Source: Thiomicrorhabdus indica (lineage in GTDB: Bacteria > Pseudomonadota > Gammaproteobacteria > Thiomicrospirales > Thiomicrospiraceae). From it: 64,000 bases of DNA. The position numbers and the translations under genes were made by a program. Within the stretch, counting starts at the first letter, position 1. The number at the start of each line of letters is the position of its first letter. Shown here piece after piece: positions 1 through 64,000 of this stretch. Below the pieces are notes generated by a model. The model was given only the letters and a program-made list of their open reading frames with translations, was not told the origin of the DNA and did not search any database. The stretch covers positions 868,001 through 932,000 of the forward strand of contig NZ_CP033040.1 of assembly GCF_004293625.1 (NCBI RefSeq). The letters run 5' to 3'.

Positions 1-185
1 ATTGGAGCGGTTGCTTTAGCCGATAAAGTCACTACATCTTCATCTGGCGGAGCAATGGACATTTTTTCTTGGCCGATTCCCACAAAGTACTTATTTACAT
101 CTGTGCCTTTTTCCTTGGCAAAAGTATCCAAGCCTAGGAAGTAGTCAGAGGTCGCAAAATGTAATAAATCAATGCCAACTTTCAT
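1..185 (-). CDS. mvaS: Hydroxymethylglutaryl-CoA synthase, N-terminal part (cut by window edge)
   Basis: HMG-CoA synthase condenses acetyl-CoA with acetoacetyl-CoA, the first committed step of the mevalonate route to isoprenoids. Only about 61 residues are visible. They begin MKVGIDLLHFATSDYFLGLD and include a DVNKYFVGIGQEKMSIAPP stretch, which matches the start of bacterial HMG-CoA synthases (a GID..G...P start, then a KY..GIGQ..M...P motif). The catalytic Cys region lies outside the window. It is the third gene of a minus-strand operon, 23 nt after fni, with ATG at 185. The two upstream genes are also mevalonate-pathway genes, which supports the call. Confidence 0.88.
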   Translation of the reverse strand, partial: MKVGIDLLHFATSDYFLGLDTFAKEKGTDVNKYFVGIGQEKMSIAPPDEDVVTLSAKATAP

Positions 186-208
186 AAATGTCATTATCTG
201 CGTATATG

Positions 209-1273
209 TTAATTACCGGCCGGTAAGAAGTCCGTTAAAATCAAATCTTGATTGCGTCTCAAACCTTGTAAATTTGCTTGACCAAGTAAGAATTGGGCAG
301 TGGTAAACTCTTGTTTTAACTGCAAAATTTTATCAATAGTCGCTTGCGTAGAGTCGCTAGCAGGCCCCAATAATGGCGCTGCGACCCCACAAAATTGGGC
401 GCCCATTATAACAGCTTTCGCCATTTCTATACCATTTCTGATGCCACCGCTGGCAATGAAGTTAGCACGGGACTGGTAGGCTTGTGAAATTCTTAGCGCT
501 TGGACGGTTGTCAGCCCCCAGTCTTGAAATAAGATTCCCAGATCATTTTCAGAACGGTGTGCTTCAATTCTGCTCCAAGAGGTGCCTCCTCGCCCGGCTA
601 AATCAAACCATTCAACGCCAGCTTGAATCCCTCGCTCAATATCCTGAGCACTCATACCACTGCCGACCTCTTTTAGGATAACAGGGACATCGAGTGCTTT
701 AACAAGCTGTGCGATTTTGTCAAAAAGTTGGCTGAAATTTCGGTCACCTTCAGGTTGAATGATTTCTTGAAGTGGGTTTAGGTGCAGATAAAGTGCGTCA
801 GCTTGAAGTGTATCAACGGCTTTTTGAATCAGCTCGTGGGTGACACCGTAATTTAATTGCACAGCGCCAATATTGGCAATCAGTGGTACATTGGGTGCAT
901 ATTGTCTTAGCTTGAAACTTTTGGCCGCCTTTGGGTTTTCCAGCATGGCTCTTTGAGAACCTACAGCCATAGGAATACGAGTCGCCTCTGCTGCTTCAGC
1001 TAAATGAATATTGATTTTTTCTAGATTGGTAGCGCCACCGCCTGTCATGGAAGAAATGAGCAGTGGAAAGCTCATTGAATAACCAAGCCACTCGCAAGAG
1101 GTGTCTATTTTGTCATAGTCAAGTTCTGGCAGTGCGCGGTGCATCAGTTGAATTTGATCGAAGCCAGATTGTTGGCGCTCGACTTTTGGATCTTCTTGCA
1201 CGGCTTGAATATGATCTTGCTTGCGCTGAGTAATCAATTCTCTTTCGGTTGAGTGGGTAGGCGTTCGACTCAT
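209..1273 (-). CDS. fni: Type 2 isopentenyl-diphosphate isomerase (FMN-dependent)
   Basis: Interconverts isopentenyl diphosphate and dimethylallyl diphosphate using FMN and NADPH in the cytoplasm. The protein has 354 residues, the usual family length. It shows the family motifs in order: SSMTGG near residue 75, MAVGSQR near 100, NIGAVQL near 135, a LHLNPLQE...PEGDRNF block near 165-180, ILKEVGSGMS near 200 and a glycine-rich phosphate-binding GGIRNG segment near 275. The ATG overlaps the stop codon of mvaA in an ATGA arrangement, so the two are probably translationally coupled. The last residues before the stop read LPAGN, encoded by one copy of the ACCGGCCGGT palindrome. Confidence 0.93.
   Translation of the reverse strand: MSRTPTHSTERELITQRKQDHIQAVQEDPKVERQQSGFDQIQLMHRALPELDYDKIDTSCEWLGYSMSFPLLISSMTGGGATNLEKINIHLAEAAEATRIPMAVGSQRAMLENPKAAKSFKLRQYAPNVPLIANIGAVQLNYGVTHELIQKAVDTLQADALYLHLNPLQEIIQPEGDRNFSQLFDKIAQLVKALDVPVILKEVGSGMSAQDIERGIQAGVEWFDLAGRGGTSWSRIEAHRSENDLGILFQDWGLTTVQALRISQAYQSRANFIASGGIRNGIEMAKAVIMGAQFCGVAAPLLGPASDSTQATIDKILQLKQEFTTAQFLLGQANLQGLRRNQDLILTDFLPAGN
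215..224. repeat. ACCGGCCGGT palindrome, copy in fni
   Basis: Exact copy 14 bases from the fni stop. It is read on the minus strand as PAG (LPAGN, then stop). Flanks are AT on both sides (TTACC...GGTAA). Confidence 0.95.
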
Positions 1274-2358
1274 TCTGCTTGTTCTGCCTGTTGCATTTGC
1301 TCCGAGGCTGCGCGTTCGAGTTTAATGTGCGCCTGCATCAATTCACCAGGATTGGTTTGCGCCGCCAGCAACGATAGCTCGCCACAAAATGCGGTAGCTC
1401 CGGCAATACAGGCTAGTCGCTGAGCGTTGACACCCGGTTCAACATTGGGATTACGACAGCCTAATAATTCCAAGTTTTCAAGTACAAAATCTAAGCCTTT
1501 ACCATTTCCAATCGTTCCTACAATTAGGTTGGGTAAAGTGGTTGAAAAATATAAGTCACCATCTGGGGTAACTTCTGCATGGTTAATCGCTTGAGAGCCT
1601 TCGACAATATTTGCAGCATCTTGACCTGTTGCAAGGTAAAACCCAAGGAGCATATTGGCTACATGTGCATTTGCTGTTCTTAATCCGCCTGACACAATAC
1701 TGCCAATCAAATCTTTTTTAATATGCAAATCAACTAAGGCTTGAGGAGTGGTTTTCAGAAAACGTTTGCAAAACTTGGCCGGAATCGTGCATTCACACAC
1801 TACATATTTTCCTCGTCCAAGAATTCCATTCACGGCAGAAACTTTTTTATCGGTGCAATAATTAGCGGAAATAGAGACATAGTCTAAGTCAGGGTAATTT
1901 TGCAAAATCCAAGGGATTAAGTTATCTGCGGCATTTGTCGCCATATTGTGACCGGAGGCATCGCCAGTTTTGAACTCTAAGCGAAGATAAATCAAGTTGC
2001 CGACAATTTGAAAGTGGGTGTCAATAAGCTTTGCAAAACGGCTGGATTGCGCGACAACTGCCTGCAAGTCGTCTTGTGAAGCTTGCAATTGAGCAATGCA
2101 CTTGGCAGCAATGCCAGCATTTGGCGCTTGTAACAGAATAGATCGAGTCATACGTTCATCAACAAGGGTGACACGAATCCCTCCTGAATGAGCAGCAACG
2201 CGAGCTCCGCGAGCGACTGAAGGCCAAAGTGGTGTTTCGTAAGTCGCCATCGGTACCATTAAGTCATCGACTTCGACATCGCCGATGAGTTTAAAAGGGC
2301 CAACGGCCTGCATAGGGATTTGCGCAAACGCTTGCGTGAAATTAGTCTCATTTTTCAT
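1270..2358 (-). CDS. mvaA: Hydroxymethylglutaryl-CoA reductase
   Basis: Reduces HMG-CoA to mevalonate. The four catalytic residues expected of HMG-CoA reductase can be placed: Glu in ATYETPLWPS, Lys in NYCTDKK, Asp in ATGQDAAN and His in MQAHIKLERA. A GDASGHNM motif replaces the common DAMGMNM, and GTIGNGKGL fills the place of GTVGGGT. These look to me more like the Legionella/Coxiella-type enzymes than Pseudomonas class II ones, but this is from memory. I chose ATG at 2358 (362 aa). The frame stays open upstream to 2433, but a TATAAT-like hexamer on the minus strand just upstream of 2358 argues against the longer start. First gene of the operon with fni and mvaS. Confidence 0.9.
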   Translation of the reverse strand: MKNETNFTQAFAQIPMQAVGPFKLIGDVEVDDLMVPMATYETPLWPSVARGARVAAHSGGIRVTLVDERMTRSILLQAPNAGIAAKCIAQLQASQDDLQAVVAQSSRFAKLIDTHFQIVGNLIYLRLEFKTGDASGHNMATNAADNLIPWILQNYPDLDYVSISANYCTDKKVSAVNGILGRGKYVVCECTIPAKFCKRFLKTTPQALVDLHIKKDLIGSIVSGGLRTANAHVANMLLGFYLATGQDAANIVEGSQAINHAEVTPDGDLYFSTTLPNLIVGTIGNGKGLDFVLENLELLGCRNPNVEPGVNAQRLACIAGATAFCGELSLLAAQTNPGELMQAHIKLERAASEQMQQAEQAE

Positions 2359-2591
2359 AGGCGGTATTATAAAAGTTGACCTATTAAATGTGTATGAAAA
2401 GTGTAAATTTTTGAGTTGTGTTAATCGCTTCAAGTCGAAGAGAGTCGCTGTGGGGAGACTTTGTTAAGTTTACTTTGATCAATAAGTGTTCAAGTTTGAT
2501 AGACTAGCTGTTTTTTAAATTAATGCGTTTTAACGCAGTTTAACTCGTCTATTCTGAACAATATAAATAGTCGACTAAATAGGAGAAGTTC

Positions 2592-2870
2592 ATGGCACTT
2601 GCAACAGCACGTCACATTTTGGTTGAAACAGAAGAGCAGTGTTTGGCTCTTAAGCAGCAAATCTCGGAGGGTGCTGATTTTGCAGAATTGGCAAAAGCAC
2701 ATTCTCAATGTCCGTCTGGTCAACAGGGTGGAGATTTAGGCCAATTTGGTCCAGGAATGATGGTTCCAGAGTTTGATAAAGTAGTTTTTAGCGCTGAAGT
2801 TGGCTCGGTTGAGGGGCCTGTGAAAACGATGTTTGGTTATCACTTATTGCAAGTGACTGATCGAAGTTAG
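2592..2870 (+). CDS. ppiC: Parvulin-type peptidyl-prolyl isomerase (PpiC-like, stand-alone)
   Basis: A 92-residue single-domain parvulin that isomerises peptidyl-proline bonds. It begins MALATARHILVETEEQC and contains the family blocks ARHILV, FAELAKAHSQCPSG, GGDLGQFGPGMMVPEF and FGYHLLQV. There is no signal peptide, so it is cytoplasmic, as for E. coli PpiC. An AGGAG ribosome-binding site at about 2581-2586 sits well before the ATG. It is divergent from mvaA and followed by a hairpin made of two facing palindromes. Confidence 0.93.
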   Translation: MALATARHILVETEEQCLALKQQISEGADFAELAKAHSQCPSGQQGGDLGQFGPGMMVPEFDKVVFSAEVGSVEGPVKTMFGYHLLQVTDRS

Positions 2871-2914
2871 TCGATGATTTAAAGATTTAAAACCTGTTGG
2901 GTGTTTTGGATCTT

Positions 2915-2960
2915 TACCGGCCGGTGAAAACTGTTTACTGTCAATTTTCACCGGCCGGTA
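2915..2960. terminator. Bidirectional hairpin made of two facing ACCGGCCGGT palindromes
   Basis: The 16-nt arm at 2915-2930 is the exact reverse complement of 2945-2960, with a 14-nt loop. Each arm carries one exact palindrome (2916-2925 and 2950-2959) plus its GAAAA tail. It lies between convergent ppiC and the SYLF gene, the right place to stop transcription from both sides. The T-run after it is weak, so terminator activity is inferred. Confidence 0.75.
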
Positions 2961-2997
2961 TATTTAATGTATTGTAAAACCTGATTAAAGTTAGACG

Positions 2998-3645
2998 TTA
3001 ATAGCCAGGTTTAAAGTTATATTTAGCCCCACTTAAGCTTGCTTCGTACATAAGTCCCGCTTTGGCTAAATTGAAAACAGCCATCCCTTTGTAATATTGC
3101 CCATCTGCTGCCACATAGCTCTGCCCAGCGTTTGCTGTTGCCGAAGTTCCTTTGGTGGATGCTTCACCAGAAACCCCAGCGGTAATTACAATCGCTGACG
3201 CTTGAGCGCCAAATTCAAAACTCCCGCTGGTGAATTCGTCATAAGCTCGTTGGTCTTGGAAAAAGATAATTTGACTGAAGGCTTGACCACCAAACTGAAA
3301 ACCAATCGAACCTTGGAACATTTCCGTCATACCGGTGTATTGTCCTTGTTCATAAACACGGCCTTGTCCATAAGCTCCGCCAATCACAAAACCGGCTTTA
3401 CCAATGGTTGGAAATATTGCATAACCGTAGGCATGATCAAAAAACGCTGCAGATTGTGCTGAGTTTTTGAAGCTGCGAATGGTGTTATCGTAGTCAATAT
3501 CGGTGGTAGCTTCCGTCATTTGTGGTTCAGAATCGATTGAAATCATTTCGTCAGCAAAGCTTTGAGACGAAAATCCAGATATCAGCAAGGCACCTAATAG
3601 TGGGATAATGGATTTTTTAATCGATGTTCTTTTCAAAGCGTTCAT
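2998..3645 (-). CDS. Secreted SYLF-domain (YSC84-like) lipid-binding protein
   Basis: A 215-residue exported protein. Residues 1-31 form a signal peptide (basic start, hydrophobic LLGALLISGFSSQ core, cleavage after SFA). The rest fits the SYLF/DUF500 family: FFDHAYGYAIFPTIGKAGFVIGG, a YEQGQYTGMTEMFQGSIGFQFGGQ block and a C-terminal YKGMAVFNLAKAGLMYEASLSGAKYNF block. In eukaryotes this domain binds phosphoinositides; in bacteria its role is not settled, and envelope or outer-membrane association is likely. Monocistronic, divergent from ggt. Confidence 0.85.
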   Translation of the reverse strand: MNALKRTSIKKSIIPLLGALLISGFSSQSFADEMISIDSEPQMTEATTDIDYDNTIRSFKNSAQSAAFFDHAYGYAIFPTIGKAGFVIGGAYGQGRVYEQGQYTGMTEMFQGSIGFQFGGQAFSQIIFFQDQRAYDEFTSGSFEFGAQASAIVITAGVSGEASTKGTSATANAGQSYVAADGQYYKGMAVFNLAKAGLMYEASLSGAKYNFKPGY

Positions 3646-3835
3646 TGCATTTTCCTTTGTTAATCCGTGTTACTCGCAAGCATAAGCAAAGTTTTATAAA
3701 CTTTTGCTTGAAAATCTTTACCTGAGCAATTTGTTTCCGTTATTGTAATCAGATTCAAATGACATTTGCAGTCGTTTTCACTGCAGATCATTGAGACATA
3801 TTTAGTCTAAATCTATTAAACATAGGTGTTCTTCT

Positions 3836-5857
3836 ATGACTTGGCGAGTCGACAAGTATCTTCAACCTTCGATAAATTATCGTGCATTCTCTCTCAAGAC
3901 ATTCAGAAATTTGTATACCACTGACAAGTTGAGACTGATAACCAAGAAAACGTTCTGTTTGATGATGTGGGTGATGACGGCAAGTTTAGTTTTTGCGCCG
4001 CATCAAACCTTTGCTCAAGATTTGGCAACAGTGCCACAAACAAGTGTTTCTAACACCCAAAAGAGTGTTCAGAGTCAGTCCGAATTGAGTCAATCGCTTG
4101 TCACCGCGCAATCAGATTCAGTCAAGATTGATTCAAGGCTTAAGCAATCTATGGCGGCTGTGGCTATGCCGGATAAATACAGTGCAAATGCGGCAAAACA
4201 AGTTTTGCAATCGGGCGGTAATGCCGTTGATGCAGCGATTGCCGCTGCGTTTGTGTTGGCGGTGACTTATCCTGAGGCTGGTAATATTGGCGGTGGCGGT
4301 TTTATGACACTTGTTTTGCCAAGTCTTTCTCCAAAAAATTTGAAACAGGACAACGAGAAAATACAGACTGCGCAACTGACTCAACAAGCTGGCAATCGCT
4401 ATTTTTTGGATTATCGAGAAATGGCGCCTCAAGCGGCATTTAAAGATTTGTATTTAGATAGACAGGGGGAAGTGGTCGCTTATCAGTCATTGATTGGTTA
4501 CCAAGCATCGGGTGTTCCGGGAACCGTTATGGGAATGTGGCAGGTGCATCAGCAATTTGCTTCTCTGCCATGGGAAACGTTATTGCAGCCTGCAATCCGT
4601 TTGGCAGAGCAAGGGTTTGCAATGCCAGAATCGATGTTTAAAACCGCGCAATGGTTTGAGAACTGGATTCAGCAAAATGCACCGGCCGGTGAAAAATCGA
4701 AGTTAAACTTTCAGCGCTTTTTGCAGAACCGTAAGGCAGGTGAGCTGTTTATTCAACCGGAATTAGCGGAAACTCTGCAACGGATTGCAAAGAATGGCGC
4801 AAAAGAATTTTATTTCGGTGAAACGGCCAAACAACTGGTTGAGCAGGTTCAGAAGCATAAGGGATTAATTACTTCAAAAGATTTAGCCGGCTACCGAGCG
4901 AAATGGCGACAACCGATTGTGGGAGAGTGGTTTGGTAAAACCATTGTGTCGGCACCTCCTCCAAGTTCTGGTGGTATTGCTCTGGTACAGTTGCTCAAGT
5001 TGTATGAGATTTTAAAACCAAAGTATATTGAGCAGTTGGAGCAGGCCAAAAAAGAGGGCGTTCCTGAGTCGGTTGTCAGGGCGCATTTTTATGCTGAACT
5101 CAGCAAACGCGTCTATGCCGATCGTGCGCACTATTTAGGTGACCCTGATTTTGTCGAGGTGCCTAGTCAAAAACTGATGGGCTTAGACTATTTACAAACG
5201 CGTGCAAAGAGTGTGCGGTTGGATGAAATTTCTGACACTGAATCCATTAAGCCGGGTATTGTCGAGTCGCCCGAAACAACGCATTTCTCTATTATTGATG
5301 CGCAGGGCAATGCCGTTTCTAATACTTATACCTTGAACATGCCATTTGGAAATGGTGTATTCATTGAGAAAGCTGGCTTTTTAATGAATAACGAAATGGA
5401 TGATTTCTCAATAAAACCTGGCGTTGCCAATGTGTTTGGCGTGGTAGGCGCAAGTGCGAATGCGATAGCGCCGGAAAAACGGATGCTGTCATCCATGACT
5501 CCGACGGTTGTTACTCAAGGAGAATCTGTAGAAATGGTTTTGGGAACACCAGGTGGCTCGACTATTATTACCTCTATTTTCCAAACGCTTATCAATGTGT
5601 ATGAACGTCAAATGACGTCAAAGCAGGCGATTGATGCGCCTCGTGTCCATCATCAACTGCTGCCTAAAAATCAAATTGCTTTTCACCCTGAGCTTTCTGT
5701 TGAAACCCAAGAGGGGTTAGAACTGATGGGGTATCATTTGAAGCGCAATAATTATTTGGGAGATGTTCAGGTGATTACAAAATTTTCAGAGAAAATTGAA
5801 GCGGCCGCTGATATGCGGGGACGGGGTGTTGCAGACGTGTTTACCATTTCTAAATAA
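3836..5857 (+). CDS. ggt: Gamma-glutamyltransferase proenzyme
   Basis: Periplasmic enzyme that cleaves or transfers the gamma-glutamyl group of glutathione; the precursor self-cleaves into two subunits. The N-terminal domain has NAVDAAIAAAF and the GGGGFM motif. The nucleophile should be Thr481, first residue of a TTHFSIIDAQGNAVSNTYTLN block, followed by MNNEMDDF, LSSMTPT and GTPGGSTII. These match the E. coli small-subunit order. The first ATG gives a long N-terminus before the hydrophobic stretch (residues about 40-58, ending FAQD). A TTG at 3929 would give a more ordinary signal peptide, so the start is uncertain. One palindrome in the large-subunit part encodes PAG. dgkA follows after 18 nt. 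Confidence 0.93.
   Translation: MTWRVDKYLQPSINYRAFSLKTFRNLYTTDKLRLITKKTFCLMMWVMTASLVFAPHQTFAQDLATVPQTSVSNTQKSVQSQSELSQSLVTAQSDSVKIDSRLKQSMAAVAMPDKYSANAAKQVLQSGGNAVDAAIAAAFVLAVTYPEAGNIGGGGFMTLVLPSLSPKNLKQDNEKIQTAQLTQQAGNRYFLDYREMAPQAAFKDLYLDRQGEVVAYQSLIGYQASGVPGTVMGMWQVHQQFASLPWETLLQPAIRLAEQGFAMPESMFKTAQWFENWIQQNAPAGEKSKLNFQRFLQNRKAGELFIQPELAETLQRIAKNGAKEFYFGETAKQLVEQVQKHKGLITSKDLAGYRAKWRQPIVGEWFGKTIVSAPPPSSGGIALVQLLKLYEILKPKYIEQLEQAKKEGVPESVVRAHFYAELSKRVYADRAHYLGDPDFVEVPSQKLMGLDYLQTRAKSVRLDEISDTESIKPGIVESPETTHFSIIDAQGNAVSNTYTLNMPFGNGVFIEKAGFLMNNEMDDFSIKPGVANVFGVVGASANAIAPEKRMLSSMTPTVVTQGESVEMVLGTPGGSTIITSIFQTLINVYERQMTSKQAIDAPRVHHQLLPKNQIAFHPELSVETQEGLELMGYHLKRNNYLGDVQVITKFSEKIEAAADMRGRGVADVFTISK
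4681..4690. repeat. ACCGGCCGGT palindrome, copy in ggt
   Basis: Exact copy, read as PAG (NAPAGEK) and followed by GAAAA on the plus strand. Confidence 0.95.
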
Positions 5858-5875
5858 AGCAGAGAGTTGTATTCA

Positions 5876-6247
5876 ATGAAATCGCCCCATACTGGATTTA
5901 AACGAGTAATTTATGCCGCCAGATATTCATGGAAAGGCTTTAAGTCGACTTGGAAACATGAAGCCGCGTTTCGTCAAGAGGTTTGGTTATTTGCCCTGTT
6001 ATTGCCTGTGGCTTTTTGGCTGAGTGAGACTTTATTGGAGTGGATTGCGCTGATCGCAGTTTTGCTCTTGGTCATGGTGGTAGAGTTACTAAACTCGGCT
6101 GTGGAAAGTGTAGTGGATCGAGTGGGTTCGGATTTCCATAAGCTTTCCGGGCGAGCCAAAGATCAAGGCTCTGCTGCGGTTCTTATCTCATTTGTGATTG
6201 CGTTTATGGTTTGGGGTGGTATGTTGTTCAATAAACTGTTTGCGTGA
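5876..6247 (+). CDS. dgkA: Diacylglycerol kinase
   Basis: Small inner-membrane enzyme that phosphorylates diacylglycerol released during membrane-derived glucan or lipopolysaccharide synthesis. It has 123 residues from the ATG at 5876; a TTG nine bases upstream also fits the frame but is a poorer start. Family signatures are present: AFRQE near residue 30, then ELLNSAVESVVDRVGSDFHKLSGRAKDQGSAAV with the catalytic Glu. Three membrane segments can be drawn (about residues 32-48, 52-70, 98-118). Probably co-transcribed with ggt. Confidence 0.93.
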   Translation: MKSPHTGFKRVIYAARYSWKGFKSTWKHEAAFRQEVWLFALLLPVAFWLSETLLEWIALIAVLLLVMVVELLNSAVESVVDRVGSDFHKLSGRAKDQGSAAVLISFVIAFMVWGGMLFNKLFA

Positions 6248-6454
6248 CAAAAAGGTTTTGAATAAAGGCGTTTTATCGGTGTTTTTATTGATATAAATTG
6301 ATATAGATTAATTTTTATATGGCAAACTGCTGACTTTTATCCTTACCGAGCTGTCTATAATAGTTGAGTTGGATTGTTGCAAATCCATCGATTTCCAATG
6401 AGATTAATCATTGTGTTTGAAAGATAGAAAAATATATATTTTTGGAGTTTACTC

Positions 6455-6877
6455 ATGTCGGAACCTATTTCAGAACAAACTACACCCCCCTCACAAAATT
6501 CAACGCCTTCAGTTGCTGAAAAGCCGCAAGCGAATAACTTAGTCGAAGCGAATGTGTCGTCAGCAAAGATTAATTACATTCTCTATTTGGTCGGTTTAGT
6601 GATTGGGCTGACGGCGCTTGTGGGGGTTATCTTTGCCTATGTTAAACGAAGTGAGGAAAATCCTGATTGGTTAAACGCGCATTATAGTTTTCAAATCAGA
6701 ACCTTCTGGTATGGTTTGGCCTATTTAATTGTCGGTTCTTTGCTATCAGTGATTATTGTCGGTTGGTTGGTGATTCTTTTCTGGATTATTTGGCTGGTTG
6801 TCCGTTGTGTGAAAGGGATGTCTGCACTGGATGCTCAGCGTCCGATTGAAGGTGGCTTTTTCTCTTTTGGGAATTAA
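6455..6877 (+). CDS. DUF4870-like small membrane protein
   Basis: A 140-residue protein with a polar, Ser/Thr/Pro-rich N-terminus (1-45) and three hydrophobic stretches near 46-64, 88-106 and 104-116. The sequence YVKRSEENPDWLNAHYSFQIRTFWYG, followed by an RCVKGMSALDAQRPI tail, is typical of the DUF4870/Tic20-like family, whose function is unknown. The ribosome-binding site is a GGAG at about 6444. It stands alone in 200 bp of AT-rich upstream sequence and is followed by a palindrome-pair hairpin. Confidence 0.72.
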   Translation: MSEPISEQTTPPSQNSTPSVAEKPQANNLVEANVSSAKINYILYLVGLVIGLTALVGVIFAYVKRSEENPDWLNAHYSFQIRTFWYGLAYLIVGSLLSVIIVGWLVILFWIIWLVVRCVKGMSALDAQRPIEGGFFSFGN

Positions 6878-6907
6878 GTTAGAGACTTTTTTTCTAAGGT
6901 GAATCCA

Positions 6908-6922
6908 TTAGAGGTTCCCTAA
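6908..6922. repeat. Dispersed TTAGAGGTTCCCTAA element, copy 1
   Basis: A 15-nt word found three times in the window, each time just downstream of a gene 3' end (here, at 16399 and, with a small change, at 18119). This copy lacks the upstream complementary half seen at 18103, so it may be a decayed hairpin. Confidence 0.6.
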
Positions 6923-6924
6923 AT

Positions 6925-6961
6925 AACCGGCCGGTAAAGATCATTAATTTACCGGCCGGTT
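6925..6961. terminator. Bidirectional hairpin made of two facing ACCGGCCGGT palindromes
   Basis: Arms 6925-6938 and 6948-6961 are exact reverse complements (14 bp) with a 9-nt loop. Palindromes lie at 6926-6935 and 6951-6960. It lies between the convergent DUF4870 and exonuclease genes, so it can serve both. Confidence 0.75.
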
Positions 6962-6990
6962 GTGTTTTGGCTCTTTGATCACACGTTTGG

Positions 6991-7887
6991 TTATTGAGCT
7001 CGTACTGAAAAGCTGTCGTTGGCATTGAGTTTAACGACTGTTGGATTAGGCGTTGAATTTGCTGCTAACCAAACCGTTTCTTCTTCCAAGCGTTGCTCAT
7101 CCATCATTTTTTGCCAAACTCTGGCGTCCGCATTCCAGCGATAACCGCGTTTACGTAGCTCGTCTTTGACATCAAATGGCGCGCCTGTGGCTTTGACAAT
7201 GATTTTACTTTGACGAACTGCTTGTAATAAAAAGTTTAAGGCTGGTTGTTGATTAGAACCAATTTCTAGTGAAAGCAATTGTGAAAGCGCCTGAACATCA
7301 TCGAGCGCTCGGTGAGCATCATAAAAGAATTGTCCAATTTTCCAGCACAAGAACTCTTGACTGCGAGAACCCACATCGGTCAGTGCTTGCCAGTCAATTT
7401 GTTGCACCGAACAACCCCATATTTTGTCCACAAATAGCGGTTCATAACGTTCCAATACCGGCCGGTCAAATCCAGCATTATGGGCCACACAAAGTGTGAC
7501 ATCCGCTAAATCTGTTTGCACTTCGTGCCAAGGAATTTGGTGTCCTTCGACATCTGTAAATGTTAATCCTGTCACTTGGGTCACTTCCGCTGTAATTTCA
7601 CCCTCAGGTTCATTTAAAAAGTTCTTGGCGGCTAGAACCTTATAAAGCTTTCCTTGTGAGTCAAATTCGATGATTTGGTAGCCTAGTTCAATGATTTCAC
7701 AATTTTGTGTGTCTAAACCAGTGGTCTCGGTATCGATAATACAAACTTTATGGACTTTTCCTGTCGCCGGAGCGGTTTGATAGGCTTTGGTCGGTTTAAG
7801 GCGACGTAAAACTTGAAAGTCATTGGATTGGTCTAGTGCTTCTAGACAGCTTGAGAGTTCATTCGGTTGCAGTTCAGCGGTTGACAT
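6991..7887 (-). CDS. DnaQ-like 3'-5' exonuclease (DEDDh) with C-terminal extension
   Basis: An exonuclease of the proofreading superfamily. ExoI is IIDTETTGLD, ExoII is VAHNAGFDRP and ExoIII is HRALDDVQAL, giving the full D-E-D-H-D set. After the nuclease domain comes a segment with APFDVKDELRKRGYRWNADARVWQK, found in stand-alone members of the superfamily and perhaps a nucleic-acid-binding add-on. It is not the replicative epsilon subunit, judging by length (298 aa) and this tail. I chose ATG at 7887, which has a GGGA ribosome-binding site; a TTG at 7917 also keeps the frame. The FDRP motif is written with one copy of the palindrome. Confidence 0.85.
   Translation of the reverse strand: MSTAELQPNELSSCLEALDQSNDFQVLRRLKPTKAYQTAPATGKVHKVCIIDTETTGLDTQNCEIIELGYQIIEFDSQGKLYKVLAAKNFLNEPEGEITAEVTQVTGLTFTDVEGHQIPWHEVQTDLADVTLCVAHNAGFDRPVLERYEPLFVDKIWGCSVQQIDWQALTDVGSRSQEFLCWKIGQFFYDAHRALDDVQALSQLLSLEIGSNQQPALNFLLQAVRQSKIIVKATGAPFDVKDELRKRGYRWNADARVWQKMMDEQRLEEETVWLAANSTPNPTVVKLNANDSFSVRAQ
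7457..7466. repeat. ACCGGCCGGT palindrome, copy in exonuclease gene
   Basis: Exact copy read on the minus strand as RPV (FDRPVLE). It overlaps the conserved ExoII motif, so a catalytic motif is spelled with the element. Confidence 0.95.
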
Positions 7888-7961
7888 AAGCGTTTCCCGT
7901 TTGAGTTGAGGACACAAAAATTATGGGCGCAGTGTATCAAAATTGGTTCATCTTGAAATGA

Positions 7962-9374
7962 CTAATCTTGTTCGTCAATAAAGCCTGCAGAATTGAATGC
8001 ATCTACAATTTCTTGGGATTGCAGGGCTTTACGCAAAATGCCCATGTTGTGCTCGGTTGCATTGATAAATTGGCAGGAAATTTGATAAGCCCCTAAATCT
8101 TGTCGTGCATTGATACGGATGACTTTACTGCGTTGATGCAATATTTCATAAACCGGTTTTTCCGGATCGCTGGAAATATTGACTTGCAAAAATAGCTCTA
8201 GGATATCGTTAACTTCGACTAAAAACTGGCTGTACAGTGAAAAACCTCCCGGAGAGGCATCATGGTAATCGGACGACCAATATTCTGGAAAGATAATAAT
8301 GTAGTTGCTTGCGGAGATGTTGTTGTAGATTTTCTCTAAAAGCAGGGCGTAATGATACAGATCGATAAAGGACATCAATAAACTGGAGTTATTGCTTTTT
8401 TTCTTCTCTTTGTAGGCTTTGATGTCTCGGTCAATTTTCAATTTTTCCAGCACAGGGCCTTCATAAAGTCGATGGGGCGTAGAGTTTTCAATCAATATCA
8501 ACGTATTGCGACTGATTTGTTGGATTTTCTCATCAAAATCTCGAAGAATGCTCTCGGTGCGGATGTTGCCATGAAGCGAGCTGCAATCAATTTCGTTGTC
8601 TAAGGTTTCACGCAAAGCCGTTTTGGCATCTTCAAGTGGCAGGTGTCCGACGGAAACCCCGTTTAATACATGACGCAAGTATTCGACACGTTCCATAACC
8701 ACCAAAAAAAGTTGATAAGCACTTGGAAAGCTATTTGCCAACGCATCATGAATGTTTTTTTGGTAATTTCGCATCAGCAAATCGAGTTTTTCATTCACGA
8801 TCTCAGTGAAATGCTGAATACCACTTGAGTAGATGTCGCCTTGTAACTCTTCAATGCCTTCATGTGAACCGATACGGATGAAATGATATTTCAAATCTGC
8901 CTTATAACGAAAATAACGACGATTATTGTCTCGGCGTTTGTGAATTGCCAGTTTACGTTTGCTTTCTTCGTCCGTTCGATGAATCCATTCATAGGTGCGA
9001 GGGTGTGAGATTTTAATATAGCGAAGAATGTTCTCTTCTGTCAGTGGACGATCATCGAAATAACGTTGTAGTAGAGCTCTGAGTGATGAATAGAGAGTCT
9101 CTATTAAAAACTGCTGATGGTCAGAAATTAAATACAGCGTTTTATCGAAAGAGGTGATTTTGGCAATAATACAGGCGTGAATAACTCGTTCTTTGTCAGC
9201 TTGTGTGATGCCTTCAATATAAAAGCTTTCGAACGCTTTTCCGTGCAAGCTTCTGAGGTTTAGAAGCAACATTTCAAGTGAGTCGTCGCGAATCATGCGA
9301 TTTGCAACAACTTTCAAATCGAATGAAAGGTCTTCTATGAATGAATGGTCATTATCGTAGTGCGTGCCGGGCAT
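7962..9374 (-). CDS. Unrecognised 470-residue protein, possible degenerate PilZ domain at C-terminus
   Basis: I do not recognise the family. The protein is soluble, with no signal peptide or membrane segment. It is rich in charged and aromatic residues and mostly helical in appearance. Near residue 370 a YHDASPGGFSLYS stretch resembles the D.S..G motif of PilZ (cyclic-di-GMP-binding) domains, followed by beta-like strands to the end, but the RxxxR motif is not obvious. The middle holds a very basic KRRDNNRRYFRYKADLK segment near residue 145. It is separated by 200 nt from the HIRAN gene upstream and 74 nt from the exonuclease downstream, so operon membership is open. A GGDEF-EAL protein exists elsewhere in the window. 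Confidence 0.5.
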   Translation of the reverse strand: MPGTHYDNDHSFIEDLSFDLKVVANRMIRDDSLEMLLLNLRSLHGKAFESFYIEGITQADKERVIHACIIAKITSFDKTLYLISDHQQFLIETLYSSLRALLQRYFDDRPLTEENILRYIKISHPRTYEWIHRTDEESKRKLAIHKRRDNNRRYFRYKADLKYHFIRIGSHEGIEELQGDIYSSGIQHFTEIVNEKLDLLMRNYQKNIHDALANSFPSAYQLFLVVMERVEYLRHVLNGVSVGHLPLEDAKTALRETLDNEIDCSSLHGNIRTESILRDFDEKIQQISRNTLILIENSTPHRLYEGPVLEKLKIDRDIKAYKEKKKSNNSSLLMSFIDLYHYALLLEKIYNNISASNYIIIFPEYWSSDYHDASPGGFSLYSQFLVEVNDILELFLQVNISSDPEKPVYEILHQRSKVIRINARQDLGAYQISCQFINATEHNMGILRKALQSQEIVDAFNSAGFIDEQD

Positions 9375-9574
9375 AAATATTTTATCTCAAGCAGTGGCAA
9401 GGCATGCCGCTGAATGGGTTTGTCATGTGGGTAAATCTTTGCTTAATAGTGGTTATCTTAATCCTATTTATTCTCTTGAAGTTAAAAATTTCACAGATTT
9501 ACAGGGGATATTGTCGATATTGAGTTTTAAAGAGTTCGGGTTTTATAGATTGGTTTTAGAGAATGTCTGGTGCT

Positions 9575-10192
9575 TTATCTTTTCCGAAGTTTGAGTTTCC
9601 AGAAAAATTCATTGTGATGTTTAACTCTAATGAGCTGAATTCCGAGCTTTATCATTTGGAAAAAAGAGGAATGCAGTTCAAGTTTTGCGAATATTTTACC
9701 GGCCGATTCAATCTGAATGATTCTAAGTCTGGTTTTGGATGAAGCTGATAATTCTAGCGTATTGAATGGGGTTACAAGTTTTGCCAGGCGTCTAGGCAGA
9801 TAACCGATTAACCACTGGTGAGGCATAAAATGCCAGTGTAAATTTTTAAAGTTTATTTGGATGGGGCTTAAATTAACGGATGAATTTGTTTCTGGCGTGA
9901 GATGGCTTGTGGATAACTTTCTGGATAACTTGGTAGGTAAACGGTATAAGTATTGATAGTTCAATATTTGCAGCTGCCATTTTTCATGTTCAAGTGTTTG
10001 ATTGTTTTGTAAGGAGATCGGCAGATTTTGCAAAGGGAGCCAAAGTGTGACTGCGTTGGTGTCAAATGGGTTGTTCGGTTCAGGAACTAACTTAAGTTCT
10101 TGATTGTTAGAGAGTATTTTCTCCAAGATTAAGTGGTGTGCACTGTAAAAATAGGTGCCTTTAATACGAAATTTGAATTCAAAAAAGAACAT
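9575..10192 (-). CDS. Stand-alone HIRAN-domain protein
   Basis: A protein of about 205 residues fitting the HIRAN domain, found in DNA-processing enzymes such as HLTF, where it binds 3' DNA ends. Visible landmarks: FRIKGTYFYSAHHLI at the start, a LKLVPEPNNPFDTNAVTLWLP block (the family's REP.NP.D.NA motif) and GYLPRRLAKLV near residue 135. The start is uncertain. ATGs at 10216, 10207 and 10192 are all in frame; I chose 10192, one base after the stop of the upstream pseudouridine synthase, which would suit termination-reinitiation. A one-mismatch palindrome lies at 9698-9707. Confidence 0.7.
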   Translation of the reverse strand: MFFFEFKFRIKGTYFYSAHHLILEKILSNNQELKLVPEPNNPFDTNAVTLWLPLQNLPISLQNNQTLEHEKWQLQILNYQYLYRLPTKLSRKLSTSHLTPETNSSVNLSPIQINFKNLHWHFMPHQWLIGYLPRRLAKLVTPFNTLELSASSKTRLRIIQIESAGKIFAKLELHSSFFQMIKLGIQLIRVKHHNEFFWKLKLRKR

Positions 10193-10193
10193 A

Positions 10194-11282
10194 TTATGAA
10201 GCGACATCTGTTGCATTTTGGCAGGACAGCAAGTCAAGTTGGTGTTCGCTAAGTGTTATCTCTTTCAGTTGGTTGTCCAGTGGACAAGTCCAGCTAAGTG
10301 AATACGCAGTGAGCTGTAAATCATGTGCATCAAGACTTATGCTCTGAGGTTCACTCAGAACGATATTTCCATATAGTCGATCTCCAATAATTGGGCTATT
10401 CAGAAATGCTAAATGTTTACGAATTTGATGTTTACGCCCTGTATGCAAGGTGATTTTTAAGCGACTTATGTCGTTTTCTGCACAGTAATGCAACATAGAG
10501 ATTTCGGATAAGGCATCTTTACCATCAACCTTATCTGTGACCAAAATATGTGATATTTGCTGAGATTGATTTTCGTAGACGATTTGAAATCCACCGGCCG
10601 GTATAGGTGAATCTATCGTTGTAATGGTTTTCAAAAAGTTTCCTCGGACATTCGCTTGGTAGATTTTGTGAATCTTTCCTTGTTCAAACTGCTGGCTGAA
10701 ATCTCGCGCCATTGATTTACTGTGCGCGATGATCATTAACCCCCGAGTGGCTCGGTCTAGTCGATGAACGATCCAGCTTTGTCTGGGTTCACCTAAATTC
10801 TGAAAATAGAGCTCAACCCATCGATAAAGCGCGCTAAAATCGCCCCACTTAGAACCTTGTGAAAACATGCCGCGAGGTTTCAGCCAAACAGAATATTCTT
10901 TGCCATCGAACAAGCACTGTGCCTTGGGTGTGACAGATTCAAGCACGTCGGGGTTGTAGTAGAAATCAACCTGCTCGTGCGACTTTAATGGGCGTTTTAA
11001 GCGGCGGATTCGTTCAGCTTTTTTCGTTTTGGTTGTTTTATCGATGCTTTGGGCAGAGTTTGGGTATTCGGTTTTTTGCTCTGGTTTGTTGGCGAGTTTA
11101 CTTAACCAGACAGCGCCTTTTTGCGCGGCCGTTTTAATAGTGGATTTTGTTAGACTACTGGAGAGTGCTAATAGTTCCAGAATGGATGTTTGGTCGTCGC
11201 CAGTGATTTGAATGTGTTTTGCTCGATTTTCTGAATCGGCTTTAGGCGCAATGGCTGTATTGGTTGAGGTGCAAGTTTTCAT
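10194..11282 (-). CDS. RluA-family RNA pseudouridine synthase
   Basis: Isomerises uridine in RNA. The catalytic Asp is in VHRLDRATRGLMI (near residue 180) and a second family motif is HTGRKHQIRKHLAF. About 80 poorly conserved basic residues precede the domain; the S4-like region is not clear. The 370-residue open frame starts at a TTG at 11306, but the ATG at 11282 is the better start and leaves the divergent gene free. The target site cannot be named. Possibly co-transcribed with the HIRAN gene. Confidence 0.85.
   Translation of the reverse strand: MKTCTSTNTAIAPKADSENRAKHIQITGDDQTSILELLALSSSLTKSTIKTAAQKGAVWLSKLANKPEQKTEYPNSAQSIDKTTKTKKAERIRRLKRPLKSHEQVDFYYNPDVLESVTPKAQCLFDGKEYSVWLKPRGMFSQGSKWGDFSALYRWVELYFQNLGEPRQSWIVHRLDRATRGLMIIAHSKSMARDFSQQFEQGKIHKIYQANVRGNFLKTITTIDSPIPAGGFQIVYENQSQQISHILVTDKVDGKDALSEISMLHYCAENDISRLKITLHTGRKHQIRKHLAFLNSPIIGDRLYGNIVLSEPQSISLDAHDLQLTAYSLSWTCPLDNQLKEITLSEHQLDLLSCQNATDVAS
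10593..10602. repeat. ACCGGCCGGT palindrome, copy in pseudouridine synthase gene
   Basis: Exact copy read on the minus strand as PAG (IPAGGF). One of the few copies without an RA tail on either side. Confidence 0.95.
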
Positions 11283-11343
11283 ACGGATTTGAAACCTTTC
11301 AAGCAAAGCATTCGAATAATTATGAGTTGGATTTTACATGGAT

Positions 11344-11350
11344 AGAGGAG
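11344..11350 (+). promoter_or_regulatory. Ribosome-binding site deciding a TTG start
   Basis: AGAGGAG lies six bases before a TTG at 11357. This supports an internal TTG start for the metalloprotease gene over the TTG at 11264, which would overlap the divergent pseudouridine synthase. Confidence 0.65.
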
Positions 11351-11356
11351 ACGCTT

Positions 11357-12556
11357 TTGCATTTTTCACTGTTGCTTGAAGATGAGAAAACTTCTGTTGA
11401 GTTGCCAGTAAGACAAGGTCGTCGTAGAAAAACTATCGCGCTTAAGTTCGAATCTAACCGGCCGGTGATTGAAGTACCAAAGCATTTGCGAGGCACTCAA
11501 ATTGAAAGGTTATTATCTGAAAATCTTGTTTGGCTTCGTCGTGCTTACCGTAAATGGCTGATGTCTAATTCGCCAAATTCTGATTCAAGTACTTCTGACT
11601 GTTTAAGTGAACGTGAGTATTTAGATTTTGGGCATCATGCTGGGGAAGTTTTTTGTCAGCAACGGAATGAGAAGCACCCTTGTACCGCAAGGAATGGCTA
11701 TTTAAGCGATATTGAGTTTGCTGGAAAAAAGCTTCCGGTAGAACTGGCTGTTAAAAAGGTTCAGTCAGAAATGATGGAAAATGGTTTTGAATGCTCACTT
11801 GATTCCAAGCAGTGGCGGAGTTTTAAAACCGCTTTTGCAAAACGTTGGGACTCCGCTAAAAGCACACGATCGAAGTCGCAGGAAATTGAAAATACACAAA
11901 ATGTTAAGCCTTCCGAGGTTATTGATCTAGAGCGTTTTCTGCTTGGATGTAAACAGACTCTTTGGCCAGCGGTTTGGAAGATTAAACTCGAATGTAATCG
12001 TTCAGTTACGCCTATTGTAGATTTGCCCAAAAGTGATGAGTGGCTAATTTTTGTGAATAATAGCCTTATGGAAGTGAAATTTTCTGTCTATGCTGAATTA
12101 CAAAACTTTTCGGACTCTGAAAGGTTTCTTCAGCAGGTGCAGACTCAGGAGACTTTGAAAGCTTGCCTGAATTGGGCGCTTAATTGGATACTCAGCTGTG
12201 TGTTTGGAGAGCTGTATAAGCGTTGTTTAACCGGCTATTTGCAATTAAATTTACCGCGATTTGCCAGCGCAATGAATTTGGACTATTGCCGTTTTGAAGT
12301 GCGCAGTTATAAGTCACGATGGGGTAGCTGCAAGTCGGATGCCTCTTTACAATTTAATTGGCGTATTTGTCAGGCTGAGGTATCGGTGATTGATTCATTA
12401 ATTATTCATGAGCTAGCCCATTTACAGCACCCGAATCATTCTGCAAGTTTTTGGAGTTTGGTGAAACGCTATGATGCCAACTTTTTTGCCAGCGAACAGC
12501 TATTTAAAACGGCTGGAAAACGTTGGATTCAATTTTTAAATACTGCCTATCGCTGA
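11357..12556 (+). CDS. YgjP/DUF45-type zinc metallopeptidase with a central insertion
   Basis: A C-terminal domain of about 120 residues has YKSRWGSCKSDASLQFNWRICQA and IIHELAHLQHPNHSASFWSLV: the WGSC and HExxH signatures of the YgjP (M48-like) family. The N-terminal part, VRQGRRRKTIALKFESNRPVIEVPKHL, fits the family's small beta domain. The 400-residue length is well above the usual 230-250 because about 150 residues, charged and low in recognisable motifs, lie between the two parts. The TTG start at 11357 is chosen for its AGAGGAG site. Divergent from the pseudouridine synthase. Substrate unknown. Confidence 0.78.
   Translation: MHFSLLLEDEKTSVELPVRQGRRRKTIALKFESNRPVIEVPKHLRGTQIERLLSENLVWLRRAYRKWLMSNSPNSDSSTSDCLSEREYLDFGHHAGEVFCQQRNEKHPCTARNGYLSDIEFAGKKLPVELAVKKVQSEMMENGFECSLDSKQWRSFKTAFAKRWDSAKSTRSKSQEIENTQNVKPSEVIDLERFLLGCKQTLWPAVWKIKLECNRSVTPIVDLPKSDEWLIFVNNSLMEVKFSVYAELQNFSDSERFLQQVQTQETLKACLNWALNWILSCVFGELYKRCLTGYLQLNLPRFASAMNLDYCRFEVRSYKSRWGSCKSDASLQFNWRICQAEVSVIDSLIIHELAHLQHPNHSASFWSLVKRYDANFFASEQLFKTAGKRWIQFLNTAYR
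11457..11466. repeat. ACCGGCCGGT palindrome, copy in metallopeptidase gene
   Basis: Exact copy read as RPV (NRPVIE), near the N-terminus of the protein. Confidence 0.95.
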
Positions 12557-12586
12557 AAAGTCCTTAGGTATTCGAGGAGGAGAAGT

Positions 12587-13315
12587 ATGGAGCAGATGGA
12601 ACAAAACGGGCATTTGCATGCAAGAGGTCAACAAATATTACGTCATCATGGTGGTGATGCGGAACATGCTCGAAAAATGATTACGCAGTCTTATGAACGG
12701 CGTCATGATGTGGATTTTTGGGAGTTTTGGAATGCGCAAATGGCACCAGCTATTTCTGCTGGCGATTTGTTATTAGATTTAGGTGCGGGGATTGGCCAGT
12801 TTGTCAATGATTTAGCATTACGCTACCCAGACAATAAGGCGATTGGTGTGGAAGCTGCAAATTATATGTATGCCGCTAAATTGACGTTGCCAGAAAATGC
12901 CACCCTGTTACAAGCCGATTTAACCGACGGCATTTTGCCTATTGAAGAGGGATCGGTTGCCGTGATTATGGCAAACATGTTGATTCATGAGTTGCCACAA
13001 CCGGTAAGTTTGTTTCGTGGGATTTACCACTGGTTAAAACCCGGCGGACGATTTTGTATCATTGACTTAGTACGTCAGCCGCTTGAGTCATATTTGAATC
13101 ACAAGTTCCCTGAAGGTGAAATTTGGCAAGCTGAAAATGCCAATAATAAAAATGACAAAGAAAAGCTAGAAGAAGTTTTTGAGCATTTTTTAGAGCATAA
13201 TCGTTACCATGCGACGGATTTGATCTTTATGCTTGCAAAGATTGGATTCAAAATCATTGAAAATACCCCAAACGGACGCTTTGTTCGATTGGTAGTAGAG
13301 AAGCCGGCCGGTTAA
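12587..13315 (+). CDS. Class I SAM-dependent methyltransferase
   Basis: A 242-residue Rossmann-type methyltransferase. Motif I is LLLDLGAGIGQFV (near residue 63), motif II ends in VEAAN, motif IV is VAVIMANMLIHEL and motif post-I/VI appears in WLKPGGRFCIIDLV. The substrate cannot be told from the sequence. It has a very strong GGAGGAG ribosome-binding site just before the ATG and lies 30 nt after the metallopeptidase gene, so co-transcription is likely. The C-terminus is KPAG, spelled by a one-mismatch palindrome at 13304, and the stop is followed by an intrinsic terminator. Confidence 0.8.
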   Translation: MEQMEQNGHLHARGQQILRHHGGDAEHARKMITQSYERRHDVDFWEFWNAQMAPAISAGDLLLDLGAGIGQFVNDLALRYPDNKAIGVEAANYMYAAKLTLPENATLLQADLTDGILPIEEGSVAVIMANMLIHELPQPVSLFRGIYHWLKPGGRFCIIDLVRQPLESYLNHKFPEGEIWQAENANNKNDKEKLEEVFEHFLEHNRYHATDLIFMLAKIGFKIIENTPNGRFVRLVVEKPAG

Positions 13316-13324
13316 TTTTGACAG

Positions 13325-13355
13325 ATTATGCCCACTATAAAGGCATAATTTTCTT
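13325..13355 (+). terminator. Intrinsic terminator after the methyltransferase gene
   Basis: Arms 13325-13332 and 13342-13349 (ATTATGCC / GGCATAAT) form an 8-bp stem with a 9-nt loop, followed by TTTTCTT. Confidence 0.75.
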
Positions 13356-13691
13356 GGTTTTAATAAAGACTATTTTTTGAGAAATTTAGCACTGTTGGGC
13401 TTAGAACTTCTCGGAGGTTTTTTCTTATGGTGTTTTCCAAATGAGGATAGCCACTCACAAATTTATCTTTTTATTACGGACTATTTTCTTTCCGTCCGAA
13501 TTTCTAATAAAAGCTTAATGCTAAGTAATTTTTTGTAGATTACTACGCAATTTATTGTGAAATATGGCATTGTAGTTTACAAAATTTAACTGACTGTTTA
13601 ACAGCACTTAAATTTACCTTTTGTTTAAGGCACATAATAAAGCACATATAAACACATATAAATTTGTCAGAAATTAATTGGGAGTTTGGCT
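13356..13691. other. AT-rich gap upstream of ppsA
   Basis: No gene is supported here. The stretch is AT-rich and presumably holds the ppsA promoter, but I cannot pick one. A GGGAG ribosome-binding site at 13681-13685 closes it. Confidence 0.5.
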
Positions 13692-16130
13692 ATGTCTCAG
13701 TCTGCATCAAAATCAAGTTATCAATTTATCCGTTTTTTTAATGAGCTTACCATTGATGACATCCCCGTTGTCGGTGGGAAGAATGCATCACTCGGTGAGA
13801 TGTATCAAGAACTTGTTCCAAAAGGTATTCCTGTTCCAAATGGTTTTGCGGTCACTGCGGATGCATACCGTGCAGTACTTGAAGAAAATAACTTATTGGA
13901 TGAAATGCATCATTTGTTGGATAACCTTGACCCAGATGATCCACGAGATTTGCAGCGACGAGGCAATCAAATTCGTGAAATGATTTACTCTGCACATTTG
14001 CCGGACGCTCTGTATGAAGAAATGGTTGCGGCCTATGAAGAGTTGATGGGGCAAATGAATGGAGAAGGCTCTTTAGCGATTCGAAGTTCAGCAACGGCTG
14101 AGGATTTACCTACTGCAAGTTTTGCAGGTCAGCAAGACACTTATCTGAATATTGCTGGTCTTCCAAGTTACATTGATGCTTGTCGTCGCTGCTTTGCGAG
14201 TTTATTTACCGATCGTGCTATTCACTACCGTATTGACCAAGGGTTTGACCATTTTGATGTGGCGCTCTCGATTGGTGTGCAGATTATGGTTCGTTCGGAT
14301 TTATCTGCATCTGGAGTGATGTTTACTATTGATACGGAAACAGGATTTCGTGATTCGGTGCTGATTACCGGAGCCTATGGGTTAGGAGAGAACGTGGTGC
14401 AAGGTGCCGTGGATCCTGATGAGTTTTATGTGCATAAGCCAACCTATAAAAAAGGTTTTCGTTCTGTCTTGAAACGACATTTAGGTGCGAAAAAAATCAA
14501 AATGATTTACTCGACGGACCAGACGCATCGTTTTCCGGTTCGCAATGTGCCCACCCCAAATTCTGATCGAAAAAAATTCTGTATCAATGACAAAGAAGTT
14601 TTGCAATTGGCTGAATATGCAATGACGATTGAAGACCATTATTCTGCTCGTGCGAACACCGATCGACCAATGGATATCGAATGGGCGAAAGATGGGGTGA
14701 CCGGTGAGCTATTTATTGTTCAAGCACGCCCAGAAACAGTGGCATCGCAACAACAAGCAAATGTGTTGCGTCAATTTAATTTAAATAATGTGGATGAAAA
14801 AACTCCCATTATTATTGGTCGTTCAGTGGGGGCCAAAATTGCAGTCGGTCGAGCGAGAGTGATTGAATCAGTTGATCATCTGCATGAATTCAAAGCCGGT
14901 GAGATTTTGGTTTCGGATATTACGACGCCAGACTGGGAACCGATTATGAAAATGGCCACAGCGCTGGTGACTAACCGCGGTGGGCGTACTTGTCATGCTG
15001 CGATTATTGCCCGTGAGTTGGGGATTCCAGCGGTCGTCGGAAGTGCGAAAGGCACGGATACGATTAAAACCGGCCAGTTGATTACGGTTTCTTGTGCCGA
15101 AGGGGATGAAGGTCGAATCTACGATGGCGAAGTGCCATTCGAGGTGGTGGAAACCGAGTTGGATAATTTAGTGATGCCAAAAACCGAGATGCTAATGAAT
15201 CTTGGGAATCCGGACATGGCGTTTGCCTCGAACTTTATTCCCAATGCTGGAGTCGGCTTGGCGCGTATGGAGTTTATTATTAACACTCAAATCCAAGCAC
15301 ATCCGCTTGCCCTGTTGAATCCTGATTTAATAAAATCCGATAAAGCGCGTTCTAAGGTAGAGGCGTTAGTTGAGCCCTACAACGGTGACGGCGCTACATT
15401 CTTTATCGATAAGCTGTCCGAAGGAATTGGAACCTTAGCGGCCGGTTTTTATCCTAAACCGGTGGTGGTTCGCTTATCAGATTTCAAAACCAATGAGTAC
15501 GCTAACTTAATTGGGGGAAGGGCTTTTGAGCAGGATGAAGAAAATCCTATGATTGGTTTCCGAGGCGCATCCCGTTACAACGATGAACAATTTGCGCCGG
15601 CCTTTGCATTGGAATGTCGTGCATTGAAAAAAGTTCGTGAAGAAATGGGCTTGGATAATATTGTCATCATGGTGCCTTTCTGTCGCAGAGTGAACGAAGC
15701 GAGAGAGGTGATTGATACGCTTGCCAAGAACGGCTTAGTGCGTGGCGCGAATGGTTTGAAAATTTACATGATGTGTGAAATTCCAAACAATGTATTAATG
15801 ATTGATGAATTTTCGGAGTTTTTTGACGGTTTTTCAATTGGAACCAATGATTTGACACAGTTGGTCTTGGGTGTTGATCGTGATTCTGAAAAGGTCGCTT
15901 ATGATTATGACGAGCGTGATCCTGGCGTGAAGAAAATGGTGACTTGGGCAATTCAAGGTGCAAAACGCAATGGCAAGCACATTAGTCTTTGTGGTCAAGC
16001 ACCGTCAGATTATCCTGAGTTTGCAGAATTCTTGGTTGAAGAGGGCATTGATGCCATGAGCTTGAATCCCGATTCAATCATGAGTACTTTGCCAAAAGTC
16101 TTAGAGCTTGAAGAAAAATTGGGTCGTTAA
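13692..16130 (+). CDS. ppsA: Phosphoenolpyruvate synthase
   Basis: Converts pyruvate, ATP and water to phosphoenolpyruvate, AMP and phosphate; an entry step of gluconeogenesis. About 812 residues. The N-terminal nucleotide-binding domain shows VGGKNASLGEM and SSATAEDLPTASFAGQQDT. The swivelling domain has the phospho-His motif GGRTCHAAIIARELGIPAVVG near residue 435. The C-terminal PEP/pyruvate domain has IGTNDLTQLVLG and the active-site Cys in SLCGQAPSD. The ATG at 13692 follows a GGGAG site. It stands alone and is followed by strong hairpins. Confidence 0.96.
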   Translation: MSQSASKSSYQFIRFFNELTIDDIPVVGGKNASLGEMYQELVPKGIPVPNGFAVTADAYRAVLEENNLLDEMHHLLDNLDPDDPRDLQRRGNQIREMIYSAHLPDALYEEMVAAYEELMGQMNGEGSLAIRSSATAEDLPTASFAGQQDTYLNIAGLPSYIDACRRCFASLFTDRAIHYRIDQGFDHFDVALSIGVQIMVRSDLSASGVMFTIDTETGFRDSVLITGAYGLGENVVQGAVDPDEFYVHKPTYKKGFRSVLKRHLGAKKIKMIYSTDQTHRFPVRNVPTPNSDRKKFCINDKEVLQLAEYAMTIEDHYSARANTDRPMDIEWAKDGVTGELFIVQARPETVASQQQANVLRQFNLNNVDEKTPIIIGRSVGAKIAVGRARVIESVDHLHEFKAGEILVSDITTPDWEPIMKMATALVTNRGGRTCHAAIIARELGIPAVVGSAKGTDTIKTGQLITVSCAEGDEGRIYDGEVPFEVVETELDNLVMPKTEMLMNLGNPDMAFASNFIPNAGVGLARMEFIINTQIQAHPLALLNPDLIKSDKARSKVEALVEPYNGDGATFFIDKLSEGIGTLAAGFYPKPVVVRLSDFKTNEYANLIGGRAFEQDEENPMIGFRGASRYNDEQFAPAFALECRALKKVREEMGLDNIVIMVPFCRRVNEAREVIDTLAKNGLVRGANGLKIYMMCEIPNNVLMIDEFSEFFDGFSIGTNDLTQLVLGVDRDSEKVAYDYDERDPGVKKMVTWAIQGAKRNGKHISLCGQAPSDYPEFAEFLVEEGIDAMSLNPDSIMSTLPKVLELEEKLGR

Positions 16131-16160
16131 GACTTAATTCCTCCAAATCTAGCCCTCCGG

Positions 16161-16199
16161 CTTCGGTAAGTTGCCTAACAAGGCGTTTCTTTACCGAAG
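16161..16199 (+). terminator. Long hairpin after ppsA
   Basis: CTTCGGTAA (16161-16169) pairs with TTACCGAAG (16191-16199), and an inner GCC/GGC can extend it. There is no T-run, so it may protect the 3' end or help the terminator that follows. Confidence 0.5.
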
Positions 16200-16226
16200 T
16201 ATCTATCCGATTCAATCTTGAGTCAC

Positions 16227-16261
16227 TTGTCGCAGGAATTTCATCTCCTGCGGCAATTTTT
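16227..16261 (+). terminator. Intrinsic terminator of ppsA
   Basis: An 11-bp stem (one G-U pair) forms between 16227-16237 and 16246-16256 with an 8-nt loop, followed immediately by a run of five T. Confidence 0.82.
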
Positions 16262-16659
16262 CATTGAATTTTATTGAACTTCTCTCGGTTATATTTTGTG
16301 TAGAAGTTTTATAAAACGTTTCTTGTCACCGTTTTAAAATAGCTTTGGAATTCCTTGCTAAATCAGTGATTCAGTTACCTAAGGATCTTCTGATTTGATT
16401 AGAGGTTCCCTAAGTGGTTTAGTTCATTGGTTTTTATAGCGATCACTCCAATAATCCAGCTACCTAAAACGACAGTTGATACGTCGACATTTTTACATGC
16501 AAGCGATTCAGTATAGGCTGCTTATGATAAATTGTGAAATCAGTTCAGGCGTGATTGAGTATATCAGGGTGAGTACCCATAACTGGAAAGTGGTGCACAA
16601 TAATGATCTACTTGTTTGCATAATACCGGTTTTATTTTTTAACACAGTGGGGAAAGCAA
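16262..16659. other. Gap between ppsA and the haemoglobin gene
   Basis: No convincing gene. It contains copy 2 of the TTAGAGGTTCCCTAA element (16399-16413). A GGGGAAAG ribosome-binding site for the next gene lies at its right end. A 63-codon open frame here has no ribosome-binding site or recognisable content. Confidence 0.5.
16399..16413. repeat. Dispersed TTAGAGGTTCCCTAA element, copy 2
   Basis: Identical over 15 nt to copy 1. The preceding AGGATCTTCTGATTTGA is a degraded complement of the right half, consistent with a former hairpin. Confidence 0.6.
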
Positions 16660-17097
16660 ATGAATAAGAAAAACACATTGTACGGATTTGGTGATGCGAC
16701 TTATCAGTCGGTTGGCGAGTATGAAGGATTAGTAAAACTGGTTGATGATTTTTATGATGCGATGGATGCTCTGCCGGAAGCTCAAAAAATTCGCAGTATG
16801 CATCGAGATGATTTAAGTGAGTCACGAAGCAAACTCGTGTATTTCTTATCTGGTTGGATGAATGGTCCTGATATTTATCAGGACAAGTATGGTTCAATAA
16901 ATATCCCAAAAGCCCATGCTCATTTGAAAGTAGGCGAAGAAGAACGTGACGCTTGGCTGCTCTGCATGAAAGTAGCACTAGAAAAACAGCCTTACCCCGA
17001 AGAATTAAAAAACTACTTGCTTGACCAGCTTGCAAAACCGGCTGAAATGATTAGGCGAGTGAGTCAAAGTGAACAACAGAAGACGGCAGAAAAATAA
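16660..17097 (+). CDS. Group II truncated haemoglobin
   Basis: A 145-residue haem protein of the 2/2 globin type, whose members bind O2 or NO or help detoxify NO. Family features: LVDDFYDAMDALPEAQKIRSMH in helices B-E, YFLSGWMNGPDIYQDKYGS, the proximal His in KAHAHLKV and the conserved Trp of helix G in DAWLLCM. The C-terminal AEKPAEM-like tail is typical of group II. It has a strong ribosome-binding site and is followed after 89 nt by an HPP-family gene on the same strand. Confidence 0.9.
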   Translation: MNKKNTLYGFGDATYQSVGEYEGLVKLVDDFYDAMDALPEAQKIRSMHRDDLSESRSKLVYFLSGWMNGPDIYQDKYGSINIPKAHAHLKVGEEERDAWLLCMKVALEKQPYPEELKNYLLDQLAKPAEMIRRVSQSEQQKTAEK

Positions 17098-17186
17098 TAA
17101 AGGCAATATAAATTGAAAGCCAATATGCGTTTAAGTTGATTTCATTTTAAGGTCATTGATTATTTAATTTTAAACAGGTTGCTTTT

Positions 17187-18098
17187 ATGCAAAGATGGAT
17201 GAAATGGCTTGGTATTGAAGAAAATCTGACAAGCCATAAAGAAAAATGGATTTCTAGCTTGGGTGGAGGGCTGTCCATTGCACTGATCTATTTGCTTTCA
17301 CAATTTACTTTACCTCAAGATAGTGACTTGTTGGTTGCCTCTATGGGGGCTTCAGCAGTGTTATTATTTGCCGTCCCACATGGACCACTGTCACAACCTT
17401 GGCCGTTAATTGTTGGTCATTTAAGTTCAGCTTTTATTGGGGTAAGTTGTGCTTTGTTGATTGATAGCGTATGGGCAGCTGCCGCAATAGCGGTGGGGGT
17501 ATCTATTCTAGCAATGACGTATTTACGTGCTATTCATCCGCCTGGTGGTGCTACGGCTCTAACCGCGGTAATTGGATCAGAAACTTTGCATCAATTGGGC
17601 TACACATTCGTGTTGTTTCCAGTGTTATTGAATGTTGGAATAATCTTAATCGTAGCGGTTCTTTTTAATTTATTCTTTCACTGGCGACGTTATCCTAGTT
17701 TTTTAATGAAAAAAACGTTCAAAGCAGCAGAGCCTGAAGCGTTATCTCACGAGGACTTTTTGAGTGCTTTAAAAGGTATAGATTCTTTTGTAGATGTTAA
17801 TGAAGCCGATTTAAAACGTATTTTTGACTTGGCAATGCATCATTCACAAAGCAGCGAATTATCGAGTGAAAAAATCCTTCTAGGCCACTATTATGCAAAT
17901 GGACAGTTAGGAAAAGATTGGGCTTTACGTCAGGTCATTGATTTAGAAATTGATTTACAAGGAAATGCAGGGATTATTTACAAGCAAATTACGGGATCAG
18001 ACCGTTCAACGGGTTATATGACAATGAACAGTTTTTTAGACTGGGCAAAATACGAAGTGATTTGTAAAGATGGAAGATGGACGAGGGTTGATTCGTAG
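17187..18098 (+). CDS. HPP-family integral membrane protein with C-terminal extension
   Basis: About 180 N-terminal residues carry five or so hydrophobic segments and the family signature AIHPPGGATALTAVIG near residue 115; MGASAVLLFAVPHGPLSQP is also typical. Some HPP proteins of cyanobacteria and chloroplasts have been reported as nitrite transporters. Residues 185-303 form a soluble tail (LSHEDFLSALKGIDSFVDVNEADLKRIF onward) that I cannot assign and that could be regulatory. The neighbouring truncated haemoglobin suggests nitrite/NO handling; this is inference. Confidence 0.8.
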   Translation: MQRWMKWLGIEENLTSHKEKWISSLGGGLSIALIYLLSQFTLPQDSDLLVASMGASAVLLFAVPHGPLSQPWPLIVGHLSSAFIGVSCALLIDSVWAAAAIAVGVSILAMTYLRAIHPPGGATALTAVIGSETLHQLGYTFVLFPVLLNVGIILIVAVLFNLFFHWRRYPSFLMKKTFKAAEPEALSHEDFLSALKGIDSFVDVNEADLKRIFDLAMHHSQSSELSSEKILLGHYYANGQLGKDWALRQVIDLEIDLQGNAGIIYKQITGSDRSTGYMTMNSFLDWAKYEVICKDGRWTRVDS

Positions 18099-18102
18099 TT
18101 GA

Positions 18103-18129
18103 GGAACCTCTGATTCAATTAGAGGTTCC
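18103..18129. terminator. Hairpin containing copy 3 of the AGAGGTTCC element
   Basis: GGAACCTCT (18103-18111) pairs perfectly with AGAGGTTCC (18121-18129) around a 9-nt loop, five bases after the HPP stop. No T-run follows because a MITE-like element starts immediately at 18130. This is the best preserved of the three copies. Confidence 0.6.
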
Positions 18130-18400
18130 CTAGGGTCTGTTGACAATTCATAATTAGGCTCTGCTCAAACCATTTTTCGTTCCAGCAAGGCAGAAAGAGC
18201 GTGGAATAGTTATTCTATTTGAGCGAATTTCTAACACTGCTGGGGCAAAAATGGCTTGAGCCCTACGGGTTGCGCTTAAAAATGTCGCACTCTTTGTTGC
18301 TCATCGCTTATTTGGAATAACCAAACTGCGCTCTGAGCGTCGTGATTGCTGCATTTTTAAGCAGCAACAGAGTCAAGTCTGAATTGTCAACAGACCCTAG
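18130..18400. mobile_element. MITE-like element, 271 bp, with 21-bp perfect terminal inverted repeats
   Basis: The left end 18130-18150 (core GGGTCTGTTGACAATTCA) is the exact reverse complement of 18380-18400. CTAG or TA sits at both outer edges, as a target duplication would. IS630-type elements duplicate TA and some IS5-type elements duplicate CTAG, so the parent family is undecided. The interior has no open frame of useful size but holds further inverted segments (for example TGCTCAAA near 18163 and TTTGAGCGA near 18218). It looks non-autonomous and appears to have landed in the tail of the preceding hairpin. Confidence 0.8.
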
Positions 18401-18445
18401 TAAATACAGCATAAAGTACAACGTTGTCTATTATGGTTAGAGCTT

Positions 18446-18832
18446 TTAAAACGCATTTTGAATCCATTGCGGTGGTTCGTCAGCCGTCATGGCAATCACA
18501 TCGAATCGCATAGGGTGATTTTGATAGTCTGGGTATTTCATTAAAAATCGTTGCGCGCATTTGTGAATGCGTTGTTGTTTGCCCAAGTTGACAAATTCAG
18601 CGGGATGTCCAAACTCTGCCGTTTGCCGAAATTTTACTTCGATAAAAACTAAACGTTCATGTTTTTTACCGGCCGGGGTGGTTTCCGACTGCAAAGCAAT
18701 CAGATCGATTTCCCCACCTTTGCAATGGAAGTTTTCTTCAATGATTTTTAATGATTGCCTTTCTAGCCATGCCTTCGCATCAGATTCTTTCTGACGACCA
18801 ATTTTACGGCTGAGGTGTGGCCAAAGGCGCAT
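18446..18832 (-). CDS. yraN: YraN family (UPF0102) endonuclease-like protein
   Basis: A 128-residue member of a conserved family with a restriction-endonuclease-like fold and no firm role. It shows GRQKESDAKAWLERQ, ENFHCKGGEIDLIAL (the family's G.EIDLI motif with catalytic-type Asp), VFIEVKFRQ and a C-terminal RFDVIAM. The ATG at 18832 overlaps the end of lpoA by 29 nt. The lpoA-yraN order is the same as in E. coli and Pseudomonas. A one-mismatch palindrome encodes TPAGKK in a loop. Confidence 0.9.
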   Translation of the reverse strand: MRLWPHLSRKIGRQKESDAKAWLERQSLKIIEENFHCKGGEIDLIALQSETTPAGKKHERLVFIEVKFRQTAEFGHPAEFVNLGKQQRIHKCAQRFLMKYPDYQNHPMRFDVIAMTADEPPQWIQNAF

Positions 18833-20519
18833 TGGTTAATTCCTGCTTGTTGACCTTTTCAGAAGGTGTGTCAGATGTTGATGTCGTTAATCTATTCAAA
18901 GTTTGTGGGATAACTTCTGATTCTTCACCGGCCGGTAAGATTTGCTCAACAGGGAATTGGAAAGGTTTTAACTCACCATTCTTTGAATAGGTTGTCCAGA
19001 TTAATTGCTGGTCAACTAAAGCATTATCAATCGACAAAATACCTGTCTTAGCTGCGGTTAAGCACCCTCCGTTTTTCAATGCATGCATTTGCGTGCTGAG
19101 TAAAAAACTGTCCCAACCAAAGGCTTCAAATAGATTGGTTAAGCCACTTGGTTCAAGGGCATAAGGAGGATTCAGAATCCGAATGCCATTTAAGTCTGGG
19201 TTTGCAGCAGCTTGCTTCAATGTTTTCACTCGCAGGGCTTCTTCCCCATAAATTGGTACAGGCAGTTGAAAGAAATCGAATTGAGGGTTGAATACCGCCA
19301 AGCGGTTTGCTTTATCGAGCATTAAAATTGCATCTAAATCTTGTCGAACCCGAGGGAAATAGTCAAGAGGCTTGCCTACAATCCAGCGTAAGGTGTTTTT
19401 GCGCTCCACACTTTGCGATTCATTTAAAAGTTTTCCTAGTGCTTCTCGGTACTTCAATTCATCTTCACGGTAGGTGATTTTTACTAAGTTGTGGGTATCA
19501 TCTTGCAGCCATTGTGAGGCAAAGGCTTTAGCAAAGGCTTGTTGTTTTGGGTGGTCACTGGCCAAGATTGCAAGGTTTTTATATTGCTGGCTTTCCAGTG
19601 CTGCCAATAGATGCATTTCTGCCGAATGATTTCGCAGGTTAAATTGGTTAAATACGGTGGCTTGCTCAATGGTATTTAATGCTAGCAAGTTTGGATCATC
19701 TAACCCACTGAGCAATTCAATCGCTTCTTTTTGGACGGGGCCAATAATGTACTCTGCGCCATCCAGTTTGGCTTGATAGTATAGTTGCATGACATTGGTT
19801 AAGTCCGAACTGTCATAAAAGCGCAGATGAATCGGGGATTTTTCCGCTGGATAGGCAAAGTAGCTTTTTAAAATCCCGTTTTTAATGAATTCCGCAATAA
19901 CTTTATACTTTCCTGACTCCGGTAACATGACTGCAATGACTGTTGGGGGTTGTGCCTTTGGTAGCTGGGAGACAAGGTGGTCAAACAGATACTGATGAAA
20001 AGGGGCATCGGAGTGAAAACTGCTCAAGTTGAGACGAGTTTCCTGCTGGCTAAATCCTTGGCTTTGCATCATGAAAGCGAGTTCAGCCCAAGCGGCAATG
20101 TCTTCTTGTTCTTGAGAAAGGGCTTGAAGGCTGGCGTTATCTAGCAGACGAATGTGTTTCCAAACGTCTTTCTCAATTTCGATTTTTCGCTCACTTGTGG
20201 CTTCTTGCCATAACTCATTACTGTAACGTAAATATTCCGTCCAATCTCCACGCTCTAGGGCGTTTTGGCGTTCTAGTTCAGGGTTTAAGCTGACGATTTC
20301 AGCAGGTGCTTCAATCGGTGTGACTTCCACTGCTTCAACTTCTGGCGCTGTTTTTTCAGGTTTTGTGGGGGTCGAACAAGCACTTAACGCTAGAATGCTT
20401 GCCACAATCGTAGCGTGTAAAAGTGGTTTGCTTCGATTCGGAAAAGCTTGATATTTGTGCAAAGGTTGCTTTGAGACAGTTGGAAGGGTTTGGCAGAATT
20501 TTTTCATTTGAACAGTCAT
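18804..20519 (-). CDS. lpoA: LpoA, outer-membrane lipoprotein activator of penicillin-binding protein 1A
   Basis: LpoA reaches through the periplasm from the outer membrane to stimulate the bifunctional synthase PBP1A. A lipobox ends at Cys48 (LSAC after a hydrophobic SILA stretch); the N-terminus before it is long for a signal peptide, and a Met at position 5 is an alternative start. The C-terminal two thirds has a periplasmic-binding-protein-like fold: VIAVMLPESGKYKVIAEFIKNG, GPVQKEAIELL and DAILMLDKANRL. At 571 aa it is close to family length. Divergent from rsmI, as in related genomes. Confidence 0.9.
   Translation of the reverse strand: MTVQMKKFCQTLPTVSKQPLHKYQAFPNRSKPLLHATIVASILALSACSTPTKPEKTAPEVEAVEVTPIEAPAEIVSLNPELERQNALERGDWTEYLRYSNELWQEATSERKIEIEKDVWKHIRLLDNASLQALSQEQEDIAAWAELAFMMQSQGFSQQETRLNLSSFHSDAPFHQYLFDHLVSQLPKAQPPTVIAVMLPESGKYKVIAEFIKNGILKSYFAYPAEKSPIHLRFYDSSDLTNVMQLYYQAKLDGAEYIIGPVQKEAIELLSGLDDPNLLALNTIEQATVFNQFNLRNHSAEMHLLAALESQQYKNLAILASDHPKQQAFAKAFASQWLQDDTHNLVKITYREDELKYREALGKLLNESQSVERKNTLRWIVGKPLDYFPRVRQDLDAILMLDKANRLAVFNPQFDFFQLPVPIYGEEALRVKTLKQAAANPDLNGIRILNPPYALEPSGLTNLFEAFGWDSFLLSTQMHALKNGGCLTAAKTGILSIDNALVDQQLIWTTYSKNGELKPFQFPVEQILPAGEESEVIPQTLNRLTTSTSDTPSEKVNKQELTNAPLATPQP
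18927..18936. repeat. ACCGGCCGGT palindrome, copy in lpoA
   Basis: Exact copy read on the minus strand as PAG (LPAGEES), near the C-terminus. Confidence 0.95.
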
Positions 20520-20618
20520 TTACGTAAATTCTAAGATGAGGTCATTATAATAACTTCTCGTTGTATTGAGTCCATTTTTGATAAAGACTCAAACTCTTTA
20601 AGTTTTAAGGAAATTTTT

Positions 20619-21488
20619 ATGACTCGTCCCACAGTGCATTCCTCTGAATTAGAAAATGGTTGTTTATATGTGGTTGCAACACCCATTGGAAACTTGGGTG
20701 ATATTACGTATCGTGCGGTTGATGTACTGACTAAAGTGGATTGGATTGCCGCGGAAGACACTCGCCATAGTCAAAAACTCTTGCAAGCGCTTGGTATTGC
20801 TAACAAAAAGCTGATTAGTTTACACGAGCACAATGAAGAAGCCCGTGCTCAGCAGTTGCTAAAGGCGTTACAAACTGGCGAAAAAGGCGCTCTGATTTCT
20901 GATGCCGGCACCCCTCTGATTAATGATCCTGGATATCAATTAGTTAAGGTTTTGAGGCAATCAGATATTTCCGTGGTGCCAATTCCTGGAGCGAGTGCTG
21001 TGATAACGGCTTTGTCTGCAGCGGGTGTTGCTACAGACCGTTTTGCCTATGAGGGATTTTTACCTGCACGTTCAACTAAGCGTGTCGCAAGTCTTGAAGC
21101 CTTGTTGGATGAAACACGAACGATGGTCTTTTATGAATCACCTCATCGGCTTATGGATTCTTTGCAGGATTTCTCTGAAGTTTTTACCGGCCGGAAGATG
21201 GTGGTTGCCAAAGAGTTGACGAAACAATTTGAGCAGTTTGTTTCAGGGAGTGTCGAAGAGGTGATTGAGTACTTTCAGCAAAACCCTGATCGGGTCAGAG
21301 GGGAGTTTGTGGTGATTTTGTCAGGAAAAGTGTTAGAAAAAAACGATTCGACGATGAATGATCATTTAATTAAAACGTTATTAGCGCAAAGTTTACCGGT
21401 AAAACAAATTTCTGAAATAGTTGCGAGTTATGAAGGGCAGAAGAAGAAAGCCGTTTATCAAAGGGTTTTGGAATTAAAAGAGGTTTGA
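20619..21488 (+). CDS. rsmI: 16S rRNA (cytidine-1402-2'-O)-methyltransferase
   Basis: Methylates the ribose of C1402 in 16S rRNA near the decoding centre. It is a 289-residue tetrapyrrole-methylase-fold protein with LYVVATPIGNLGDITYRA at the start, AAEDTRHS, GEKGALISDAGTPLINDPGY, PGASAVITALSAAG and YESPHRL. The first ATG follows an AAGG site. A one-mismatch palindrome at 21186 encodes TGR in the FTGRKM segment that family members conserve. Its place beside lpoA-yraN is usual. Confidence 0.95.
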   Translation: MTRPTVHSSELENGCLYVVATPIGNLGDITYRAVDVLTKVDWIAAEDTRHSQKLLQALGIANKKLISLHEHNEEARAQQLLKALQTGEKGALISDAGTPLINDPGYQLVKVLRQSDISVVPIPGASAVITALSAAGVATDRFAYEGFLPARSTKRVASLEALLDETRTMVFYESPHRLMDSLQDFSEVFTGRKMVVAKELTKQFEQFVSGSVEEVIEYFQQNPDRVRGEFVVILSGKVLEKNDSTMNDHLIKTLLAQSLPVKQISEIVASYEGQKKKAVYQRVLELKEV

Positions 21489-21510
21489 AGTTTTGGTTTG
21501 TACTTTGGTG

Positions 21511-21930
21511 TTAAATGGCTGAAGCGTTAGTTTGACTTTGAAATCGGGAGATGACTTTGGGAATTAAGGATAAAATTGAGTCTGGTGTAAAAGGTTTTCG
21601 CATCCAAGCTTGAATATCCAGTGTTTTTGCTTCTGCCTTATGTGAATGGCTTTGTTCCGCGGAAAGCATAATGACAGGTGGAGTTTCTGTGTCGGTTGAG
21701 CGAATGCGATGAATGAAATCAAAGCCGGTGGTCTCAATGTCTAACATGTAGTCTAAGATGAGCAAGTCATAATGACTCTCTTTATAAAATGCTTCCGCTT
21801 CATCAATCGTTTCAGCACTATCGACAATATAACCTGCCTTTTGCAAGGTGATGGAAAGTAGACTTCGGATGACGCTTGAGTCATCTAAAATCAAAATTCT
21901 TGAAGAGGTTGTGGACGTTCGGCTTTCCAA
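21511..21930 (-). CDS. Single-domain response regulator (CheY-like)
   Basis: A 139-residue receiver domain with no output domain. The acidic pair is in RILILDDSS, the phospho-acceptor Asp in LLILDYML, the conserved Ser/Thr position in VIMLSAEQ and the Lys in WMRKPF. No kinase is adjacent, so its partner cannot be named. It converges with rsmI with only 22 nt between them. Confidence 0.88.
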   Translation of the reverse strand: MESRTSTTSSRILILDDSSVIRSLLSITLQKAGYIVDSAETIDEAEAFYKESHYDLLILDYMLDIETTGFDFIHRIRSTDTETPPVIMLSAEQSHSHKAEAKTLDIQAWMRKPFTPDSILSLIPKVISRFQSQTNASAI

Positions 21931-22017
21931 TTGAGCATTCTTTGAAATTGATTAAGTTTTCAGTATAGGTGCTTGCCTGATAATTGCAATTTTTAATTAA
22001 TCACATTAAAAGTCTGA

Positions 22018-23127
22018 TTAATGTTTTTTTAGGGCTTTTATCACATAGATATCATAACGAGTATTCGGGCTTTTTATGGCAGTCGTTGGTTGATAAGTCG
22101 GGTGCTCAATAATAGGGGCATTTTTAGGTCGCTTGACCACGACTCGATAACGTGCGACTTTAAGCGCAACATCCAACAGCTTGTGGCTGTCTAAGTCGGG
22201 GCCGACTTTTTGTTGTAACAGTGCCATCTCTTTTTTGGTGGCTGCATTTTTCTTTTTTTCTGGGTACATTGGATCAAGGTAGATAGTGTCAATGATCTTG
22301 TTCTGAGTGTCTGATTCGCGCGACTGCGCTATTTGGGTCAAATAGTGAATGCTATCTGATGCTATAAAAGATAACCGGCCGGTAACTTCTTTGAGATCTG
22401 TGTGTGAGGTTTCGGTATCAAAGTCTTCGATGAATTTTGCTCGAGTGAGCGCATCTTGTAACAGGCAGGCGACGAAAGGGTCTCGTTCGAGCATTGCCAC
22501 CTGAAAGCCGCAGCTAGCTAAGACAAAACTATCTCCTCCAAGACCAGCTGTCGCATCCAAAACGGTTGGCAGGCCATCCTCGAGTTTGCCCATTGCACGA
22601 GCGAGCGGTTGATTGGCTCCCCCGCCAAATTGGCGGCGGTGCGCTTTTTTTCCAGTCAGAAAATCGATTCGCACGGGCGATTGATTTTGATGAATAAGAC
22701 TCAAGGGTAACCATTGGTGAAGCTGAATCGCCAAGTCTGATTCCGACAGCGCGTTTTCGGTATTATTTTGCAAAAACCTTTGGAGTGTTTTTTCCCATTT
22801 GTCGATTTCCAGCCAGCGCAGTTGATAGGTTTCATGTTTTTTTTCACGATTTATTAGGTCAGCGTCCAAATCATCAGTCTGCTCAATGTTTTCAGTGCTG
22901 GATTGTTGTACTGCCACATTATGTATGCGCAGCAGTTCTAAAACTTGGTTGGTGCGTTGCGTGAATAATGTCTGGAAAGTTTTTTGAAATTGATCGGTTG
23001 ATAAATTGAGTGTCGCTACGGTTTCAACCATTTTCTGATAAAGAAGTTGGTTTTGAGCGTCTTCTAAACGGTCATAGAAATCAATGGTGAATTGTCTTGA
23101 AGAATTTGTATCTGAGCGCTGAGTCAT
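22018..23127 (-). CDS. rsmJ: 16S rRNA (guanine-1516-N2)-methyltransferase with N-terminal extension
   Basis: RsmJ methylates G1516 of 16S rRNA. The core matches well: FLTGKKAHRRQFGGG, then VLDATAGLGGDSFVLASCGFQVAMLERDP (SAM motif I), IYLDPMYPEKKKNAATKKEM and VVVKRPKNAP near the end. The protein is 369 residues against about 250 in E. coli. The extra 115 residues at the N-terminus are mostly helical and charged, with a repeated pattern of Gln/Glu. A TGRLSF site is spelled by the palindrome at 22374. Confidence 0.88.
   Translation of the reverse strand: MTQRSDTNSSRQFTIDFYDRLEDAQNQLLYQKMVETVATLNLSTDQFQKTFQTLFTQRTNQVLELLRIHNVAVQQSSTENIEQTDDLDADLINREKKHETYQLRWLEIDKWEKTLQRFLQNNTENALSESDLAIQLHQWLPLSLIHQNQSPVRIDFLTGKKAHRRQFGGGANQPLARAMGKLEDGLPTVLDATAGLGGDSFVLASCGFQVAMLERDPFVACLLQDALTRAKFIEDFDTETSHTDLKEVTGRLSFIASDSIHYLTQIAQSRESDTQNKIIDTIYLDPMYPEKKKNAATKKEMALLQQKVGPDLDSHKLLDVALKVARYRVVVKRPKNAPIIEHPTYQPTTAIKSPNTRYDIYVIKALKKH
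22374..22383. repeat. ACCGGCCGGT palindrome, copy in rsmJ
   Basis: Exact copy, read on the minus strand as TGR (TGRLSF). The only exact copy in this reading phase. Confidence 0.95.
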
Positions 23128-23145
23128 AAGAGTGTAAGAGACCGA

Positions 23146-23547
23146 TTAAAGGTGGGCTAAGTTTTTCATGCTGATAATAATGGTAAACCCTAAAGCGGCA
23201 TTGATAAATCCATAGACACCAAATGCAAAATAAAGCCAACCGGTTTGTTGTAAGCTAGAACGATAGTACCAGTAAGGCATTAGTAAAACGAGGGCATTCA
23301 AGGTAGCAGCAATCAAAGTGCTTGTCACCGTTTGAATATTGAACCAATCCCATAGAAGCGTGCTTGGAACGGAGCCAATCAAAAAACTGTAGTACCACAG
23401 TTGCATTTTATCGAAGGGTAATAACAGTGCAAAACCAATGGTCCATATAAAACTCCAAAATAGAGTTTTGTGTAAAGGGTTTTGATACCATTTGAATTGG
23501 GGTTGCGTAGGATTTGAGGATGTATCTTGATTGAGGTTGTTTTCCAT
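23146..23547 (-). CDS. Small four-helix membrane protein, function unknown
   Basis: A 133-residue protein that I do not recognise. A polar 20-residue start is followed by hydrophobic segments near residues 29-45, 48-66, 73-91 and 101-126. It lies 18 nt upstream of rsmJ on the same strand, so they may share a transcript. No motif suggests a job. Confidence 0.6.
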   Translation of the reverse strand: MENNLNQDTSSNPTQPQFKWYQNPLHKTLFWSFIWTIGFALLLPFDKMQLWYYSFLIGSVPSTLLWDWFNIQTVTSTLIAATLNALVLLMPYWYYRSSLQQTGWLYFAFGVYGFINAALGFTIIISMKNLAHL

Positions 23548-23593
23548 AATCTGGCTGCATTTATGTTTGTTGGTTTTTAATTTGGGTTAAAAG

Positions 23594-25081
23594 GTGTTGA
23601 AATTGACGTTCATTAAACAGATCTTTCGTTTTTTTGGATTGTTAGGCGCGGCAATATTGGTAAGCATGTGGTCATCTGTAGTCTATTCCCAAGGAGCGAA
23701 TGTTACGGAAGTGGCTTTGAAGACAAATTTGCCAACTTCTGCAGCCCATGTTTTACCTAACGCACGCTTGAATTTACAACGCCTTAAAGCGTCCAAAGAA
23801 TTTCAAAAGCTCTTATCAATTGAGCAAGCAAGCTTTGCGCTCTACCGTTCCAATTGGGCACCATTATATGTGAATAATCAAAATTTACCGTTAATTCCGG
23901 CCTCGACCACCAAAATCCTCACGGCCTATTTAGCGCTTCAACATTGGGGAAGCGATCATCATTTTTACACAGATTTTGTTATTGAGGTCTTACCTTCGAA
24001 GGCGCAAGAGCCGGCCGGTAAAAGAGTGAATTCTCGTCAAGCAAATTTATGGATTAAAGGCTACGGTGATCCATTTTTAACCTCTGAAGAAATTGCTTTA
24101 ATGGCTAAACATCTTCATCAGCAACTCGAACGGCTTGGCGTGAATCAAATTGTCAGTGTAAATTTAGATAGCCGTTTTTATGATGCTGAAATTGACATTC
24201 CAGGAGCGTCCAAAAGCGACAATCCTTATGATGCGATTCCGACGGCGATTGCCGCCAACTTCAATACGGCTTTTCTGGAATGGAATGGCACGAGTTGGCA
24301 GAGTGCTGAGCCGCAAACGCCGATTACTCAAGTGGCGATTGATGCGGCAAATAAGCGATTCTTACCGGCCGGTAAGAAGGCTAAATCCCATATCCCCCTA
24401 AAAAAGGGCTTTAAAACACGAATTAACTTGGGCTTTAATCCTAAAAACAACGAAAAACACTTTGTTCAGCTATTACTCGCTCTTTTGAATAAAGAGTTGG
24501 CGCGAGACCAAAGCCCATATCCAGTGAAATTAAATAGTGTTGAAGTAAACTGGCAGGCTTTAGAACCTTCATGGGTGTCCAACTTGCAAAGTATTTCTCA
24601 ATCAAAAAGCATTACTAGATGGCGCTACCGAAATTCTAAAAACCTTCAGCAGGTTTTAGTCCCCATGTTGAAATATTCGACGAATTTTATTGCTAATCAA
24701 TTAGCGTTGAATTTGGCGGCAGAGCACTATTCTTTGCCGGCTGGTGAACGTTTGGTGACTCGTTATTATCAGGATGCTATAGGGAATTGGTTAGTAGGAG
24801 CCAATTTCGAAGAAGGGGCGGGATTATCTCGTCAAAATCAAATAACAGCTGAAAAATTATCATTTTTATTGAAAGCTTTTTTTCCTTACCGAGAGCTATT
24901 GCCCAGAGTTTCCAAAGGGGTGTATGCAAAATCTGGTACCTTACATGGCGTGACCACCTTGGCAGGCTTTATTGACAAAAATGGAAGAAGTTTTCCTTTT
25001 GTGTTGATGGTGAATGAACCGGTTGCTTATAAATTTCGAAATCGATTTATCCAGGCTGTCCGAGATGCTCTAGAGATTTAG
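23594..25081 (+). CDS. dacB: D-alanyl-D-alanine carboxypeptidase/endopeptidase, PBP4 (S13) type
   Basis: Periplasmic penicillin-binding protein that trims or cleaves peptidoglycan cross-links. The three active-site motifs are present: SxxK at S104-K107 (PASTTKI), SxN at S362-N364 (YSTNF) and KSG at 446-448 (AKSGTLHG, where Ser replaces the more usual Thr). Residues 1-34 form a signal peptide (hydrophobic LLGAAILVSMWSSVV, ending near YSQG). The GTG at 23594 is the first start; TTGs at 23597 and 23603 are alternatives. One exact palindrome and two variants all encode PAG (EPAGKR, LPAGKK, LPAGER) in surface-like loops. Confidence 0.87.
   Translation: MLKLTFIKQIFRFFGLLGAAILVSMWSSVVYSQGANVTEVALKTNLPTSAAHVLPNARLNLQRLKASKEFQKLLSIEQASFALYRSNWAPLYVNNQNLPLIPASTTKILTAYLALQHWGSDHHFYTDFVIEVLPSKAQEPAGKRVNSRQANLWIKGYGDPFLTSEEIALMAKHLHQQLERLGVNQIVSVNLDSRFYDAEIDIPGASKSDNPYDAIPTAIAANFNTAFLEWNGTSWQSAEPQTPITQVAIDAANKRFLPAGKKAKSHIPLKKGFKTRINLGFNPKNNEKHFVQLLLALLNKELARDQSPYPVKLNSVEVNWQALEPSWVSNLQSISQSKSITRWRYRNSKNLQQVLVPMLKYSTNFIANQLALNLAAEHYSLPAGERLVTRYYQDAIGNWLVGANFEEGAGLSRQNQITAEKLSFLLKAFFPYRELLPRVSKGVYAKSGTLHGVTTLAGFIDKNGRSFPFVLMVNEPVAYKFRNRFIQAVRDALEI
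24359..24378. repeat. ACCGGCCGGT palindrome extended to 20 bp, in dacB
   Basis: The core 24364-24373 is flanked by TTCTT and AAGAA, making a perfect 20-bp palindrome. Read as PAG (LPAGKK). The longest perfect symmetrical copy in the window. Confidence 0.95.
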
Positions 25082-25213
25082 TTAGTCGATTTATTAAATT
25101 ATTGAAGACCCATAAAGTTTTTGGTTGAGGTTTACTTTAGTGAATTGTCATAATGCCTGTCGACTATTCACTGGGCTAATTAAAGATTTCTCCCTTTTTA
25201 TTATTAAATCCTT

Positions 25214-25219
25214 TAGAAT
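25214..25219 (+). promoter_or_regulatory. -10 element of rnpB
   Basis: TAGAAT lies seven bases before the predicted 5' end of RNase P RNA. No good -35 match is visible 17 bases upstream. Confidence 0.55.
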
Positions 25220-25225
25220 CTGCGC

Positions 25226-25601
<376 letters not shown>

Positions 25602-26207
25602 ATTTTTCTTTAATGACAGTGTTTTCTTATCTTACATTCTCTAGTGTTTAGATTTTGTTTGGGAATTCAATTTGCCTCAAACTCCTCCAAAATGAATTTT
25701 TAGGTTAAATTTTAGGGATTTCACCCCACCTTAATAATTTTTAGGGAATATTCCCCACTTTTTCAAAAAACCTTTCTTTTCCCAATCGATTTTCTTGTCT
25801 ATTAGTTGGTTTTTCTGTGTTTTATTTCTTGGTTATTGCCTACAAAGGTATTGGCAACCCGTCTATTAATAGTGAAAAGCTAAGAGTAGAAAAAAAACAA
25901 TTAAAATATTTTTTAATTATTTTAGTCGGTCGTTTGGCTCTTGATTTTATTGTGAAGAAATAAAATGTTGGAAACTACATCTAGTGTTAGCTGAGTTTTT
26001 ACTTAACTATATCTGCCTCTTGTTGCATCGGTTTTAAGCTTGAGACTCAAATGCTTGTCTTAAAAACCTGTTCTTAACTTGATCTAAAGAAAGGCTCAAT
26101 AACTCGATGAAAATAAAAGAAAATCATTGGTTTTTAAGTGTGGTTTTAGGGTTTGAAAAGCGCAACTAAGTCATTGTCTTTTCTATAAAAAACGGCCTGT
26201 CCGCAAG
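25602..26207. other. AT-rich gap between rnpB and mraZ
   Basis: About 600 bp without a convincing gene. It contains the rnpB tail, a pair of similar 20-bp AGGGA...CCCC elements (25710-25758) and long AT tracts around 25880-25970, and ends at the mraZ promoter. Confidence 0.6.
25710..25758. repeat. Tandem pair of TTTTAGGGA-N6-CCCCAC-like elements
   Basis: 25710-25729 and 25739-25758 match at 16 of 20 positions and are spaced 29 bp apart. The second contains the perfect palindrome GGGAATATTCCC (25744-25755). They could be a pair of protein-binding sites; no factor can be named. Confidence 0.45.
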
Positions 26208-26236
26208 TTGACACCCCTAAGCAAACTGAATATAGT
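26208..26236 (+). promoter_or_regulatory. Sigma-70 promoter of mraZ
   Basis: TTGACA (26208-26213), a 17-bp spacer and TATAGT (26231-26236). The predicted start is near 26243. The TTGACA hexamer coincides with an in-frame TTG upstream of mraZ, which therefore cannot be the translation start. Confidence 0.88.
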
Positions 26237-26268
26237 GGTGCCAAGTGGTAATAAGTGGTGGATTGTGG
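26235..26268 (+). promoter_or_regulatory. MraZ operator: four GTGG boxes at exact 10-bp period
   Basis: GTGGT at 26235, 26245 and 26255 and GTGGC at 26265 repeat every 10 bp. MraZ is known to bind direct repeats of this type upstream of its own gene in E. coli (three boxes with 5-nt spacers) and Mycoplasma. Box 1 overlaps the -10 hexamer and box 4 reaches the ribosome-binding region, so repression of transcription start is expected. Confidence 0.88.
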
Positions 26269-26276
26269 CGAGTTTG

Positions 26277-26738
26277 ATGTCATTTCGCGGAAATTACGCC
26301 CTTTCAGTTGATGCAAAGGGACGCATGGCGATCCCGAAAAAGTTTCGGGATGTGGTAGCAGTCGAAAGTAATAATGCGATTGTGTTGACCATTGACGTCT
26401 CCAAGAAATGCTTAAGTCTCTACTTAGAACCCGAGTTCAGCGAAAAAGAAGAACAAATTATGAACTTAAAAGGGGCGGTGCAAAACCCCATTGTTCGTGA
26501 TTTGCAACGTGTTTTTGTTGGTTTGGCTCACACACTGGAACTAGATGGACAAGGCCGTTTTTTGGTACCTAAGTCGATTCAGAAGTTTTTTCCGCTTGAG
26601 AAATCGATGGTTCTGGTTGGTCAAATGTCTCGATTCGAGATTTGGCGTGAAACTGACTGGGATGCATTTTTGGCGGAAGCTTTTGCAGAAGAAAGTGGTA
26701 ATGAAACGACCGAAGCGCTTGACGATTTGGTGCTATAA
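26277..26738 (+). CDS. mraZ: Transcriptional regulator MraZ
   Basis: First gene of the dcw cluster. A ring-shaped DNA-binding repressor that controls its own operon. The ATG at 26277 gives MSFRGNYALSVDAKGRMAIPKKFRD, the canonical start with the first AbrB-like domain and its DxKGR motif. The second domain repeats it as LDGQGRFLVPKSIQ. 153 residues is normal. The open frame extends upstream through the promoter but that part is not translated. It sits on its own operator array. Confidence 0.96.
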   Translation: MSFRGNYALSVDAKGRMAIPKKFRDVVAVESNNAIVLTIDVSKKCLSLYLEPEFSEKEEQIMNLKGAVQNPIVRDLQRVFVGLAHTLELDGQGRFLVPKSIQKFFPLEKSMVLVGQMSRFEIWRETDWDAFLAEAFAEESGNETTEALDDLVL

Positions 26739-26773
26739 CTTTTTCACAATGCAATTAGATTTAGGGGTTTGAT

Positions 26774-27700
26774 TTGTCTCAAAGTATCCATTACTCAGTG
26801 TTACTTAAAGAGTCCGTGGAGGCTTTGGCCATTCGACCTGATGGAATTTACATTGACTGTACCTTCGGTCGGGGTGGTCACAGTCGTGAGATCCTGTCGA
26901 AGCTGGGTGATTCTGGGCGCTTAATGGCGATTGATCAAGACCCCCAAGCGGTGGAATATGCAAATCAGCAAATAAATGATGCGCGTTTTGAAATTCAGCA
27001 AGGCTCTTTTGAAAATTTGAAAGATTACTGCCAGTCACGTGATTGGATTGGCAAAGTTGATGGAGTTTTACTCGATTTGGGGGTTTCCTCACCACAGCTT
27101 GACCAAGCAGAGCGAGGGTTTAGTTTTATGCGAGAAGGTCCTTTGGATATGCGCATGGATACGAGTCAAGGTTTAACCGCTAGAGAGTGGTTGGCAGAAG
27201 TTGAAGAGAGTGAACTCAAACGGGTTTTAAAAACTTATGGCGAAGAACGTTTTTCTGGTCGAATCGCAAGGCATATTAAAGAAGCGATTGGAGACGGCAA
27301 ACTTCATACAACAAAAGAATTAGCGGATTTAGTGACACAAGTGTCGCCAAAAACTGAAAAAAATAAACATCCAGCCACTCGAACATTTCAGGCAATTCGT
27401 ATTGCTGTGAATCGTGAATTAGATGTGCTGGAAAATGTTTTAACCTCGGCTGTAGAAGTCTTGGCTCCGAAAGGACGGTTGTCAGTGATTAGTTTTCACT
27501 CTCTAGAGGATCGGATCGTTAAAACATTTATTCGAGATAAATCTCGTGTTCAAGATTTATATCCGGAGTCGCCGATTCCAATGGGTGTCATTGAACCGAT
27601 TATTAAACGCATTGGAAAGCCAGTTTTTCCAAGCAAGCAAGAATGTGCAGAGAATGGTCGTTCGCGAAGTTCGGTGCTCAGAATTGCAGAAAAACTATAA
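26774..27700 (+). CDS. rsmH: 16S rRNA (cytosine-1402-N4)-methyltransferase
   Basis: Also called MraW; methylates N4 of C1402 in 16S rRNA. Interestingly rsmI, which methylates the same nucleotide's ribose, is also in this window. It has 308 residues with [27 protein letters not shown] (SAM motif I), [37 protein letters not shown] and [13 protein letters not shown]. The start is a TTG at 26774, preceded by TTAGGGG. Second gene of the dcw operon, 35 nt after mraZ. Confidence 0.96.
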
Positions 27701-27787
27701 CTGTAAAGCATTGCTGAAGCAGTACCGGTCAGAAAAGGCCAATAAACATCATCCAATACAACGCTATATCAGATTGAGGTAGGACAA

Positions 27788-29248
27788 ATGAGTAGTATTA
27801 AATTTACCGAAACCGAAGACTCCGGCTACAAAGTGCCTGGACTTCCAGTTATCAAAGTTGTCGGTCTTGGCGGCGGCGGCGGTAACGCTGTAAACTTTAT
27901 GAAAAACTCCAATATTCCTGGAGTGAATTTTATTTGTGCTAACACGGATGCTCAAGCGTTGGATCAGTCGCCAGTTGAAGTTCGTATTCAATTAGGTGAA
28001 GGTGGTCTGGGCGCTGGTGCAATGCCAGATCGTGGTCGAAAGTTCGCAGAAGCCCATATTGATGAGATTCGTGAACAGCTTCAAGGCGTTGATATGGTGT
28101 TTATTACGGCCGGAATGGGTGGTGGAACAGGAACCGGTTCTGCACCAGTTTTTGCTCGTGTTGCTCGTGAGATGGGAATTCTAACCGTGGGTGTTGTGAG
28201 TATGCCATTCTCATTCGAGCGTCGCATGAAAGCCGCAAAAGCCGGTGTGAACGATTTGGCTGAACATGTGGATTCTCTGATTACCGTACCAAACGATAAG
28301 TTATTAAAAGTATTGGGTGAAAGTTTTGATTTCGGACAAGCCTTTAACTATGCAAATGAAGTCTTGTCGGATGCTGTTTTAGGAATTACTGAACTGGTTA
28401 CGCGCCCTGGTATTATCAATGTCGACTTTGAAGATTTACGAACGGTTATGAGTGAGCGTGGTGTCGCAATGATGGGGGCAGGGATTGCCGAAGGTGAAAA
28501 CCGAGCTGTTAAAGCAACGCAAAAAGCGATTGCAAATCCGCTGTTAGAAGATATAGCTGTTGATGGCGCTCGAGGTTTGTTGGTTAATATTACGACGGCA
28601 AATAACTTAACTTTAGGTGAGTTCAATCAGGTTGGTGACATCATTGAAGATGTGACGGATGATGAAGCGGTCGTTATTATTGGTACTTCGGTTGACCCTG
28701 AAATGAACCCTGAAGATATTCGTGTGACAGTTGTTGCAACCGGCCTTACGGAAGTTAACCAAGATAGAAATGTAGATAAGTTACCAAAAGCAACAATTAA
28801 TCAACGACCAACTGAGCAAGAACAGGTTGTTGAGCCTCAAGCAGCTGTGCATCAAGCGCAACCGGCTGTTCACGCTCAGCAGGCACAGTCACCTCATGTA
28901 CAAGCTCCACAAACGGTTGCTCCGAATTATACTCAGCCAGCGGTCGATTCAAACTATCAGACTCAGGCAGCTCCAGTTCAAACGCCTAGCTATCAAACAC
29001 AGTCTGCTCCTACTGCTCAACAATCGGTAGCACAGCCAGAAGTGGTCACACCTCAATTCCAGCAGGCAGCGGCACAATCTCACGCTATGCCAAATGAGTC
29101 TATGCAGCCACAGGCGGTTCCGACAGAATCAATGTCGATTCAAAATGATGGCTTTGCTCAGAATCAACAGCAAGTGAACGGTGCACCTCAACAAAGTACG
29201 ATGGAAATGCTTGATATTCCAGCTTTTATTCGCCGACAACTTGACTGA
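27788..29248 (+). CDS. ftsZ: FtsZ, in an unusual position between rsmH and ftsL
   Basis: The tubulin-like GTPase that forms the cytokinetic ring. 486 residues. The nucleotide-binding GLGGGGGNAV (T1), the tubulin signature GGGTGTG at 111-117 (T4) and the T7 catalytic-type NVDFEDL at 211-216 are intact. A linker of about 140 residues (335-472), very rich in Gln, Ala and Pro, leads to the conserved C-terminal peptide LDIPAFIRRQLD, which normally binds FtsA and ZipA. All elements expected of a working protein are present. ftsZ is normally after ftsA; ftsA is at the window's right edge, so a second ftsZ may follow there. A GAGGTAGG site precedes the ATG and a strong terminator follows. Confidence 0.95.
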   Translation: MSSIKFTETEDSGYKVPGLPVIKVVGLGGGGGNAVNFMKNSNIPGVNFICANTDAQALDQSPVEVRIQLGEGGLGAGAMPDRGRKFAEAHIDEIREQLQGVDMVFITAGMGGGTGTGSAPVFARVAREMGILTVGVVSMPFSFERRMKAAKAGVNDLAEHVDSLITVPNDKLLKVLGESFDFGQAFNYANEVLSDAVLGITELVTRPGIINVDFEDLRTVMSERGVAMMGAGIAEGENRAVKATQKAIANPLLEDIAVDGARGLLVNITTANNLTLGEFNQVGDIIEDVTDDEAVVIIGTSVDPEMNPEDIRVTVVATGLTEVNQDRNVDKLPKATINQRPTEQEQVVEPQAAVHQAQPAVHAQQAQSPHVQAPQTVAPNYTQPAVDSNYQTQAAPVQTPSYQTQSAPTAQQSVAQPEVVTPQFQQAAAQSHAMPNESMQPQAVPTESMSIQNDGFAQNQQQVNGAPQQSTMEMLDIPAFIRRQLD

Positions 29249-29279
29249 TTAGATAAGGCAAAGTAATTGATGATGTTGG

Positions 29280-29320
29280 ACACTCAAATATCAATTTTGG
29301 TATTTGAGTGTTGTTTTTTT
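29280..29320 (+). terminator. Strong intrinsic terminator after ftsZ
   Basis: An 11-bp perfect stem (29280-29290 with 29301-29311), a 10-nt loop and TTGTTTTTTT. It lies inside the dcw cluster and should end the mraZ-rsmH-ftsZ transcript, so ftsL onward needs its own promoter in 29321-29489 or read-through. Confidence 0.88.
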
Positions 29321-29489
29321 AACGTTTAAATTTATTTATTGAGTGCTTTATTAACTGCATGGAAGCGAAATAGAGTTTTCAATCAATGGATTTAGAACTT
29401 CTAGGGCATATTGTGAGTTTTCAACAGACCTTAGTGTTCAACTTTCTTTTTCTGGTGAGTCTTTCGGACTTTTCATTCAGGCCATAAAA

Positions 29490-29855
29490 ATGTCACAGCA
29501 AGCTTCGAAAAAACTATTCAAGCACCTATCAAGTTTTCAATTAGGCTTGTTGTTCGCATTGCTCGGAATTTTATTTTTTTTAGCCATCTCCGTTGTCAAT
29601 ATGAAAGAGAAAGTTCGAGTGGTCCAGACTCAGCTCTTTCAAATAAACACTGAAATTCAGCAGCAAAGAGAAAAATGGGGAGAGTTGATGCTGCAGAAAA
29701 CACATCTGGAATCGCCAGCAAAAGTCGAGGTGCTTGCTAAACAAAAACTACGAATGCAGAGTGCCCCTAAAGCCTTTCTGACTATCAAAATTCTTCCAGA
29801 CTCCAATACGCTAAAACCAATGCTCTCTGCAGAGTCAGAAGAGAGGCAAGACTGA
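29490..29855 (+). CDS. ftsL: Cell division protein FtsL
   Basis: Small bitopic division protein that pairs with FtsB and links FtsQ to FtsW/FtsI. 121 residues: cytoplasmic start (1-18), one membrane segment (about 19-36), then a heptad-like coiled coil (40-75) and the periplasmic WGELMLQKTHLESPAKVEVLAKQKLRM block typical of FtsL. Its stop is directly followed by the ftsI ATG, so translation is coupled. Confidence 0.9.
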   Translation: MSQQASKKLFKHLSSFQLGLLFALLGILFFLAISVVNMKEKVRVVQTQLFQINTEIQQQREKWGELMLQKTHLESPAKVEVLAKQKLRMQSAPKAFLTIKILPDSNTLKPMLSAESEERQD

Positions 29856-31877
29856 ATGATTAGTCGGAATTTACGCTCATGGCTGATATTTTTTGTCATC
29901 TTGTTGGCATTTACTGTAGTTGCTTCTCGTGCGATTTATTTGCAAGGTTCAGCAGCCTACAAGAATAAGCTAACCACAGAAGCCGAAAACCGTCACCTTA
30001 GAACGGTGAAACTTCAACCGCCACGCGGTTCGATTTATGATCGACATGGAAATTTGTTGGCATTAAGTACGCGTGTCTATGATGTTATTGTTGATCCGAA
30101 ATATTTGTCCCATCTGCTGGTTAATTATCGAACTTTTTTAAAGCTGGTTCGAGTCAAAGACTCAGAGTTAAAAAATCTGGCAATTGAACAGCGTCATAAA
30201 CGCAAAAGTTTTATTCGTGTTTTGCCAGACAACCCAGAGCTATTGAATCAAATTCGTGAACTCTCTTTGCCAGGAGTTTTTATTAATCGAGTCGATTTAG
30301 AGTGGAAATCACCGGCCGGTAAATCCTTGAGAGTCAGTAAAACGTCACCTTCTTTATGGGTTGACTGGATGGCGATTGAACACTATCGAGCTGCGCCTTA
30401 CAAAATTGCAAAAATTCTTGATCTGAATGGTGAGCAACTTTCCCAAAAAATTCATAAACGAGCAAAGTCTCGTTATTTGGTTGTTAAGCGAGGCGTTCAG
30501 CCAAATTTAAGCTTGGCGATTAAAGACTTATCGCTTCGAGGTGTTTACTTAGAATCAACTTATCGCCGCTACTACCCTCAAGGTGAAAGTATTGCCAACT
30601 TAGTAGGTTTTACCAATATTGATGACAAGGGTGCCGATGGCATCGAGCGATCCTACAATCAGCATTTAACAGGGGTTAATGGCAAGCAACAAGTTGTCCG
30701 CGATGCTCTGGGAAATGTGATTGATGTGGTGAATATTTCACAATCAGCTCAAGCAGGTAAAGATATTCAGCTCGCAATTGATCAGAATATTCAATATTTT
30801 GCTTATAAAACCCTTAAAGAGCAGGTGAATCGGCATGATGCGCAATCGGCATCGGCCGTCATTTTGGATGCAAAAACGGGTGAGATTTTATCCATGGTCA
30901 GCTTGCCGAGCTATAACCCAAATGATCGTTCACAACGTATCGGAAAAGGGGTTCGTAATCGAGCCATTAGTGACTACATAGAACCGGGCTCAACGTTGAA
31001 GCCGTTTGCAATTGCAAAAGGGTTGGAGTATGGCGTGGTGGAGCCTGATTCTGAAATTGATACCGGCCGGGGTGCTTTCTATATTCAAGGTCAACGAATT
31101 ACAGATACCTCCGCGCATGGCAAAATCGATGTGGCGACCATTGTGCAAAAGTCGAGCAATATAGGCACAGCAAAAATTGCATTAAAAATAGATCCAGAAG
31201 TTTATTATCAGGATTTATTGGATTTTGGGTTTACTTCGGCAAGCAATACTTATCTGCCAGGAGAAGTTACCGGTCAAATTAATGGTGCTTTGAATTGGCA
31301 ACCGATTAATCAAGTGACCACATCTTACGGTTATGGAATTAACATGACCACCTTGACACTTGCCAGAGCTTATACAGTTTTCAGCAATCAAGGTCGTTTA
31401 TTGCCGGTGAGTTTGTTTAAACTGGCCCAACCTCCGGAAGGAGAACAGGTGTTGGGCGCACAGGCTGCAGAGACTACGCTTGGAATGATGGAATCGGTTG
31501 CTAAACGTGGAGGCACAGCTCCAAAAGCCGCTATCAAAGGTTATCGTGTTGCGGGTAAAACAGGCACTGTTCACTTAACAGCCTCATCAGGCGGCTATGA
31601 AGGTAATGAATATCTCTCAGTATTTGCAGGTCTGGTCCCTGCTTCAAATCCAGACATGATTATGGTGGTTGCTGTGAAAAAACCGTCACGAGGAATTTAT
31701 TATGGAGGTGCAATCGCTGCACCAGTCTTTCAGAAAGTCATGCAACAAGCGTTACGTATTCGCAAAGTGGCACCGGATGATGAGGCTTGGTTGCCAAAGT
31801 TGACACCGGTAGCGCTACCTTTGACGGAAAACGTCACTTCGAAAAAGTCTGACTCAATGCAAGCTTCTGGAGACTAG
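29856..31877 (+). CDS. ftsI: Septal peptidoglycan transpeptidase FtsI (PBP3)
   Basis: Class B penicillin-binding protein that cross-links peptidoglycan at the septum. One membrane segment (about residues 8-27) precedes the QPPRGSIYDRHGNLLA block of the pedestal domain. Transpeptidase motifs: SxxK at S379-K382 (PGSTLKP), SxN at S433-N435 (KSSNIG) and KTG at 568-570 (GKTGTVH). At 673 residues it is longer than E. coli FtsI (588), with the additional length in the region around residues 100-230. The palindrome at 30311 encodes SPAGKS there. Confidence 0.96.
   Translation: MISRNLRSWLIFFVILLAFTVVASRAIYLQGSAAYKNKLTTEAENRHLRTVKLQPPRGSIYDRHGNLLALSTRVYDVIVDPKYLSHLLVNYRTFLKLVRVKDSELKNLAIEQRHKRKSFIRVLPDNPELLNQIRELSLPGVFINRVDLEWKSPAGKSLRVSKTSPSLWVDWMAIEHYRAAPYKIAKILDLNGEQLSQKIHKRAKSRYLVVKRGVQPNLSLAIKDLSLRGVYLESTYRRYYPQGESIANLVGFTNIDDKGADGIERSYNQHLTGVNGKQQVVRDALGNVIDVVNISQSAQAGKDIQLAIDQNIQYFAYKTLKEQVNRHDAQSASAVILDAKTGEILSMVSLPSYNPNDRSQRIGKGVRNRAISDYIEPGSTLKPFAIAKGLEYGVVEPDSEIDTGRGAFYIQGQRITDTSAHGKIDVATIVQKSSNIGTAKIALKIDPEVYYQDLLDFGFTSASNTYLPGEVTGQINGALNWQPINQVTTSYGYGINMTTLTLARAYTVFSNQGRLLPVSLFKLAQPPEGEQVLGAQAAETTLGMMESVAKRGGTAPKAAIKGYRVAGKTGTVHLTASSGGYEGNEYLSVFAGLVPASNPDMIMVVAVKKPSRGIYYGGAIAAPVFQKVMQQALRIRKVAPDDEAWLPKLTPVALPLTENVTSKKSDSMQASGD
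30311..30320. repeat. ACCGGCCGGT palindrome, copy in ftsI
   Basis: Exact copy read as PAG (SPAGKS), followed by AAA, in the non-catalytic part of the protein. Confidence 0.95.
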
Positions 31878-33503
31878 ATGAAAACTCTTGAAGCGATTAT
31901 TCACTTTTTTCAGAAGTTGTCAGAGAGTGCTGAGCAAGCCGTTGTTCCCAGTGGTCATAATCCTAAGCTAAAGTGGTTAATTAATGACAGTCGTGAATGT
32001 TCTGAGAAAAGTGTGTTCGTTGCACAGCAAGGTTTGCATCATCACGGTTTAGATTTTTTAACTCAGGTACTTGAGTCGGGTTGTCGCGTGATTATTTCTG
32101 ACCGGCCGGTAAAGATGCATGAACAAGCTCTGCTAGACCAAATACTTGATAATGCTAGTCCGGTTCAGTTGATTGTGATTGATAACCTTAACCAAATATT
32201 GCCGAAATTTTGCCACTGGTTTTATGATTTTCCTACGCAAAAACTTAAAGTGATTGGGATTACCGGCACGAATGGAAAAACTTCCACTGCGTTTTATTGT
32301 GCGCAGTTGTTGGAAGCGAAAGGTGACAAGGTAGCTGTGATTGGCACCTTGGGAAATGGCTCAATTCATCAGTTAAAAGCGACTCAGAATACAACACCGG
32401 ATATTATTCGCTTGACCACTTTGTTGGCAGGTTTTGTGGAAGCGAACTATGAATGGGTTGTCATGGAAGTCAGTTCTCACGCGATTGCACTGGGGCGAAT
32501 TACAGGATTTGAATTCTATACGGCCGCGATTACTCAGATTGGCAGCGACCATTTAGACTTCCATCAAACTCAAATTGACTATGAGCAGACAAAGTTACGA
32601 TTGTTTACCGACTATAGTGCTAAACATCATGTCTTTAATTTGTCAGATAAGACCGTGTTGAAATTTGTTGAAGACCAGAATCAAAGTGTGTTTAAGAAAC
32701 TTCGCTCTGAAAAGATCCTTGGTTATTGTTTGCCTGATGATTGCTACACGGATAACAATTGTGAAAAACTGTTGCCCGATTCGATAAGCCTGTTGCAGGC
32801 GAAGGCTGCTGAGTTTTATTCGGATGGCCTTGGTTTTAAATTGCTGAATAACGAATCAATATCTCCAGAACACCAAAAAACAGAATGTCATTATCAGAGC
32901 GCTCTTTTGGGGCGGTTTAATATTGAAAACCTAATGTGTGCCATTTCAGTCGTAAATACGTGCGGTGTCGATTTAAAAACTCTTCAAGCCGATGTGGCAA
33001 AATTGAGTGCTGTTCCGGGAAGAATGCAGATTGTGCATCATCATCCGACTGTCATCATTGATTTTGCGCATACTGCTGATGCATTGCAGAATCTATTAGA
33101 GGCAGTCAAAGTGCATCTCAACCCAGAAGAACAGCAGCATTCGTTAGGATTGGTGTTTGGTTGTGGTGGGGATCGAGACCGGCAAAAGCGTCCAGAAATG
33201 GCAAAAGTCGCACAAGAGTATGCTGACAGAATTATGGTGACCAGTGATAATCCAAGAAAGGAATCGCCGCAGAAAATTATTGATGAGATCTTACAAGGAT
33301 TTTCAGAAAATACCGTGGTCATGGTTGAAGCGGATCGAATGGCTGCGATTGAGCAGATGTTGGCTCAAGCTGCTTCTGAAGATCTGATTGTGGTTGCAGG
33401 AAAAGGCCATGAAGATTATCAAGAAATTCAAGGTGTGAAATATCCTTTTAGTGATCATGCAGTGATTGAACAGTATTTTGAACGCAGACAAATAAACGGC
33501 TGA
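31878..33503 (+). CDS. murE: UDP-MurNAc-tripeptide synthetase (adds meso-diaminopimelate)
   Basis: Adds the third amino acid to the lipid II precursor. 541 residues. The Mur-ligase ATP loop is GITGTNGKTST near residue 130, followed by TTPD, EVSSHA and HLDFH. A DNPRKE motif near residue 455 is the one that recognises meso-diaminopimelate, so the bacterium makes DAP-type peptidoglycan. The ATG directly abuts the ftsI stop. The palindrome at 32101 encodes DRPVKM in domain 1. Confidence 0.96.
   Translation: MKTLEAIIHFFQKLSESAEQAVVPSGHNPKLKWLINDSRECSEKSVFVAQQGLHHHGLDFLTQVLESGCRVIISDRPVKMHEQALLDQILDNASPVQLIVIDNLNQILPKFCHWFYDFPTQKLKVIGITGTNGKTSTAFYCAQLLEAKGDKVAVIGTLGNGSIHQLKATQNTTPDIIRLTTLLAGFVEANYEWVVMEVSSHAIALGRITGFEFYTAAITQIGSDHLDFHQTQIDYEQTKLRLFTDYSAKHHVFNLSDKTVLKFVEDQNQSVFKKLRSEKILGYCLPDDCYTDNNCEKLLPDSISLLQAKAAEFYSDGLGFKLLNNESISPEHQKTECHYQSALLGRFNIENLMCAISVVNTCGVDLKTLQADVAKLSAVPGRMQIVHHHPTVIIDFAHTADALQNLLEAVKVHLNPEEQQHSLGLVFGCGGDRDRQKRPEMAKVAQEYADRIMVTSDNPRKESPQKIIDEILQGFSENTVVMVEADRMAAIEQMLAQAASEDLIVVAGKGHEDYQEIQGVKYPFSDHAVIEQYFERRQING
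32101..32110. repeat. ACCGGCCGGT palindrome, copy in murE
   Basis: Exact copy read as RPV (DRPVKM), followed by AAA. Confidence 0.95.
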
Positions 33504-33515
33504 CTGGAGAGCGAT

Positions 33516-35132
33516 TTGGCATTTTATTGGACGTTACAACAATTAGTGCAGGCAACGAATGCCGAGCTGATTTTACCGGCCGGTAAGGTTTTGACGGAAG
33601 AATTCGCGTTGCAAATTCCTTTTGCAAAAGCAGTGACGGATAGCCGTGCAGTCTCGGAAGAGTTTGAAAGAATTCAAGCAAATACTGGTAAGGACGAAAA
33701 GACGTCTGGAGTGCTATATATTGCGATTGTTGGTGAGCGATTTGATGGACATCAGTTTGTAGAGAGCGCGATTGAACAGGGGGCGGTTGCTGTGTTGGTT
33801 TCTAGTCTTGTTGATTCGTGTCCAGTTCCGCAGGTTTTGGTGGATGATACTCGCATTGCTTTAGGTGAGTTTGCAAAATGGCACCGATTACAAATGCCTG
33901 TCAAAGCGGTGGTTGGAATTACGGGTAGCAATGGAAAAACTACGACCAAAACCATGATTGCAGACCTATTGCAAACTCAGGGAGCGACCTTGATGACACA
34001 AGGTAATCTTAATAATGATTTTGGTGTCCCCAGAACCTTGTTGGAATTGCGTCCTGAGCATGAGTTTGCTGTGGTTGAAATGGGAGCGAATCATGTTGGT
34101 GAAATTCGTTATTTAACTAACCTTGTAACCCCTGATATTGCCTTGTTGAATAATGCAGCTGGTGCGCACCTCGAAGGGTTTGGTTCTTTGAATGGTGTGA
34201 TTGAAGGTAAGGGAGAAATTTTCGAAGGAATTCGAAAAGACAGTGATTTTTCTGTGGCCATTCTTAATGCCGATTCTCCCGGAATTGAAGTTTGGCGAAA
34301 GAAAGTTAAGCAGCTGAAGATTTCACAAGCGATTGAGTTTTCTCAGTGTGATGAAAATTCTGTGAGAAGTAGCGAATGGCAAAACGTGTGTTGGCAAGAC
34401 TCAAAGAAACAGACGAGCACTTCTTTAAATTGTTTTGATTTAAATTTTTCTAGTGGTAAAACTTTGGAAATTGCTATGCCGCTCATCGGGCAACATAACG
34501 CTTATAATGCAGCGGCGTGTGCCGCGGTGGGACAAGCTTTGTCCATCCCTATGGATGCGATTCAGACTGTTTTGAATCGGTTTTCAGGAGTTTCTGGCCG
34601 TTTACAAACCGAGATATTGCAGTTTGGCCAGTTAATTGACGATTCGTATAACGCCAATCCCGCTTCAGTAAAAGCTGGGATTGATGTACTTGCCCAAATG
34701 GATGGTCTTGGAATAATGTGTTTGGGAGCTATGGCTGAACTAGGTGAAGGGGCCGAGCAAGCGCATTTGGAAATTGCTCGTTATGCAGCCCAAAAAGGAA
34801 TTCATAGCCTGTTTTTCAAGCAGTCAGGCCTCTCTGATTATCCTGTTGCGGAGACATTTCTTGGAAGTACGATTTACTCTGAGGAGCAATCAATGATTGC
34901 GCAAGAGTTTAGTGAACATGATGCTTTAATTGCTCGTCTGAAGGTATTCATTGACTCTCAAATTAAGTCAGTTGGACAGAATTTTAGGCAACAGGAAAAA
35001 ACGCTGGCAAACTCGGTTCTCGAATCTCAAGAATTTACAAGCCTGAATATTTTAGTTAAGGGCTCTCGAAGTGCTCAAATGGAGCGCGTTGCACAAGCCC
35101 TGAGATTAAGTTATGCACTCTCGAGCGAATGA
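33516..35132 (+). CDS. murF: UDP-MurNAc-pentapeptide synthetase
   Basis: Adds D-Ala-D-Ala to complete the pentapeptide. 538 residues, above the usual 450. The ATP loop is GITGSNGKTTTK near residue 135; further motifs are VVEMGANHVGEI, NNAAGAHLEGF and DDSYNANPASVKAG. Extra charged stretches around residues 265-300 and 440-500 account for the length. The start is TTG at 33516 with a TGGAGAG site; no ATG fits. The palindrome at 33575 encodes LPAGKV close to the N-terminus. Confidence 0.94.
   Translation: MAFYWTLQQLVQATNAELILPAGKVLTEEFALQIPFAKAVTDSRAVSEEFERIQANTGKDEKTSGVLYIAIVGERFDGHQFVESAIEQGAVAVLVSSLVDSCPVPQVLVDDTRIALGEFAKWHRLQMPVKAVVGITGSNGKTTTKTMIADLLQTQGATLMTQGNLNNDFGVPRTLLELRPEHEFAVVEMGANHVGEIRYLTNLVTPDIALLNNAAGAHLEGFGSLNGVIEGKGEIFEGIRKDSDFSVAILNADSPGIEVWRKKVKQLKISQAIEFSQCDENSVRSSEWQNVCWQDSKKQTSTSLNCFDLNFSSGKTLEIAMPLIGQHNAYNAAACAAVGQALSIPMDAIQTVLNRFSGVSGRLQTEILQFGQLIDDSYNANPASVKAGIDVLAQMDGLGIMCLGAMAELGEGAEQAHLEIARYAAQKGIHSLFFKQSGLSDYPVAETFLGSTIYSEEQSMIAQEFSEHDALIARLKVFIDSQIKSVGQNFRQQEKTLANSVLESQEFTSLNILVKGSRSAQMERVAQALRLSYALSSE
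33575..33584. repeat. ACCGGCCGGT palindrome, copy in murF
   Basis: Exact copy read as PAG (LPAGKV), with TTTT before and AAGG after. Confidence 0.95.
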
Positions 35133-35183
35133 TTGATTGCATGTTTAGATATTTAAAAGAATTTCAATTTTAGGAAGCAAATT

Positions 35184-36266
35184 ATGCTCGTTTATTTAAC
35201 CGAATACCTTCAGCAATACATCTCTGGTTTTGGGGTGTTTAGTTATATTACTATGCGAGCAATTATGGCGATTTTAACCGCCTTGTTGCTTTCGTTTGTG
35301 ATTGGACCATCAACCATTCGCTGGCTTCGTCGTTTAAAAATGGGACAGGCGATTCGTGATGATGGGCCACAAACGCATTTGAAAAAAGTCGGAACGCCTA
35401 CCATGGGCGGTACGATGATTCTTTTTTCAGTCGCGATGGCCGTGTTAATGTGGGGAGACCTGAGCAACCATTACTTGTTAATCGTGACGCTTTCAATGCT
35501 TGGCTTTGGAGTGATTGGCTTTGTTGATGACTATAAGAAGGTTGTCCATAAAGATCCTAAAGGAATGTCTGCCAAAGGAAAATACTTCTGGCAGTCGGTG
35601 ATTGGGTTGGCGACTGCTTATGGCTTATTTGCATTCGCGACGGTTCCAGCAGAAACCCAGCTTTTGATTCCTTATGTAAAAGATACTGTGATTGAAATGG
35701 GAATTTTTACGGTTGTCTTTAGTTATTTTGTCATAGTGGGGACTTCAAACGCAGTCAACCTGACCGATGGTTTGGATGGATTGGCCATTATGCCAACGGT
35801 CATGATTGCCGGTGCTTTAGGTGTCTTCGCCTATTTAAGTGGCCATGCGGTATTTTCGGATTATTTAAATATTCCTTATATTCCGGGTGTGGGTGAGCTT
35901 ACGATTTTTGCTGCTGCTTTGATGGGGGCGGGACTTGGTTTCTTGTGGTTTAACGCGCATCCAGCACAAGTTTTTATGGGGGATGTTGGGTCATTGGCGA
36001 TTGGTGCGGCTTTGGGAGCCGTTGCTGTTGCAGTCAAGCAAGAGTTAGTTTTGGTTATTATGGGTGGAATTTTTGTTGCAGAAACCTTATCGGTTATTTT
36101 ACAGGTGGGCTCTTACAAACTACGTGGTAAGCGCATTTTTTTAATGGCACCATTGCATCACCATTTTGAACAAAAAGGCTGGCCGGAATCTCAGGTGATT
36201 GTGCGTTTTTGGGTCATTACCATTATGTTAGTTTTGATTGGCTTGGCGAGCTTGAAAATTCGTTAG
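35184..36266 (+). CDS. mraY: Phospho-MurNAc-pentapeptide translocase
   Basis: Makes lipid I by transferring phospho-MurNAc-pentapeptide to undecaprenyl phosphate in the inner membrane. 360 residues, standard length, with about ten hydrophobic segments. Signatures: [19 protein letters not shown] (the Mg-binding Asp pair), [11 protein letters not shown] and [16 protein letters not shown] near the end. A AGGAAG ribosome-binding site precedes the ATG. Confidence 0.97.
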
Positions 36267-36320
36267 GGTCTTTCCCTATCAATATCCAAAGAGTAGTCAT
36301 TTTAGTATCAGGGAATAAAT

Positions 36321-37679
36321 ATGTATTTAGTCGCAGGATTAGGCGTCACAGGGCATTCAGTTTTGCAGTATTTGCAATTGAATAAAGAAAAAGCTCTGGC
36401 ATTTGACACGCGAGAAGGGTTTGATTTTTCAGGGTTAAAAGCCCAATTTCCTGATGTTGATTTTGCGACTGGGCAGATACCTAAAAAATGGTTGTCTAAA
36501 ATTACGACAGTAGTGTTAAGTCCGGGTATTTGTGTCCGAGAGCCTTGGGTTCAGTCGTTCATGGCAAAAGGTATTCAAATCGTAGGTGATATTGAGCTAT
36601 TTGCACGAGCTGTTGGTGTGCCTGTGGTTGCGATTACCGGTTCCAATGGAAAAAGTACGGTGACAACATTGGTTGGCATGGCATTGGAAGAGGCAGGCTA
36701 TTCTGTAGGCGTTGGTGGCAACATAGGTGTTCCGGCGTTGGATCTATTAAGTGATGATAATGAATACGAAGTCTATGTGCTGGAGTTGTCGAGTTTTCAA
36801 TTAGAGACAACCTATTCGCTTCACACTATAAGTTCAGCTTTGCTGAATTTAAGTGAAGATCATATGGATCGTTATGATGATATGAATGCCTATCTTCAAG
36901 CGAAACTCAATGTATACAATGATACTGCGTTAGCGGTTTGTCCATTTGACTTGGAGTGTGATGCCTTGCGATTGAAACATCATCGTAAGTTCGCATTGTG
37001 TCGTTCTAAGCATTTTGATGAATACGGTGTGGTTGAAACTCGTAAAGGTAATTATCTTGCTCGAGGCGGTACTCCATTAGTGTCGATTGAATGCATGTTT
37101 TTGCAAGGCAAGCATCATCAGTTAAATGCTTTGTCGATGATGGCTTTGTGTGAACCGTTTCGTATTCCTCCCAAAGTTTTTGAATCCGTGTTAAGACGCT
37201 TTAAAGGGTTGCCACACCGAACTCAGGAAGTTGCGCATCAAAATTCCATTCGCTGGATTAATGATTCCAAAGGTACCAATGTTGGAGCAACCTTAACAGC
37301 TATGGAGTCGATTGGTTCGCAAATGGACGGGAAGCTACTTTTAATTTCCGGTGGGGTTGGAAAAGAGGCAGAATTTGAAGCGCTTGCTCCGGCTGTGGAG
37401 GCGTTTTGCTCTCAGGTCGTTTTATTTGGAGCAGATCGAGGCGTGATTGCTAAAACCCTGCTTGAAAAACAGCCTTCGGCACCGGTTACTGAGTTTGAAA
37501 CTCTAAAAGAAGCCATTGATTTTGCCCATGACCATGCCCAATCAGGGGATGTGGTCTTGTTCTCACCCGCTTGCGCCAGTTTTGACCAGTTCAAAAATTA
37601 TGAGCATCGAGGGGAGTGCTTTACCCGTTGGGTAAATGATTTGTATGCAAAAAAGGGTGAGAGTCAACATGAAGGTTGA
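36321..37679 (+). CDS. murD: UDP-MurNAc-alanine:D-glutamate ligase
   Basis: Adds D-glutamate to UDP-MurNAc-L-Ala. 452 residues. N-terminal LVAGLGVTGHSV, ATP loop ITGSNGKSTVTTLV near residue 105, GGNIGVPALDLL, ELSSFQLE, LNLSEDHMDRY and the C-terminal NDSKGTNVGATLTA block. It overlaps the start of ftsW by 11 nt. Confidence 0.96.
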   Translation: MYLVAGLGVTGHSVLQYLQLNKEKALAFDTREGFDFSGLKAQFPDVDFATGQIPKKWLSKITTVVLSPGICVREPWVQSFMAKGIQIVGDIELFARAVGVPVVAITGSNGKSTVTTLVGMALEEAGYSVGVGGNIGVPALDLLSDDNEYEVYVLELSSFQLETTYSLHTISSALLNLSEDHMDRYDDMNAYLQAKLNVYNDTALAVCPFDLECDALRLKHHRKFALCRSKHFDEYGVVETRKGNYLARGGTPLVSIECMFLQGKHHQLNALSMMALCEPFRIPPKVFESVLRRFKGLPHRTQEVAHQNSIRWINDSKGTNVGATLTAMESIGSQMDGKLLLISGGVGKEAEFEALAPAVEAFCSQVVLFGADRGVIAKTLLEKQPSAPVTEFETLKEAIDFAHDHAQSGDVVLFSPACASFDQFKNYEHRGECFTRWVNDLYAKKGESQHEG

Positions 37680-39183
37680 AAACTCTCAGCAGCTCAATTT
37701 ATCCTTTGAGGAAAAATTAAACCAAACTGTAAAACCTCAAATGACCATGGATTATTGGTTGTTGGCGGCCTTGGCTTGTCTTTTGGCTTTAGGCAGTATG
37801 ATGGTGTTTTCCAGTTCAATTGCTCTGGCTGAAAATAATTTTGGAGATTCATTTGCCTATTTGAAGCGCCAATTGATTGCGATGGCGTTAGGCTTAATGG
37901 TCGCCTATGTCACTTTCTATATTCCCATGCATTTTTGGAAAAAGAATCGTGGGTATTTGCTGTTGCTAGGTTATGTGTTGTTAATAGCTGTGTTAATTAT
38001 TGGGACAGAAATAAACGGCAGTAAACGCTGGCTTCCTTTACCATTCTTCAATTTTCAGCCGTCAGAATTAATGAAACTTATCGCCATTATTTTCATGGCC
38101 GGCTTTTTAATTAAGCATCATAGTGAGGTGAGTGCCCGAGTGACGGCTGTTTTGCGGTTAGCAATTCCGTTCGCTTTAATGGGCATTTTGTTACTGCTTG
38201 AACCTGATTTTGGGGCAACCTTTGTCATTATTGCCGTCCTAGCCATTATGCTATTTATTGCCGGTGCGCCTTTAAAACACTTCCTTATTATTCTTTTACC
38301 GAGTACTGCTCTGGCAGTGGTGTTAATAAATAATGCTCAGTATCGTTTAACGCGAGTGCAGAGTTTTATGAATCCTTGGGATGACCCGTTCGGGAGCGAT
38401 TATCAATTAATTCAATCCTTATTAGCGCACGGTCAAGGTGGTTGGACTGGCGTTGGTTTAGGGGAGTCTGTACAAAAACTGTCTTATTTGCCAGAAGCTC
38501 ACACCGATTATATCTTTTCAATCTTTGGCGAAGAGTTTGGTGTAGTGGGAGTGATTGCGTTAATTGCACTCTACGCATTTATTATTCTACGAATTTTTTT
38601 AATTGCCGCACAAGCTATGAAAAAAGGGCATTCTTTCGGTGGCTTGATTGCTTACGGCATTGGATCTTGGATAGCCGTTCAGGCTGTTATTAATATGTCA
38701 GTCACGCTTGGATTGGCGCCATCGAAAGGTTTGACCTTACCACTGTTTAGTTATGGTGGTTCAAGCATGTTGATATTTTTGTCCGCTTTGGCCATCGTAT
38801 TCCGAATTGATTATGAAGCTCGGCATTACCCGCCGGCAAGGCTTACAAAACAATCGGGTGACAATGCCGATGAAGATTCTGATAAGACTTCACATAAGCC
38901 ATCTGAATTAGCGAATGTAAATGCTAAAGATCAAAAATCAGCGTCTATGGAGTCAAAACGGAATAATCATGCTGATCAATCATCGAGCACAAAATCACCG
39001 GCCGGTAAACATTCAACTGACTCCAAACAGTTGGATTCAGAAGGTGTAACTCCTAAAAAACGGCGGCGAATTTTTTCCAATCGCAAAAACGTTCAATCTG
39101 AGGCGGCAGAAAAGTCCGGTTCGAAGCCAGAAAGTTCTGTTCGAGAACCTATCCGCAAACGCAGTAAGCGCGATTTTCGTTGA
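37669..39183 (+). CDS. ftsW: Septal peptidoglycan glycosyltransferase FtsW with a long basic tail
   Basis: SEDS-family enzyme that polymerises lipid II at the septum with FtsI. I chose ATG 37669 (GGGTGAG site); the open frame starts at 37636. About ten membrane segments lie between residues 30 and 385, with RWLPLPFFNFQPSELMKL, the catalytic-type Asp in LLEPDFGAT and GLAPSKGLTLPLFSYGGSS. The last 115 residues form a polar, lysine/arginine-rich, low-complexity cytoplasmic tail (KKRRRIF, RKRSKRDFR), absent from E. coli FtsW. The palindrome at 38997 encodes SPAGKH in this tail. Confidence 0.94.
   Translation: MKVENSQQLNLSFEEKLNQTVKPQMTMDYWLLAALACLLALGSMMVFSSSIALAENNFGDSFAYLKRQLIAMALGLMVAYVTFYIPMHFWKKNRGYLLLLGYVLLIAVLIIGTEINGSKRWLPLPFFNFQPSELMKLIAIIFMAGFLIKHHSEVSARVTAVLRLAIPFALMGILLLLEPDFGATFVIIAVLAIMLFIAGAPLKHFLIILLPSTALAVVLINNAQYRLTRVQSFMNPWDDPFGSDYQLIQSLLAHGQGGWTGVGLGESVQKLSYLPEAHTDYIFSIFGEEFGVVGVIALIALYAFIILRIFLIAAQAMKKGHSFGGLIAYGIGSWIAVQAVINMSVTLGLAPSKGLTLPLFSYGGSSMLIFLSALAIVFRIDYEARHYPPARLTKQSGDNADEDSDKTSHKPSELANVNAKDQKSASMESKRNNHADQSSSTKSPAGKHSTDSKQLDSEGVTPKKRRRIFSNRKNVQSEAAEKSGSKPESSVREPIRKRSKRDFR
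38997..39006. repeat. ACCGGCCGGT palindrome, copy in ftsW tail
   Basis: Exact copy read as PAG (SPAGKH) inside the non-conserved C-terminal tail. Confidence 0.95.
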
Positions 39184-39226
39184 GAATTTTAAACGCTTGA
39201 AAGATTGATTTGAAGGAATTCAGAGC

Positions 39227-40357
39227 ATGCATAACACCTCAAAAAAACTAAAAATTGTCATTATGGCGGGGGGAACAGGAGGACATGTTTTTCCCGGAAT
39301 TGCGATTGCTCATGAGTTGCAGAAAGCAAATGTAGAGATTCATTGGCTTGGGACACAGGGCGGTTTAGAGAAAAATTGGGTTGAAAAGGCTGGTTTAGAC
39401 ATTTCAGAAATCAGTATTCGTGGTTTACGTGGAAACGGAGCTTTAGGTTGGTTAAAGGCACCGTTCAATATCACGCGAGCGTGGTGGCAAGCCAGAAAAA
39501 TTCTTAAGCAACAGCAGGCAGATTTAGTCTTAGGCATGGGCGGTTTCGTTTGCGGGCCAGGCGGATTGGCGGCAAAGAGTTTAGGTATTCCTTTAATGAT
39601 TCATGAGCAAAATGCCATTCCAGGATTGACGAATAAATTGTTAGCCCCTTTTTGTGAATCGATTATCACGGCGTTTGAACAAGAAAAACTGACGGGTGAT
39701 AAGGTTCATTTAATGGGGAATCCTGTTCGTCAAGGGTTGGAGTCAATTCCCGTTGTGGAATGGAATTCTGACCGGCCGGTAAATTTGTTGGTTTTGGGTG
39801 GAAGTCGCGGAGCTTTGGCATTGAATCAAAATTTACCGAAAGCTTTGGCCTTGTTGCCTGCATCACTCCGGCCAGTTGTGCAACATCAAACCGGAACAAA
39901 AACACTCGAACAAACCCTAGGTTTTTATCAACAAGTTGGGATTGATGCGAATATCACCGCGTTTATTGAAGATATGCAGAGCGCTTATGAGAAAGCAGAT
40001 TTAGTGTTGTGTCGGTCTGGTGCATTGACTGTTAGTGAACTGATGGCGGTGGCGCGTCCTGCCATTATGGTTCCTTACCCTTACGCAGTGGACGATCATC
40101 AAACACAAAATGCGCAGGCATTGGTTGATTTGCAAGGTGGTGAGATTTTGCAAGAGCGTGATATGAATGAAAAAGTCTTAGCAGAACACCTGAATGCTTG
40201 GTTGGCACACCCGGAACGATTGATGCAGGCTTCCAAAATGATACGACAGAATGCCCCTCAACAAGCGTTGGAAAATATTTGTCAGCACTTATTGGATTTC
40301 TGTCAAAGTCGCCAATCCTCTTTGTCTCACTCACAGAAAAATAGCGAGGAAAAATAA
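39227..40357 (+). CDS. murG: UDP-GlcNAc:lipid I N-acetylglucosaminyltransferase
   Basis: Completes lipid II on the inner face of the membrane. 376 residues of GT-B fold: MAGGTGGHVFPGIAIA near residue 14, GMGGFVCGPGG, IHEQNAIPGLTNK, LGGSRGA and the C-terminal donor-site block RSGALTVSELMAVARPAIMVPYP. The TAA stop shares its last A with the next gene's ATG. The palindrome at 39771 encodes DRPVNL just before the second domain. Confidence 0.96.
   Translation: MHNTSKKLKIVIMAGGTGGHVFPGIAIAHELQKANVEIHWLGTQGGLEKNWVEKAGLDISEISIRGLRGNGALGWLKAPFNITRAWWQARKILKQQQADLVLGMGGFVCGPGGLAAKSLGIPLMIHEQNAIPGLTNKLLAPFCESIITAFEQEKLTGDKVHLMGNPVRQGLESIPVVEWNSDRPVNLLVLGGSRGALALNQNLPKALALLPASLRPVVQHQTGTKTLEQTLGFYQQVGIDANITAFIEDMQSAYEKADLVLCRSGALTVSELMAVARPAIMVPYPYAVDDHQTQNAQALVDLQGGEILQERDMNEKVLAEHLNAWLAHPERLMQASKMIRQNAPQQALENICQHLLDFCQSRQSSLSHSQKNSEEK
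39771..39780. repeat. ACCGGCCGGT palindrome, copy in murG
   Basis: Exact copy read as RPV (DRPVNL), followed by AAA. Confidence 0.95.
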
Positions 40358-41136
40358 TGAAAGGCTTACAGGGACGCAGAGTTTTCATTACTGGAGCTTC
40401 TAGCGGTATTGGTGCTGGTATGGCAAAGGTACTAGCAGGTTATGGATGCAAATTGGTGTTGCATTACAATCGCAACGAAAAAGGCATTGTTCAAACTCTT
40501 GCGACGGTAAAAGAGATGGGGGGCGAGGCTGAAATTATTCGTGGTGATTTTGAACAGTTAGATCAATTAGACAAACTTTTTGAGCAAGCCTGGCAATTTT
40601 TTGGCGGCTTAGATGCGTTGGTCAATAATGCCGGCTTAATTACCAAAACTTTATCCTTAAAAGACCCGGCCGGTGAAAAGTTTTCGCGCACCTTAGCAGT
40701 CAATCTTCATGCGCCTTATCAATTAAGCTGTGCTTTTGCAAAAGCCTGTATTGAGGCCAAGCAAGCGGGTGCGATTGTCAATAACTCAAGTATTCATGGA
40801 CAAGCGACGTGTGAATGGTTTGCTGCTTATGCGGCATCTAAGGCGGCTTTGGATGCAGTTACAAAAGTTCAGGCGATTGAATGGGGGAAGTACGGCATTC
40901 GTGTCAATGTGTTGGCGCCTGGCGTGGTTCCTGTGGAGCGCACATTTGATATTTTAAACAAGCCTGAAATGGAACAAAAGTGGACGAATGCCATGCCTGC
41001 TGGTCGTTATGGAACCGTTGAAGAAATGGGTGAAGCGACCGCTTATCTATTATCGGAACATTCAAGCTGGATGAGTGGCTCAATTCTTACTTTGGATGGA
41101 GGTCTGATTGCGAGAGGGAATTATCCTCAACGTTAG
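40357..41136 (+). CDS. Short-chain dehydrogenase/reductase coupled to murG
   Basis: A 259-residue classical SDR. TGASSGIGAGMA is the cofactor loop, NNAG the structural motif, and NNSSIHGQ...YAASK supplies the catalytic Ser, Tyr and Lys. The NRNEK after the second strand hints at NADPH. It ends with LDGGLIARGNYPQR, like glucose-1-dehydrogenase or 3-oxoacyl-reductase relatives; the substrate cannot be named. The ATG overlaps the murG stop by one base, so it is translated with murG. No SDR is a usual member of the dcw cluster. Confidence 0.85.
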   Translation: MKGLQGRRVFITGASSGIGAGMAKVLAGYGCKLVLHYNRNEKGIVQTLATVKEMGGEAEIIRGDFEQLDQLDKLFEQAWQFFGGLDALVNNAGLITKTLSLKDPAGEKFSRTLAVNLHAPYQLSCAFAKACIEAKQAGAIVNNSSIHGQATCEWFAAYAASKAALDAVTKVQAIEWGKYGIRVNVLAPGVVPVERTFDILNKPEMEQKWTNAMPAGRYGTVEEMGEATAYLLSEHSSWMSGSILTLDGGLIARGNYPQR

Positions 41137-41430
41137 GTTGTAGTGATGGACTTTCAAAACTTGCCAATTGTGTTCATGTTTTCTGGTGTTTTTCCTGTTT
41201 AAGTGTCAGGCTGTTCTCTGGCCGGCACCCTTCATTTTATTATTCAAATACATTTCTTTTTTTATGCACGTCAAATCAGTTTTTTAGCACTTAATGTTTT
41301 TAAGCCATTGTTTTTGTTGTGTTTATTTAGTTTATGGTCTTTTGTTTGCTTGAGTCTTTTCAATAACGACGTATAAGGTTAAATTGATAATAATTTAGCC
41401 TTAATAGATTTGAAAATGAAGGCAGTTACA
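41137..41430. other. Gap ending the first dcw block
   Basis: About 290 bp of AT-rich sequence between the SDR and chemoreceptor genes. No gene or convincing terminator was seen; a promoter for the chemoreceptor gene is expected here. Confidence 0.4.
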
Positions 41431-43467
41431 ATGACGCAGTTTTTATCAGGCTTAAGTATTGAGAAAAAAATTCGTTACGGTTTTGGTGTAATTTGGATTG
41501 CACTAGCGGTGATTACGCTTCAAGCTGTGGTGAACCTTTCAATGGTGCGCTTCAACATTACCGAGGTGATTACGGAGAAGCAACCGATTGTTCTGAAAGT
41601 TCTAGAGATGAAAGCATCTTTGGAGCAAACTCGAAATTCACTGAGTATTGCGTTACTTCTCAAACAGCCCGAACTACTGAATGCCTATGAGCAAAAGTTA
41701 AAAGCATTCGAACTCACCGTTTCAGAGCTGGATGCTTCAAGTCAAAATTCGACCGATTCAAAACTCACGGAAAACTTTGCAAATCTGTCGTTAGCGATGA
41801 AAACGTTGCACTCGGAATTGGAAGAAATTGAAAGCCTTCAATCCAAATACAGCAATAATTACCCTGCTTTTGAATACAGTAATGAAAAACTTCTTCCTTT
41901 AGCAGTACGCTTACAACAGCTATTGACTGAAATTGTAAATTCAGAGCTTGAGGAAGTTGGAACTGAGCGGGAAGAAATTCTTTCTCTGACCATTGATTTG
42001 CAAAAAACATGGTTAAACGTCATGAATGCGTTACGAGGTTATATGGCATTTCGTACCGATGAAATGTCGGAAATGACGGAAAATTATTTGGATCAAATGG
42101 AGCAGTCACTGATTCAGTTGAAACAGTATTCTCAAAATGATCCTAATGTCGATTTAACCTTGGTTGAAGAAGAATCAATTGATCGTGCGATTGAGATCTA
42201 TCAAGAGTATCGTGAAGTTTACATGGTCATGAAAAGCATTCATTCTGGCGAGAAATGGCGGATGGATACATGGCTAATGAAAAATAAAATCCAACCTGTT
42301 TTTGAGAAAATGGAGCAGGAATTACAAGTGATTGCTGACCAGTTCCTGTTGGGGGTAGAACAACAAAGTGAGTCTGTAGTGGACAGTAGTTTTTGGAATA
42401 TTATTCTTTTACTGTTGTTCTCTGGAATAGGGCAATTATTTGCCATGCGCGTTTCAAGCCGAATCACGAAAGAAGTTGTCGAACCTATTTCTACCGTTTC
42501 CCAAGCAATGGCAAATATTGCCGAGGGTCAAGGGGATTTAACGAGTCGTCTGCCTGTTAAAAGTCATGATGAAATTGGCAAAATGGCAGAACACTTTAAT
42601 CAGTTTATTGGTCGAATTCAGGCAATGTTGACCAAAATTCAACAAACGATTGTCAAACTTGAAGGAGCCTCTTCGCATTTGAACGATATTACTCAAACCA
42701 TGAGTGATGGTGCTCAGCAGCAACTTGAATCCAGTTCTGTATTGAGCAATTCCATGTCACAAATGGCAGGACAGTCTAAAGAGGTTGAAGCGCATTCGCA
42801 AAATACTTCTCGTGCAACGCATCAAGCAACTGAGAGAGTGAAAGAGAGTAGTGAGCAAGTGGTGGACGCGGTGAATGAGATTCAGCGTTTGTCAGAAAAT
42901 ATGCAGCAAATGACGCAATCGGTGATGGAGTTACGTGCGGATAGTCAGATGATTGGCAGTGTGATTTCGGTGATCCGTGAAATTGCAGAACAGACGAATT
43001 TGTTGTCCTTGAATGCGGCTATTGAGGCAGCTCGAGCGGGAGAGCATGGTCGTGGGTTTGCCGTGGTAGCAGATGAAGTTCGTGCTTTGGCAAACAGAAC
43101 TCAAGAATCTACAGGTGAAATTCAAGCCATTATCGATAAGATTTGCAAAACAACCCAAAAAACCGTTGCAGTGGTTGAGCAAGGTCGAGAAGTCACGCAA
43201 ACCAGTGCTCAAATTATTCAAGAGAGTAAAACCAAAATCGGTCCAGTGACGATCCTAATGGAAGATATCAATAAAATGTCTGAGAAAGTGTTGGCGGTTG
43301 CGCACTCGCAGACATTGTTATCTCAGCAGGTAAATCAAAATATTCAACAGATTCATGGCGTTGCAGAAACCGCAGCTTCAGGGGTTGAAAAAACGGATGC
43401 AGCCGCGTCCGATTTACAAAAGCTTGCACAAGAACTGGATGGATTGGTTAGACAGTTCAAAATTTAA
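41431..43467 (+). CDS. Methyl-accepting chemotaxis protein
   Basis: Membrane chemoreceptor of about 678 residues. Membrane segment 1 lies near residues 15-35, a helical periplasmic sensor domain spans about 36-310 and membrane segment 2 is near 325-342. HAMP follows ([27 protein letters not shown]), then a signalling domain whose hairpin tip is [35 protein letters not shown]. The ATG at 41431 has an AAGG site; the frame extends to 41410. The ligand is unknown. No CheR-binding pentapeptide is seen at the C-terminus (ends VRQFKI). Followed by a palindrome-pair terminator. Confidence 0.9.
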
Positions 43468-43503
43468 GCAAATAGTTCTCAGTTTCCACATTTTTAAGAA
43501 AGC

Positions 43504-43547
43504 AATACCGGCCGGTTTGACTCAATTTAACCGGCCGGTATTCTTTT
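43504..43547 (+). terminator. Terminator made of two facing ACCGGCCGGT palindromes
   Basis: Arms 43504-43517 and 43529-43542 are exact reverse complements (14 bp) around an 11-nt loop, followed by CTTTTT. The palindromes are 43507-43516 and 43530-43539. Of the three pairs this one has the clearest T-run and sits after the chemoreceptor gene. Confidence 0.87.
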
Positions 43548-43626
43548 TAGCCCTCCAATAAACCCACAGTTTGTTATTATTTCGCTTCAGATAATTTCTT
43601 TACTATTCTATTTGAGAACAAACTTT

Positions 43627-44481
43627 ATGTGGTCTTATCCCGAAATTGATCCAGTTGCTGTAGCGATTGGTCCTTTGAGTATTCACTGGTATGGGCTGAT
43701 GTACTTGATCGGTTTTACAGGCGCTTTCTTGATTGGTGTTTATCGAGCAAAACGTATTGAACCTTGGAATTCCGACTTTGTTGGGGATTTACTGTTTTAT
43801 GGTGCAGTGGGGGTCATTCTTGGTGGAAGGCTTGGCTACATTCTCTTCTATGATCTTGCCCATTATCTTGAAGCGCCCTTGGATGTTTTTAAAGTATGGC
43901 AGGGAGGAATGTCTTTCCACGGCGGTCTGTTAGGTGTTGCGATCGCCACATGGTTGTTTGCAAAGAAAACAAATCAAACATTATTCTCTGTTTGGGATTT
44001 CGTTGCAGTCATGGCGCCAATTGGGCTTTTAACCGGCCGGGTAGGGAATTTTATCAACGGTGAGTTATGGGGGAAAGTCACTGATTCACCATTTGGCATG
44101 CTTGTTTATGATTCAAGTTTGAACGCGGTGGTTGCCAAATATCCGACGCAGCTTTTAGAGGCCTTTCTGGAAGGATTGGTCTTGCTAGTACTTCTATTGT
44201 GGTATTCCCGAAAACCAAGGCCGTTTGGTTCGGTGGCAGGTTTGTTTTTAGTTGGCTACGGTTTTTTCCGGTTCTTTGTCGAATTTTATCGGGTGCCAGA
44301 TGTTCAAATTGGCTACTTGTATGGCGAGTGGCTCACTATGGGGCAGGTTTTATCTACACCAATGATATTGGCTGGTTTGGGCTTAATGATTTATGCACAC
44401 AAAAAGCAATCATCCCCACATTATCGTAGTCCTGAAGAAATTCAGGCGCTAAAATCTGTTGAAAAAGAAACAAAGGATTGA
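43627..44481 (+). CDS. lgt: Prolipoprotein diacylglyceryl transferase
   Basis: Transfers diacylglycerol to the lipobox Cys of lipoproteins such as LpoA. About 284 residues from ATG 43627 (frame opens at 43612). Seven or so membrane segments. Conserved GGRLGYILFYD, SFHGGLLGVA and the signature LTGRVGNFINGELWG, plus the late RFFVEFYRVPD. A one-mismatch palindrome at 44032 spells TGR within the signature motif. thyA follows after 6 nt, an order seen in several Gammaproteobacteria. Confidence 0.96.
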   Translation: MWSYPEIDPVAVAIGPLSIHWYGLMYLIGFTGAFLIGVYRAKRIEPWNSDFVGDLLFYGAVGVILGGRLGYILFYDLAHYLEAPLDVFKVWQGGMSFHGGLLGVAIATWLFAKKTNQTLFSVWDFVAVMAPIGLLTGRVGNFINGELWGKVTDSPFGMLVYDSSLNAVVAKYPTQLLEAFLEGLVLLVLLLWYSRKPRPFGSVAGLFLVGYGFFRFFVEFYRVPDVQIGYLYGEWLTMGQVLSTPMILAGLGLMIYAHKKQSSPHYRSPEEIQALKSVEKETKD

Positions 44482-44487
44482 TGAGCA

Positions 44488-45321
44488 ATGCGCCAATATT
44501 TAGATTTACTGAAACATATTTTAGAAAACGGTACTCAAAAAGGTGATCGAACAGGCACAGGGACGATTTCGGTATTCGGTTATCAAATGCGTTTTGATTT
44601 GCAGGAAGGTTTTCCGTTAGTCACCACCAAAAAACTGCATATTCGTTCGATCTTGCATGAGCTGTTGTGGTTTTTAAAAGGTGATACCAATATTAAATAT
44701 CTCAAAGAAAATGGTGTGCGAATTTGGGATGAATGGGCGACCGAAGAGGGGGAGCTTGGACCTCTTTATGGCAAACAGTGGACTGCTTGGGAAAAGCCAG
44801 ATGGGCAAACGATTAATCAAATTGCTGAAGTGGTTGAAACCTTAAAAAATAACCCTAACAGCCGTCGGATGATTGTATCGGCATGGAATCCAGCCGATTT
44901 GCCGGATGAGACGATTTCACCGCAAGAAAACGTTAAGCAAGGGCGAATGGCGCTGGCAACCTGTCACGCTTTTTTCCAGTTCTATGTCGCCAATGGTAAA
45001 TTGTCGTGCCAGCTTTATCAACGCAGTGCCGATACCTTTCTTGGCGTGCCGTTTAACATTGCCAGCTATGCATTACTGGTGCATATGATTGCCCAACAGT
45101 GCGACTTAGAAGTGGGTGATTTTATCTGGACTGGGGGGGATGTACATTTGTACAACAACACGATTGATCAGGCAAAAACTCAAATTCAGCGTGAGCCTTT
45201 TTCTTTGCCCAAATTAGTGATTAAGCGTAAACCGAATTCGATTTTTGAGTATGAATTTGATGATTTTGAGATTTTAGATTACGAGGCGCATGCACACATT
45301 AAAGCCACCGTTTCAGTCTAA
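44488..45321 (+). CDS. thyA: Thymidylate synthase
   Basis: Methylates dUMP to dTMP with methylene-tetrahydrofolate. 277 residues. Signatures: [66 protein letters not shown] and DVHLYNNT. The catalytic Cys159 is in an ATCHAFF context; the usual residue before it is Pro, and Thr is found here. About twelve extra residues (SPQENVKQG region) precede it. The operon partner is lgt. Confidence 0.95.
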
Positions 45322-45462
45322 GATAAGTGCCGTTCACTCTTTTTTAGAAGAGAATATAAATAAGTTGTCTAATAGTTTGATTTATCTCAATTCATCGAAT
45401 GAATAATATTTTAATATGAAGAGACAATTTTGTCGGTGAATGATAGAAGAAGGTGTCTTCGA

Positions 45463-47619
45463 ATGCGTAAATCTTACTTTTTTGTAATCGTGTTGGTTGC
45501 ACTGACAATCTTTGCTGGGTATGGAAAACAATGGTTTTTTCTAGATTCTGATCCAGTTTCCTCTGAATTTCAGCTCGATAACCAGCAGAAAATTACGCTT
45601 CGATTTGGTCACAATACCCCCGAAGATAGCGCGCTTCATCAAGCCGCTCTACGCTTTGCAGCCATTGTCCAAGAGAAAACAAATAACCAAGTTCAGGTTG
45701 ATGTTTTTCCGTCTCAGATATTAGGTAATGACCATAAAATGGTTGAAATGGCTCGAGAGGGAAAGCTTGATATTCTCCTGACACCGACTGCAAAAATGAG
45801 TGTACCTCTTCCGGCTATGCAATATGCCGATCTGCCATTTTTCTTTCCCTCTCGTGAAGATACCTACGCTTTGTTAGATGGTGAACCCGGAAGACTGTTA
45901 CTTGATAAGCTAGATAAAATCGATTTAGTCGGTGTGACGTTTTGGGAAAACGGATTTAAGCACTTTACTGGAAATACCCCATTTCTTGAGCCATCCGACT
46001 TTGCGGGTAAGAAAATACGAGTCATGAAAAGTGACATTATTATGGATCAGTTTCGTTCCCTTGAAGCGGAGCCTGTGCCAATTGATTTTCACGCTACTCG
46101 TCAAGCGCTCTTAGATAAAGCTGTCGACGGTCAGGAAAATCCACTGGTTGCAATTGTTAGTATGGGGTTTCATGAAGTTCAGTCTGATTTTGTTCTTAGT
46201 GAGCATGCATATTTAGGTTATGTCTTTTCCATCAGTAAAAAAGTATTCAATCAGTTACCACAAGACGTGCAAATTGTTTTGATTGAGACGGCTAAAGAGG
46301 TGACACCATGGGAACGAGAAGAAACTCAAAGAAGGGAACAAGGTTTACTAGCCAAAATTCGTGAGGCCGGTGTAAGAATTCATACTTTAACGGCAGATCA
46401 GCGACAGGCATTTGTTGATAAAGTCTCTTGGATTGCTAAGGCTGCTGAAGGGGTTATAGGCGTTGACATCATGTCTAAGACTGATGAGTATTTGCAGGAT
46501 AAATATGGACCGACTCCCGAGTCTAAACAGCAAGTGGTAATTGGATTGAATGCTGATTTGTCTATGGATGGCAAAGGTCTTGTTGGTTTGGCATTTAAAA
46601 GAGGAATTGAGTTAGCTTTGGATGAAATTAACAGCCAAGGTGGCGCTCTCGGAAAGCCAATGAAGTTAATCGCTCGAGATCACCGAATTACTTCGAGTAT
46701 GGGGATTAATAATTTACAGTATTTTTCTGCTCGTGAAGATGTGCTTGCGGTGATTGGTGGGAAACAAAGCGCGGTGATTGTCGAGGAACTTCCCTATATT
46801 CAAGAAAGTAAGATGCCGTACTTAATCCCTTGGGCAACCCTGCCTGAACTGACAGAAAATGGTTATCAAGACAGTTATGTTTTCCGTTTATCTGTGAATG
46901 ACCGTTATGTTTCACCTTTTTTTGCGAAATATGTAACCAAGCGCTTCAAGCAAACGGCAATAATTGTGGAGAACACTGTATGGGGGCGTAGCAATTTAGA
47001 GAGTATTGCCAAACATATGACAGATAATGGCGTAGCGCCAGAAGTACTCATTACGCTGAATCGAGGGCAAAAGGATTTGACTAGGGAGTTTAATCAGGTT
47101 TTGGAAGCTAAGTGCGACTCGATTATGTTAGTGGTTGACAGTAATGATGGTGCCAATTTTATTGAGAGACTGGCACAACTTGATTCTTCACCGGTTGTGA
47201 TTTCTCATTGGGGGGTTATGGGAGGAAATTTTTATGAAAAGGTTGGGCATTTGCTGCCAAATTTAGACTTTCGGTTTTTTCAAACGGATTTAGCCATCAC
47301 TAAACGTTCTAGGTTTAATGATTTAATGGCACGTTATCGTCAGAGCTATCATCTTGAGAAAGATGAAACTATTCTTTCATCAATTGCGGTTGCCCGTGCG
47401 TATGATTTAACCCACTTGATTGCGTTAGCAGTTGAACAGGCGGGAAGTTATGATAGGTCTGCAGTGAAGCATGCATTGGAAAACTTACCGGCTTATGAGG
47501 GCGCGCTAAAAAATTATTCCAAACCATTCAGTAAAGGCAATCATGACGCTCTAAAAGATGAAGGTTTTTTTATGGCGCGTTTTAATCATACTGGGACGAT
47601 TGTTCCTGTGAGCAAGTAG
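45463..47619 (+). CDS. Fusion of two periplasmic binding proteins (DctP-like + LivJ-like), membrane-anchored
   Basis: About 718 residues. A hydrophobic stretch (residues about 5-22 from ATG 45463) is a signal or anchor. Residues about 40-340 look like a TRAP-type DctP protein: LRFGHNTPEDSALHQAALRFAA, VDVFPSQILGNDHKMVEMAREG, DLPFFF, FKHFTGN and GQENPL. Residues about 360-718 look like a type I receptor of the branched-chain amino-acid family: IGLNADLSMDGKGLVGLAFKRGIELALDEINSQGG and AVIGGKQSAVIVEELPYI. No transporter genes are near. A GGDEF-EAL gene follows after 9 nt, so a sensory role is likely. The open frame starts at 45430; I chose the ATG. Confidence 0.82.
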   Translation: MRKSYFFVIVLVALTIFAGYGKQWFFLDSDPVSSEFQLDNQQKITLRFGHNTPEDSALHQAALRFAAIVQEKTNNQVQVDVFPSQILGNDHKMVEMAREGKLDILLTPTAKMSVPLPAMQYADLPFFFPSREDTYALLDGEPGRLLLDKLDKIDLVGVTFWENGFKHFTGNTPFLEPSDFAGKKIRVMKSDIIMDQFRSLEAEPVPIDFHATRQALLDKAVDGQENPLVAIVSMGFHEVQSDFVLSEHAYLGYVFSISKKVFNQLPQDVQIVLIETAKEVTPWEREETQRREQGLLAKIREAGVRIHTLTADQRQAFVDKVSWIAKAAEGVIGVDIMSKTDEYLQDKYGPTPESKQQVVIGLNADLSMDGKGLVGLAFKRGIELALDEINSQGGALGKPMKLIARDHRITSSMGINNLQYFSAREDVLAVIGGKQSAVIVEELPYIQESKMPYLIPWATLPELTENGYQDSYVFRLSVNDRYVSPFFAKYVTKRFKQTAIIVENTVWGRSNLESIAKHMTDNGVAPEVLITLNRGQKDLTREFNQVLEAKCDSIMLVVDSNDGANFIERLAQLDSSPVVISHWGVMGGNFYEKVGHLLPNLDFRFFQTDLAITKRSRFNDLMARYRQSYHLEKDETILSSIAVARAYDLTHLIALAVEQAGSYDRSAVKHALENLPAYEGALKNYSKPFSKGNHDALKDEGFFMARFNHTGTIVPVSK

Positions 47620-47628
47620 GTTCCCCTA

Positions 47629-49935
47629 ATGAGTCATATCTTTAAACATGCCAGCCTTCGTCGAAAGGTGAGTTTCCAAATTATCGCTCTTTTGACTTCG
47701 TTCCTGATTGTTTACTTATTAGTAATGCTGTCACTGGTAAGAGAGCAGGTTCACAGTTCAATGCAGTCGCTTTTAGAACAGAGAGCGGTTGTCCTTCAAG
47801 AAAAAATAGAACAGCAATTTGAGTATTTGTTAGAGAACACGACATTATTGGCAAGTCATCAGCTAATGATTAATGCGTTGACGGATACTGCAGGGCGTAA
47901 AAAATATTTGCCGCCTTTAGTGAGTAACTTTCAACAAGGAAAAGATGTGCTTTCCTTGAATGTTGTGGATTATGCAGGACATGCGATTTATCAAACTCAA
48001 ACCTCGCTTCCCGAATATAACGACTCTTCAGGTTTGCGTCATGCTCTGGCTTACCGTAAAACAGTGTTTCAGTTATATAAAGACCAGAACAACATTCAGA
48101 TTATTAGCCCGATTGAATACTATTCAACAACTCAGGGAGCTTTGTTGGTAGTTTTTGACTTGAAGGCGATTGTTGATCATCAGCTTGCCGATAATGAAGA
48201 AGGTTACATTCGAATCAGAAGTCATGATCAAGTCATTTATCAGACAGGATTTGAGGAGAAGTTGAAGTATGTCTCCCATATTCATAACCGCCTTGATGCC
48301 AATTCGCTTTTTAAACAACTAAATATACAGCTTGAAATTGGAGAGCCTGAATCGCTGTTTAATGCTCAGGTTTGGGCGTCAATTTATCCGTTAATCGCTT
48401 TAGGTATTTTACTGATTATTATCAGTACTTTTTTCGCTTCACATTTAGGAACTCGAATTGTCAGCCCGATTTTAGAGTTGAATCGTAGGGTTAAATCTTC
48501 CAGTAAAAATAGAGAGGTTTTTTGTAGTCCAATTGGTACAGAAGACGAATTAGAAGACCTTGCCAAAGCATTTGATGAAAGGACATTGGAGCTTCAGCAT
48601 CAGGCTGAACATGACTCTTTGACAAGCCTGCCTAATCGTGTGTTGTTTTTGGATCGTTTGCAGCAAGCGATTAAACTTACGCAAGGTTCCAATCAAAAGT
48701 TAGCGATATTATTCATTGACCTCGACCGATTCAAAGAGGTGAATGATTCCTTTGGTCATGATATGGGAGATGAGTTACTTCAGGTTGTCAGTGACAGTAT
48801 TCAAGAGGTTCTCAGAGCAAGTGATTCAATCGCTCGATTAGGCGGCGACGAATTTGCTGTTTTAATCAATCAAGTGAATGATCAAAATGTCATCGTATCG
48901 GTCTTGGAAAAAATACTGACCCTTTTTAAAGAACCATTCACGTTAAATTATCGTCAAATTTTCACCACCTGTAGTATTGGGGTGGCAGTCTGTCCTGAAA
49001 ATGGTGTGACGGCAGAAAATTTGTTGCGCAATGCCGATGCGGCTATGTATAAAGCAAAAGAAGAGGGTCGCAACAATTATCAATTTTATACACAAGATAT
49101 GACAAAGTTGGCTTATGACCGATTGATGATGGAAAATGATTTGCGTGTTGCTATTCGTAATAACGCATTTGAGCTTTTTTATCATGTGCAAACGGATATG
49201 AGAACTCAACAATTGATCGGTGTTGAATGCTTAATTCGTTGGTTTCATTCAGAGAAAGGCTTTATTCCACCGGATAAATTTATTGGATTAGCAGAAGAGA
49301 CAGGATTGATTGTACCTATTGACCGTTGGGTTTTGACTGAAGCGATGGCGCAATACCAGCGTTGGCAAAAACAAGGGTTAGATATTGGGGTCATGTCCGT
49401 TAATTTATCTGCCGTGCAATTAGCGCAAAGGGATTTTATTAGTTTTGTTGAACACAACCTCTATTACTATGAAATCAACCCAACAAAATTCATGTTCGAA
49501 GTGACTGAAACTGCGATCATGCGCTCACCAGAGCAGAGTGTGGAAGTTTTAAATAAGCTGAAAGGGTTAGGCGTTGGACTTGCATTGGATGATTTTGGTA
49601 CAGGATTGTCTTCGTTGTCGTATTTGAAAAAACTTCCTATCGATAAAATCAAGATCGATCGCGCTTTTATTAAAGACATTCCTGAAGATGAAGAAGATAT
49701 GAGTTTAACGAAAACCATTATTGCCATGGCTGAAAATTTGAACTTGCAGTTGATTGCGGAAGGGGTTGAAACCGAGCCTCAAATTGAATTTTTGATTAAG
49801 AGTGGTTGTCATCATGCTCAGGGATATTTTTATCATAAGCCTTGTAATTCAAAGGATATGAGTGAGATTCTAAAAGGTAAAGAATCAAAAGTCATACCAA
49901 TTAAAATGAGCCCATTAACGGATTCAATTCATTGA
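47629..49935 (+). CDS. Sensory GGDEF-EAL protein (cyclic-di-GMP synthesis/degradation)
   Basis: 768 residues. Membrane segments near 18-38 and 245-268 bracket a periplasmic domain of about 200 residues. A HAMP-like linker and GGDEF domain follow (RLGGDEFAVL near residue 405) and then an EAL domain. The A-site GGDEF is intact and LFIDLDRFKEVND is present. The EAL starts LFYHVQTDM...GVECLIRW, so the usual Q-P is H-V and EAL reads ECL, but SVNLS, FEVTETAIM, DDFGTGLSSLSYL, KIDRAFI and AEGVET remain. Probably co-transcribed with the binding-protein fusion, which may feed it a ligand signal. Whether it makes or breaks cyclic-di-GMP is not decidable here. Confidence 0.9.
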   Translation: MSHIFKHASLRRKVSFQIIALLTSFLIVYLLVMLSLVREQVHSSMQSLLEQRAVVLQEKIEQQFEYLLENTTLLASHQLMINALTDTAGRKKYLPPLVSNFQQGKDVLSLNVVDYAGHAIYQTQTSLPEYNDSSGLRHALAYRKTVFQLYKDQNNIQIISPIEYYSTTQGALLVVFDLKAIVDHQLADNEEGYIRIRSHDQVIYQTGFEEKLKYVSHIHNRLDANSLFKQLNIQLEIGEPESLFNAQVWASIYPLIALGILLIIISTFFASHLGTRIVSPILELNRRVKSSSKNREVFCSPIGTEDELEDLAKAFDERTLELQHQAEHDSLTSLPNRVLFLDRLQQAIKLTQGSNQKLAILFIDLDRFKEVNDSFGHDMGDELLQVVSDSIQEVLRASDSIARLGGDEFAVLINQVNDQNVIVSVLEKILTLFKEPFTLNYRQIFTTCSIGVAVCPENGVTAENLLRNADAAMYKAKEEGRNNYQFYTQDMTKLAYDRLMMENDLRVAIRNNAFELFYHVQTDMRTQQLIGVECLIRWFHSEKGFIPPDKFIGLAEETGLIVPIDRWVLTEAMAQYQRWQKQGLDIGVMSVNLSAVQLAQRDFISFVEHNLYYYEINPTKFMFEVTETAIMRSPEQSVEVLNKLKGLGVGLALDDFGTGLSSLSYLKKLPIDKIKIDRAFIKDIPEDEEDMSLTKTIIAMAENLNLQLIAEGVETEPQIEFLIKSGCHHAQGYFYHKPCNSKDMSEILKGKESKVIPIKMSPLTDSIH

Positions 49936-50026
49936 TTTTGGATATGGCTTTTTAAGAAGTGAAATTCAGCCTACAGAGGCTATAAAAGACATTTTAAAAT
50001 GACAAAAACATTGAGCAGACAGAAGA

Positions 50027-50536
50027 ATGAACGAAAATGAAATTAAATTGTCTATGATTGCGGCAATGACAAAAAACCGTGTGATTGGCAAAGACAATGA
50101 TATGCCGTGGCACTTGCCGGACGATTTGCAGTTTTTTAAAAAGAACACGTTGGGTAAACCGGTGGTTATGGGACGTAAAACGTTTGAATCGATTGGTTGC
50201 CGCCCTTTACCTGGTCGACCAAACCTGGTGATTAGCCGCCAGACTGATTTGGATTATTCAGTGCCGGTGTATGACTCGGTGGAAAAGGCGTTAAAAGCGC
50301 TTAAAGACGATAACCCGCAAGAAGTGGTCATTATGGGCGGCGGGCAACTTTACAGCCAAATGGTCGATCGAGTTGAACGTCTGTATTTAACGTTGATCGA
50401 TGCTGAAATTGATGGTGATACGCATTTTCCCGATTGGACGCAAGCGGGGGACTGGTTTGAGTTATCTCGCGAACACCATCCTGCTGACGAACGCCACGCC
50501 TATGCATTCGATTTTGTGGTGTTGGAAAAGGCTTGA
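50027..50536 (+). CDS. folA: Dihydrofolate reductase
   Basis: Reduces dihydrofolate produced by ThyA. 169 residues: IAAMTKNRVIGKDNDMPWHLPDDLQFFK with the catalytic-type Asp, then GKPVVMGRKTFESIG, RPLPGRPNLVISR and IMGGGQLY. Starts at ATG 50027. It converges with znuB; one palindrome lies between them. thyA is 4.7 kb upstream on the same strand. Confidence 0.96.
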   Translation: MNENEIKLSMIAAMTKNRVIGKDNDMPWHLPDDLQFFKKNTLGKPVVMGRKTFESIGCRPLPGRPNLVISRQTDLDYSVPVYDSVEKALKALKDDNPQEVVIMGGGQLYSQMVDRVERLYLTLIDAEIDGDTHFPDWTQAGDWFELSREHHPADERHAYAFDFVVLEKA

Positions 50537-50551
50537 TTTGTCACCAAATTA

Positions 50552-50561
50552 ACCGGCCGGT
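50552..50561. repeat. ACCGGCCGGT palindrome between folA and znuB
   Basis: Exact solitary copy in a 75-bp convergent gap, followed by AAAGA. No partner copy is nearby, so it does not form the long hairpin. Confidence 0.95.
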
Positions 50562-50611
50562 AAAGATGAGCCTCGCCAGTAGAGCGACATTTTCTGTGAC
50601 AAGCTTTTGTC

Positions 50612-51415
50612 TTAACCCTGCTGTTTTTTCAGCAGTAGTGCTAAGAAAAAGCCCGTAGCGGCAATCACAATGGCAGGGCCAGTTGGAATATCGTATTGAT
50701 AAGAAATCCATAGCCCTGAAATGACAGAACTCACTCCTAAAACCAAGCACCAGCCAAGCATTTGCTCTGGGGTTTTTGACAATCTTCTTGCGGCCGCAGC
50801 AGGAATAATCAACAGCGATGTCACCAATAAAACGCCCACCATTTTCATCGACAACGCAATCATAAAGGCCAAAAGTAGTACAAATTGTAATTGTACTTTT
50901 TTGACATTCGTCCCTTCTACTTGCGCTAATTCTGGGTTAAGTGTTAGGTTTAGCATTGCTTGCCAGTTTTTTAAAAAAAACAAAACTATGAGCAAACCGG
51001 TCAAAGCGATTAGCCAAAGGTCTGTTTCATTAATGCTTAAAATATCGCCAAACAGATAACCCGTGATGTCGATTTGTACCGAGTTTTGTAGGCTAATCAT
51101 GGCAAGGCCAATCGCTAAAGAACTGTGCGCGAGTATGCCAAGCAAAGTGTCTGAAGAGAGTTGACGAGTATGGCTTAGCGCATAAATTCCCCAGGCAATG
51201 AGTAAAGAAATTACAACCACGGTTATGGTTAGATGTGTTTGTAATAGTAAAGCGATACTGACACCGAGTAACGCCGAATGTGCAAGAGTTGCGCCAAAAT
51301 AGGATTGGCGTTGCCAGACCATAAATACCCCCAATGGCGAGGCAATTAAGGCCAGACCAATGCCGCCTAAAATGGCAAACAGCATTAAATCGAAAATTTC
51401 AAAGATTGCTGACAT
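50612..51415 (-). CDS. znuB: Zinc ABC transporter permease
   Basis: Membrane subunit of the ZnuABC importer. 267 residues with about eight hydrophobic segments. GGIGLALIASPLGVFMVWQRQSYFGATLAHSALLGVS at the start and LLVTSLLIIPAAAARRLSKTPEQM near residue 190 are typical of the family. The ATG overlaps the znuC stop by one base. Metal specificity is inferred from neighbouring znuA. Confidence 0.93.
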   Translation of the reverse strand: MSAIFEIFDLMLFAILGGIGLALIASPLGVFMVWQRQSYFGATLAHSALLGVSIALLLQTHLTITVVVISLLIAWGIYALSHTRQLSSDTLLGILAHSSLAIGLAMISLQNSVQIDITGYLFGDILSINETDLWLIALTGLLIVLFFLKNWQAMLNLTLNPELAQVEGTNVKKVQLQFVLLLAFMIALSMKMVGVLLVTSLLIIPAAAARRLSKTPEQMLGWCLVLGVSSVISGLWISYQYDIPTGPAIVIAATGFFLALLLKKQQG

Positions 51416-52347
51416 TACAGGTCCTTTTTCGCAGACGGTTTTGCAATGAACTGGAAGCCAGAAAGCTTACCGGCCGGTAGTTTAAGCAATTTTTTTGGTG
51501 CCAATTTATTGAATGAGTGAGGCATTTGAATATGCCCATTTGAATGGTCGCAAGAGTCTGAGTGATGATGTTCATAAATTGCGATTGCGCCACTAAAGTC
51601 ACCAAACAGGTGTTTAAATTCTGGAGCTTGACTCACATTGTAAGGGTGTCCTGAGCAACAGATATGTTGATTGAGACAAATCACCTGGTCAGTATGATTC
51701 ATCACCAAATGCAAATCATGACTGACCATTAAAATTGAAATGTTGTACTGATTTCTCAGTTCTTGAATGTATTGGTAGAGTTCAGCTTGACCTTGCAAAT
51801 CCACTCCTTGAACAGGTTCGTCCAAAACCAGTAAGTCTGGCTGACGTAAAAGCGCTCGTGCAAGTAAAATGCGTTGCATTTCACCTCCCGATACTTTCTG
51901 AACTGGCTTGTTGAGAAGTTTACTGATATTGAGTTGTTCAATAATTTGTGCCCAACAAAGGTCTTCTATGGGGCGTTTGAGTTTTTTTGTGGGGGATGCT
52001 TTGTTAAAAAAATTCGAAAAGAGATTTTTTTTGATTTGTGCTTCACCTAGTTGCAAGAAACGTTCTACTGTCAAAGGGAGTGTGGGGTCGACTTGAATTT
52101 TTTGTGGCATAAATCCAATTTTTAAATCCTTTTGACGCTGGAGTTTGCCTTCAGATGGCTGAGTGAGTCCAAGTAAAATCGACAGCAGAGTTGATTTGCC
52201 GGCACCGTTTGGGCCAATCAACGTAATAATTTCTCTAGGGTGGATGGTGAGGCTAATGTTGTTAAGCACCCAAGGGGAATTTTTTCCATAACGGTGACGG
52301 ATTTTCTCAGCATGGATGAGAAAATCATTAGTTTGTGCGTGATTCAA
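51415..52347 (-). CDS. znuC: Zinc ABC transporter ATP-binding protein
   Basis: 310 residues. Walker A is GPNGAGKSTL near residue 42, the ABC signature KVSGGEMQR near residue 155 and Walker B LLVLDEPVQGVD. The C-terminus past residue 235 is extended, with a His-rich YEHHHSDSCDHSNGH run that could bind zinc, followed by an LPAGKLSG spelled by the palindrome at 51469. The only fitting start is TTG at 52347. Divergent from znuA. Confidence 0.93.
   Translation of the reverse strand: MNHAQTNDFLIHAEKIRHRYGKNSPWVLNNISLTIHPREIITLIGPNGAGKSTLLSILLGLTQPSEGKLQRQKDLKIGFMPQKIQVDPTLPLTVERFLQLGEAQIKKNLFSNFFNKASPTKKLKRPIEDLCWAQIIEQLNISKLLNKPVQKVSGGEMQRILLARALLRQPDLLVLDEPVQGVDLQGQAELYQYIQELRNQYNISILMVSHDLHLVMNHTDQVICLNQHICCSGHPYNVSQAPEFKHLFGDFSGAIAIYEHHHSDSCDHSNGHIQMPHSFNKLAPKKLLKLPAGKLSGFQFIAKPSAKKDL
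51469..51478. repeat. ACCGGCCGGT palindrome, copy in znuC
   Basis: Exact copy read on the minus strand as PAG (LPAGKLSG), in the C-terminal extension. Confidence 0.95.
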
Positions 52348-52425
52348 TGGGAAAGCTCATTTGCGTGGGTTAAATTCGTTAGAATTATAGCTCTAAATTT
52401 GTTGAAAATTAAAGGTGAAAACCCA

Positions 52426-53418
52426 GTGAAAACCTTATTATCTCCTCTCATGCAAACTTTTAGTGTCTTGCTAGTGTTTATGGTCAGTAGTTTACCGGCC
52501 GGTGCTTCACCTCAAGCAAAGCCTCTTCCATTAAGCGTTGTGGTAACGATTCCGCCCCTAGCAGGGATGATTGCCCCTTTATTGGAGCCTGAAGACCGAA
52601 TCGAAGTATTATTAAAAGAGGGTGAGAGTCCACATGGTTTTGCGCTACGGCCGTCACATTTGAAAACTTTAAAGAATGCTGATGCATTATTGATGGTTGG
52701 CTCGCCTGTGGACGCTTGGGTCCACAAAAGTGTTGAGCGTATGCAAAATAAGACTATAAATATGGCCGAGCTTGCTAATCTACAGAAGTTACCAATTCGC
52801 AAAGGTGGCTTATGGGAGAAAAAACTTCCAAAGAGGGAGGGGCACGAACATGACGGGCACAAGCATTCAGCAATGTCTTATGACGGTCATTTGTGGATGT
52901 CCATTCATAACGCAAAACAAATGATTGGTGCTTTTTCAGAAAAGTTAATGGAATTGCGACCTGATCAAGCACAAAGTATCCAGCACAACACTCAAAATTG
53001 GTTAGCGAAAATTGCGCAGACTGAAAACCTTGTTAATCAGCAGTTAAAACCAAATCGTCATACGCCTTTTATGGTCTTGCATGATGCTTTCCAGTATTTT
53101 GAGCAGCACTTTGAGTTGAATGGAGTAGGATCGATTCGTTTAAATCCTGAGTTACAACCCAGCGTAAAAAGACTATTAACGTTGCGTAAAAAACTTAAGT
53201 CTGAAAATGTGCAGTGTATTTTTAAGGAGCCTCAATTTCCTGATAAACAAATTTTAAAGTTAGCAGAAAATACATCTGTAACGGTTGGTGAACTTGACCC
53301 TATGGGCTATGTTTACGCGCAAAAAAGTCAAGCAGGATTTGTCAATTTCGATGTTTTTATTTCGTCGTTAGGGGAAAGTTTTCTTCAATGTTTTCAGGAA
53401 AAAGCAAGTGGCCGTTGA
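52426..53418 (+). CDS. znuA: Zinc ABC transporter substrate-binding protein
   Basis: Periplasmic cluster A-I binding protein for zinc. I chose the GTG at 52426, preceded by AAAGGTG, giving MKTLLSPLMQTFSVLLVFMV, a normal signal peptide; the longer frame overlaps znuC. Metal-binding His positions appear in SPHGFALRPSHL, a His-rich loop (EGHEHDGHKH) with GHLWMSIHNAK, and HDAFQYFEQHF. About 330 residues. The signal-peptide end contains LPAGAS, spelled by the palindrome at 52494. Confidence 0.92.
   Translation: MKTLLSPLMQTFSVLLVFMVSSLPAGASPQAKPLPLSVVVTIPPLAGMIAPLLEPEDRIEVLLKEGESPHGFALRPSHLKTLKNADALLMVGSPVDAWVHKSVERMQNKTINMAELANLQKLPIRKGGLWEKKLPKREGHEHDGHKHSAMSYDGHLWMSIHNAKQMIGAFSEKLMELRPDQAQSIQHNTQNWLAKIAQTENLVNQQLKPNRHTPFMVLHDAFQYFEQHFELNGVGSIRLNPELQPSVKRLLTLRKKLKSENVQCIFKEPQFPDKQILKLAENTSVTVGELDPMGYVYAQKSQAGFVNFDVFISSLGESFLQCFQEKASGR
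52494..52503. repeat. ACCGGCCGGT palindrome, copy in znuA
   Basis: Exact copy read as PAG (LPAGAS) at the predicted signal-peptide cleavage zone. Confidence 0.95.
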
Positions 53419-54175
53419 TTTCTCAGTCATTCAGGTTGAATTAAACGGATTGCCAGGAGCTGGGACTTCACGATTAATTAACGGGTTGATTTCAGACGGT
53501 GCTGAAAAATTAAAGTTTCAAAAAAGTGATGAGCAGCATAAACAGCTCCAAGATAAAGCCGGTTTAAGGTTTTGGGTGTTGGATGTTCGGCAGGATTTAA
53601 ATGTTTTGCAATCACAATTTTCTTGGTTACTTGAGCTTTTAAGAGACGGTTTGCAATCATCCGATGCTGTGATTTTAAATTTTGTAGAAGCAGCAGATTT
53701 GACACAACAATCTCAATGGCAGGCGTTTGTGCGTGAAAACTTTTCAAAATTACCCGTTTTTCGAAGTTTTTATCATTCTATGCCTGAGGGTCTGATAGAG
53801 TTTGCGCAAAATTTGAATTTAGCAACCAAAACGACCGGCCGTTTAAATGTAAATGCTTCAACAATCCCGTCAAATTGGCAAAGTTTTGAATTTGAAATGC
53901 CGAGAGTTTCTTTGGAGGCATTAATGATGGCATTGGCCAATTCTCAACAAAGTATGAAGATGAAAATCGCCCGAATTCAAGCAACTTTGCAAACGATAGA
54001 ATATGAAAACCGTGTTGCGCTGGAAGTAAGTGGCCCTCTGTGGAAGACCTTTGCAGCAGAGGATGCGCTACATAGTATGAATAATACGTTAGGATTGCCA
54101 AATTCTATGTGTATTCAAGGCATTGACTTAGATAAAGACTGGCTTGTGGAATTAATTCATGCTTCAAGATGTTAA
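53408..54175 (+). CDS. Possible degenerate COG0523/CobW-like protein
   Basis: 255 residues. The start NGLPGAGTSRLINGLI resembles the Walker A loop of COG0523 GTPases (G..GAGKT), but the catalytic Lys is replaced by Thr. VLDVRQDLN and SSDAVILNFVEAADL could be remnants of later motifs. The C-terminal FEFEMPRVSLEALMMAL segment could be a CobW-C domain. The GTG start overlaps the end of znuA by 11 nt, so it belongs to the zinc transcript. COG0523 proteins often act in zinc supply. The family call is tentative. Confidence 0.5.
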   Translation: MAVDFSVIQVELNGLPGAGTSRLINGLISDGAEKLKFQKSDEQHKQLQDKAGLRFWVLDVRQDLNVLQSQFSWLLELLRDGLQSSDAVILNFVEAADLTQQSQWQAFVRENFSKLPVFRSFYHSMPEGLIEFAQNLNLATKTTGRLNVNASTIPSNWQSFEFEMPRVSLEALMMALANSQQSMKMKIARIQATLQTIEYENRVALEVSGPLWKTFAAEDALHSMNNTLGLPNSMCIQGIDLDKDWLVELIHASRC

Positions 54176-54335
54176 AGCTAGAAGGGAAGAATACTTCGAA
54201 AAATCAATGTTTTAAAACCTTGGAAACTCTATGGAAGAGTTCGGTCTGAAGACTATAAGCACAGCTTATAACATAGACTTTCAAATAATAACCTACTAAA
54301 ATACTCAGAAATTAAATAATTAGGCAAAAGTTAAT

Positions 54336-55838
54336 ATGAATCAAGTTGCTGATATTACCGATTTAACTTCCACAGAGTCAGAATACGAGGACATCGATTC
54401 GATTCTGAAGAAGAAGTTGAACTACCGTGAAGGCTTTGAAACTAAAACCAATGTTGAAACCTTTGATAAAGGAATCAATGAAGAGGTTGTGCGAGCGATT
54501 TCTGCGAAAAAGAATGAGCCGGACTGGATGCTTGAGTTTCGTTTAAAAGCGTTCCGTCACTGGGAAAAGATGAGCGAACCGCATTGGGCGAAAATGACTT
54601 ATGAGCCTTTGGATTATCAAGACTACTCCTATTACTCTGCACCTGAATGCAGTGCTTGTGGAGATGCGTGTGGGACCGAAGGAGATCAGGCGACAGATAT
54701 TGATCCAGAAGTTGCTAAGGCATTTGCGGAACTCGGTGTACCGATTGCCGGTGATGATGCTAATGTTGCTGTCGATGCGATTTTTGATTCGGTATCCATT
54801 TCGACCACTAAACGCGAAGATTTGGCAGAATTGGGTATTATTTTCTGTTCCTTTTCAGAAGCGGTTCACGACTACCCTGAGTTGGTGCAAAAATACCTAG
54901 GAACTGTGGTTCCATATCACGATAACTATTTTGCAGCGCTAAACTCAGCGGTGGCTTCCGATGGAACCTTTGTCTACATTCCTGAAAATGTTCGCTGTCC
55001 AATTGATTTGTCGACCTATTTCCGAATCAATGAAGCGAAAACCGGTCAGTTTGAACGTACAATTTTGATTGCCGATAAAGGTTCTTATGTCTCTTATTTA
55101 GAAGGGTGTTCAGCACCGGCACGTGATACCTATCAGTTGCATGCGGCAGTAGTTGAAGTCATTGTTCATGATGATGCCGAAGTAAAATACTCAACTGTTC
55201 AAAACTGGTATCCGGGGGATGAAGATTGCGAAGGTGGAATTTTGAACTTTGTAACCAAACGTGGGATTTGCGAGGGGAAAAACTCAAAACTTTCTTGGAC
55301 GCAAGCTGAAACCGGTTCAGCGATTACTTGGAAGTATCCAAGTTGTGTTTTGAAAGGTGATAACTCGATTGGTGAGTTTTATTCAGTGGCATTGACCAAT
55401 CGCCGTCAGCAAGCTGACACCGGAACTAAAATGATCCATATTGGTAAAAATACCAAAAGCACGATTATCTCGAAAGGTTTGTCAGCTGGGCATTCTGATA
55501 ACACTTATCGTGGTCAAGTTAAAATTTTGCCGAGTGCGGAGGGTGCACGAAATTTTACACAGTGTGATTCGATGCTGATTGGTGATAAATGTGGTGCGCA
55601 TACTTTCCCGTACATCGAAGTGGAAAATCCAACTGCACAGATTGAACATGAAGCAACGACATCTCGAATTGGTGAAGACCAGCTTTTCTATTGTCAACAG
55701 AGAGGCATTTCAGAGCAAGATGCGATTTCAATGATCGTAAATGGTTTCTGTAAAGAGGTTTTCTCAGAGTTACCGTTAGAGTTTGCACAAGAGGCCGAAG
55801 AATTATTAGCGATCAGCCTAGAAGGTTCCGTCGGCTAA
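54336..55838 (+). CDS. sufB: Fe-S cluster assembly scaffold SufB
   Basis: Scaffold subunit of the SufBCD complex for building iron-sulfur clusters. 500 residues; [49 protein letters not shown]-like text, [30 protein letters not shown]-like [16 protein letters not shown] and [18 protein letters not shown]. First gene of a sufBCDS run. sufA and sufE are not in the window. 160 nt of upstream sequence without a site I can name. Confidence 0.96.
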
Positions 55839-55974
55839 GATGCTTTTCAAAGCGTCGTTTCAGGGAAATAGGGCTAGCTTGATGAAATGAAAAGTAGTGG
55901 TCTAACTTCTCAGTAAATGCCAACCATTACTGGCAAATAGAATGTAAAAGAATTTTAAAGACAGGTTTTAACAA

Positions 55975-56739
55975 ATGTTATTGAATATCCAAAATGTACA
56001 AGCGCAGGTCGAAGAGACTGAAAAACAAATTTTGAAAGGCTTAAATCTGCAAATTAATCCAGGTGAAGTTCACGCAATTATGGGGCCAAATGGTGCAGGG
56101 AAAAGTACTTTAGCGAGTGTTTTAGCTGGTCGTGATGATTATGAAGTTACTGGTGGTTCAGTTGAGTTTGATGGTGAAGATTTACTGGAGCTTGACCCCG
56201 AAGAGCGCGCGCGAAAAGGTATGTTTTTGGCGTTCCAATATCCTGTTGAGATTCCCGGTGTTTCAAACAAGCTGTTTATGCAAACGGCGGTAAATGCTAA
56301 ACGTGAAGAAGCGGGGCTTGAGCCTTTCGATATGTTCGAGTTTGATGAATATGCACAAGAAAAAATTGATTTATTGCAAATGCGGTCAGATTTAATGGAG
56401 CGCTCCGTAAATGTTGGCTTTTCCGGTGGTGAGAAAAAGCGTAATGATATTTTCCAAATGGCATTGTTAGAGCCAAAGCTTTGCATTATGGATGAAACAG
56501 ATTCAGGGTTGGATATTGATGCTTTACGTTTGGTCGCAAACGGTGTAAACACGCTTCGTTCAGAGGAGCGCAGCTTTATTGTAGTGACTCACTACCAGCG
56601 TCTCTTGGACTATATTAAGCCTGACTTCGTTCACGTTTTATACGATGGTCGTATTGTTGAGTCTGGAACTTATGATTTGGCGCTTGAACTGGAAAAAACC
56701 GGTTATGACGCAATTATTCAAAAACACCAAAACAATTAA
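55975..56739 (+). CDS. sufC: Fe-S assembly ATPase SufC
   Basis: ABC-type ATPase of the Suf complex. 254 residues. Walker A GPNGAGKSTL near residue 40, Q-loop region AFQYPVEIPG, signature FSGGEKKRNDIFQ and Walker B CIMDETDSGLDIDAL, all standard. A GCCAAC-like gap of 136 nt separates it from sufB. Confidence 0.97.
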   Translation: MLLNIQNVQAQVEETEKQILKGLNLQINPGEVHAIMGPNGAGKSTLASVLAGRDDYEVTGGSVEFDGEDLLELDPEERARKGMFLAFQYPVEIPGVSNKLFMQTAVNAKREEAGLEPFDMFEFDEYAQEKIDLLQMRSDLMERSVNVGFSGGEKKRNDIFQMALLEPKLCIMDETDSGLDIDALRLVANGVNTLRSEERSFIVVTHYQRLLDYIKPDFVHVLYDGRIVESGTYDLALELEKTGYDAIIQKHQNN

Positions 56740-56753
56740 TTGAGGTGTTAAGA

Positions 56754-58097
56754 ATGGCGATAAAAAAACTATCTCCCGTCGCGCTGGCTACGCGTGACTT
56801 TTACCTGCGACAAGCGGATGAATTGATTGCTAAAGAGTCAAGTGATACCTTAAAAACGATTCGAAATGCAGCAAAACTGATGTTTAAGGAACAGGCATTT
56901 CCAACGCAAAAAGACGAACATTGGCAGTACACGCGACTTGCACAATTTGTACAAAAATCATTTGATTCTTTGCAGACCGCGCATGTACCAAATATAGATT
57001 TGCATGCATATATGCCTGATTTTGCGGTTGTGAAAGTGGTATTTGTAGATGGCTGGTTTAGTGAGACCTTGTCAGATGACCTTTCTGTTTTACCGGCCGG
57101 TGTCTCTTTGGAACCGATGACAGACACTTTAAGTGATAGCACTGGCGTTGCACACGTGTTCAATAATGAAGAAACGATTTTGCAAGAGCCAATGGCTACC
57201 ATGAACTCAATGTTGATGACTGATGGTTACTATCTGCAAGTTTCTCAAAATAAGGCGGTTGAAACACCATTACTGGTATTGCATTTGCAAACGCAAAGCG
57301 GCCACATGAGTGCGTTACGCAATAAAGTGGTGGTGGGCGAAAACGCTGAAGTGACATTGCTTGAGCGTTATGTTTCTTTGGTTGATGATGACAGTGCCTG
57401 TACTAATGTGGTAACCGAAATTGATGTGGCGAAAAATGCCCTCGTTAAGCAGGTGATTTTGCAGCAGCAATTCCATGATGCCTACTACTTTAATAACCAG
57501 TTTATTACCCAAGCGGAAAACTCAAATTTCCAAACACTGTTCGCCTCAAGTGGAAGTTGGATTGCGCGTCACCAAAACCATCTGAAAATGGATGGCGAGC
57601 ACATTGAAAATTCGCAAAACAGTGCCTGTGTTGCTAAAGGAAAACAAACGGTTGATTCTCGTAGCTTTACTGAACACAACCAAGAATGGGGTGTGTCACG
57701 CCAGTTGCATAAATATGTTTTGGATGATCAATCGATTGGTGTCTTTGATGGCATGATCCGCGTTGATCGTAAAGCACAAAAAACCGATGGACAAATGGAT
57801 AACAAGAATTTGGTTTTGTCGCATCAGGCGAAAATGAATACCAAGCCTCAGCTAGAAATTTATGCTGATGATGTAGCGTGTTCACATGGTTCTGCAACCG
57901 GTCAGATTGATGAGAAACAGGTGTTTTATCTCCAAGCACGAGGGATTTCACGAACGGATGCAGTTCAGATGATTACCAAGGCGTTTTTACTGGAACCTGT
58001 GGAAGATATTGCTAGCAATGAGATTCGTCAATGGATTACCAAAGAGATGACCACCGCATTAAACGCTACTCATATTGCGCAAGCGCATCTAGGGTAA
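56754..58097 (+). CDS. sufD: Fe-S assembly protein SufD
   Basis: 447 residues from ATG 56754 (GAGGTG site; the frame opens at 56745). It shares SufB's right-handed beta-helix core: HQNHLKMDGEHIENSQNSACVAKGKQ, SHQAKMNTKPQLEIYADDVACSHGSATGQID and FYLQARGISRTDA. Only 14 nt from sufC. The palindrome at 57092 encodes LPAGVSLEP in the N-terminal half. Confidence 0.95.
   Translation: MAIKKLSPVALATRDFYLRQADELIAKESSDTLKTIRNAAKLMFKEQAFPTQKDEHWQYTRLAQFVQKSFDSLQTAHVPNIDLHAYMPDFAVVKVVFVDGWFSETLSDDLSVLPAGVSLEPMTDTLSDSTGVAHVFNNEETILQEPMATMNSMLMTDGYYLQVSQNKAVETPLLVLHLQTQSGHMSALRNKVVVGENAEVTLLERYVSLVDDDSACTNVVTEIDVAKNALVKQVILQQQFHDAYYFNNQFITQAENSNFQTLFASSGSWIARHQNHLKMDGEHIENSQNSACVAKGKQTVDSRSFTEHNQEWGVSRQLHKYVLDDQSIGVFDGMIRVDRKAQKTDGQMDNKNLVLSHQAKMNTKPQLEIYADDVACSHGSATGQIDEKQVFYLQARGISRTDAVQMITKAFLLEPVEDIASNEIRQWITKEMTTALNATHIAQAHLG
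57092..57101. repeat. ACCGGCCGGT palindrome, copy in sufD
   Basis: Exact copy read as PAG (LPAGVS), preceded by TTTT (RA-type tail on the minus strand). Confidence 0.95.
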
Positions 58098-58136
58098 CTT
58101 TTTATTTCCAGATACTTTATCTTAAAGGAACCTCCT

Positions 58137-59354
58137 ATGCCGGATTTTGATCAAATTCGTCAACAATTCCCGATTTTGCAACAGACTGAAAATGGCCAGC
58201 CATTGGTCTATCTGGATAATGGTGCGACTTCTCAAAAACCATTAAAGGTGATTGAGACCATCGAGCGTTATTATCGGGTGCAAAACGCGAATGTACATCG
58301 TGGCGTTTATGGTTTAAGCGAGCGTGCGACTGAGTTGTATGAAGGGGCTCGTGAAAAAGTTCGTGGTTTCTTAAATGCCAAATCGACCAAAGAAATTGTC
58401 TTTGTTCGAGGCGTGACCGAAGCCGTTAATTTAGTGGCGCAGTCGTGGGCAAGAACCTTTTTAAAAGCAGGCGATGAGGTTCTAATCACGGAAATGGAAC
58501 ACCATTCCAATATTGTGCCTTGGCAGTTATTGCGTGAGCAGATCGGTATTCGTTTACGTGTTTTGCCGATGAACGATAAGGGTGAAGTCTGTTTGGGTGC
58601 GATGGCCGATATGGTCAATGAACATACAAAACTAGTCTCTGTTACCCATATGTCGAATGCGCTTGGTACGATTAATGACGTCAAAAGAATGTGTGAAATT
58701 GCCCATTCGGTGGGTGCTAAGTTTATGGCCGACGGTGCGCAAGCTACGGCGCATTTAAAGGTTGATGTGCAAGATATTGATTGTGATTTCTATGCACTGT
58801 CTGGACACAAAATGTATGGGCCAACTGGTATTGGGGTTCTGTATGCCAAGGAAGAGTTGCTTGAAGCCATGCCGCCTTATCAGGGTGGAGGCGATATGAT
58901 TTATTCGGTAACCTTTGATTCCACCGAGTTTAATGTTCTGCCTTATAAATTTGAAGCGGGCACACCAAATATTGCCGGCGGCATTGGTTTAGGTGCGGCA
59001 GTGGATTTCTTGCAGGAGCTTGGTATGGATAAAGTTGCTGCGTATGAAGATGAATTGTTGCATTATGCTACCAACCAGCTTAAACAAATTGAGGGGTTGC
59101 GCATTATTGGCGAGGCGGAGAGAAAAGGTGGGGTAATCTCCTTTATTATCGATGATATTCATCCGCATGATATGGCGACTTTAATGGATCAAGATGGCAT
59201 TTGCGTTCGTGCTTCCCATCATTGCGCTATGCCTGTTATGCAGCACTTCAAAGTCCCTTCAACGGTTCGAGCTTCTTTCGGTGTCTACAATAATTTTGAT
59301 GACATTGATCGTTTAATTGCTTCTATTGAAGAGTCTAAAGAGATGTTACTTTAA
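58137..59354 (+). CDS. sufS: Cysteine desulfurase SufS
   Basis: PLP enzyme that mobilises sulfur from cysteine for Fe-S clusters. 405 residues. YLDNGATSQKP near residue 24, EMEHHSNIVPW, PLP Lys225 in SGHKMYGPTG and the persulfide Cys363 in RASHHCAMPVM (usually RAGHHC). Group II enzymes of this sort normally need SufE or SufU to take the sulfur; neither is visible here. Confidence 0.96.
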   Translation: MPDFDQIRQQFPILQQTENGQPLVYLDNGATSQKPLKVIETIERYYRVQNANVHRGVYGLSERATELYEGAREKVRGFLNAKSTKEIVFVRGVTEAVNLVAQSWARTFLKAGDEVLITEMEHHSNIVPWQLLREQIGIRLRVLPMNDKGEVCLGAMADMVNEHTKLVSVTHMSNALGTINDVKRMCEIAHSVGAKFMADGAQATAHLKVDVQDIDCDFYALSGHKMYGPTGIGVLYAKEELLEAMPPYQGGGDMIYSVTFDSTEFNVLPYKFEAGTPNIAGGIGLGAAVDFLQELGMDKVAAYEDELLHYATNQLKQIEGLRIIGEAERKGGVISFIIDDIHPHDMATLMDQDGICVRASHHCAMPVMQHFKVPSTVRASFGVYNNFDDIDRLIASIEESKEMLL

Positions 59355-59501
59355 ATCGCCATTAACGGTGTTGAAGCGTTATTAGAATCGTATGCACCAT
59401 TTGTGACTTAACGCGTACTTATGTGAAAACTATGCCATGGAGGTCATAATTTCATCGAAAATTCGAGTATGATAATTTCTACTTAGAATGATGGGTACTT
59501 T

Positions 59502-59894
59502 ATGACTATGGTTGATCAAAATCTTACAAAAAAACCTTCCTCCTCTCAGGATTTAGACAACAAACCATTTGATTGGATTCAGTTAGAGCTAGTCCCCTTA
59601 CCACATTGCCAAAATGAATTTGAAACTTTACTGGTTTGGTGGAATCCGGATCAGCGTCAAATTGTTGGTGAAAAAGCTGAGTTGGTAAAAAGCTTTATCC
59701 ACCAGGCAATGGAAAAAGGTGCGAGTGGTCCAAATGAATCGGTTGAATTAAATGATCCTCTCTCAAAGCCAACCGAATTAGCAGCGATTTTAGGGCAATA
59801 TTTTTGGGTCATTCCTCAGCCGGTTAGGGAGCCGGGGAATGATTTAGATTCTTCTCTCGAAACAGCAATGACAGAACCACACAGTGTTCAGTAA
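59502..59894 (+). CDS. Hypothetical protein between sufS and murC
   Basis: A 130-residue soluble, acidic protein that I do not recognise. Its middle reads PLPHCQNEFETLLVWWNPDQRQIVGEKAELVKSFIHQAME, with one Cys followed by Gln. SufE carries its sulfur-accepting Cys in a GCQ motif, but the rest does not match well. Termini are disordered in appearance. No ribosome-binding site of note. Whether it belongs to the suf operon is uncertain. Confidence 0.5.
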   Translation: MTMVDQNLTKKPSSSQDLDNKPFDWIQLELVPLPHCQNEFETLLVWWNPDQRQIVGEKAELVKSFIHQAMEKGASGPNESVELNDPLSKPTELAAILGQYFWVIPQPVREPGNDLDSSLETAMTEPHSVQ

Positions 59895-60062
59895 ATAATA
59901 GACATGTTCATATGCTATTTCCAAAGTTTTCTTTAGAAGGTTTGTGCTAGTTTAAGCAAATAAATCGGTTCTTTTAAGGTCTTTAGCAGAGAAATCTCTT
60001 CACTCGATTATCTGTATTCGATTATCATTATGCCCTTTAAAGTTTCGTAAAGATTGGTTTGA

Positions 60063-61469
60063 ATGAAAGATCAAGTTAAGCAAATTCACTTTGTCGGTAT
60101 TGGTGGTGTCGGTATGGCCGGTATTGCTGAAGTTTGTCTCAATTTAGGTTTTGGCGTCAGCGGATCTGATATTCGAACTAATCCTACCGTTACCCATCTC
60201 CAGTCGCAGGGGGCGGAAGTTCAGTTAGGGCATGATGCAAATCTTGTTAAAACGGCTGATGTTGTTGTGGTTTCTACTGCTATTTCCAAAGATAACAATG
60301 AAGTGGTTTGGGCAAAAGAACAACGAATTCCCGTCATTCCTAGAGCCGAAATGCTAGCAGAGCTGATGAGGATGCGTTTTGGTGTTGCAATTGCTGGCAC
60401 GCATGGAAAAACGACGACGACAAGTTTGAGTGCAGCTGTATTGACACAAGGTGGGTTAGATCCAACGTTTGTTATAGGTGGCAAGCTCAATCAGTTTGGT
60501 TCAAATGCAAGATTGGGATCTGGTAAATTTCTCCTAGCAGAAGCGGATGAATCGGATGCCTCTTTTTTGCATCTTTCGCCGATGATTTCTGTGGTCACCA
60601 ACATCGATGAAGATCATATGGAAACTTATCAGGGTGACTATGCCAATCTGGAGAAAACATTTGTTGAATTCATTCATCGTTTGCCATTTTATGGCATGGC
60701 AATTTTGTGTTTAGATGATGAAAACGTTCGAAATTTAATTCCTAAATTGAGCCGTAAAGTGACAACTTATGGAACTCATGACGAAGCGGATATTCGTGCA
60801 ATAAATATTGAACCTCAAGGTTTATCGATGCATTTTAGAGTTGAATCTGAAGAATATGAAGACTTTGATGTTGAGTTGAATATTCCTGGGAAACATAATG
60901 TATTGAATGCTCTGGCCTCTATCACGATAGCTTTGCAACAAGGTGTTGCCATTTCCTCCATTCAAACAGCATTGAAAGAGTTTGGTGGTGTCGGTAGACG
61001 TTTTGAAGTGTATCCTCATCGACAAATTGGTTCTCAAAATGTAACTTTAGTCGATGATTATGGCCATCATCCCACAGAACTTTTAGCGACAATTGAGACT
61101 GCTCGTAATGCCTTTCCCGAAAAACGACTTGTATTAGTGTTCCAGCCTCATCGCTACAGTCGAACTAGAGATCTATTTGATGAATTTGTCGCCGCTTTGC
61201 TTAAAGCCGATTTGATCATTTTGACAGAGGTGTATGCAGCGGGAGAAACTCCGTTACCAGCTTTTGATTCAAAATCTCTACTTCAAGCGTTACGTATGCG
61301 TGGTGGTCAAGGGATTTATAGTGAAAACTTTGAATCACTCGAGCAGATTATGACAGAAAGTCTTCACCTGGATGATGTTGTGCTCGTTATGGGGGCCGGT
61401 GATATAGGTCAGGTCTCCAAGAAATGGATTCAACAAATGCTCCCACAATCGCCATTGGATTTGGCTTAA
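60063..61469 (+). CDS. murC: UDP-N-acetylmuramate:L-alanine ligase
   Basis: Adds L-Ala, the first residue of the stem peptide. 468 residues. HFVGIGGVGMAGIAEV at the start, ATP loop IAGTHGKTTTTSL near residue 110, EADESDASFLHL, NIDEDHMETY and DDYGHHPTEL. Its usual partner murB, which should follow, is absent: ddlB is next. First gene of the second dcw block; no clear ribosome-binding site before the ATG. Confidence 0.96.
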   Translation: MKDQVKQIHFVGIGGVGMAGIAEVCLNLGFGVSGSDIRTNPTVTHLQSQGAEVQLGHDANLVKTADVVVVSTAISKDNNEVVWAKEQRIPVIPRAEMLAELMRMRFGVAIAGTHGKTTTTSLSAAVLTQGGLDPTFVIGGKLNQFGSNARLGSGKFLLAEADESDASFLHLSPMISVVTNIDEDHMETYQGDYANLEKTFVEFIHRLPFYGMAILCLDDENVRNLIPKLSRKVTTYGTHDEADIRAINIEPQGLSMHFRVESEEYEDFDVELNIPGKHNVLNALASITIALQQGVAISSIQTALKEFGGVGRRFEVYPHRQIGSQNVTLVDDYGHHPTELLATIETARNAFPEKRLVLVFQPHRYSRTRDLFDEFVAALLKADLIILTEVYAAGETPLPAFDSKSLLQALRMRGGQGIYSENFESLEQIMTESLHLDDVVLVMGAGDIGQVSKKWIQQMLPQSPLDLA

Positions 61470-61551
61470 GTGCCGTTATTGAAGTTACTTGTGTATTGAG
61501 TTATTTAATTCAATAAAGTGTTTACAGTATTAACAAAAGGTCTTCACCCTA

Positions 61552-62487
61552 ATGCAAGAAAAACCCTCTGAAACCCAGATAATCAAACAATATGGGCATG
61601 TTGCCGTTTTGATGGGAGGAAAAGCGGCAGAGCGAGAAATTTCATTAAAAAGTGGGCGCGCAGTTTGCCAAGCATTGATCTCTAAAGGGGTTGATGCAAA
61701 AGCGGTTGATGTAAAATCCCTCAAGGATTTGCAAGCGTTAAGTGGTAAATATGATCGAGTGTTTGTCGCGCTTCATGGGCGTTGGGGAGAAGACGGCGTT
61801 GTTCAGGCGATCTTGCAGGATATTGGGCTCCCTTTTACGGGAAGTGAAATGGCTGCATGTGCTCTTGGAATGGATAAGCTTCGCTGTAAATGGTTATGGA
61901 TGGGAGCAGGTCTCCCAACCCCCAAATTCCAGTGGATTACGCCGAATCATCCAATTGACTACGATAATTTTGATATCCCGTTTCCGGTCATGGTAAAACC
62001 TTCTCATGAAGGCTCTAGTATTGGAATTAGCAAAGCAAATGATATCGCACAGCTCAAGCAATCCGTAATCGATGCACAGAAATATGATTCTGAAGTGTTA
62101 ATCGAGCAATGGATTTCAGGGGAAGAGTATACCTGTGGCATTTTAGATGGCATGCCGTTACCGATGATAAAGCTACAAACAAGTCACGACTTTTATGATT
62201 ATGAAGCAAAATATCAATCAAATGACACACAATATCTGTGTCCATGTGGTTTGAATGAAGAAACTGAAAAATCGATTCAGGCGATTGCCCTGAAAGCATT
62301 TAATACTGTTGGCTTAAAGGATTGGGGGCGAGTGGATTTTATGATTGATGAACAAGGTCAAGCTTGGTTAATTGAAATTAACACCATTCCTGGCATGACC
62401 GACCACAGTTTGGTTCCGATGGCAGCACAACAGCATGGAATTGAATTTTCTGACTTGGTATTACGTATTTTAAAAACCACTTTGTAG
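61552..62487 (+). CDS. ddlB: D-alanine:D-alanine ligase
   Basis: Makes the D-Ala-D-Ala dipeptide used by MurF. 311 residues. VLMGGKAAEREISLKSG near residue 20, ALHGRWGEDGVVQAIL, an ATP-grasp PVMVKPSHEGSSIGISKA segment and a metal site WLIEINTIPGMTDHSLVP. ddl between murC and ftsQ matches the gammaproteobacterial dcw order. Confidence 0.96.
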   Translation: MQEKPSETQIIKQYGHVAVLMGGKAAEREISLKSGRAVCQALISKGVDAKAVDVKSLKDLQALSGKYDRVFVALHGRWGEDGVVQAILQDIGLPFTGSEMAACALGMDKLRCKWLWMGAGLPTPKFQWITPNHPIDYDNFDIPFPVMVKPSHEGSSIGISKANDIAQLKQSVIDAQKYDSEVLIEQWISGEEYTCGILDGMPLPMIKLQTSHDFYDYEAKYQSNDTQYLCPCGLNEETEKSIQAIALKAFNTVGLKDWGRVDFMIDEQGQAWLIEINTIPGMTDHSLVPMAAQQHGIEFSDLVLRILKTTL

Positions 62488-62542
62488 AAGTTATTCAAAT
62501 CAGTAGGTACTTAAGACTTTTTAGTCACTTTCAATAAACCTT

Positions 62543-62552
62543 ACCGGCCGGT
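62543..62552. repeat. ACCGGCCGGT palindrome in the ftsQ ribosome-binding region
   Basis: Exact copy whose right end (GGTGAA) lies six bases before the ftsQ ATG and can serve as the ribosome-binding site. The symmetrical core could fold on itself in the mRNA and mask it. Confidence 0.9.
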
Positions 62553-62558
62553 GAATTT

Positions 62559-63308
62559 ATGACAAACGTTTTTTACAAAAACGCGGCACTTTTTCGAAAA
62601 ATATTTTGGGGCGTAGTTATTTTGCTGCTGTTGAGTGGTTTAGTGGCTTGGCAACTTTCAGAAAAGCGTTTAACGGACTCTTCGGGGGAACAAAGTTGGT
62701 TTTCTTACCCTCTTGCTGACTATGAAATCTTGACGCAAACTAAGCAAGTCAACCGTGAACAAATTGACGAAGTTCTTAAACCTTATATTGGGCAATCCTT
62801 TTGGGACTTACCGTTACCAGAAATTCAATCAAAGTTAATGCGTTTGGATTGGGTTGTCAGTGCAAAAGTCTCCAGAAATTGGCCTGATTTATTAGGCGTG
62901 GTAATTACTGAACAAGAGGCCATTGCACGGTGGGGAGAAAATGGACTGGTGAATCAGTCTGGAGAAGTGTTTTATCCAACAAGTATGGACGGTTATGATG
63001 ATTATGTTTTGCTTGATGGAGACTTGCAGTTTGCGGTTTTGGTCTCACAGCGTTTTTCTGAAATTGCACCGCTTTTCTCCCAACATGATTTATGGATTGA
63101 ATCGTTGGTGTTACTTGATGAACAGGTTTGGGAATTACAAATTTTTCAAGGTCCATTAATTCGTTTTTCCGAAGGTGTTTGGCGAGAAGAAATTGAACGT
63201 TTTTTACTCGCTTATCCAGAGCTTAAATCGGATTTTAGAAATTCAGCAGTCTATTATGATTTGCGCTATAGTAATGGTTTTGTAATGAAGCCAAACAAAA
63301 CAAATTAA
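62559..63308 (+). CDS. ftsQ: Cell division protein FtsQ
   Basis: Bitopic division protein that gathers FtsB and FtsL. 249 residues. One membrane segment near 17-33, a POTRA domain (VNREQIDEVLKPYIGQSFWDLPLPEIQSKLMRLDWVVSAKVSRNWP) and the beta domain with EQEAIARWGENGLVNQSGEVF. The only ribosome-binding candidate is the GGTG of a palindrome. Confidence 0.92.
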   Translation: MTNVFYKNAALFRKIFWGVVILLLLSGLVAWQLSEKRLTDSSGEQSWFSYPLADYEILTQTKQVNREQIDEVLKPYIGQSFWDLPLPEIQSKLMRLDWVVSAKVSRNWPDLLGVVITEQEAIARWGENGLVNQSGEVFYPTSMDGYDDYVLLDGDLQFAVLVSQRFSEIAPLFSQHDLWIESLVLLDEQVWELQIFQGPLIRFSEGVWREEIERFLLAYPELKSDFRNSAVYYDLRYSNGFVMKPNKTN

Positions 63309-63380
63309 AAACAAAATCTCTCAGAAAAAGTGCTTTGAACTGAACCAGTCATAGACTCGAAAGAAAAGATAGGGAAGGGT

Positions 63381-64000
63381 ATGAACATTAGGCATGATCA
63401 AAATGCGTCAGACGTGGTAGTGGGGCTTGATATTGGAACCTCAAAGATTGCTGCTATTGTTGGAAAATTAACGAATAATGGTCAGGTTGAAGTGTTGGGA
63501 ATTGGGACCTATCCTTCTGTTGGGATGAAAAAAGGCGTTGTAGTCAATATCGAGGCAACGGTTGACTCGATTCGTGAAGCTGTCACTCGCGCGGAAAATA
63601 CTTCAGGGATCAGTAACATTAAACGTGTGCTAGTTGGGGTGTCAGGTAGCCATATTCAGAGTATTAATTCGCACGGTACTGTGGCCATTCCTAATAAAGA
63701 AGTTTCCCATGAAGATATTGATCGAGTCATGCAAAACGCTCAAACGATCAAGCTTCCCTCGAGTGACCAAATCTTGCATGTCATGCCGCAATCGTACACC
63801 ATTGATGGTCAAGAAGGGATTCGCGAGCCTTTAGGCATGTCGGGGGTTCGTCTTGAAGCTAATGCGCATATTGTGACGGGATCAGCCAGTGCTTTATCCA
63901 ATATTACTAAATGCGTTGAACGATGTGGTTTGGAAGTCGATGGGTTAGTGCTTGAGCAATTGGCTTCCAGCGATGCGGTTCTTTCTGAAGATGAAAAAGA
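63381..64000 (+). CDS. ftsA: Cell division protein FtsA, N-terminal part (cut by window end)
   Basis: Actin-like membrane tether of FtsZ. About 206 residues are visible, starting MNIRHDQNASDVVVGLDIGTSKIAAIVG (phosphate 1 motif), then EVSHEDIDRVMQNAQ, LHVMPQSYTIDGQEGIREPLGMSGVRLEAN. The ATG at 63381 has a strong AGGGAAGGG site. The C-terminal amphipathic helix and whatever follows, normally ftsZ, lie outside the window. Confidence 0.95.
   Translation, partial: MNIRHDQNASDVVVGLDIGTSKIAAIVGKLTNNGQVEVLGIGTYPSVGMKKGVVVNIEATVDSIREAVTRAENTSGISNIKRVLVGVSGSHIQSINSHGTVAIPNKEVSHEDIDRVMQNAQTIKLPSSDQILHVMPQSYTIDGQEGIREPLGMSGVRLEANAHIVTGSASALSNITKCVERCGLEVDGLVLEQLASSDAVLSEDEK

Follow-up and report, generated by a model that had tools for sequence, protein, structure and literature searches.

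Background

Among bacterial gene orders, the placement of ftsZ behind ftsA is one of the more strongly conserved, and the level of FtsZ helps to set the timing of cell division. In Mycoplasma genitalium, the reduced division cluster is given as mraZ-mraW-MG_223-ftsZ and loss of MraZ raises FtsZ about 25-fold (PMC8475190). PMC7761207 describes a single promoter before mraZ that drives all genes to ftsZ in Burkholderia cenocepacia, and an E. coli MraZ that acts on the genes from mraZ to murC. The same two sources present MraZ as a repressor in E. coli and M. genitalium (PMC8475190, PMC7761207), and PMC9395523 reports that deletion of mraZ lowers dcw gene expression in Neisseria elongata; as the loss of MraZ raises FtsZ in M. 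genitalium but lowers dcw genes in N. elongata, the sign of its effect is not to be assumed.

Here we analysed a 64,000-nucleotide stretch of Thiomicrorhabdus indica DNA (hereafter the window) for which the initial annotation had described a complete ftsZ between rsmH and ftsL and the start of ftsA at the window end, both of which were borne out (Table 1). It had also considered a cell with two FtsZ proteins, one of them under MraZ control. We find instead that the genome's only ftsZ has been relocated, and that this early position goes back to the ancestor of the Hydrogenovibrio order, to which Thiomicrospira and Thiomicrorhabdus also belong.

Results

The ftsZ locus and its protein

An intact ftsZ open reading frame was found with rsmH on one side, at a distance of 87 bp, and ftsL on the other, and mraZ, rsmH and ftsZ all run in the same direction. 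The relatives' rsmH places used to identify rsmH are those in which TIGR00006 detects such genes. For mraZ, the ATG at 26277 is a likelier start than the TTG at 26208 given in the list of reading frames, which coincides with the -35 hexamer of the promoter-like site. Rfam at gathering threshold over 25000-30500 matched RNase P at 25228-25603 and nothing else.

Table 1. Features of the ftsZ locus (window positions)
Feature	Position	Strand	Remarks
Promoter-like site, upstream of mraZ	26208-26236	+	TTGACA-17-TATAGT; 11/12 consensus matches
Four GTGG repeats, MraZ-box-like	26235-26268	+	10-bp spacing; first repeat overlaps the end of the -10 hexamer
mraZ, transcriptional regulator	26277-26738	+	PF02381, TIGR00242 over cut-off
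rsmH (mraW), 16S rRNA methyltransferase	26774-27700	+	ORF; identity from the initial annotation and match to relatives' rsmH places
ftsZ	27788-29248	+	486 aa, ATG to TGA; sole copy in the genome
Terminator-like hairpin, directly after ftsZ	29279-29322	+	15 pairs and T run; -18.8 kcal/mol, z -5.5, 0/200 shuffles as good
ftsL	29490-29855	+	PF04999, TIGR02209 over cut-off
ftsA start	63381-64000, running off the window end	+	TIGR01174, PF02491

The encoded protein lies above the TIGR00065 ftsZ cut-off (374.9 vs. 295.2 bits) and also passes PF00091 and PF12327. The intact GTPase motifs, very long Gln/Ala-rich linker and C-terminal peptide noticed at the outset are all present: the GTPase signature GMGGGTGTG, the T7 loop NVDFED with its catalytic Asp residues, a 155-aa linker (36% Gln+Ala) that joins the core to the C-terminal peptide, and the peptide itself, LDIPAFIRRQ. 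A Foldseek search with the predicted model (pTM 0.78, mean pLDDT 77.5) returned E. coli and Klebsiella FtsZ as the best solved-structure matches, which is consistent with a tubulin/FtsZ fold. We would expect the protein to polymerise and hydrolyse GTP as FtsZ ordinarily does and to bind its partners via the C-terminal peptide, and we infer from the sequence that it is the sole Z-ring protein.

Among the 57 full FtsZs (out of 60 in the order) used for the comparison of linkers and loops, the 155-aa linker is the longest, the order median being 83 aa with 22% Gln+Ala. The five next-longest measure 128 to 149 aa; linkers of 128-155 aa occur in G000, G011, G020, G026, G024, and G013, and the other 51 full FtsZs of the order have at most 98 aa. 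As the four other long-linker FtsZs present in the tree cluster with the window FtsZ (93/80), the long linker may have a single origin.

Further downstream, the dcw cluster is interrupted from murG to murC by about 19 kb of mostly non-dcw genes (window 40357-59354), with a short-chain dehydrogenase, a chemoreceptor, lgt, thymidylate synthase, dihydrofolate reductase, an ABC-3 permease, SUF genes, and a class V aminotransferase. A TRAP-type DctP solute-binding domain is fused there to an ABC-type periplasmic binding domain (Peripla_BP_6, 45430-47619), followed by a gene for a GGDEF-EAL protein (47629-49935), an arrangement that resembles a dual sensory input to a c-di-GMP enzyme.

Copy number and position across the order

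The window genome consists of one contig of 2.83 Mb with an estimated completeness of 99.99%, in which a whole-genome protein search and a PF00091 search each returned one FtsZ, the next PF00091 row reaching only 15.3 bits against a cut-off of 33. Past position 64000, ftsA is followed directly by lpxC (L002: ftsA 882-2153, lpxC 2332-3342), with no ftsZ between them.

The order was sampled with 62 genomes from one family and seven genera. FtsZ was detected in 60 of them, always as a single copy and nowhere as two complete copies; in G023 and G073 the single FtsZ was read as two pieces on two contigs, and no FtsZ was found in G008 (95% complete, 8% contaminated) or G074 (84% complete). Adjacency of rsmH and ftsZ was seen in 59/60 ftsZ loci, the exception (G023) being a contig end, and ftsA was adjacent to lpxC in 58 of 60 ftsA loci (a set that includes G008 and omits G006 and G074), where both exceptions, G004 and G072, are again contig ends. 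FtsL is too short for tblastn, which therefore misses it in many loci of the order; in the most divergent genus (L065), the reading frames rsmH, ftsZ, and ftsL follow one another, separated by about 23 and 29 bp. In G035 (L066, L073) the dcw cluster is split into two blocks far apart on one chromosome contig, mraZ-rsmH-ftsZ-ftsI-murE-murF and murC-ddl-ftsQ-ftsA-lpxC.

The FtsZs of the order formed one clade in three trees, with an SH-aLRT of 94 (a tree that omits L039, a partial FtsZ, and L047, an ftsA locus), an SH-aLRT of 98 (omitting L284 and L286), and 99/97 in the third. The early position is thus not only common in the clade but fixed in the order, and with lpxC rather than ftsZ behind ftsA, the alternative raised in the initial annotation, a relocated single copy, is the one that holds.

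Promoter, MraZ-like boxes, and hairpin

The region 25900-30000 contains nine promoter-like sites, which is not above shuffled sequence (mean 7.3, sd 2.8), and apart from the one before mraZ no site exceeded 9/12. The three-box GTGG pattern matched twice in the window against 0.03 expected. Likewise, 3-5 TGG repeats with 10-bp spacing, starting about 34-60 bp before mraZ, were present in 50/50 readable loci of the order (53 of 60 loci were read, and G012, G028, and G029 were left out for slicing artefacts at the locus ends). Periodic boxes of the kind that would mark an MraZ-regulated operon are therefore found here, and ftsZ would most likely be transcribed from the promoter before mraZ, which the putative MraZ boxes overlap, so that the dose of FtsZ would be tied to MraZ and uncoupled from ftsQA. 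We infer that MraZ binds at this site, with an effect of either sign, and that ftsZ is co-transcribed with mraZ. Of the earlier proposal of two FtsZs with one under MraZ control, this second half gains support from the promoter-like site, the periodic GTGG boxes, and the co-directional mraZ-rsmH-ftsZ, all of it at the level of sequence.

The hairpin behind ftsZ is one of six terminator-like sites in the scanned region, a number not above shuffles (mean 4.4, sd 2.0). The gap between ftsZ and ftsL is 241 bp, the largest of 57 measured (the other 56 range from 9 to 179 bp), and no promoter-like site was found on the + strand between hairpin and ftsL. In this species, the hairpin would make mraZ-rsmH-ftsZ a nearly closed unit and could let FtsZ exceed FtsL and FtsI. 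An order-wide terminator after ftsZ was also considered and rejected, with matches in 3/59 loci (G000, G003, and G027), the latter two lacking a clean T run.

Position of ftsZ in the Gammaproteobacteria

In an evenly drawn sample of 132 gammaproteobacterial genomes (at least 90% complete), 124 had FtsZ, 123 FtsA, and 121 both, and the starts of ftsZ and ftsA lay within 2.5 kb on one contig in 114 of these 121. The seven exceptions are two members of the order and the genomes G149, G098, G187, G092, and G130. In four of the five outside the order, ftsZ lies near mraZ, rsmH, or ftsI: G187 has mraZ-rsmH-ftsZ as in the order, G149 ftsZ-mraZ-rsmH, G092 ftsZ-rsmH, and G098 ftsI-ftsZ-murE; in G130, ftsZ stands among non-dcw genes. 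An ftsA-lpxC junction without ftsZ was present in G149, G098, and G187, and lpxC was not seen behind ftsA in the stretches read of G092 and G130. Among the matches listed, ftsA precedes ftsZ in 80/80 named records, an outgroup set that was not drawn at random, is not exhaustive, and contains no recognisable member of the order. Six MraZ-type repeats were found in G149 (L272, from 3354) ahead of ftsZ (from 3443) and mraZ (from 4630), so that the boxes precede ftsZ-mraZ-rsmH. No such repeats were seen in the stretches read of G098, G187, and G092; the L273 stretch begins at mraZ.

None of the five exceptional FtsZs joined the order clade in the FtsZ tree. That of G130 is placed with seven canonical rows in a starred group, and those of G149, G098, G187, and G092 have no settled place, the last three being on long branches. 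Judged by the grouping of G130 with canonical rows, at least one move of ftsZ outside the order is separate from that of the order, and the differing gene orders among the exceptions suggest further separate moves.

Several genomes of this sample gave unusual FtsZ results. In G106 (L291:1454-2887), a 477-aa protein directly behind rsmH looks by eye like a badly degenerate FtsZ, with VIGIGNNGCQN, VTFLATGI, and the end IAFLERQ, and no GGGTGTG; it gave no Pfam FtsZ match, a weak hhalign match to the FtsZ alignment (13.7% probability, E 0.002, 72 columns), and an AlphaFold model with a mean pLDDT of 33.8, and no other FtsZ was found in this genome though FtsA is present. G155 (L282, L289; one contig, 1.45 Mb, 100% complete) has mraZ, rsmH, and ftsA-lpxC, and no FtsZ by protein, PF00091, or TIGR00065 search; its FtsZ may be very divergent. 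Searches of G040, G054, G084, G099, G112, and G173 (at least 96% complete) gave no match to FtsZ (E 0.001) or FtsA (E 1e-40); five of these genomes were also negative with PF00091 and TIGR00065 (G054 lying outside the TIGR00065 search), and G173 gave only an 11-bit row; assembly gaps may explain these absences. G124 has a second, distant FtsZ-like stretch (C15:32236-32691, 29% identity, E 2e-13) besides a normal FtsZ on contig 8.

Changes in the T3, T5, and T7 loops

Compared with four PDB FtsZ chains and most outgroups, the FtsZs of the order have a T3 shortened by three residues (x-Thr-Lys/Arg, missing ahead of GLGAG) and a T5 shortened by two (missing between Glu and Arg). Their T7 reads NVDFED in place of NVDFAD, the Ala flanked by the catalytic Asp residues being replaced by Glu. 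The usual length and sequence of these loops, which are common to the family and do not define it, are thus not kept in the window FtsZ. By count back from Gly72, the lost residues would correspond to Thr66 and residue 67 of S. aureus FtsZ, which fits an entry title naming T66W.

The T3 deletion and the T7 Glu occurred together in 59/59 readable FtsZs of the order (G059 fails the T3 regular expression only by Phe for Leu, with the deletion present). Among 123 non-order rows, pooled from two genome sets with possible overlap, 113 kept Thr plus Lys, Arg, or a variant in T3 with Ala in T7, and four, all betaproteobacterial (L108, L121, L122, and L156), had both deletion and Glu. One of the remaining rows has Ser, four are unreadable in T7 (L155 and three T7 loops), and in L261 T3 is three residues shorter with Thr-Lys kept and Ala in T7. 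Another alignment with 92 non-order rows comprised four with the T3 deletion only, three with the two-residue T5 deletion only, three with a one-residue T5 deletion, 82 with neither, and none with the T3 and T5 deletions together. As each deletion occurs singly outside the order, neither alone could be upheld as unique to it, and the T5 deletion, found alone in L085, L111, and L127, is not part of the T3/T7 pair. All alignment columns (106 rows) were screened for states carried by all four betaproteobacterial rows and by at least 90% of 14 rows from the order, and by no more than 8% of 88 others. This singled out only the T3 gap, with its three columns, and the T7 Glu, none of which occurs in those 88. 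The record L105, titled Rhodoferax sp. OV413, has an FtsZ that falls among gammaproteobacteria and not betaproteobacteria, and is possibly a mislabelled or mixed assembly.

The four betaproteobacterial FtsZs fell in a betaproteobacterial clade (100/100) and those of the order in their own (99/97). A tree joining the two was rejected (p-AU 9.8e-8) in an AU test that used a subset of 41 rows, excluded T3, T5, and the T7 Glu column, and took its grouping from the trait. Given this rejection, the pair of changes probably arose twice, and two independent gains would suggest that the changes are coupled. According to PMC8936486, in S. aureus filaments the attacking water is held by T7 Asp residues of one subunit and the T3 Gly72 of the next, T3 is rearranged when D210 of T7 is mutated, and hydrolysis requires Arg143. 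On this water-holding geometry, T3 and T7 would face each other across the subunit contact, and by analogy it is plausible that the two changes are a compensatory pair.

Discussion

What stands is the order-wide relocation of a single ftsZ into an MraZ-proximal operon, together with an unexpected pair of active-site changes. In the common ancestor of the order, ftsZ would have left its site between ftsA and lpxC and settled third, as mraZ-rsmH-ftsZ-ftsL. We consider it very probable that the single gene moved between mraZ-rsmH and ftsL in that ancestor and is read, most likely, from the MraZ-boxed promoter. One conceivable route, which we put forward as conjecture, would be tandem duplication of the cluster followed by loss of one copy of each gene; it would yield the early ftsZ and equally mraZ-rsmH-ftsZ-ftsL, ftsZ-mraZ-rsmH, and ftsI-ftsZ-murE.

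Other explanations of the early ftsZ were weighed against this relocation. A pair of FtsZs, one encoded early in the cluster and the other after ftsA, was conceivable as long as the DNA at hand ended within ftsA, and nothing was found in its favour; with one FtsZ genome-wide by both protein and PF00091 search, an ftsA-lpxC junction, and no genome of the order with two complete copies, it was rejected and its probability is close to nil. An origin of the front ftsZ in a betaproteobacterium, whose gene would have replaced the resident one, would account for the T3 deletion and T7 Glu common to the order and the four betaproteobacterial FtsZs, but the latter are encoded in ftsA-ftsZ clusters, the two groups form separate clades, and the AU test, run without the columns in question, speaks against the joint tree; we rejected this transfer as highly improbable.

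Somewhat more weight, though still an unlikely reading, is due to an ftsZ that sits within the mra operon and is driven mainly by a promoter of its own, its position having little regulatory meaning. The 87 bp before ftsZ would leave room for this, a 9/12 promoter-like site lies inside rsmH (26988-27016), and E. coli ftsZ has local promoters; against it, the 9/12 site is no better than shuffles, the loci read consistently retain the mraZ-rsmH-ftsZ arrangement and the boxes, and in G149 ftsZ follows directly behind MraZ-type boxes. Transcription of a relocated ftsZ from the promoter before mraZ is the reading we retain.

More tentatively, and with rather more doubt than confidence given the unsettled tree positions of G149, G098, G187, and G092, the MraZ operator may have captured ftsZ more than once in the Gammaproteobacteria (in the order and in G149), and a compensatory T3/T7 pair may have arisen twice (in the order and in the betaproteobacteria). 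If so, the dose of FtsZ became an MraZ-controlled quantity more than once, and the loss of Thr-Lys/Arg in T3 and the Ala-to-Glu change in T7, which lie on opposite sides of the FtsZ-FtsZ contact, would be a natural compensatory pair in a composite GTPase site. In the open-licence PMC literature, mostly judged by title, no title addressed the position of ftsZ in this order or the T3/T7 pair. With ftsZ beside mraZ, the order provides a natural experiment that bears both on the reasons for keeping ftsA next to ftsZ and on the role of MraZ. The paired change can be regarded as a double mutant produced by evolution where two FtsZ subunits meet at the catalytic site; should both halves be harmful singly and the pair not, this would show how the T3 and T7 loops cooperate in GTP hydrolysis.

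Compared with known systems, the locus shares with the canonical dcw cluster of E. coli and most Gammaproteobacteria the same genes on the same strand, with mraZ and rsmH first and ftsQ-ftsA before lpxC, and differs in that ftsZ, which lies there between ftsA and lpxC, is third here. With M. genitalium it has in common an ftsZ close behind mraZ and mraW (PMC8475190); M. genitalium, however, belongs to an unrelated wall-less lineage that has lost most dcw genes, whereas the cluster studied here is complete, with ftsZ moved. In B. cenocepacia, ftsZ expression is reported to depend on the MraZ-regulated promoter before mraZ (PMC7761207), as would be the case here, but its ftsZ keeps the usual place at the operon's far end. 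The FtsZs of Azonexus (L108), Dechloromonas (L122), Aquabacterium (L156), and a Burkholderiaceae genome (L121) resemble those of the order in the three-residue T3 deletion and the T7 loop NVDFED, and are unlike them in an ftsZ placed after ftsA, a T5 of normal length, and their separate clade.
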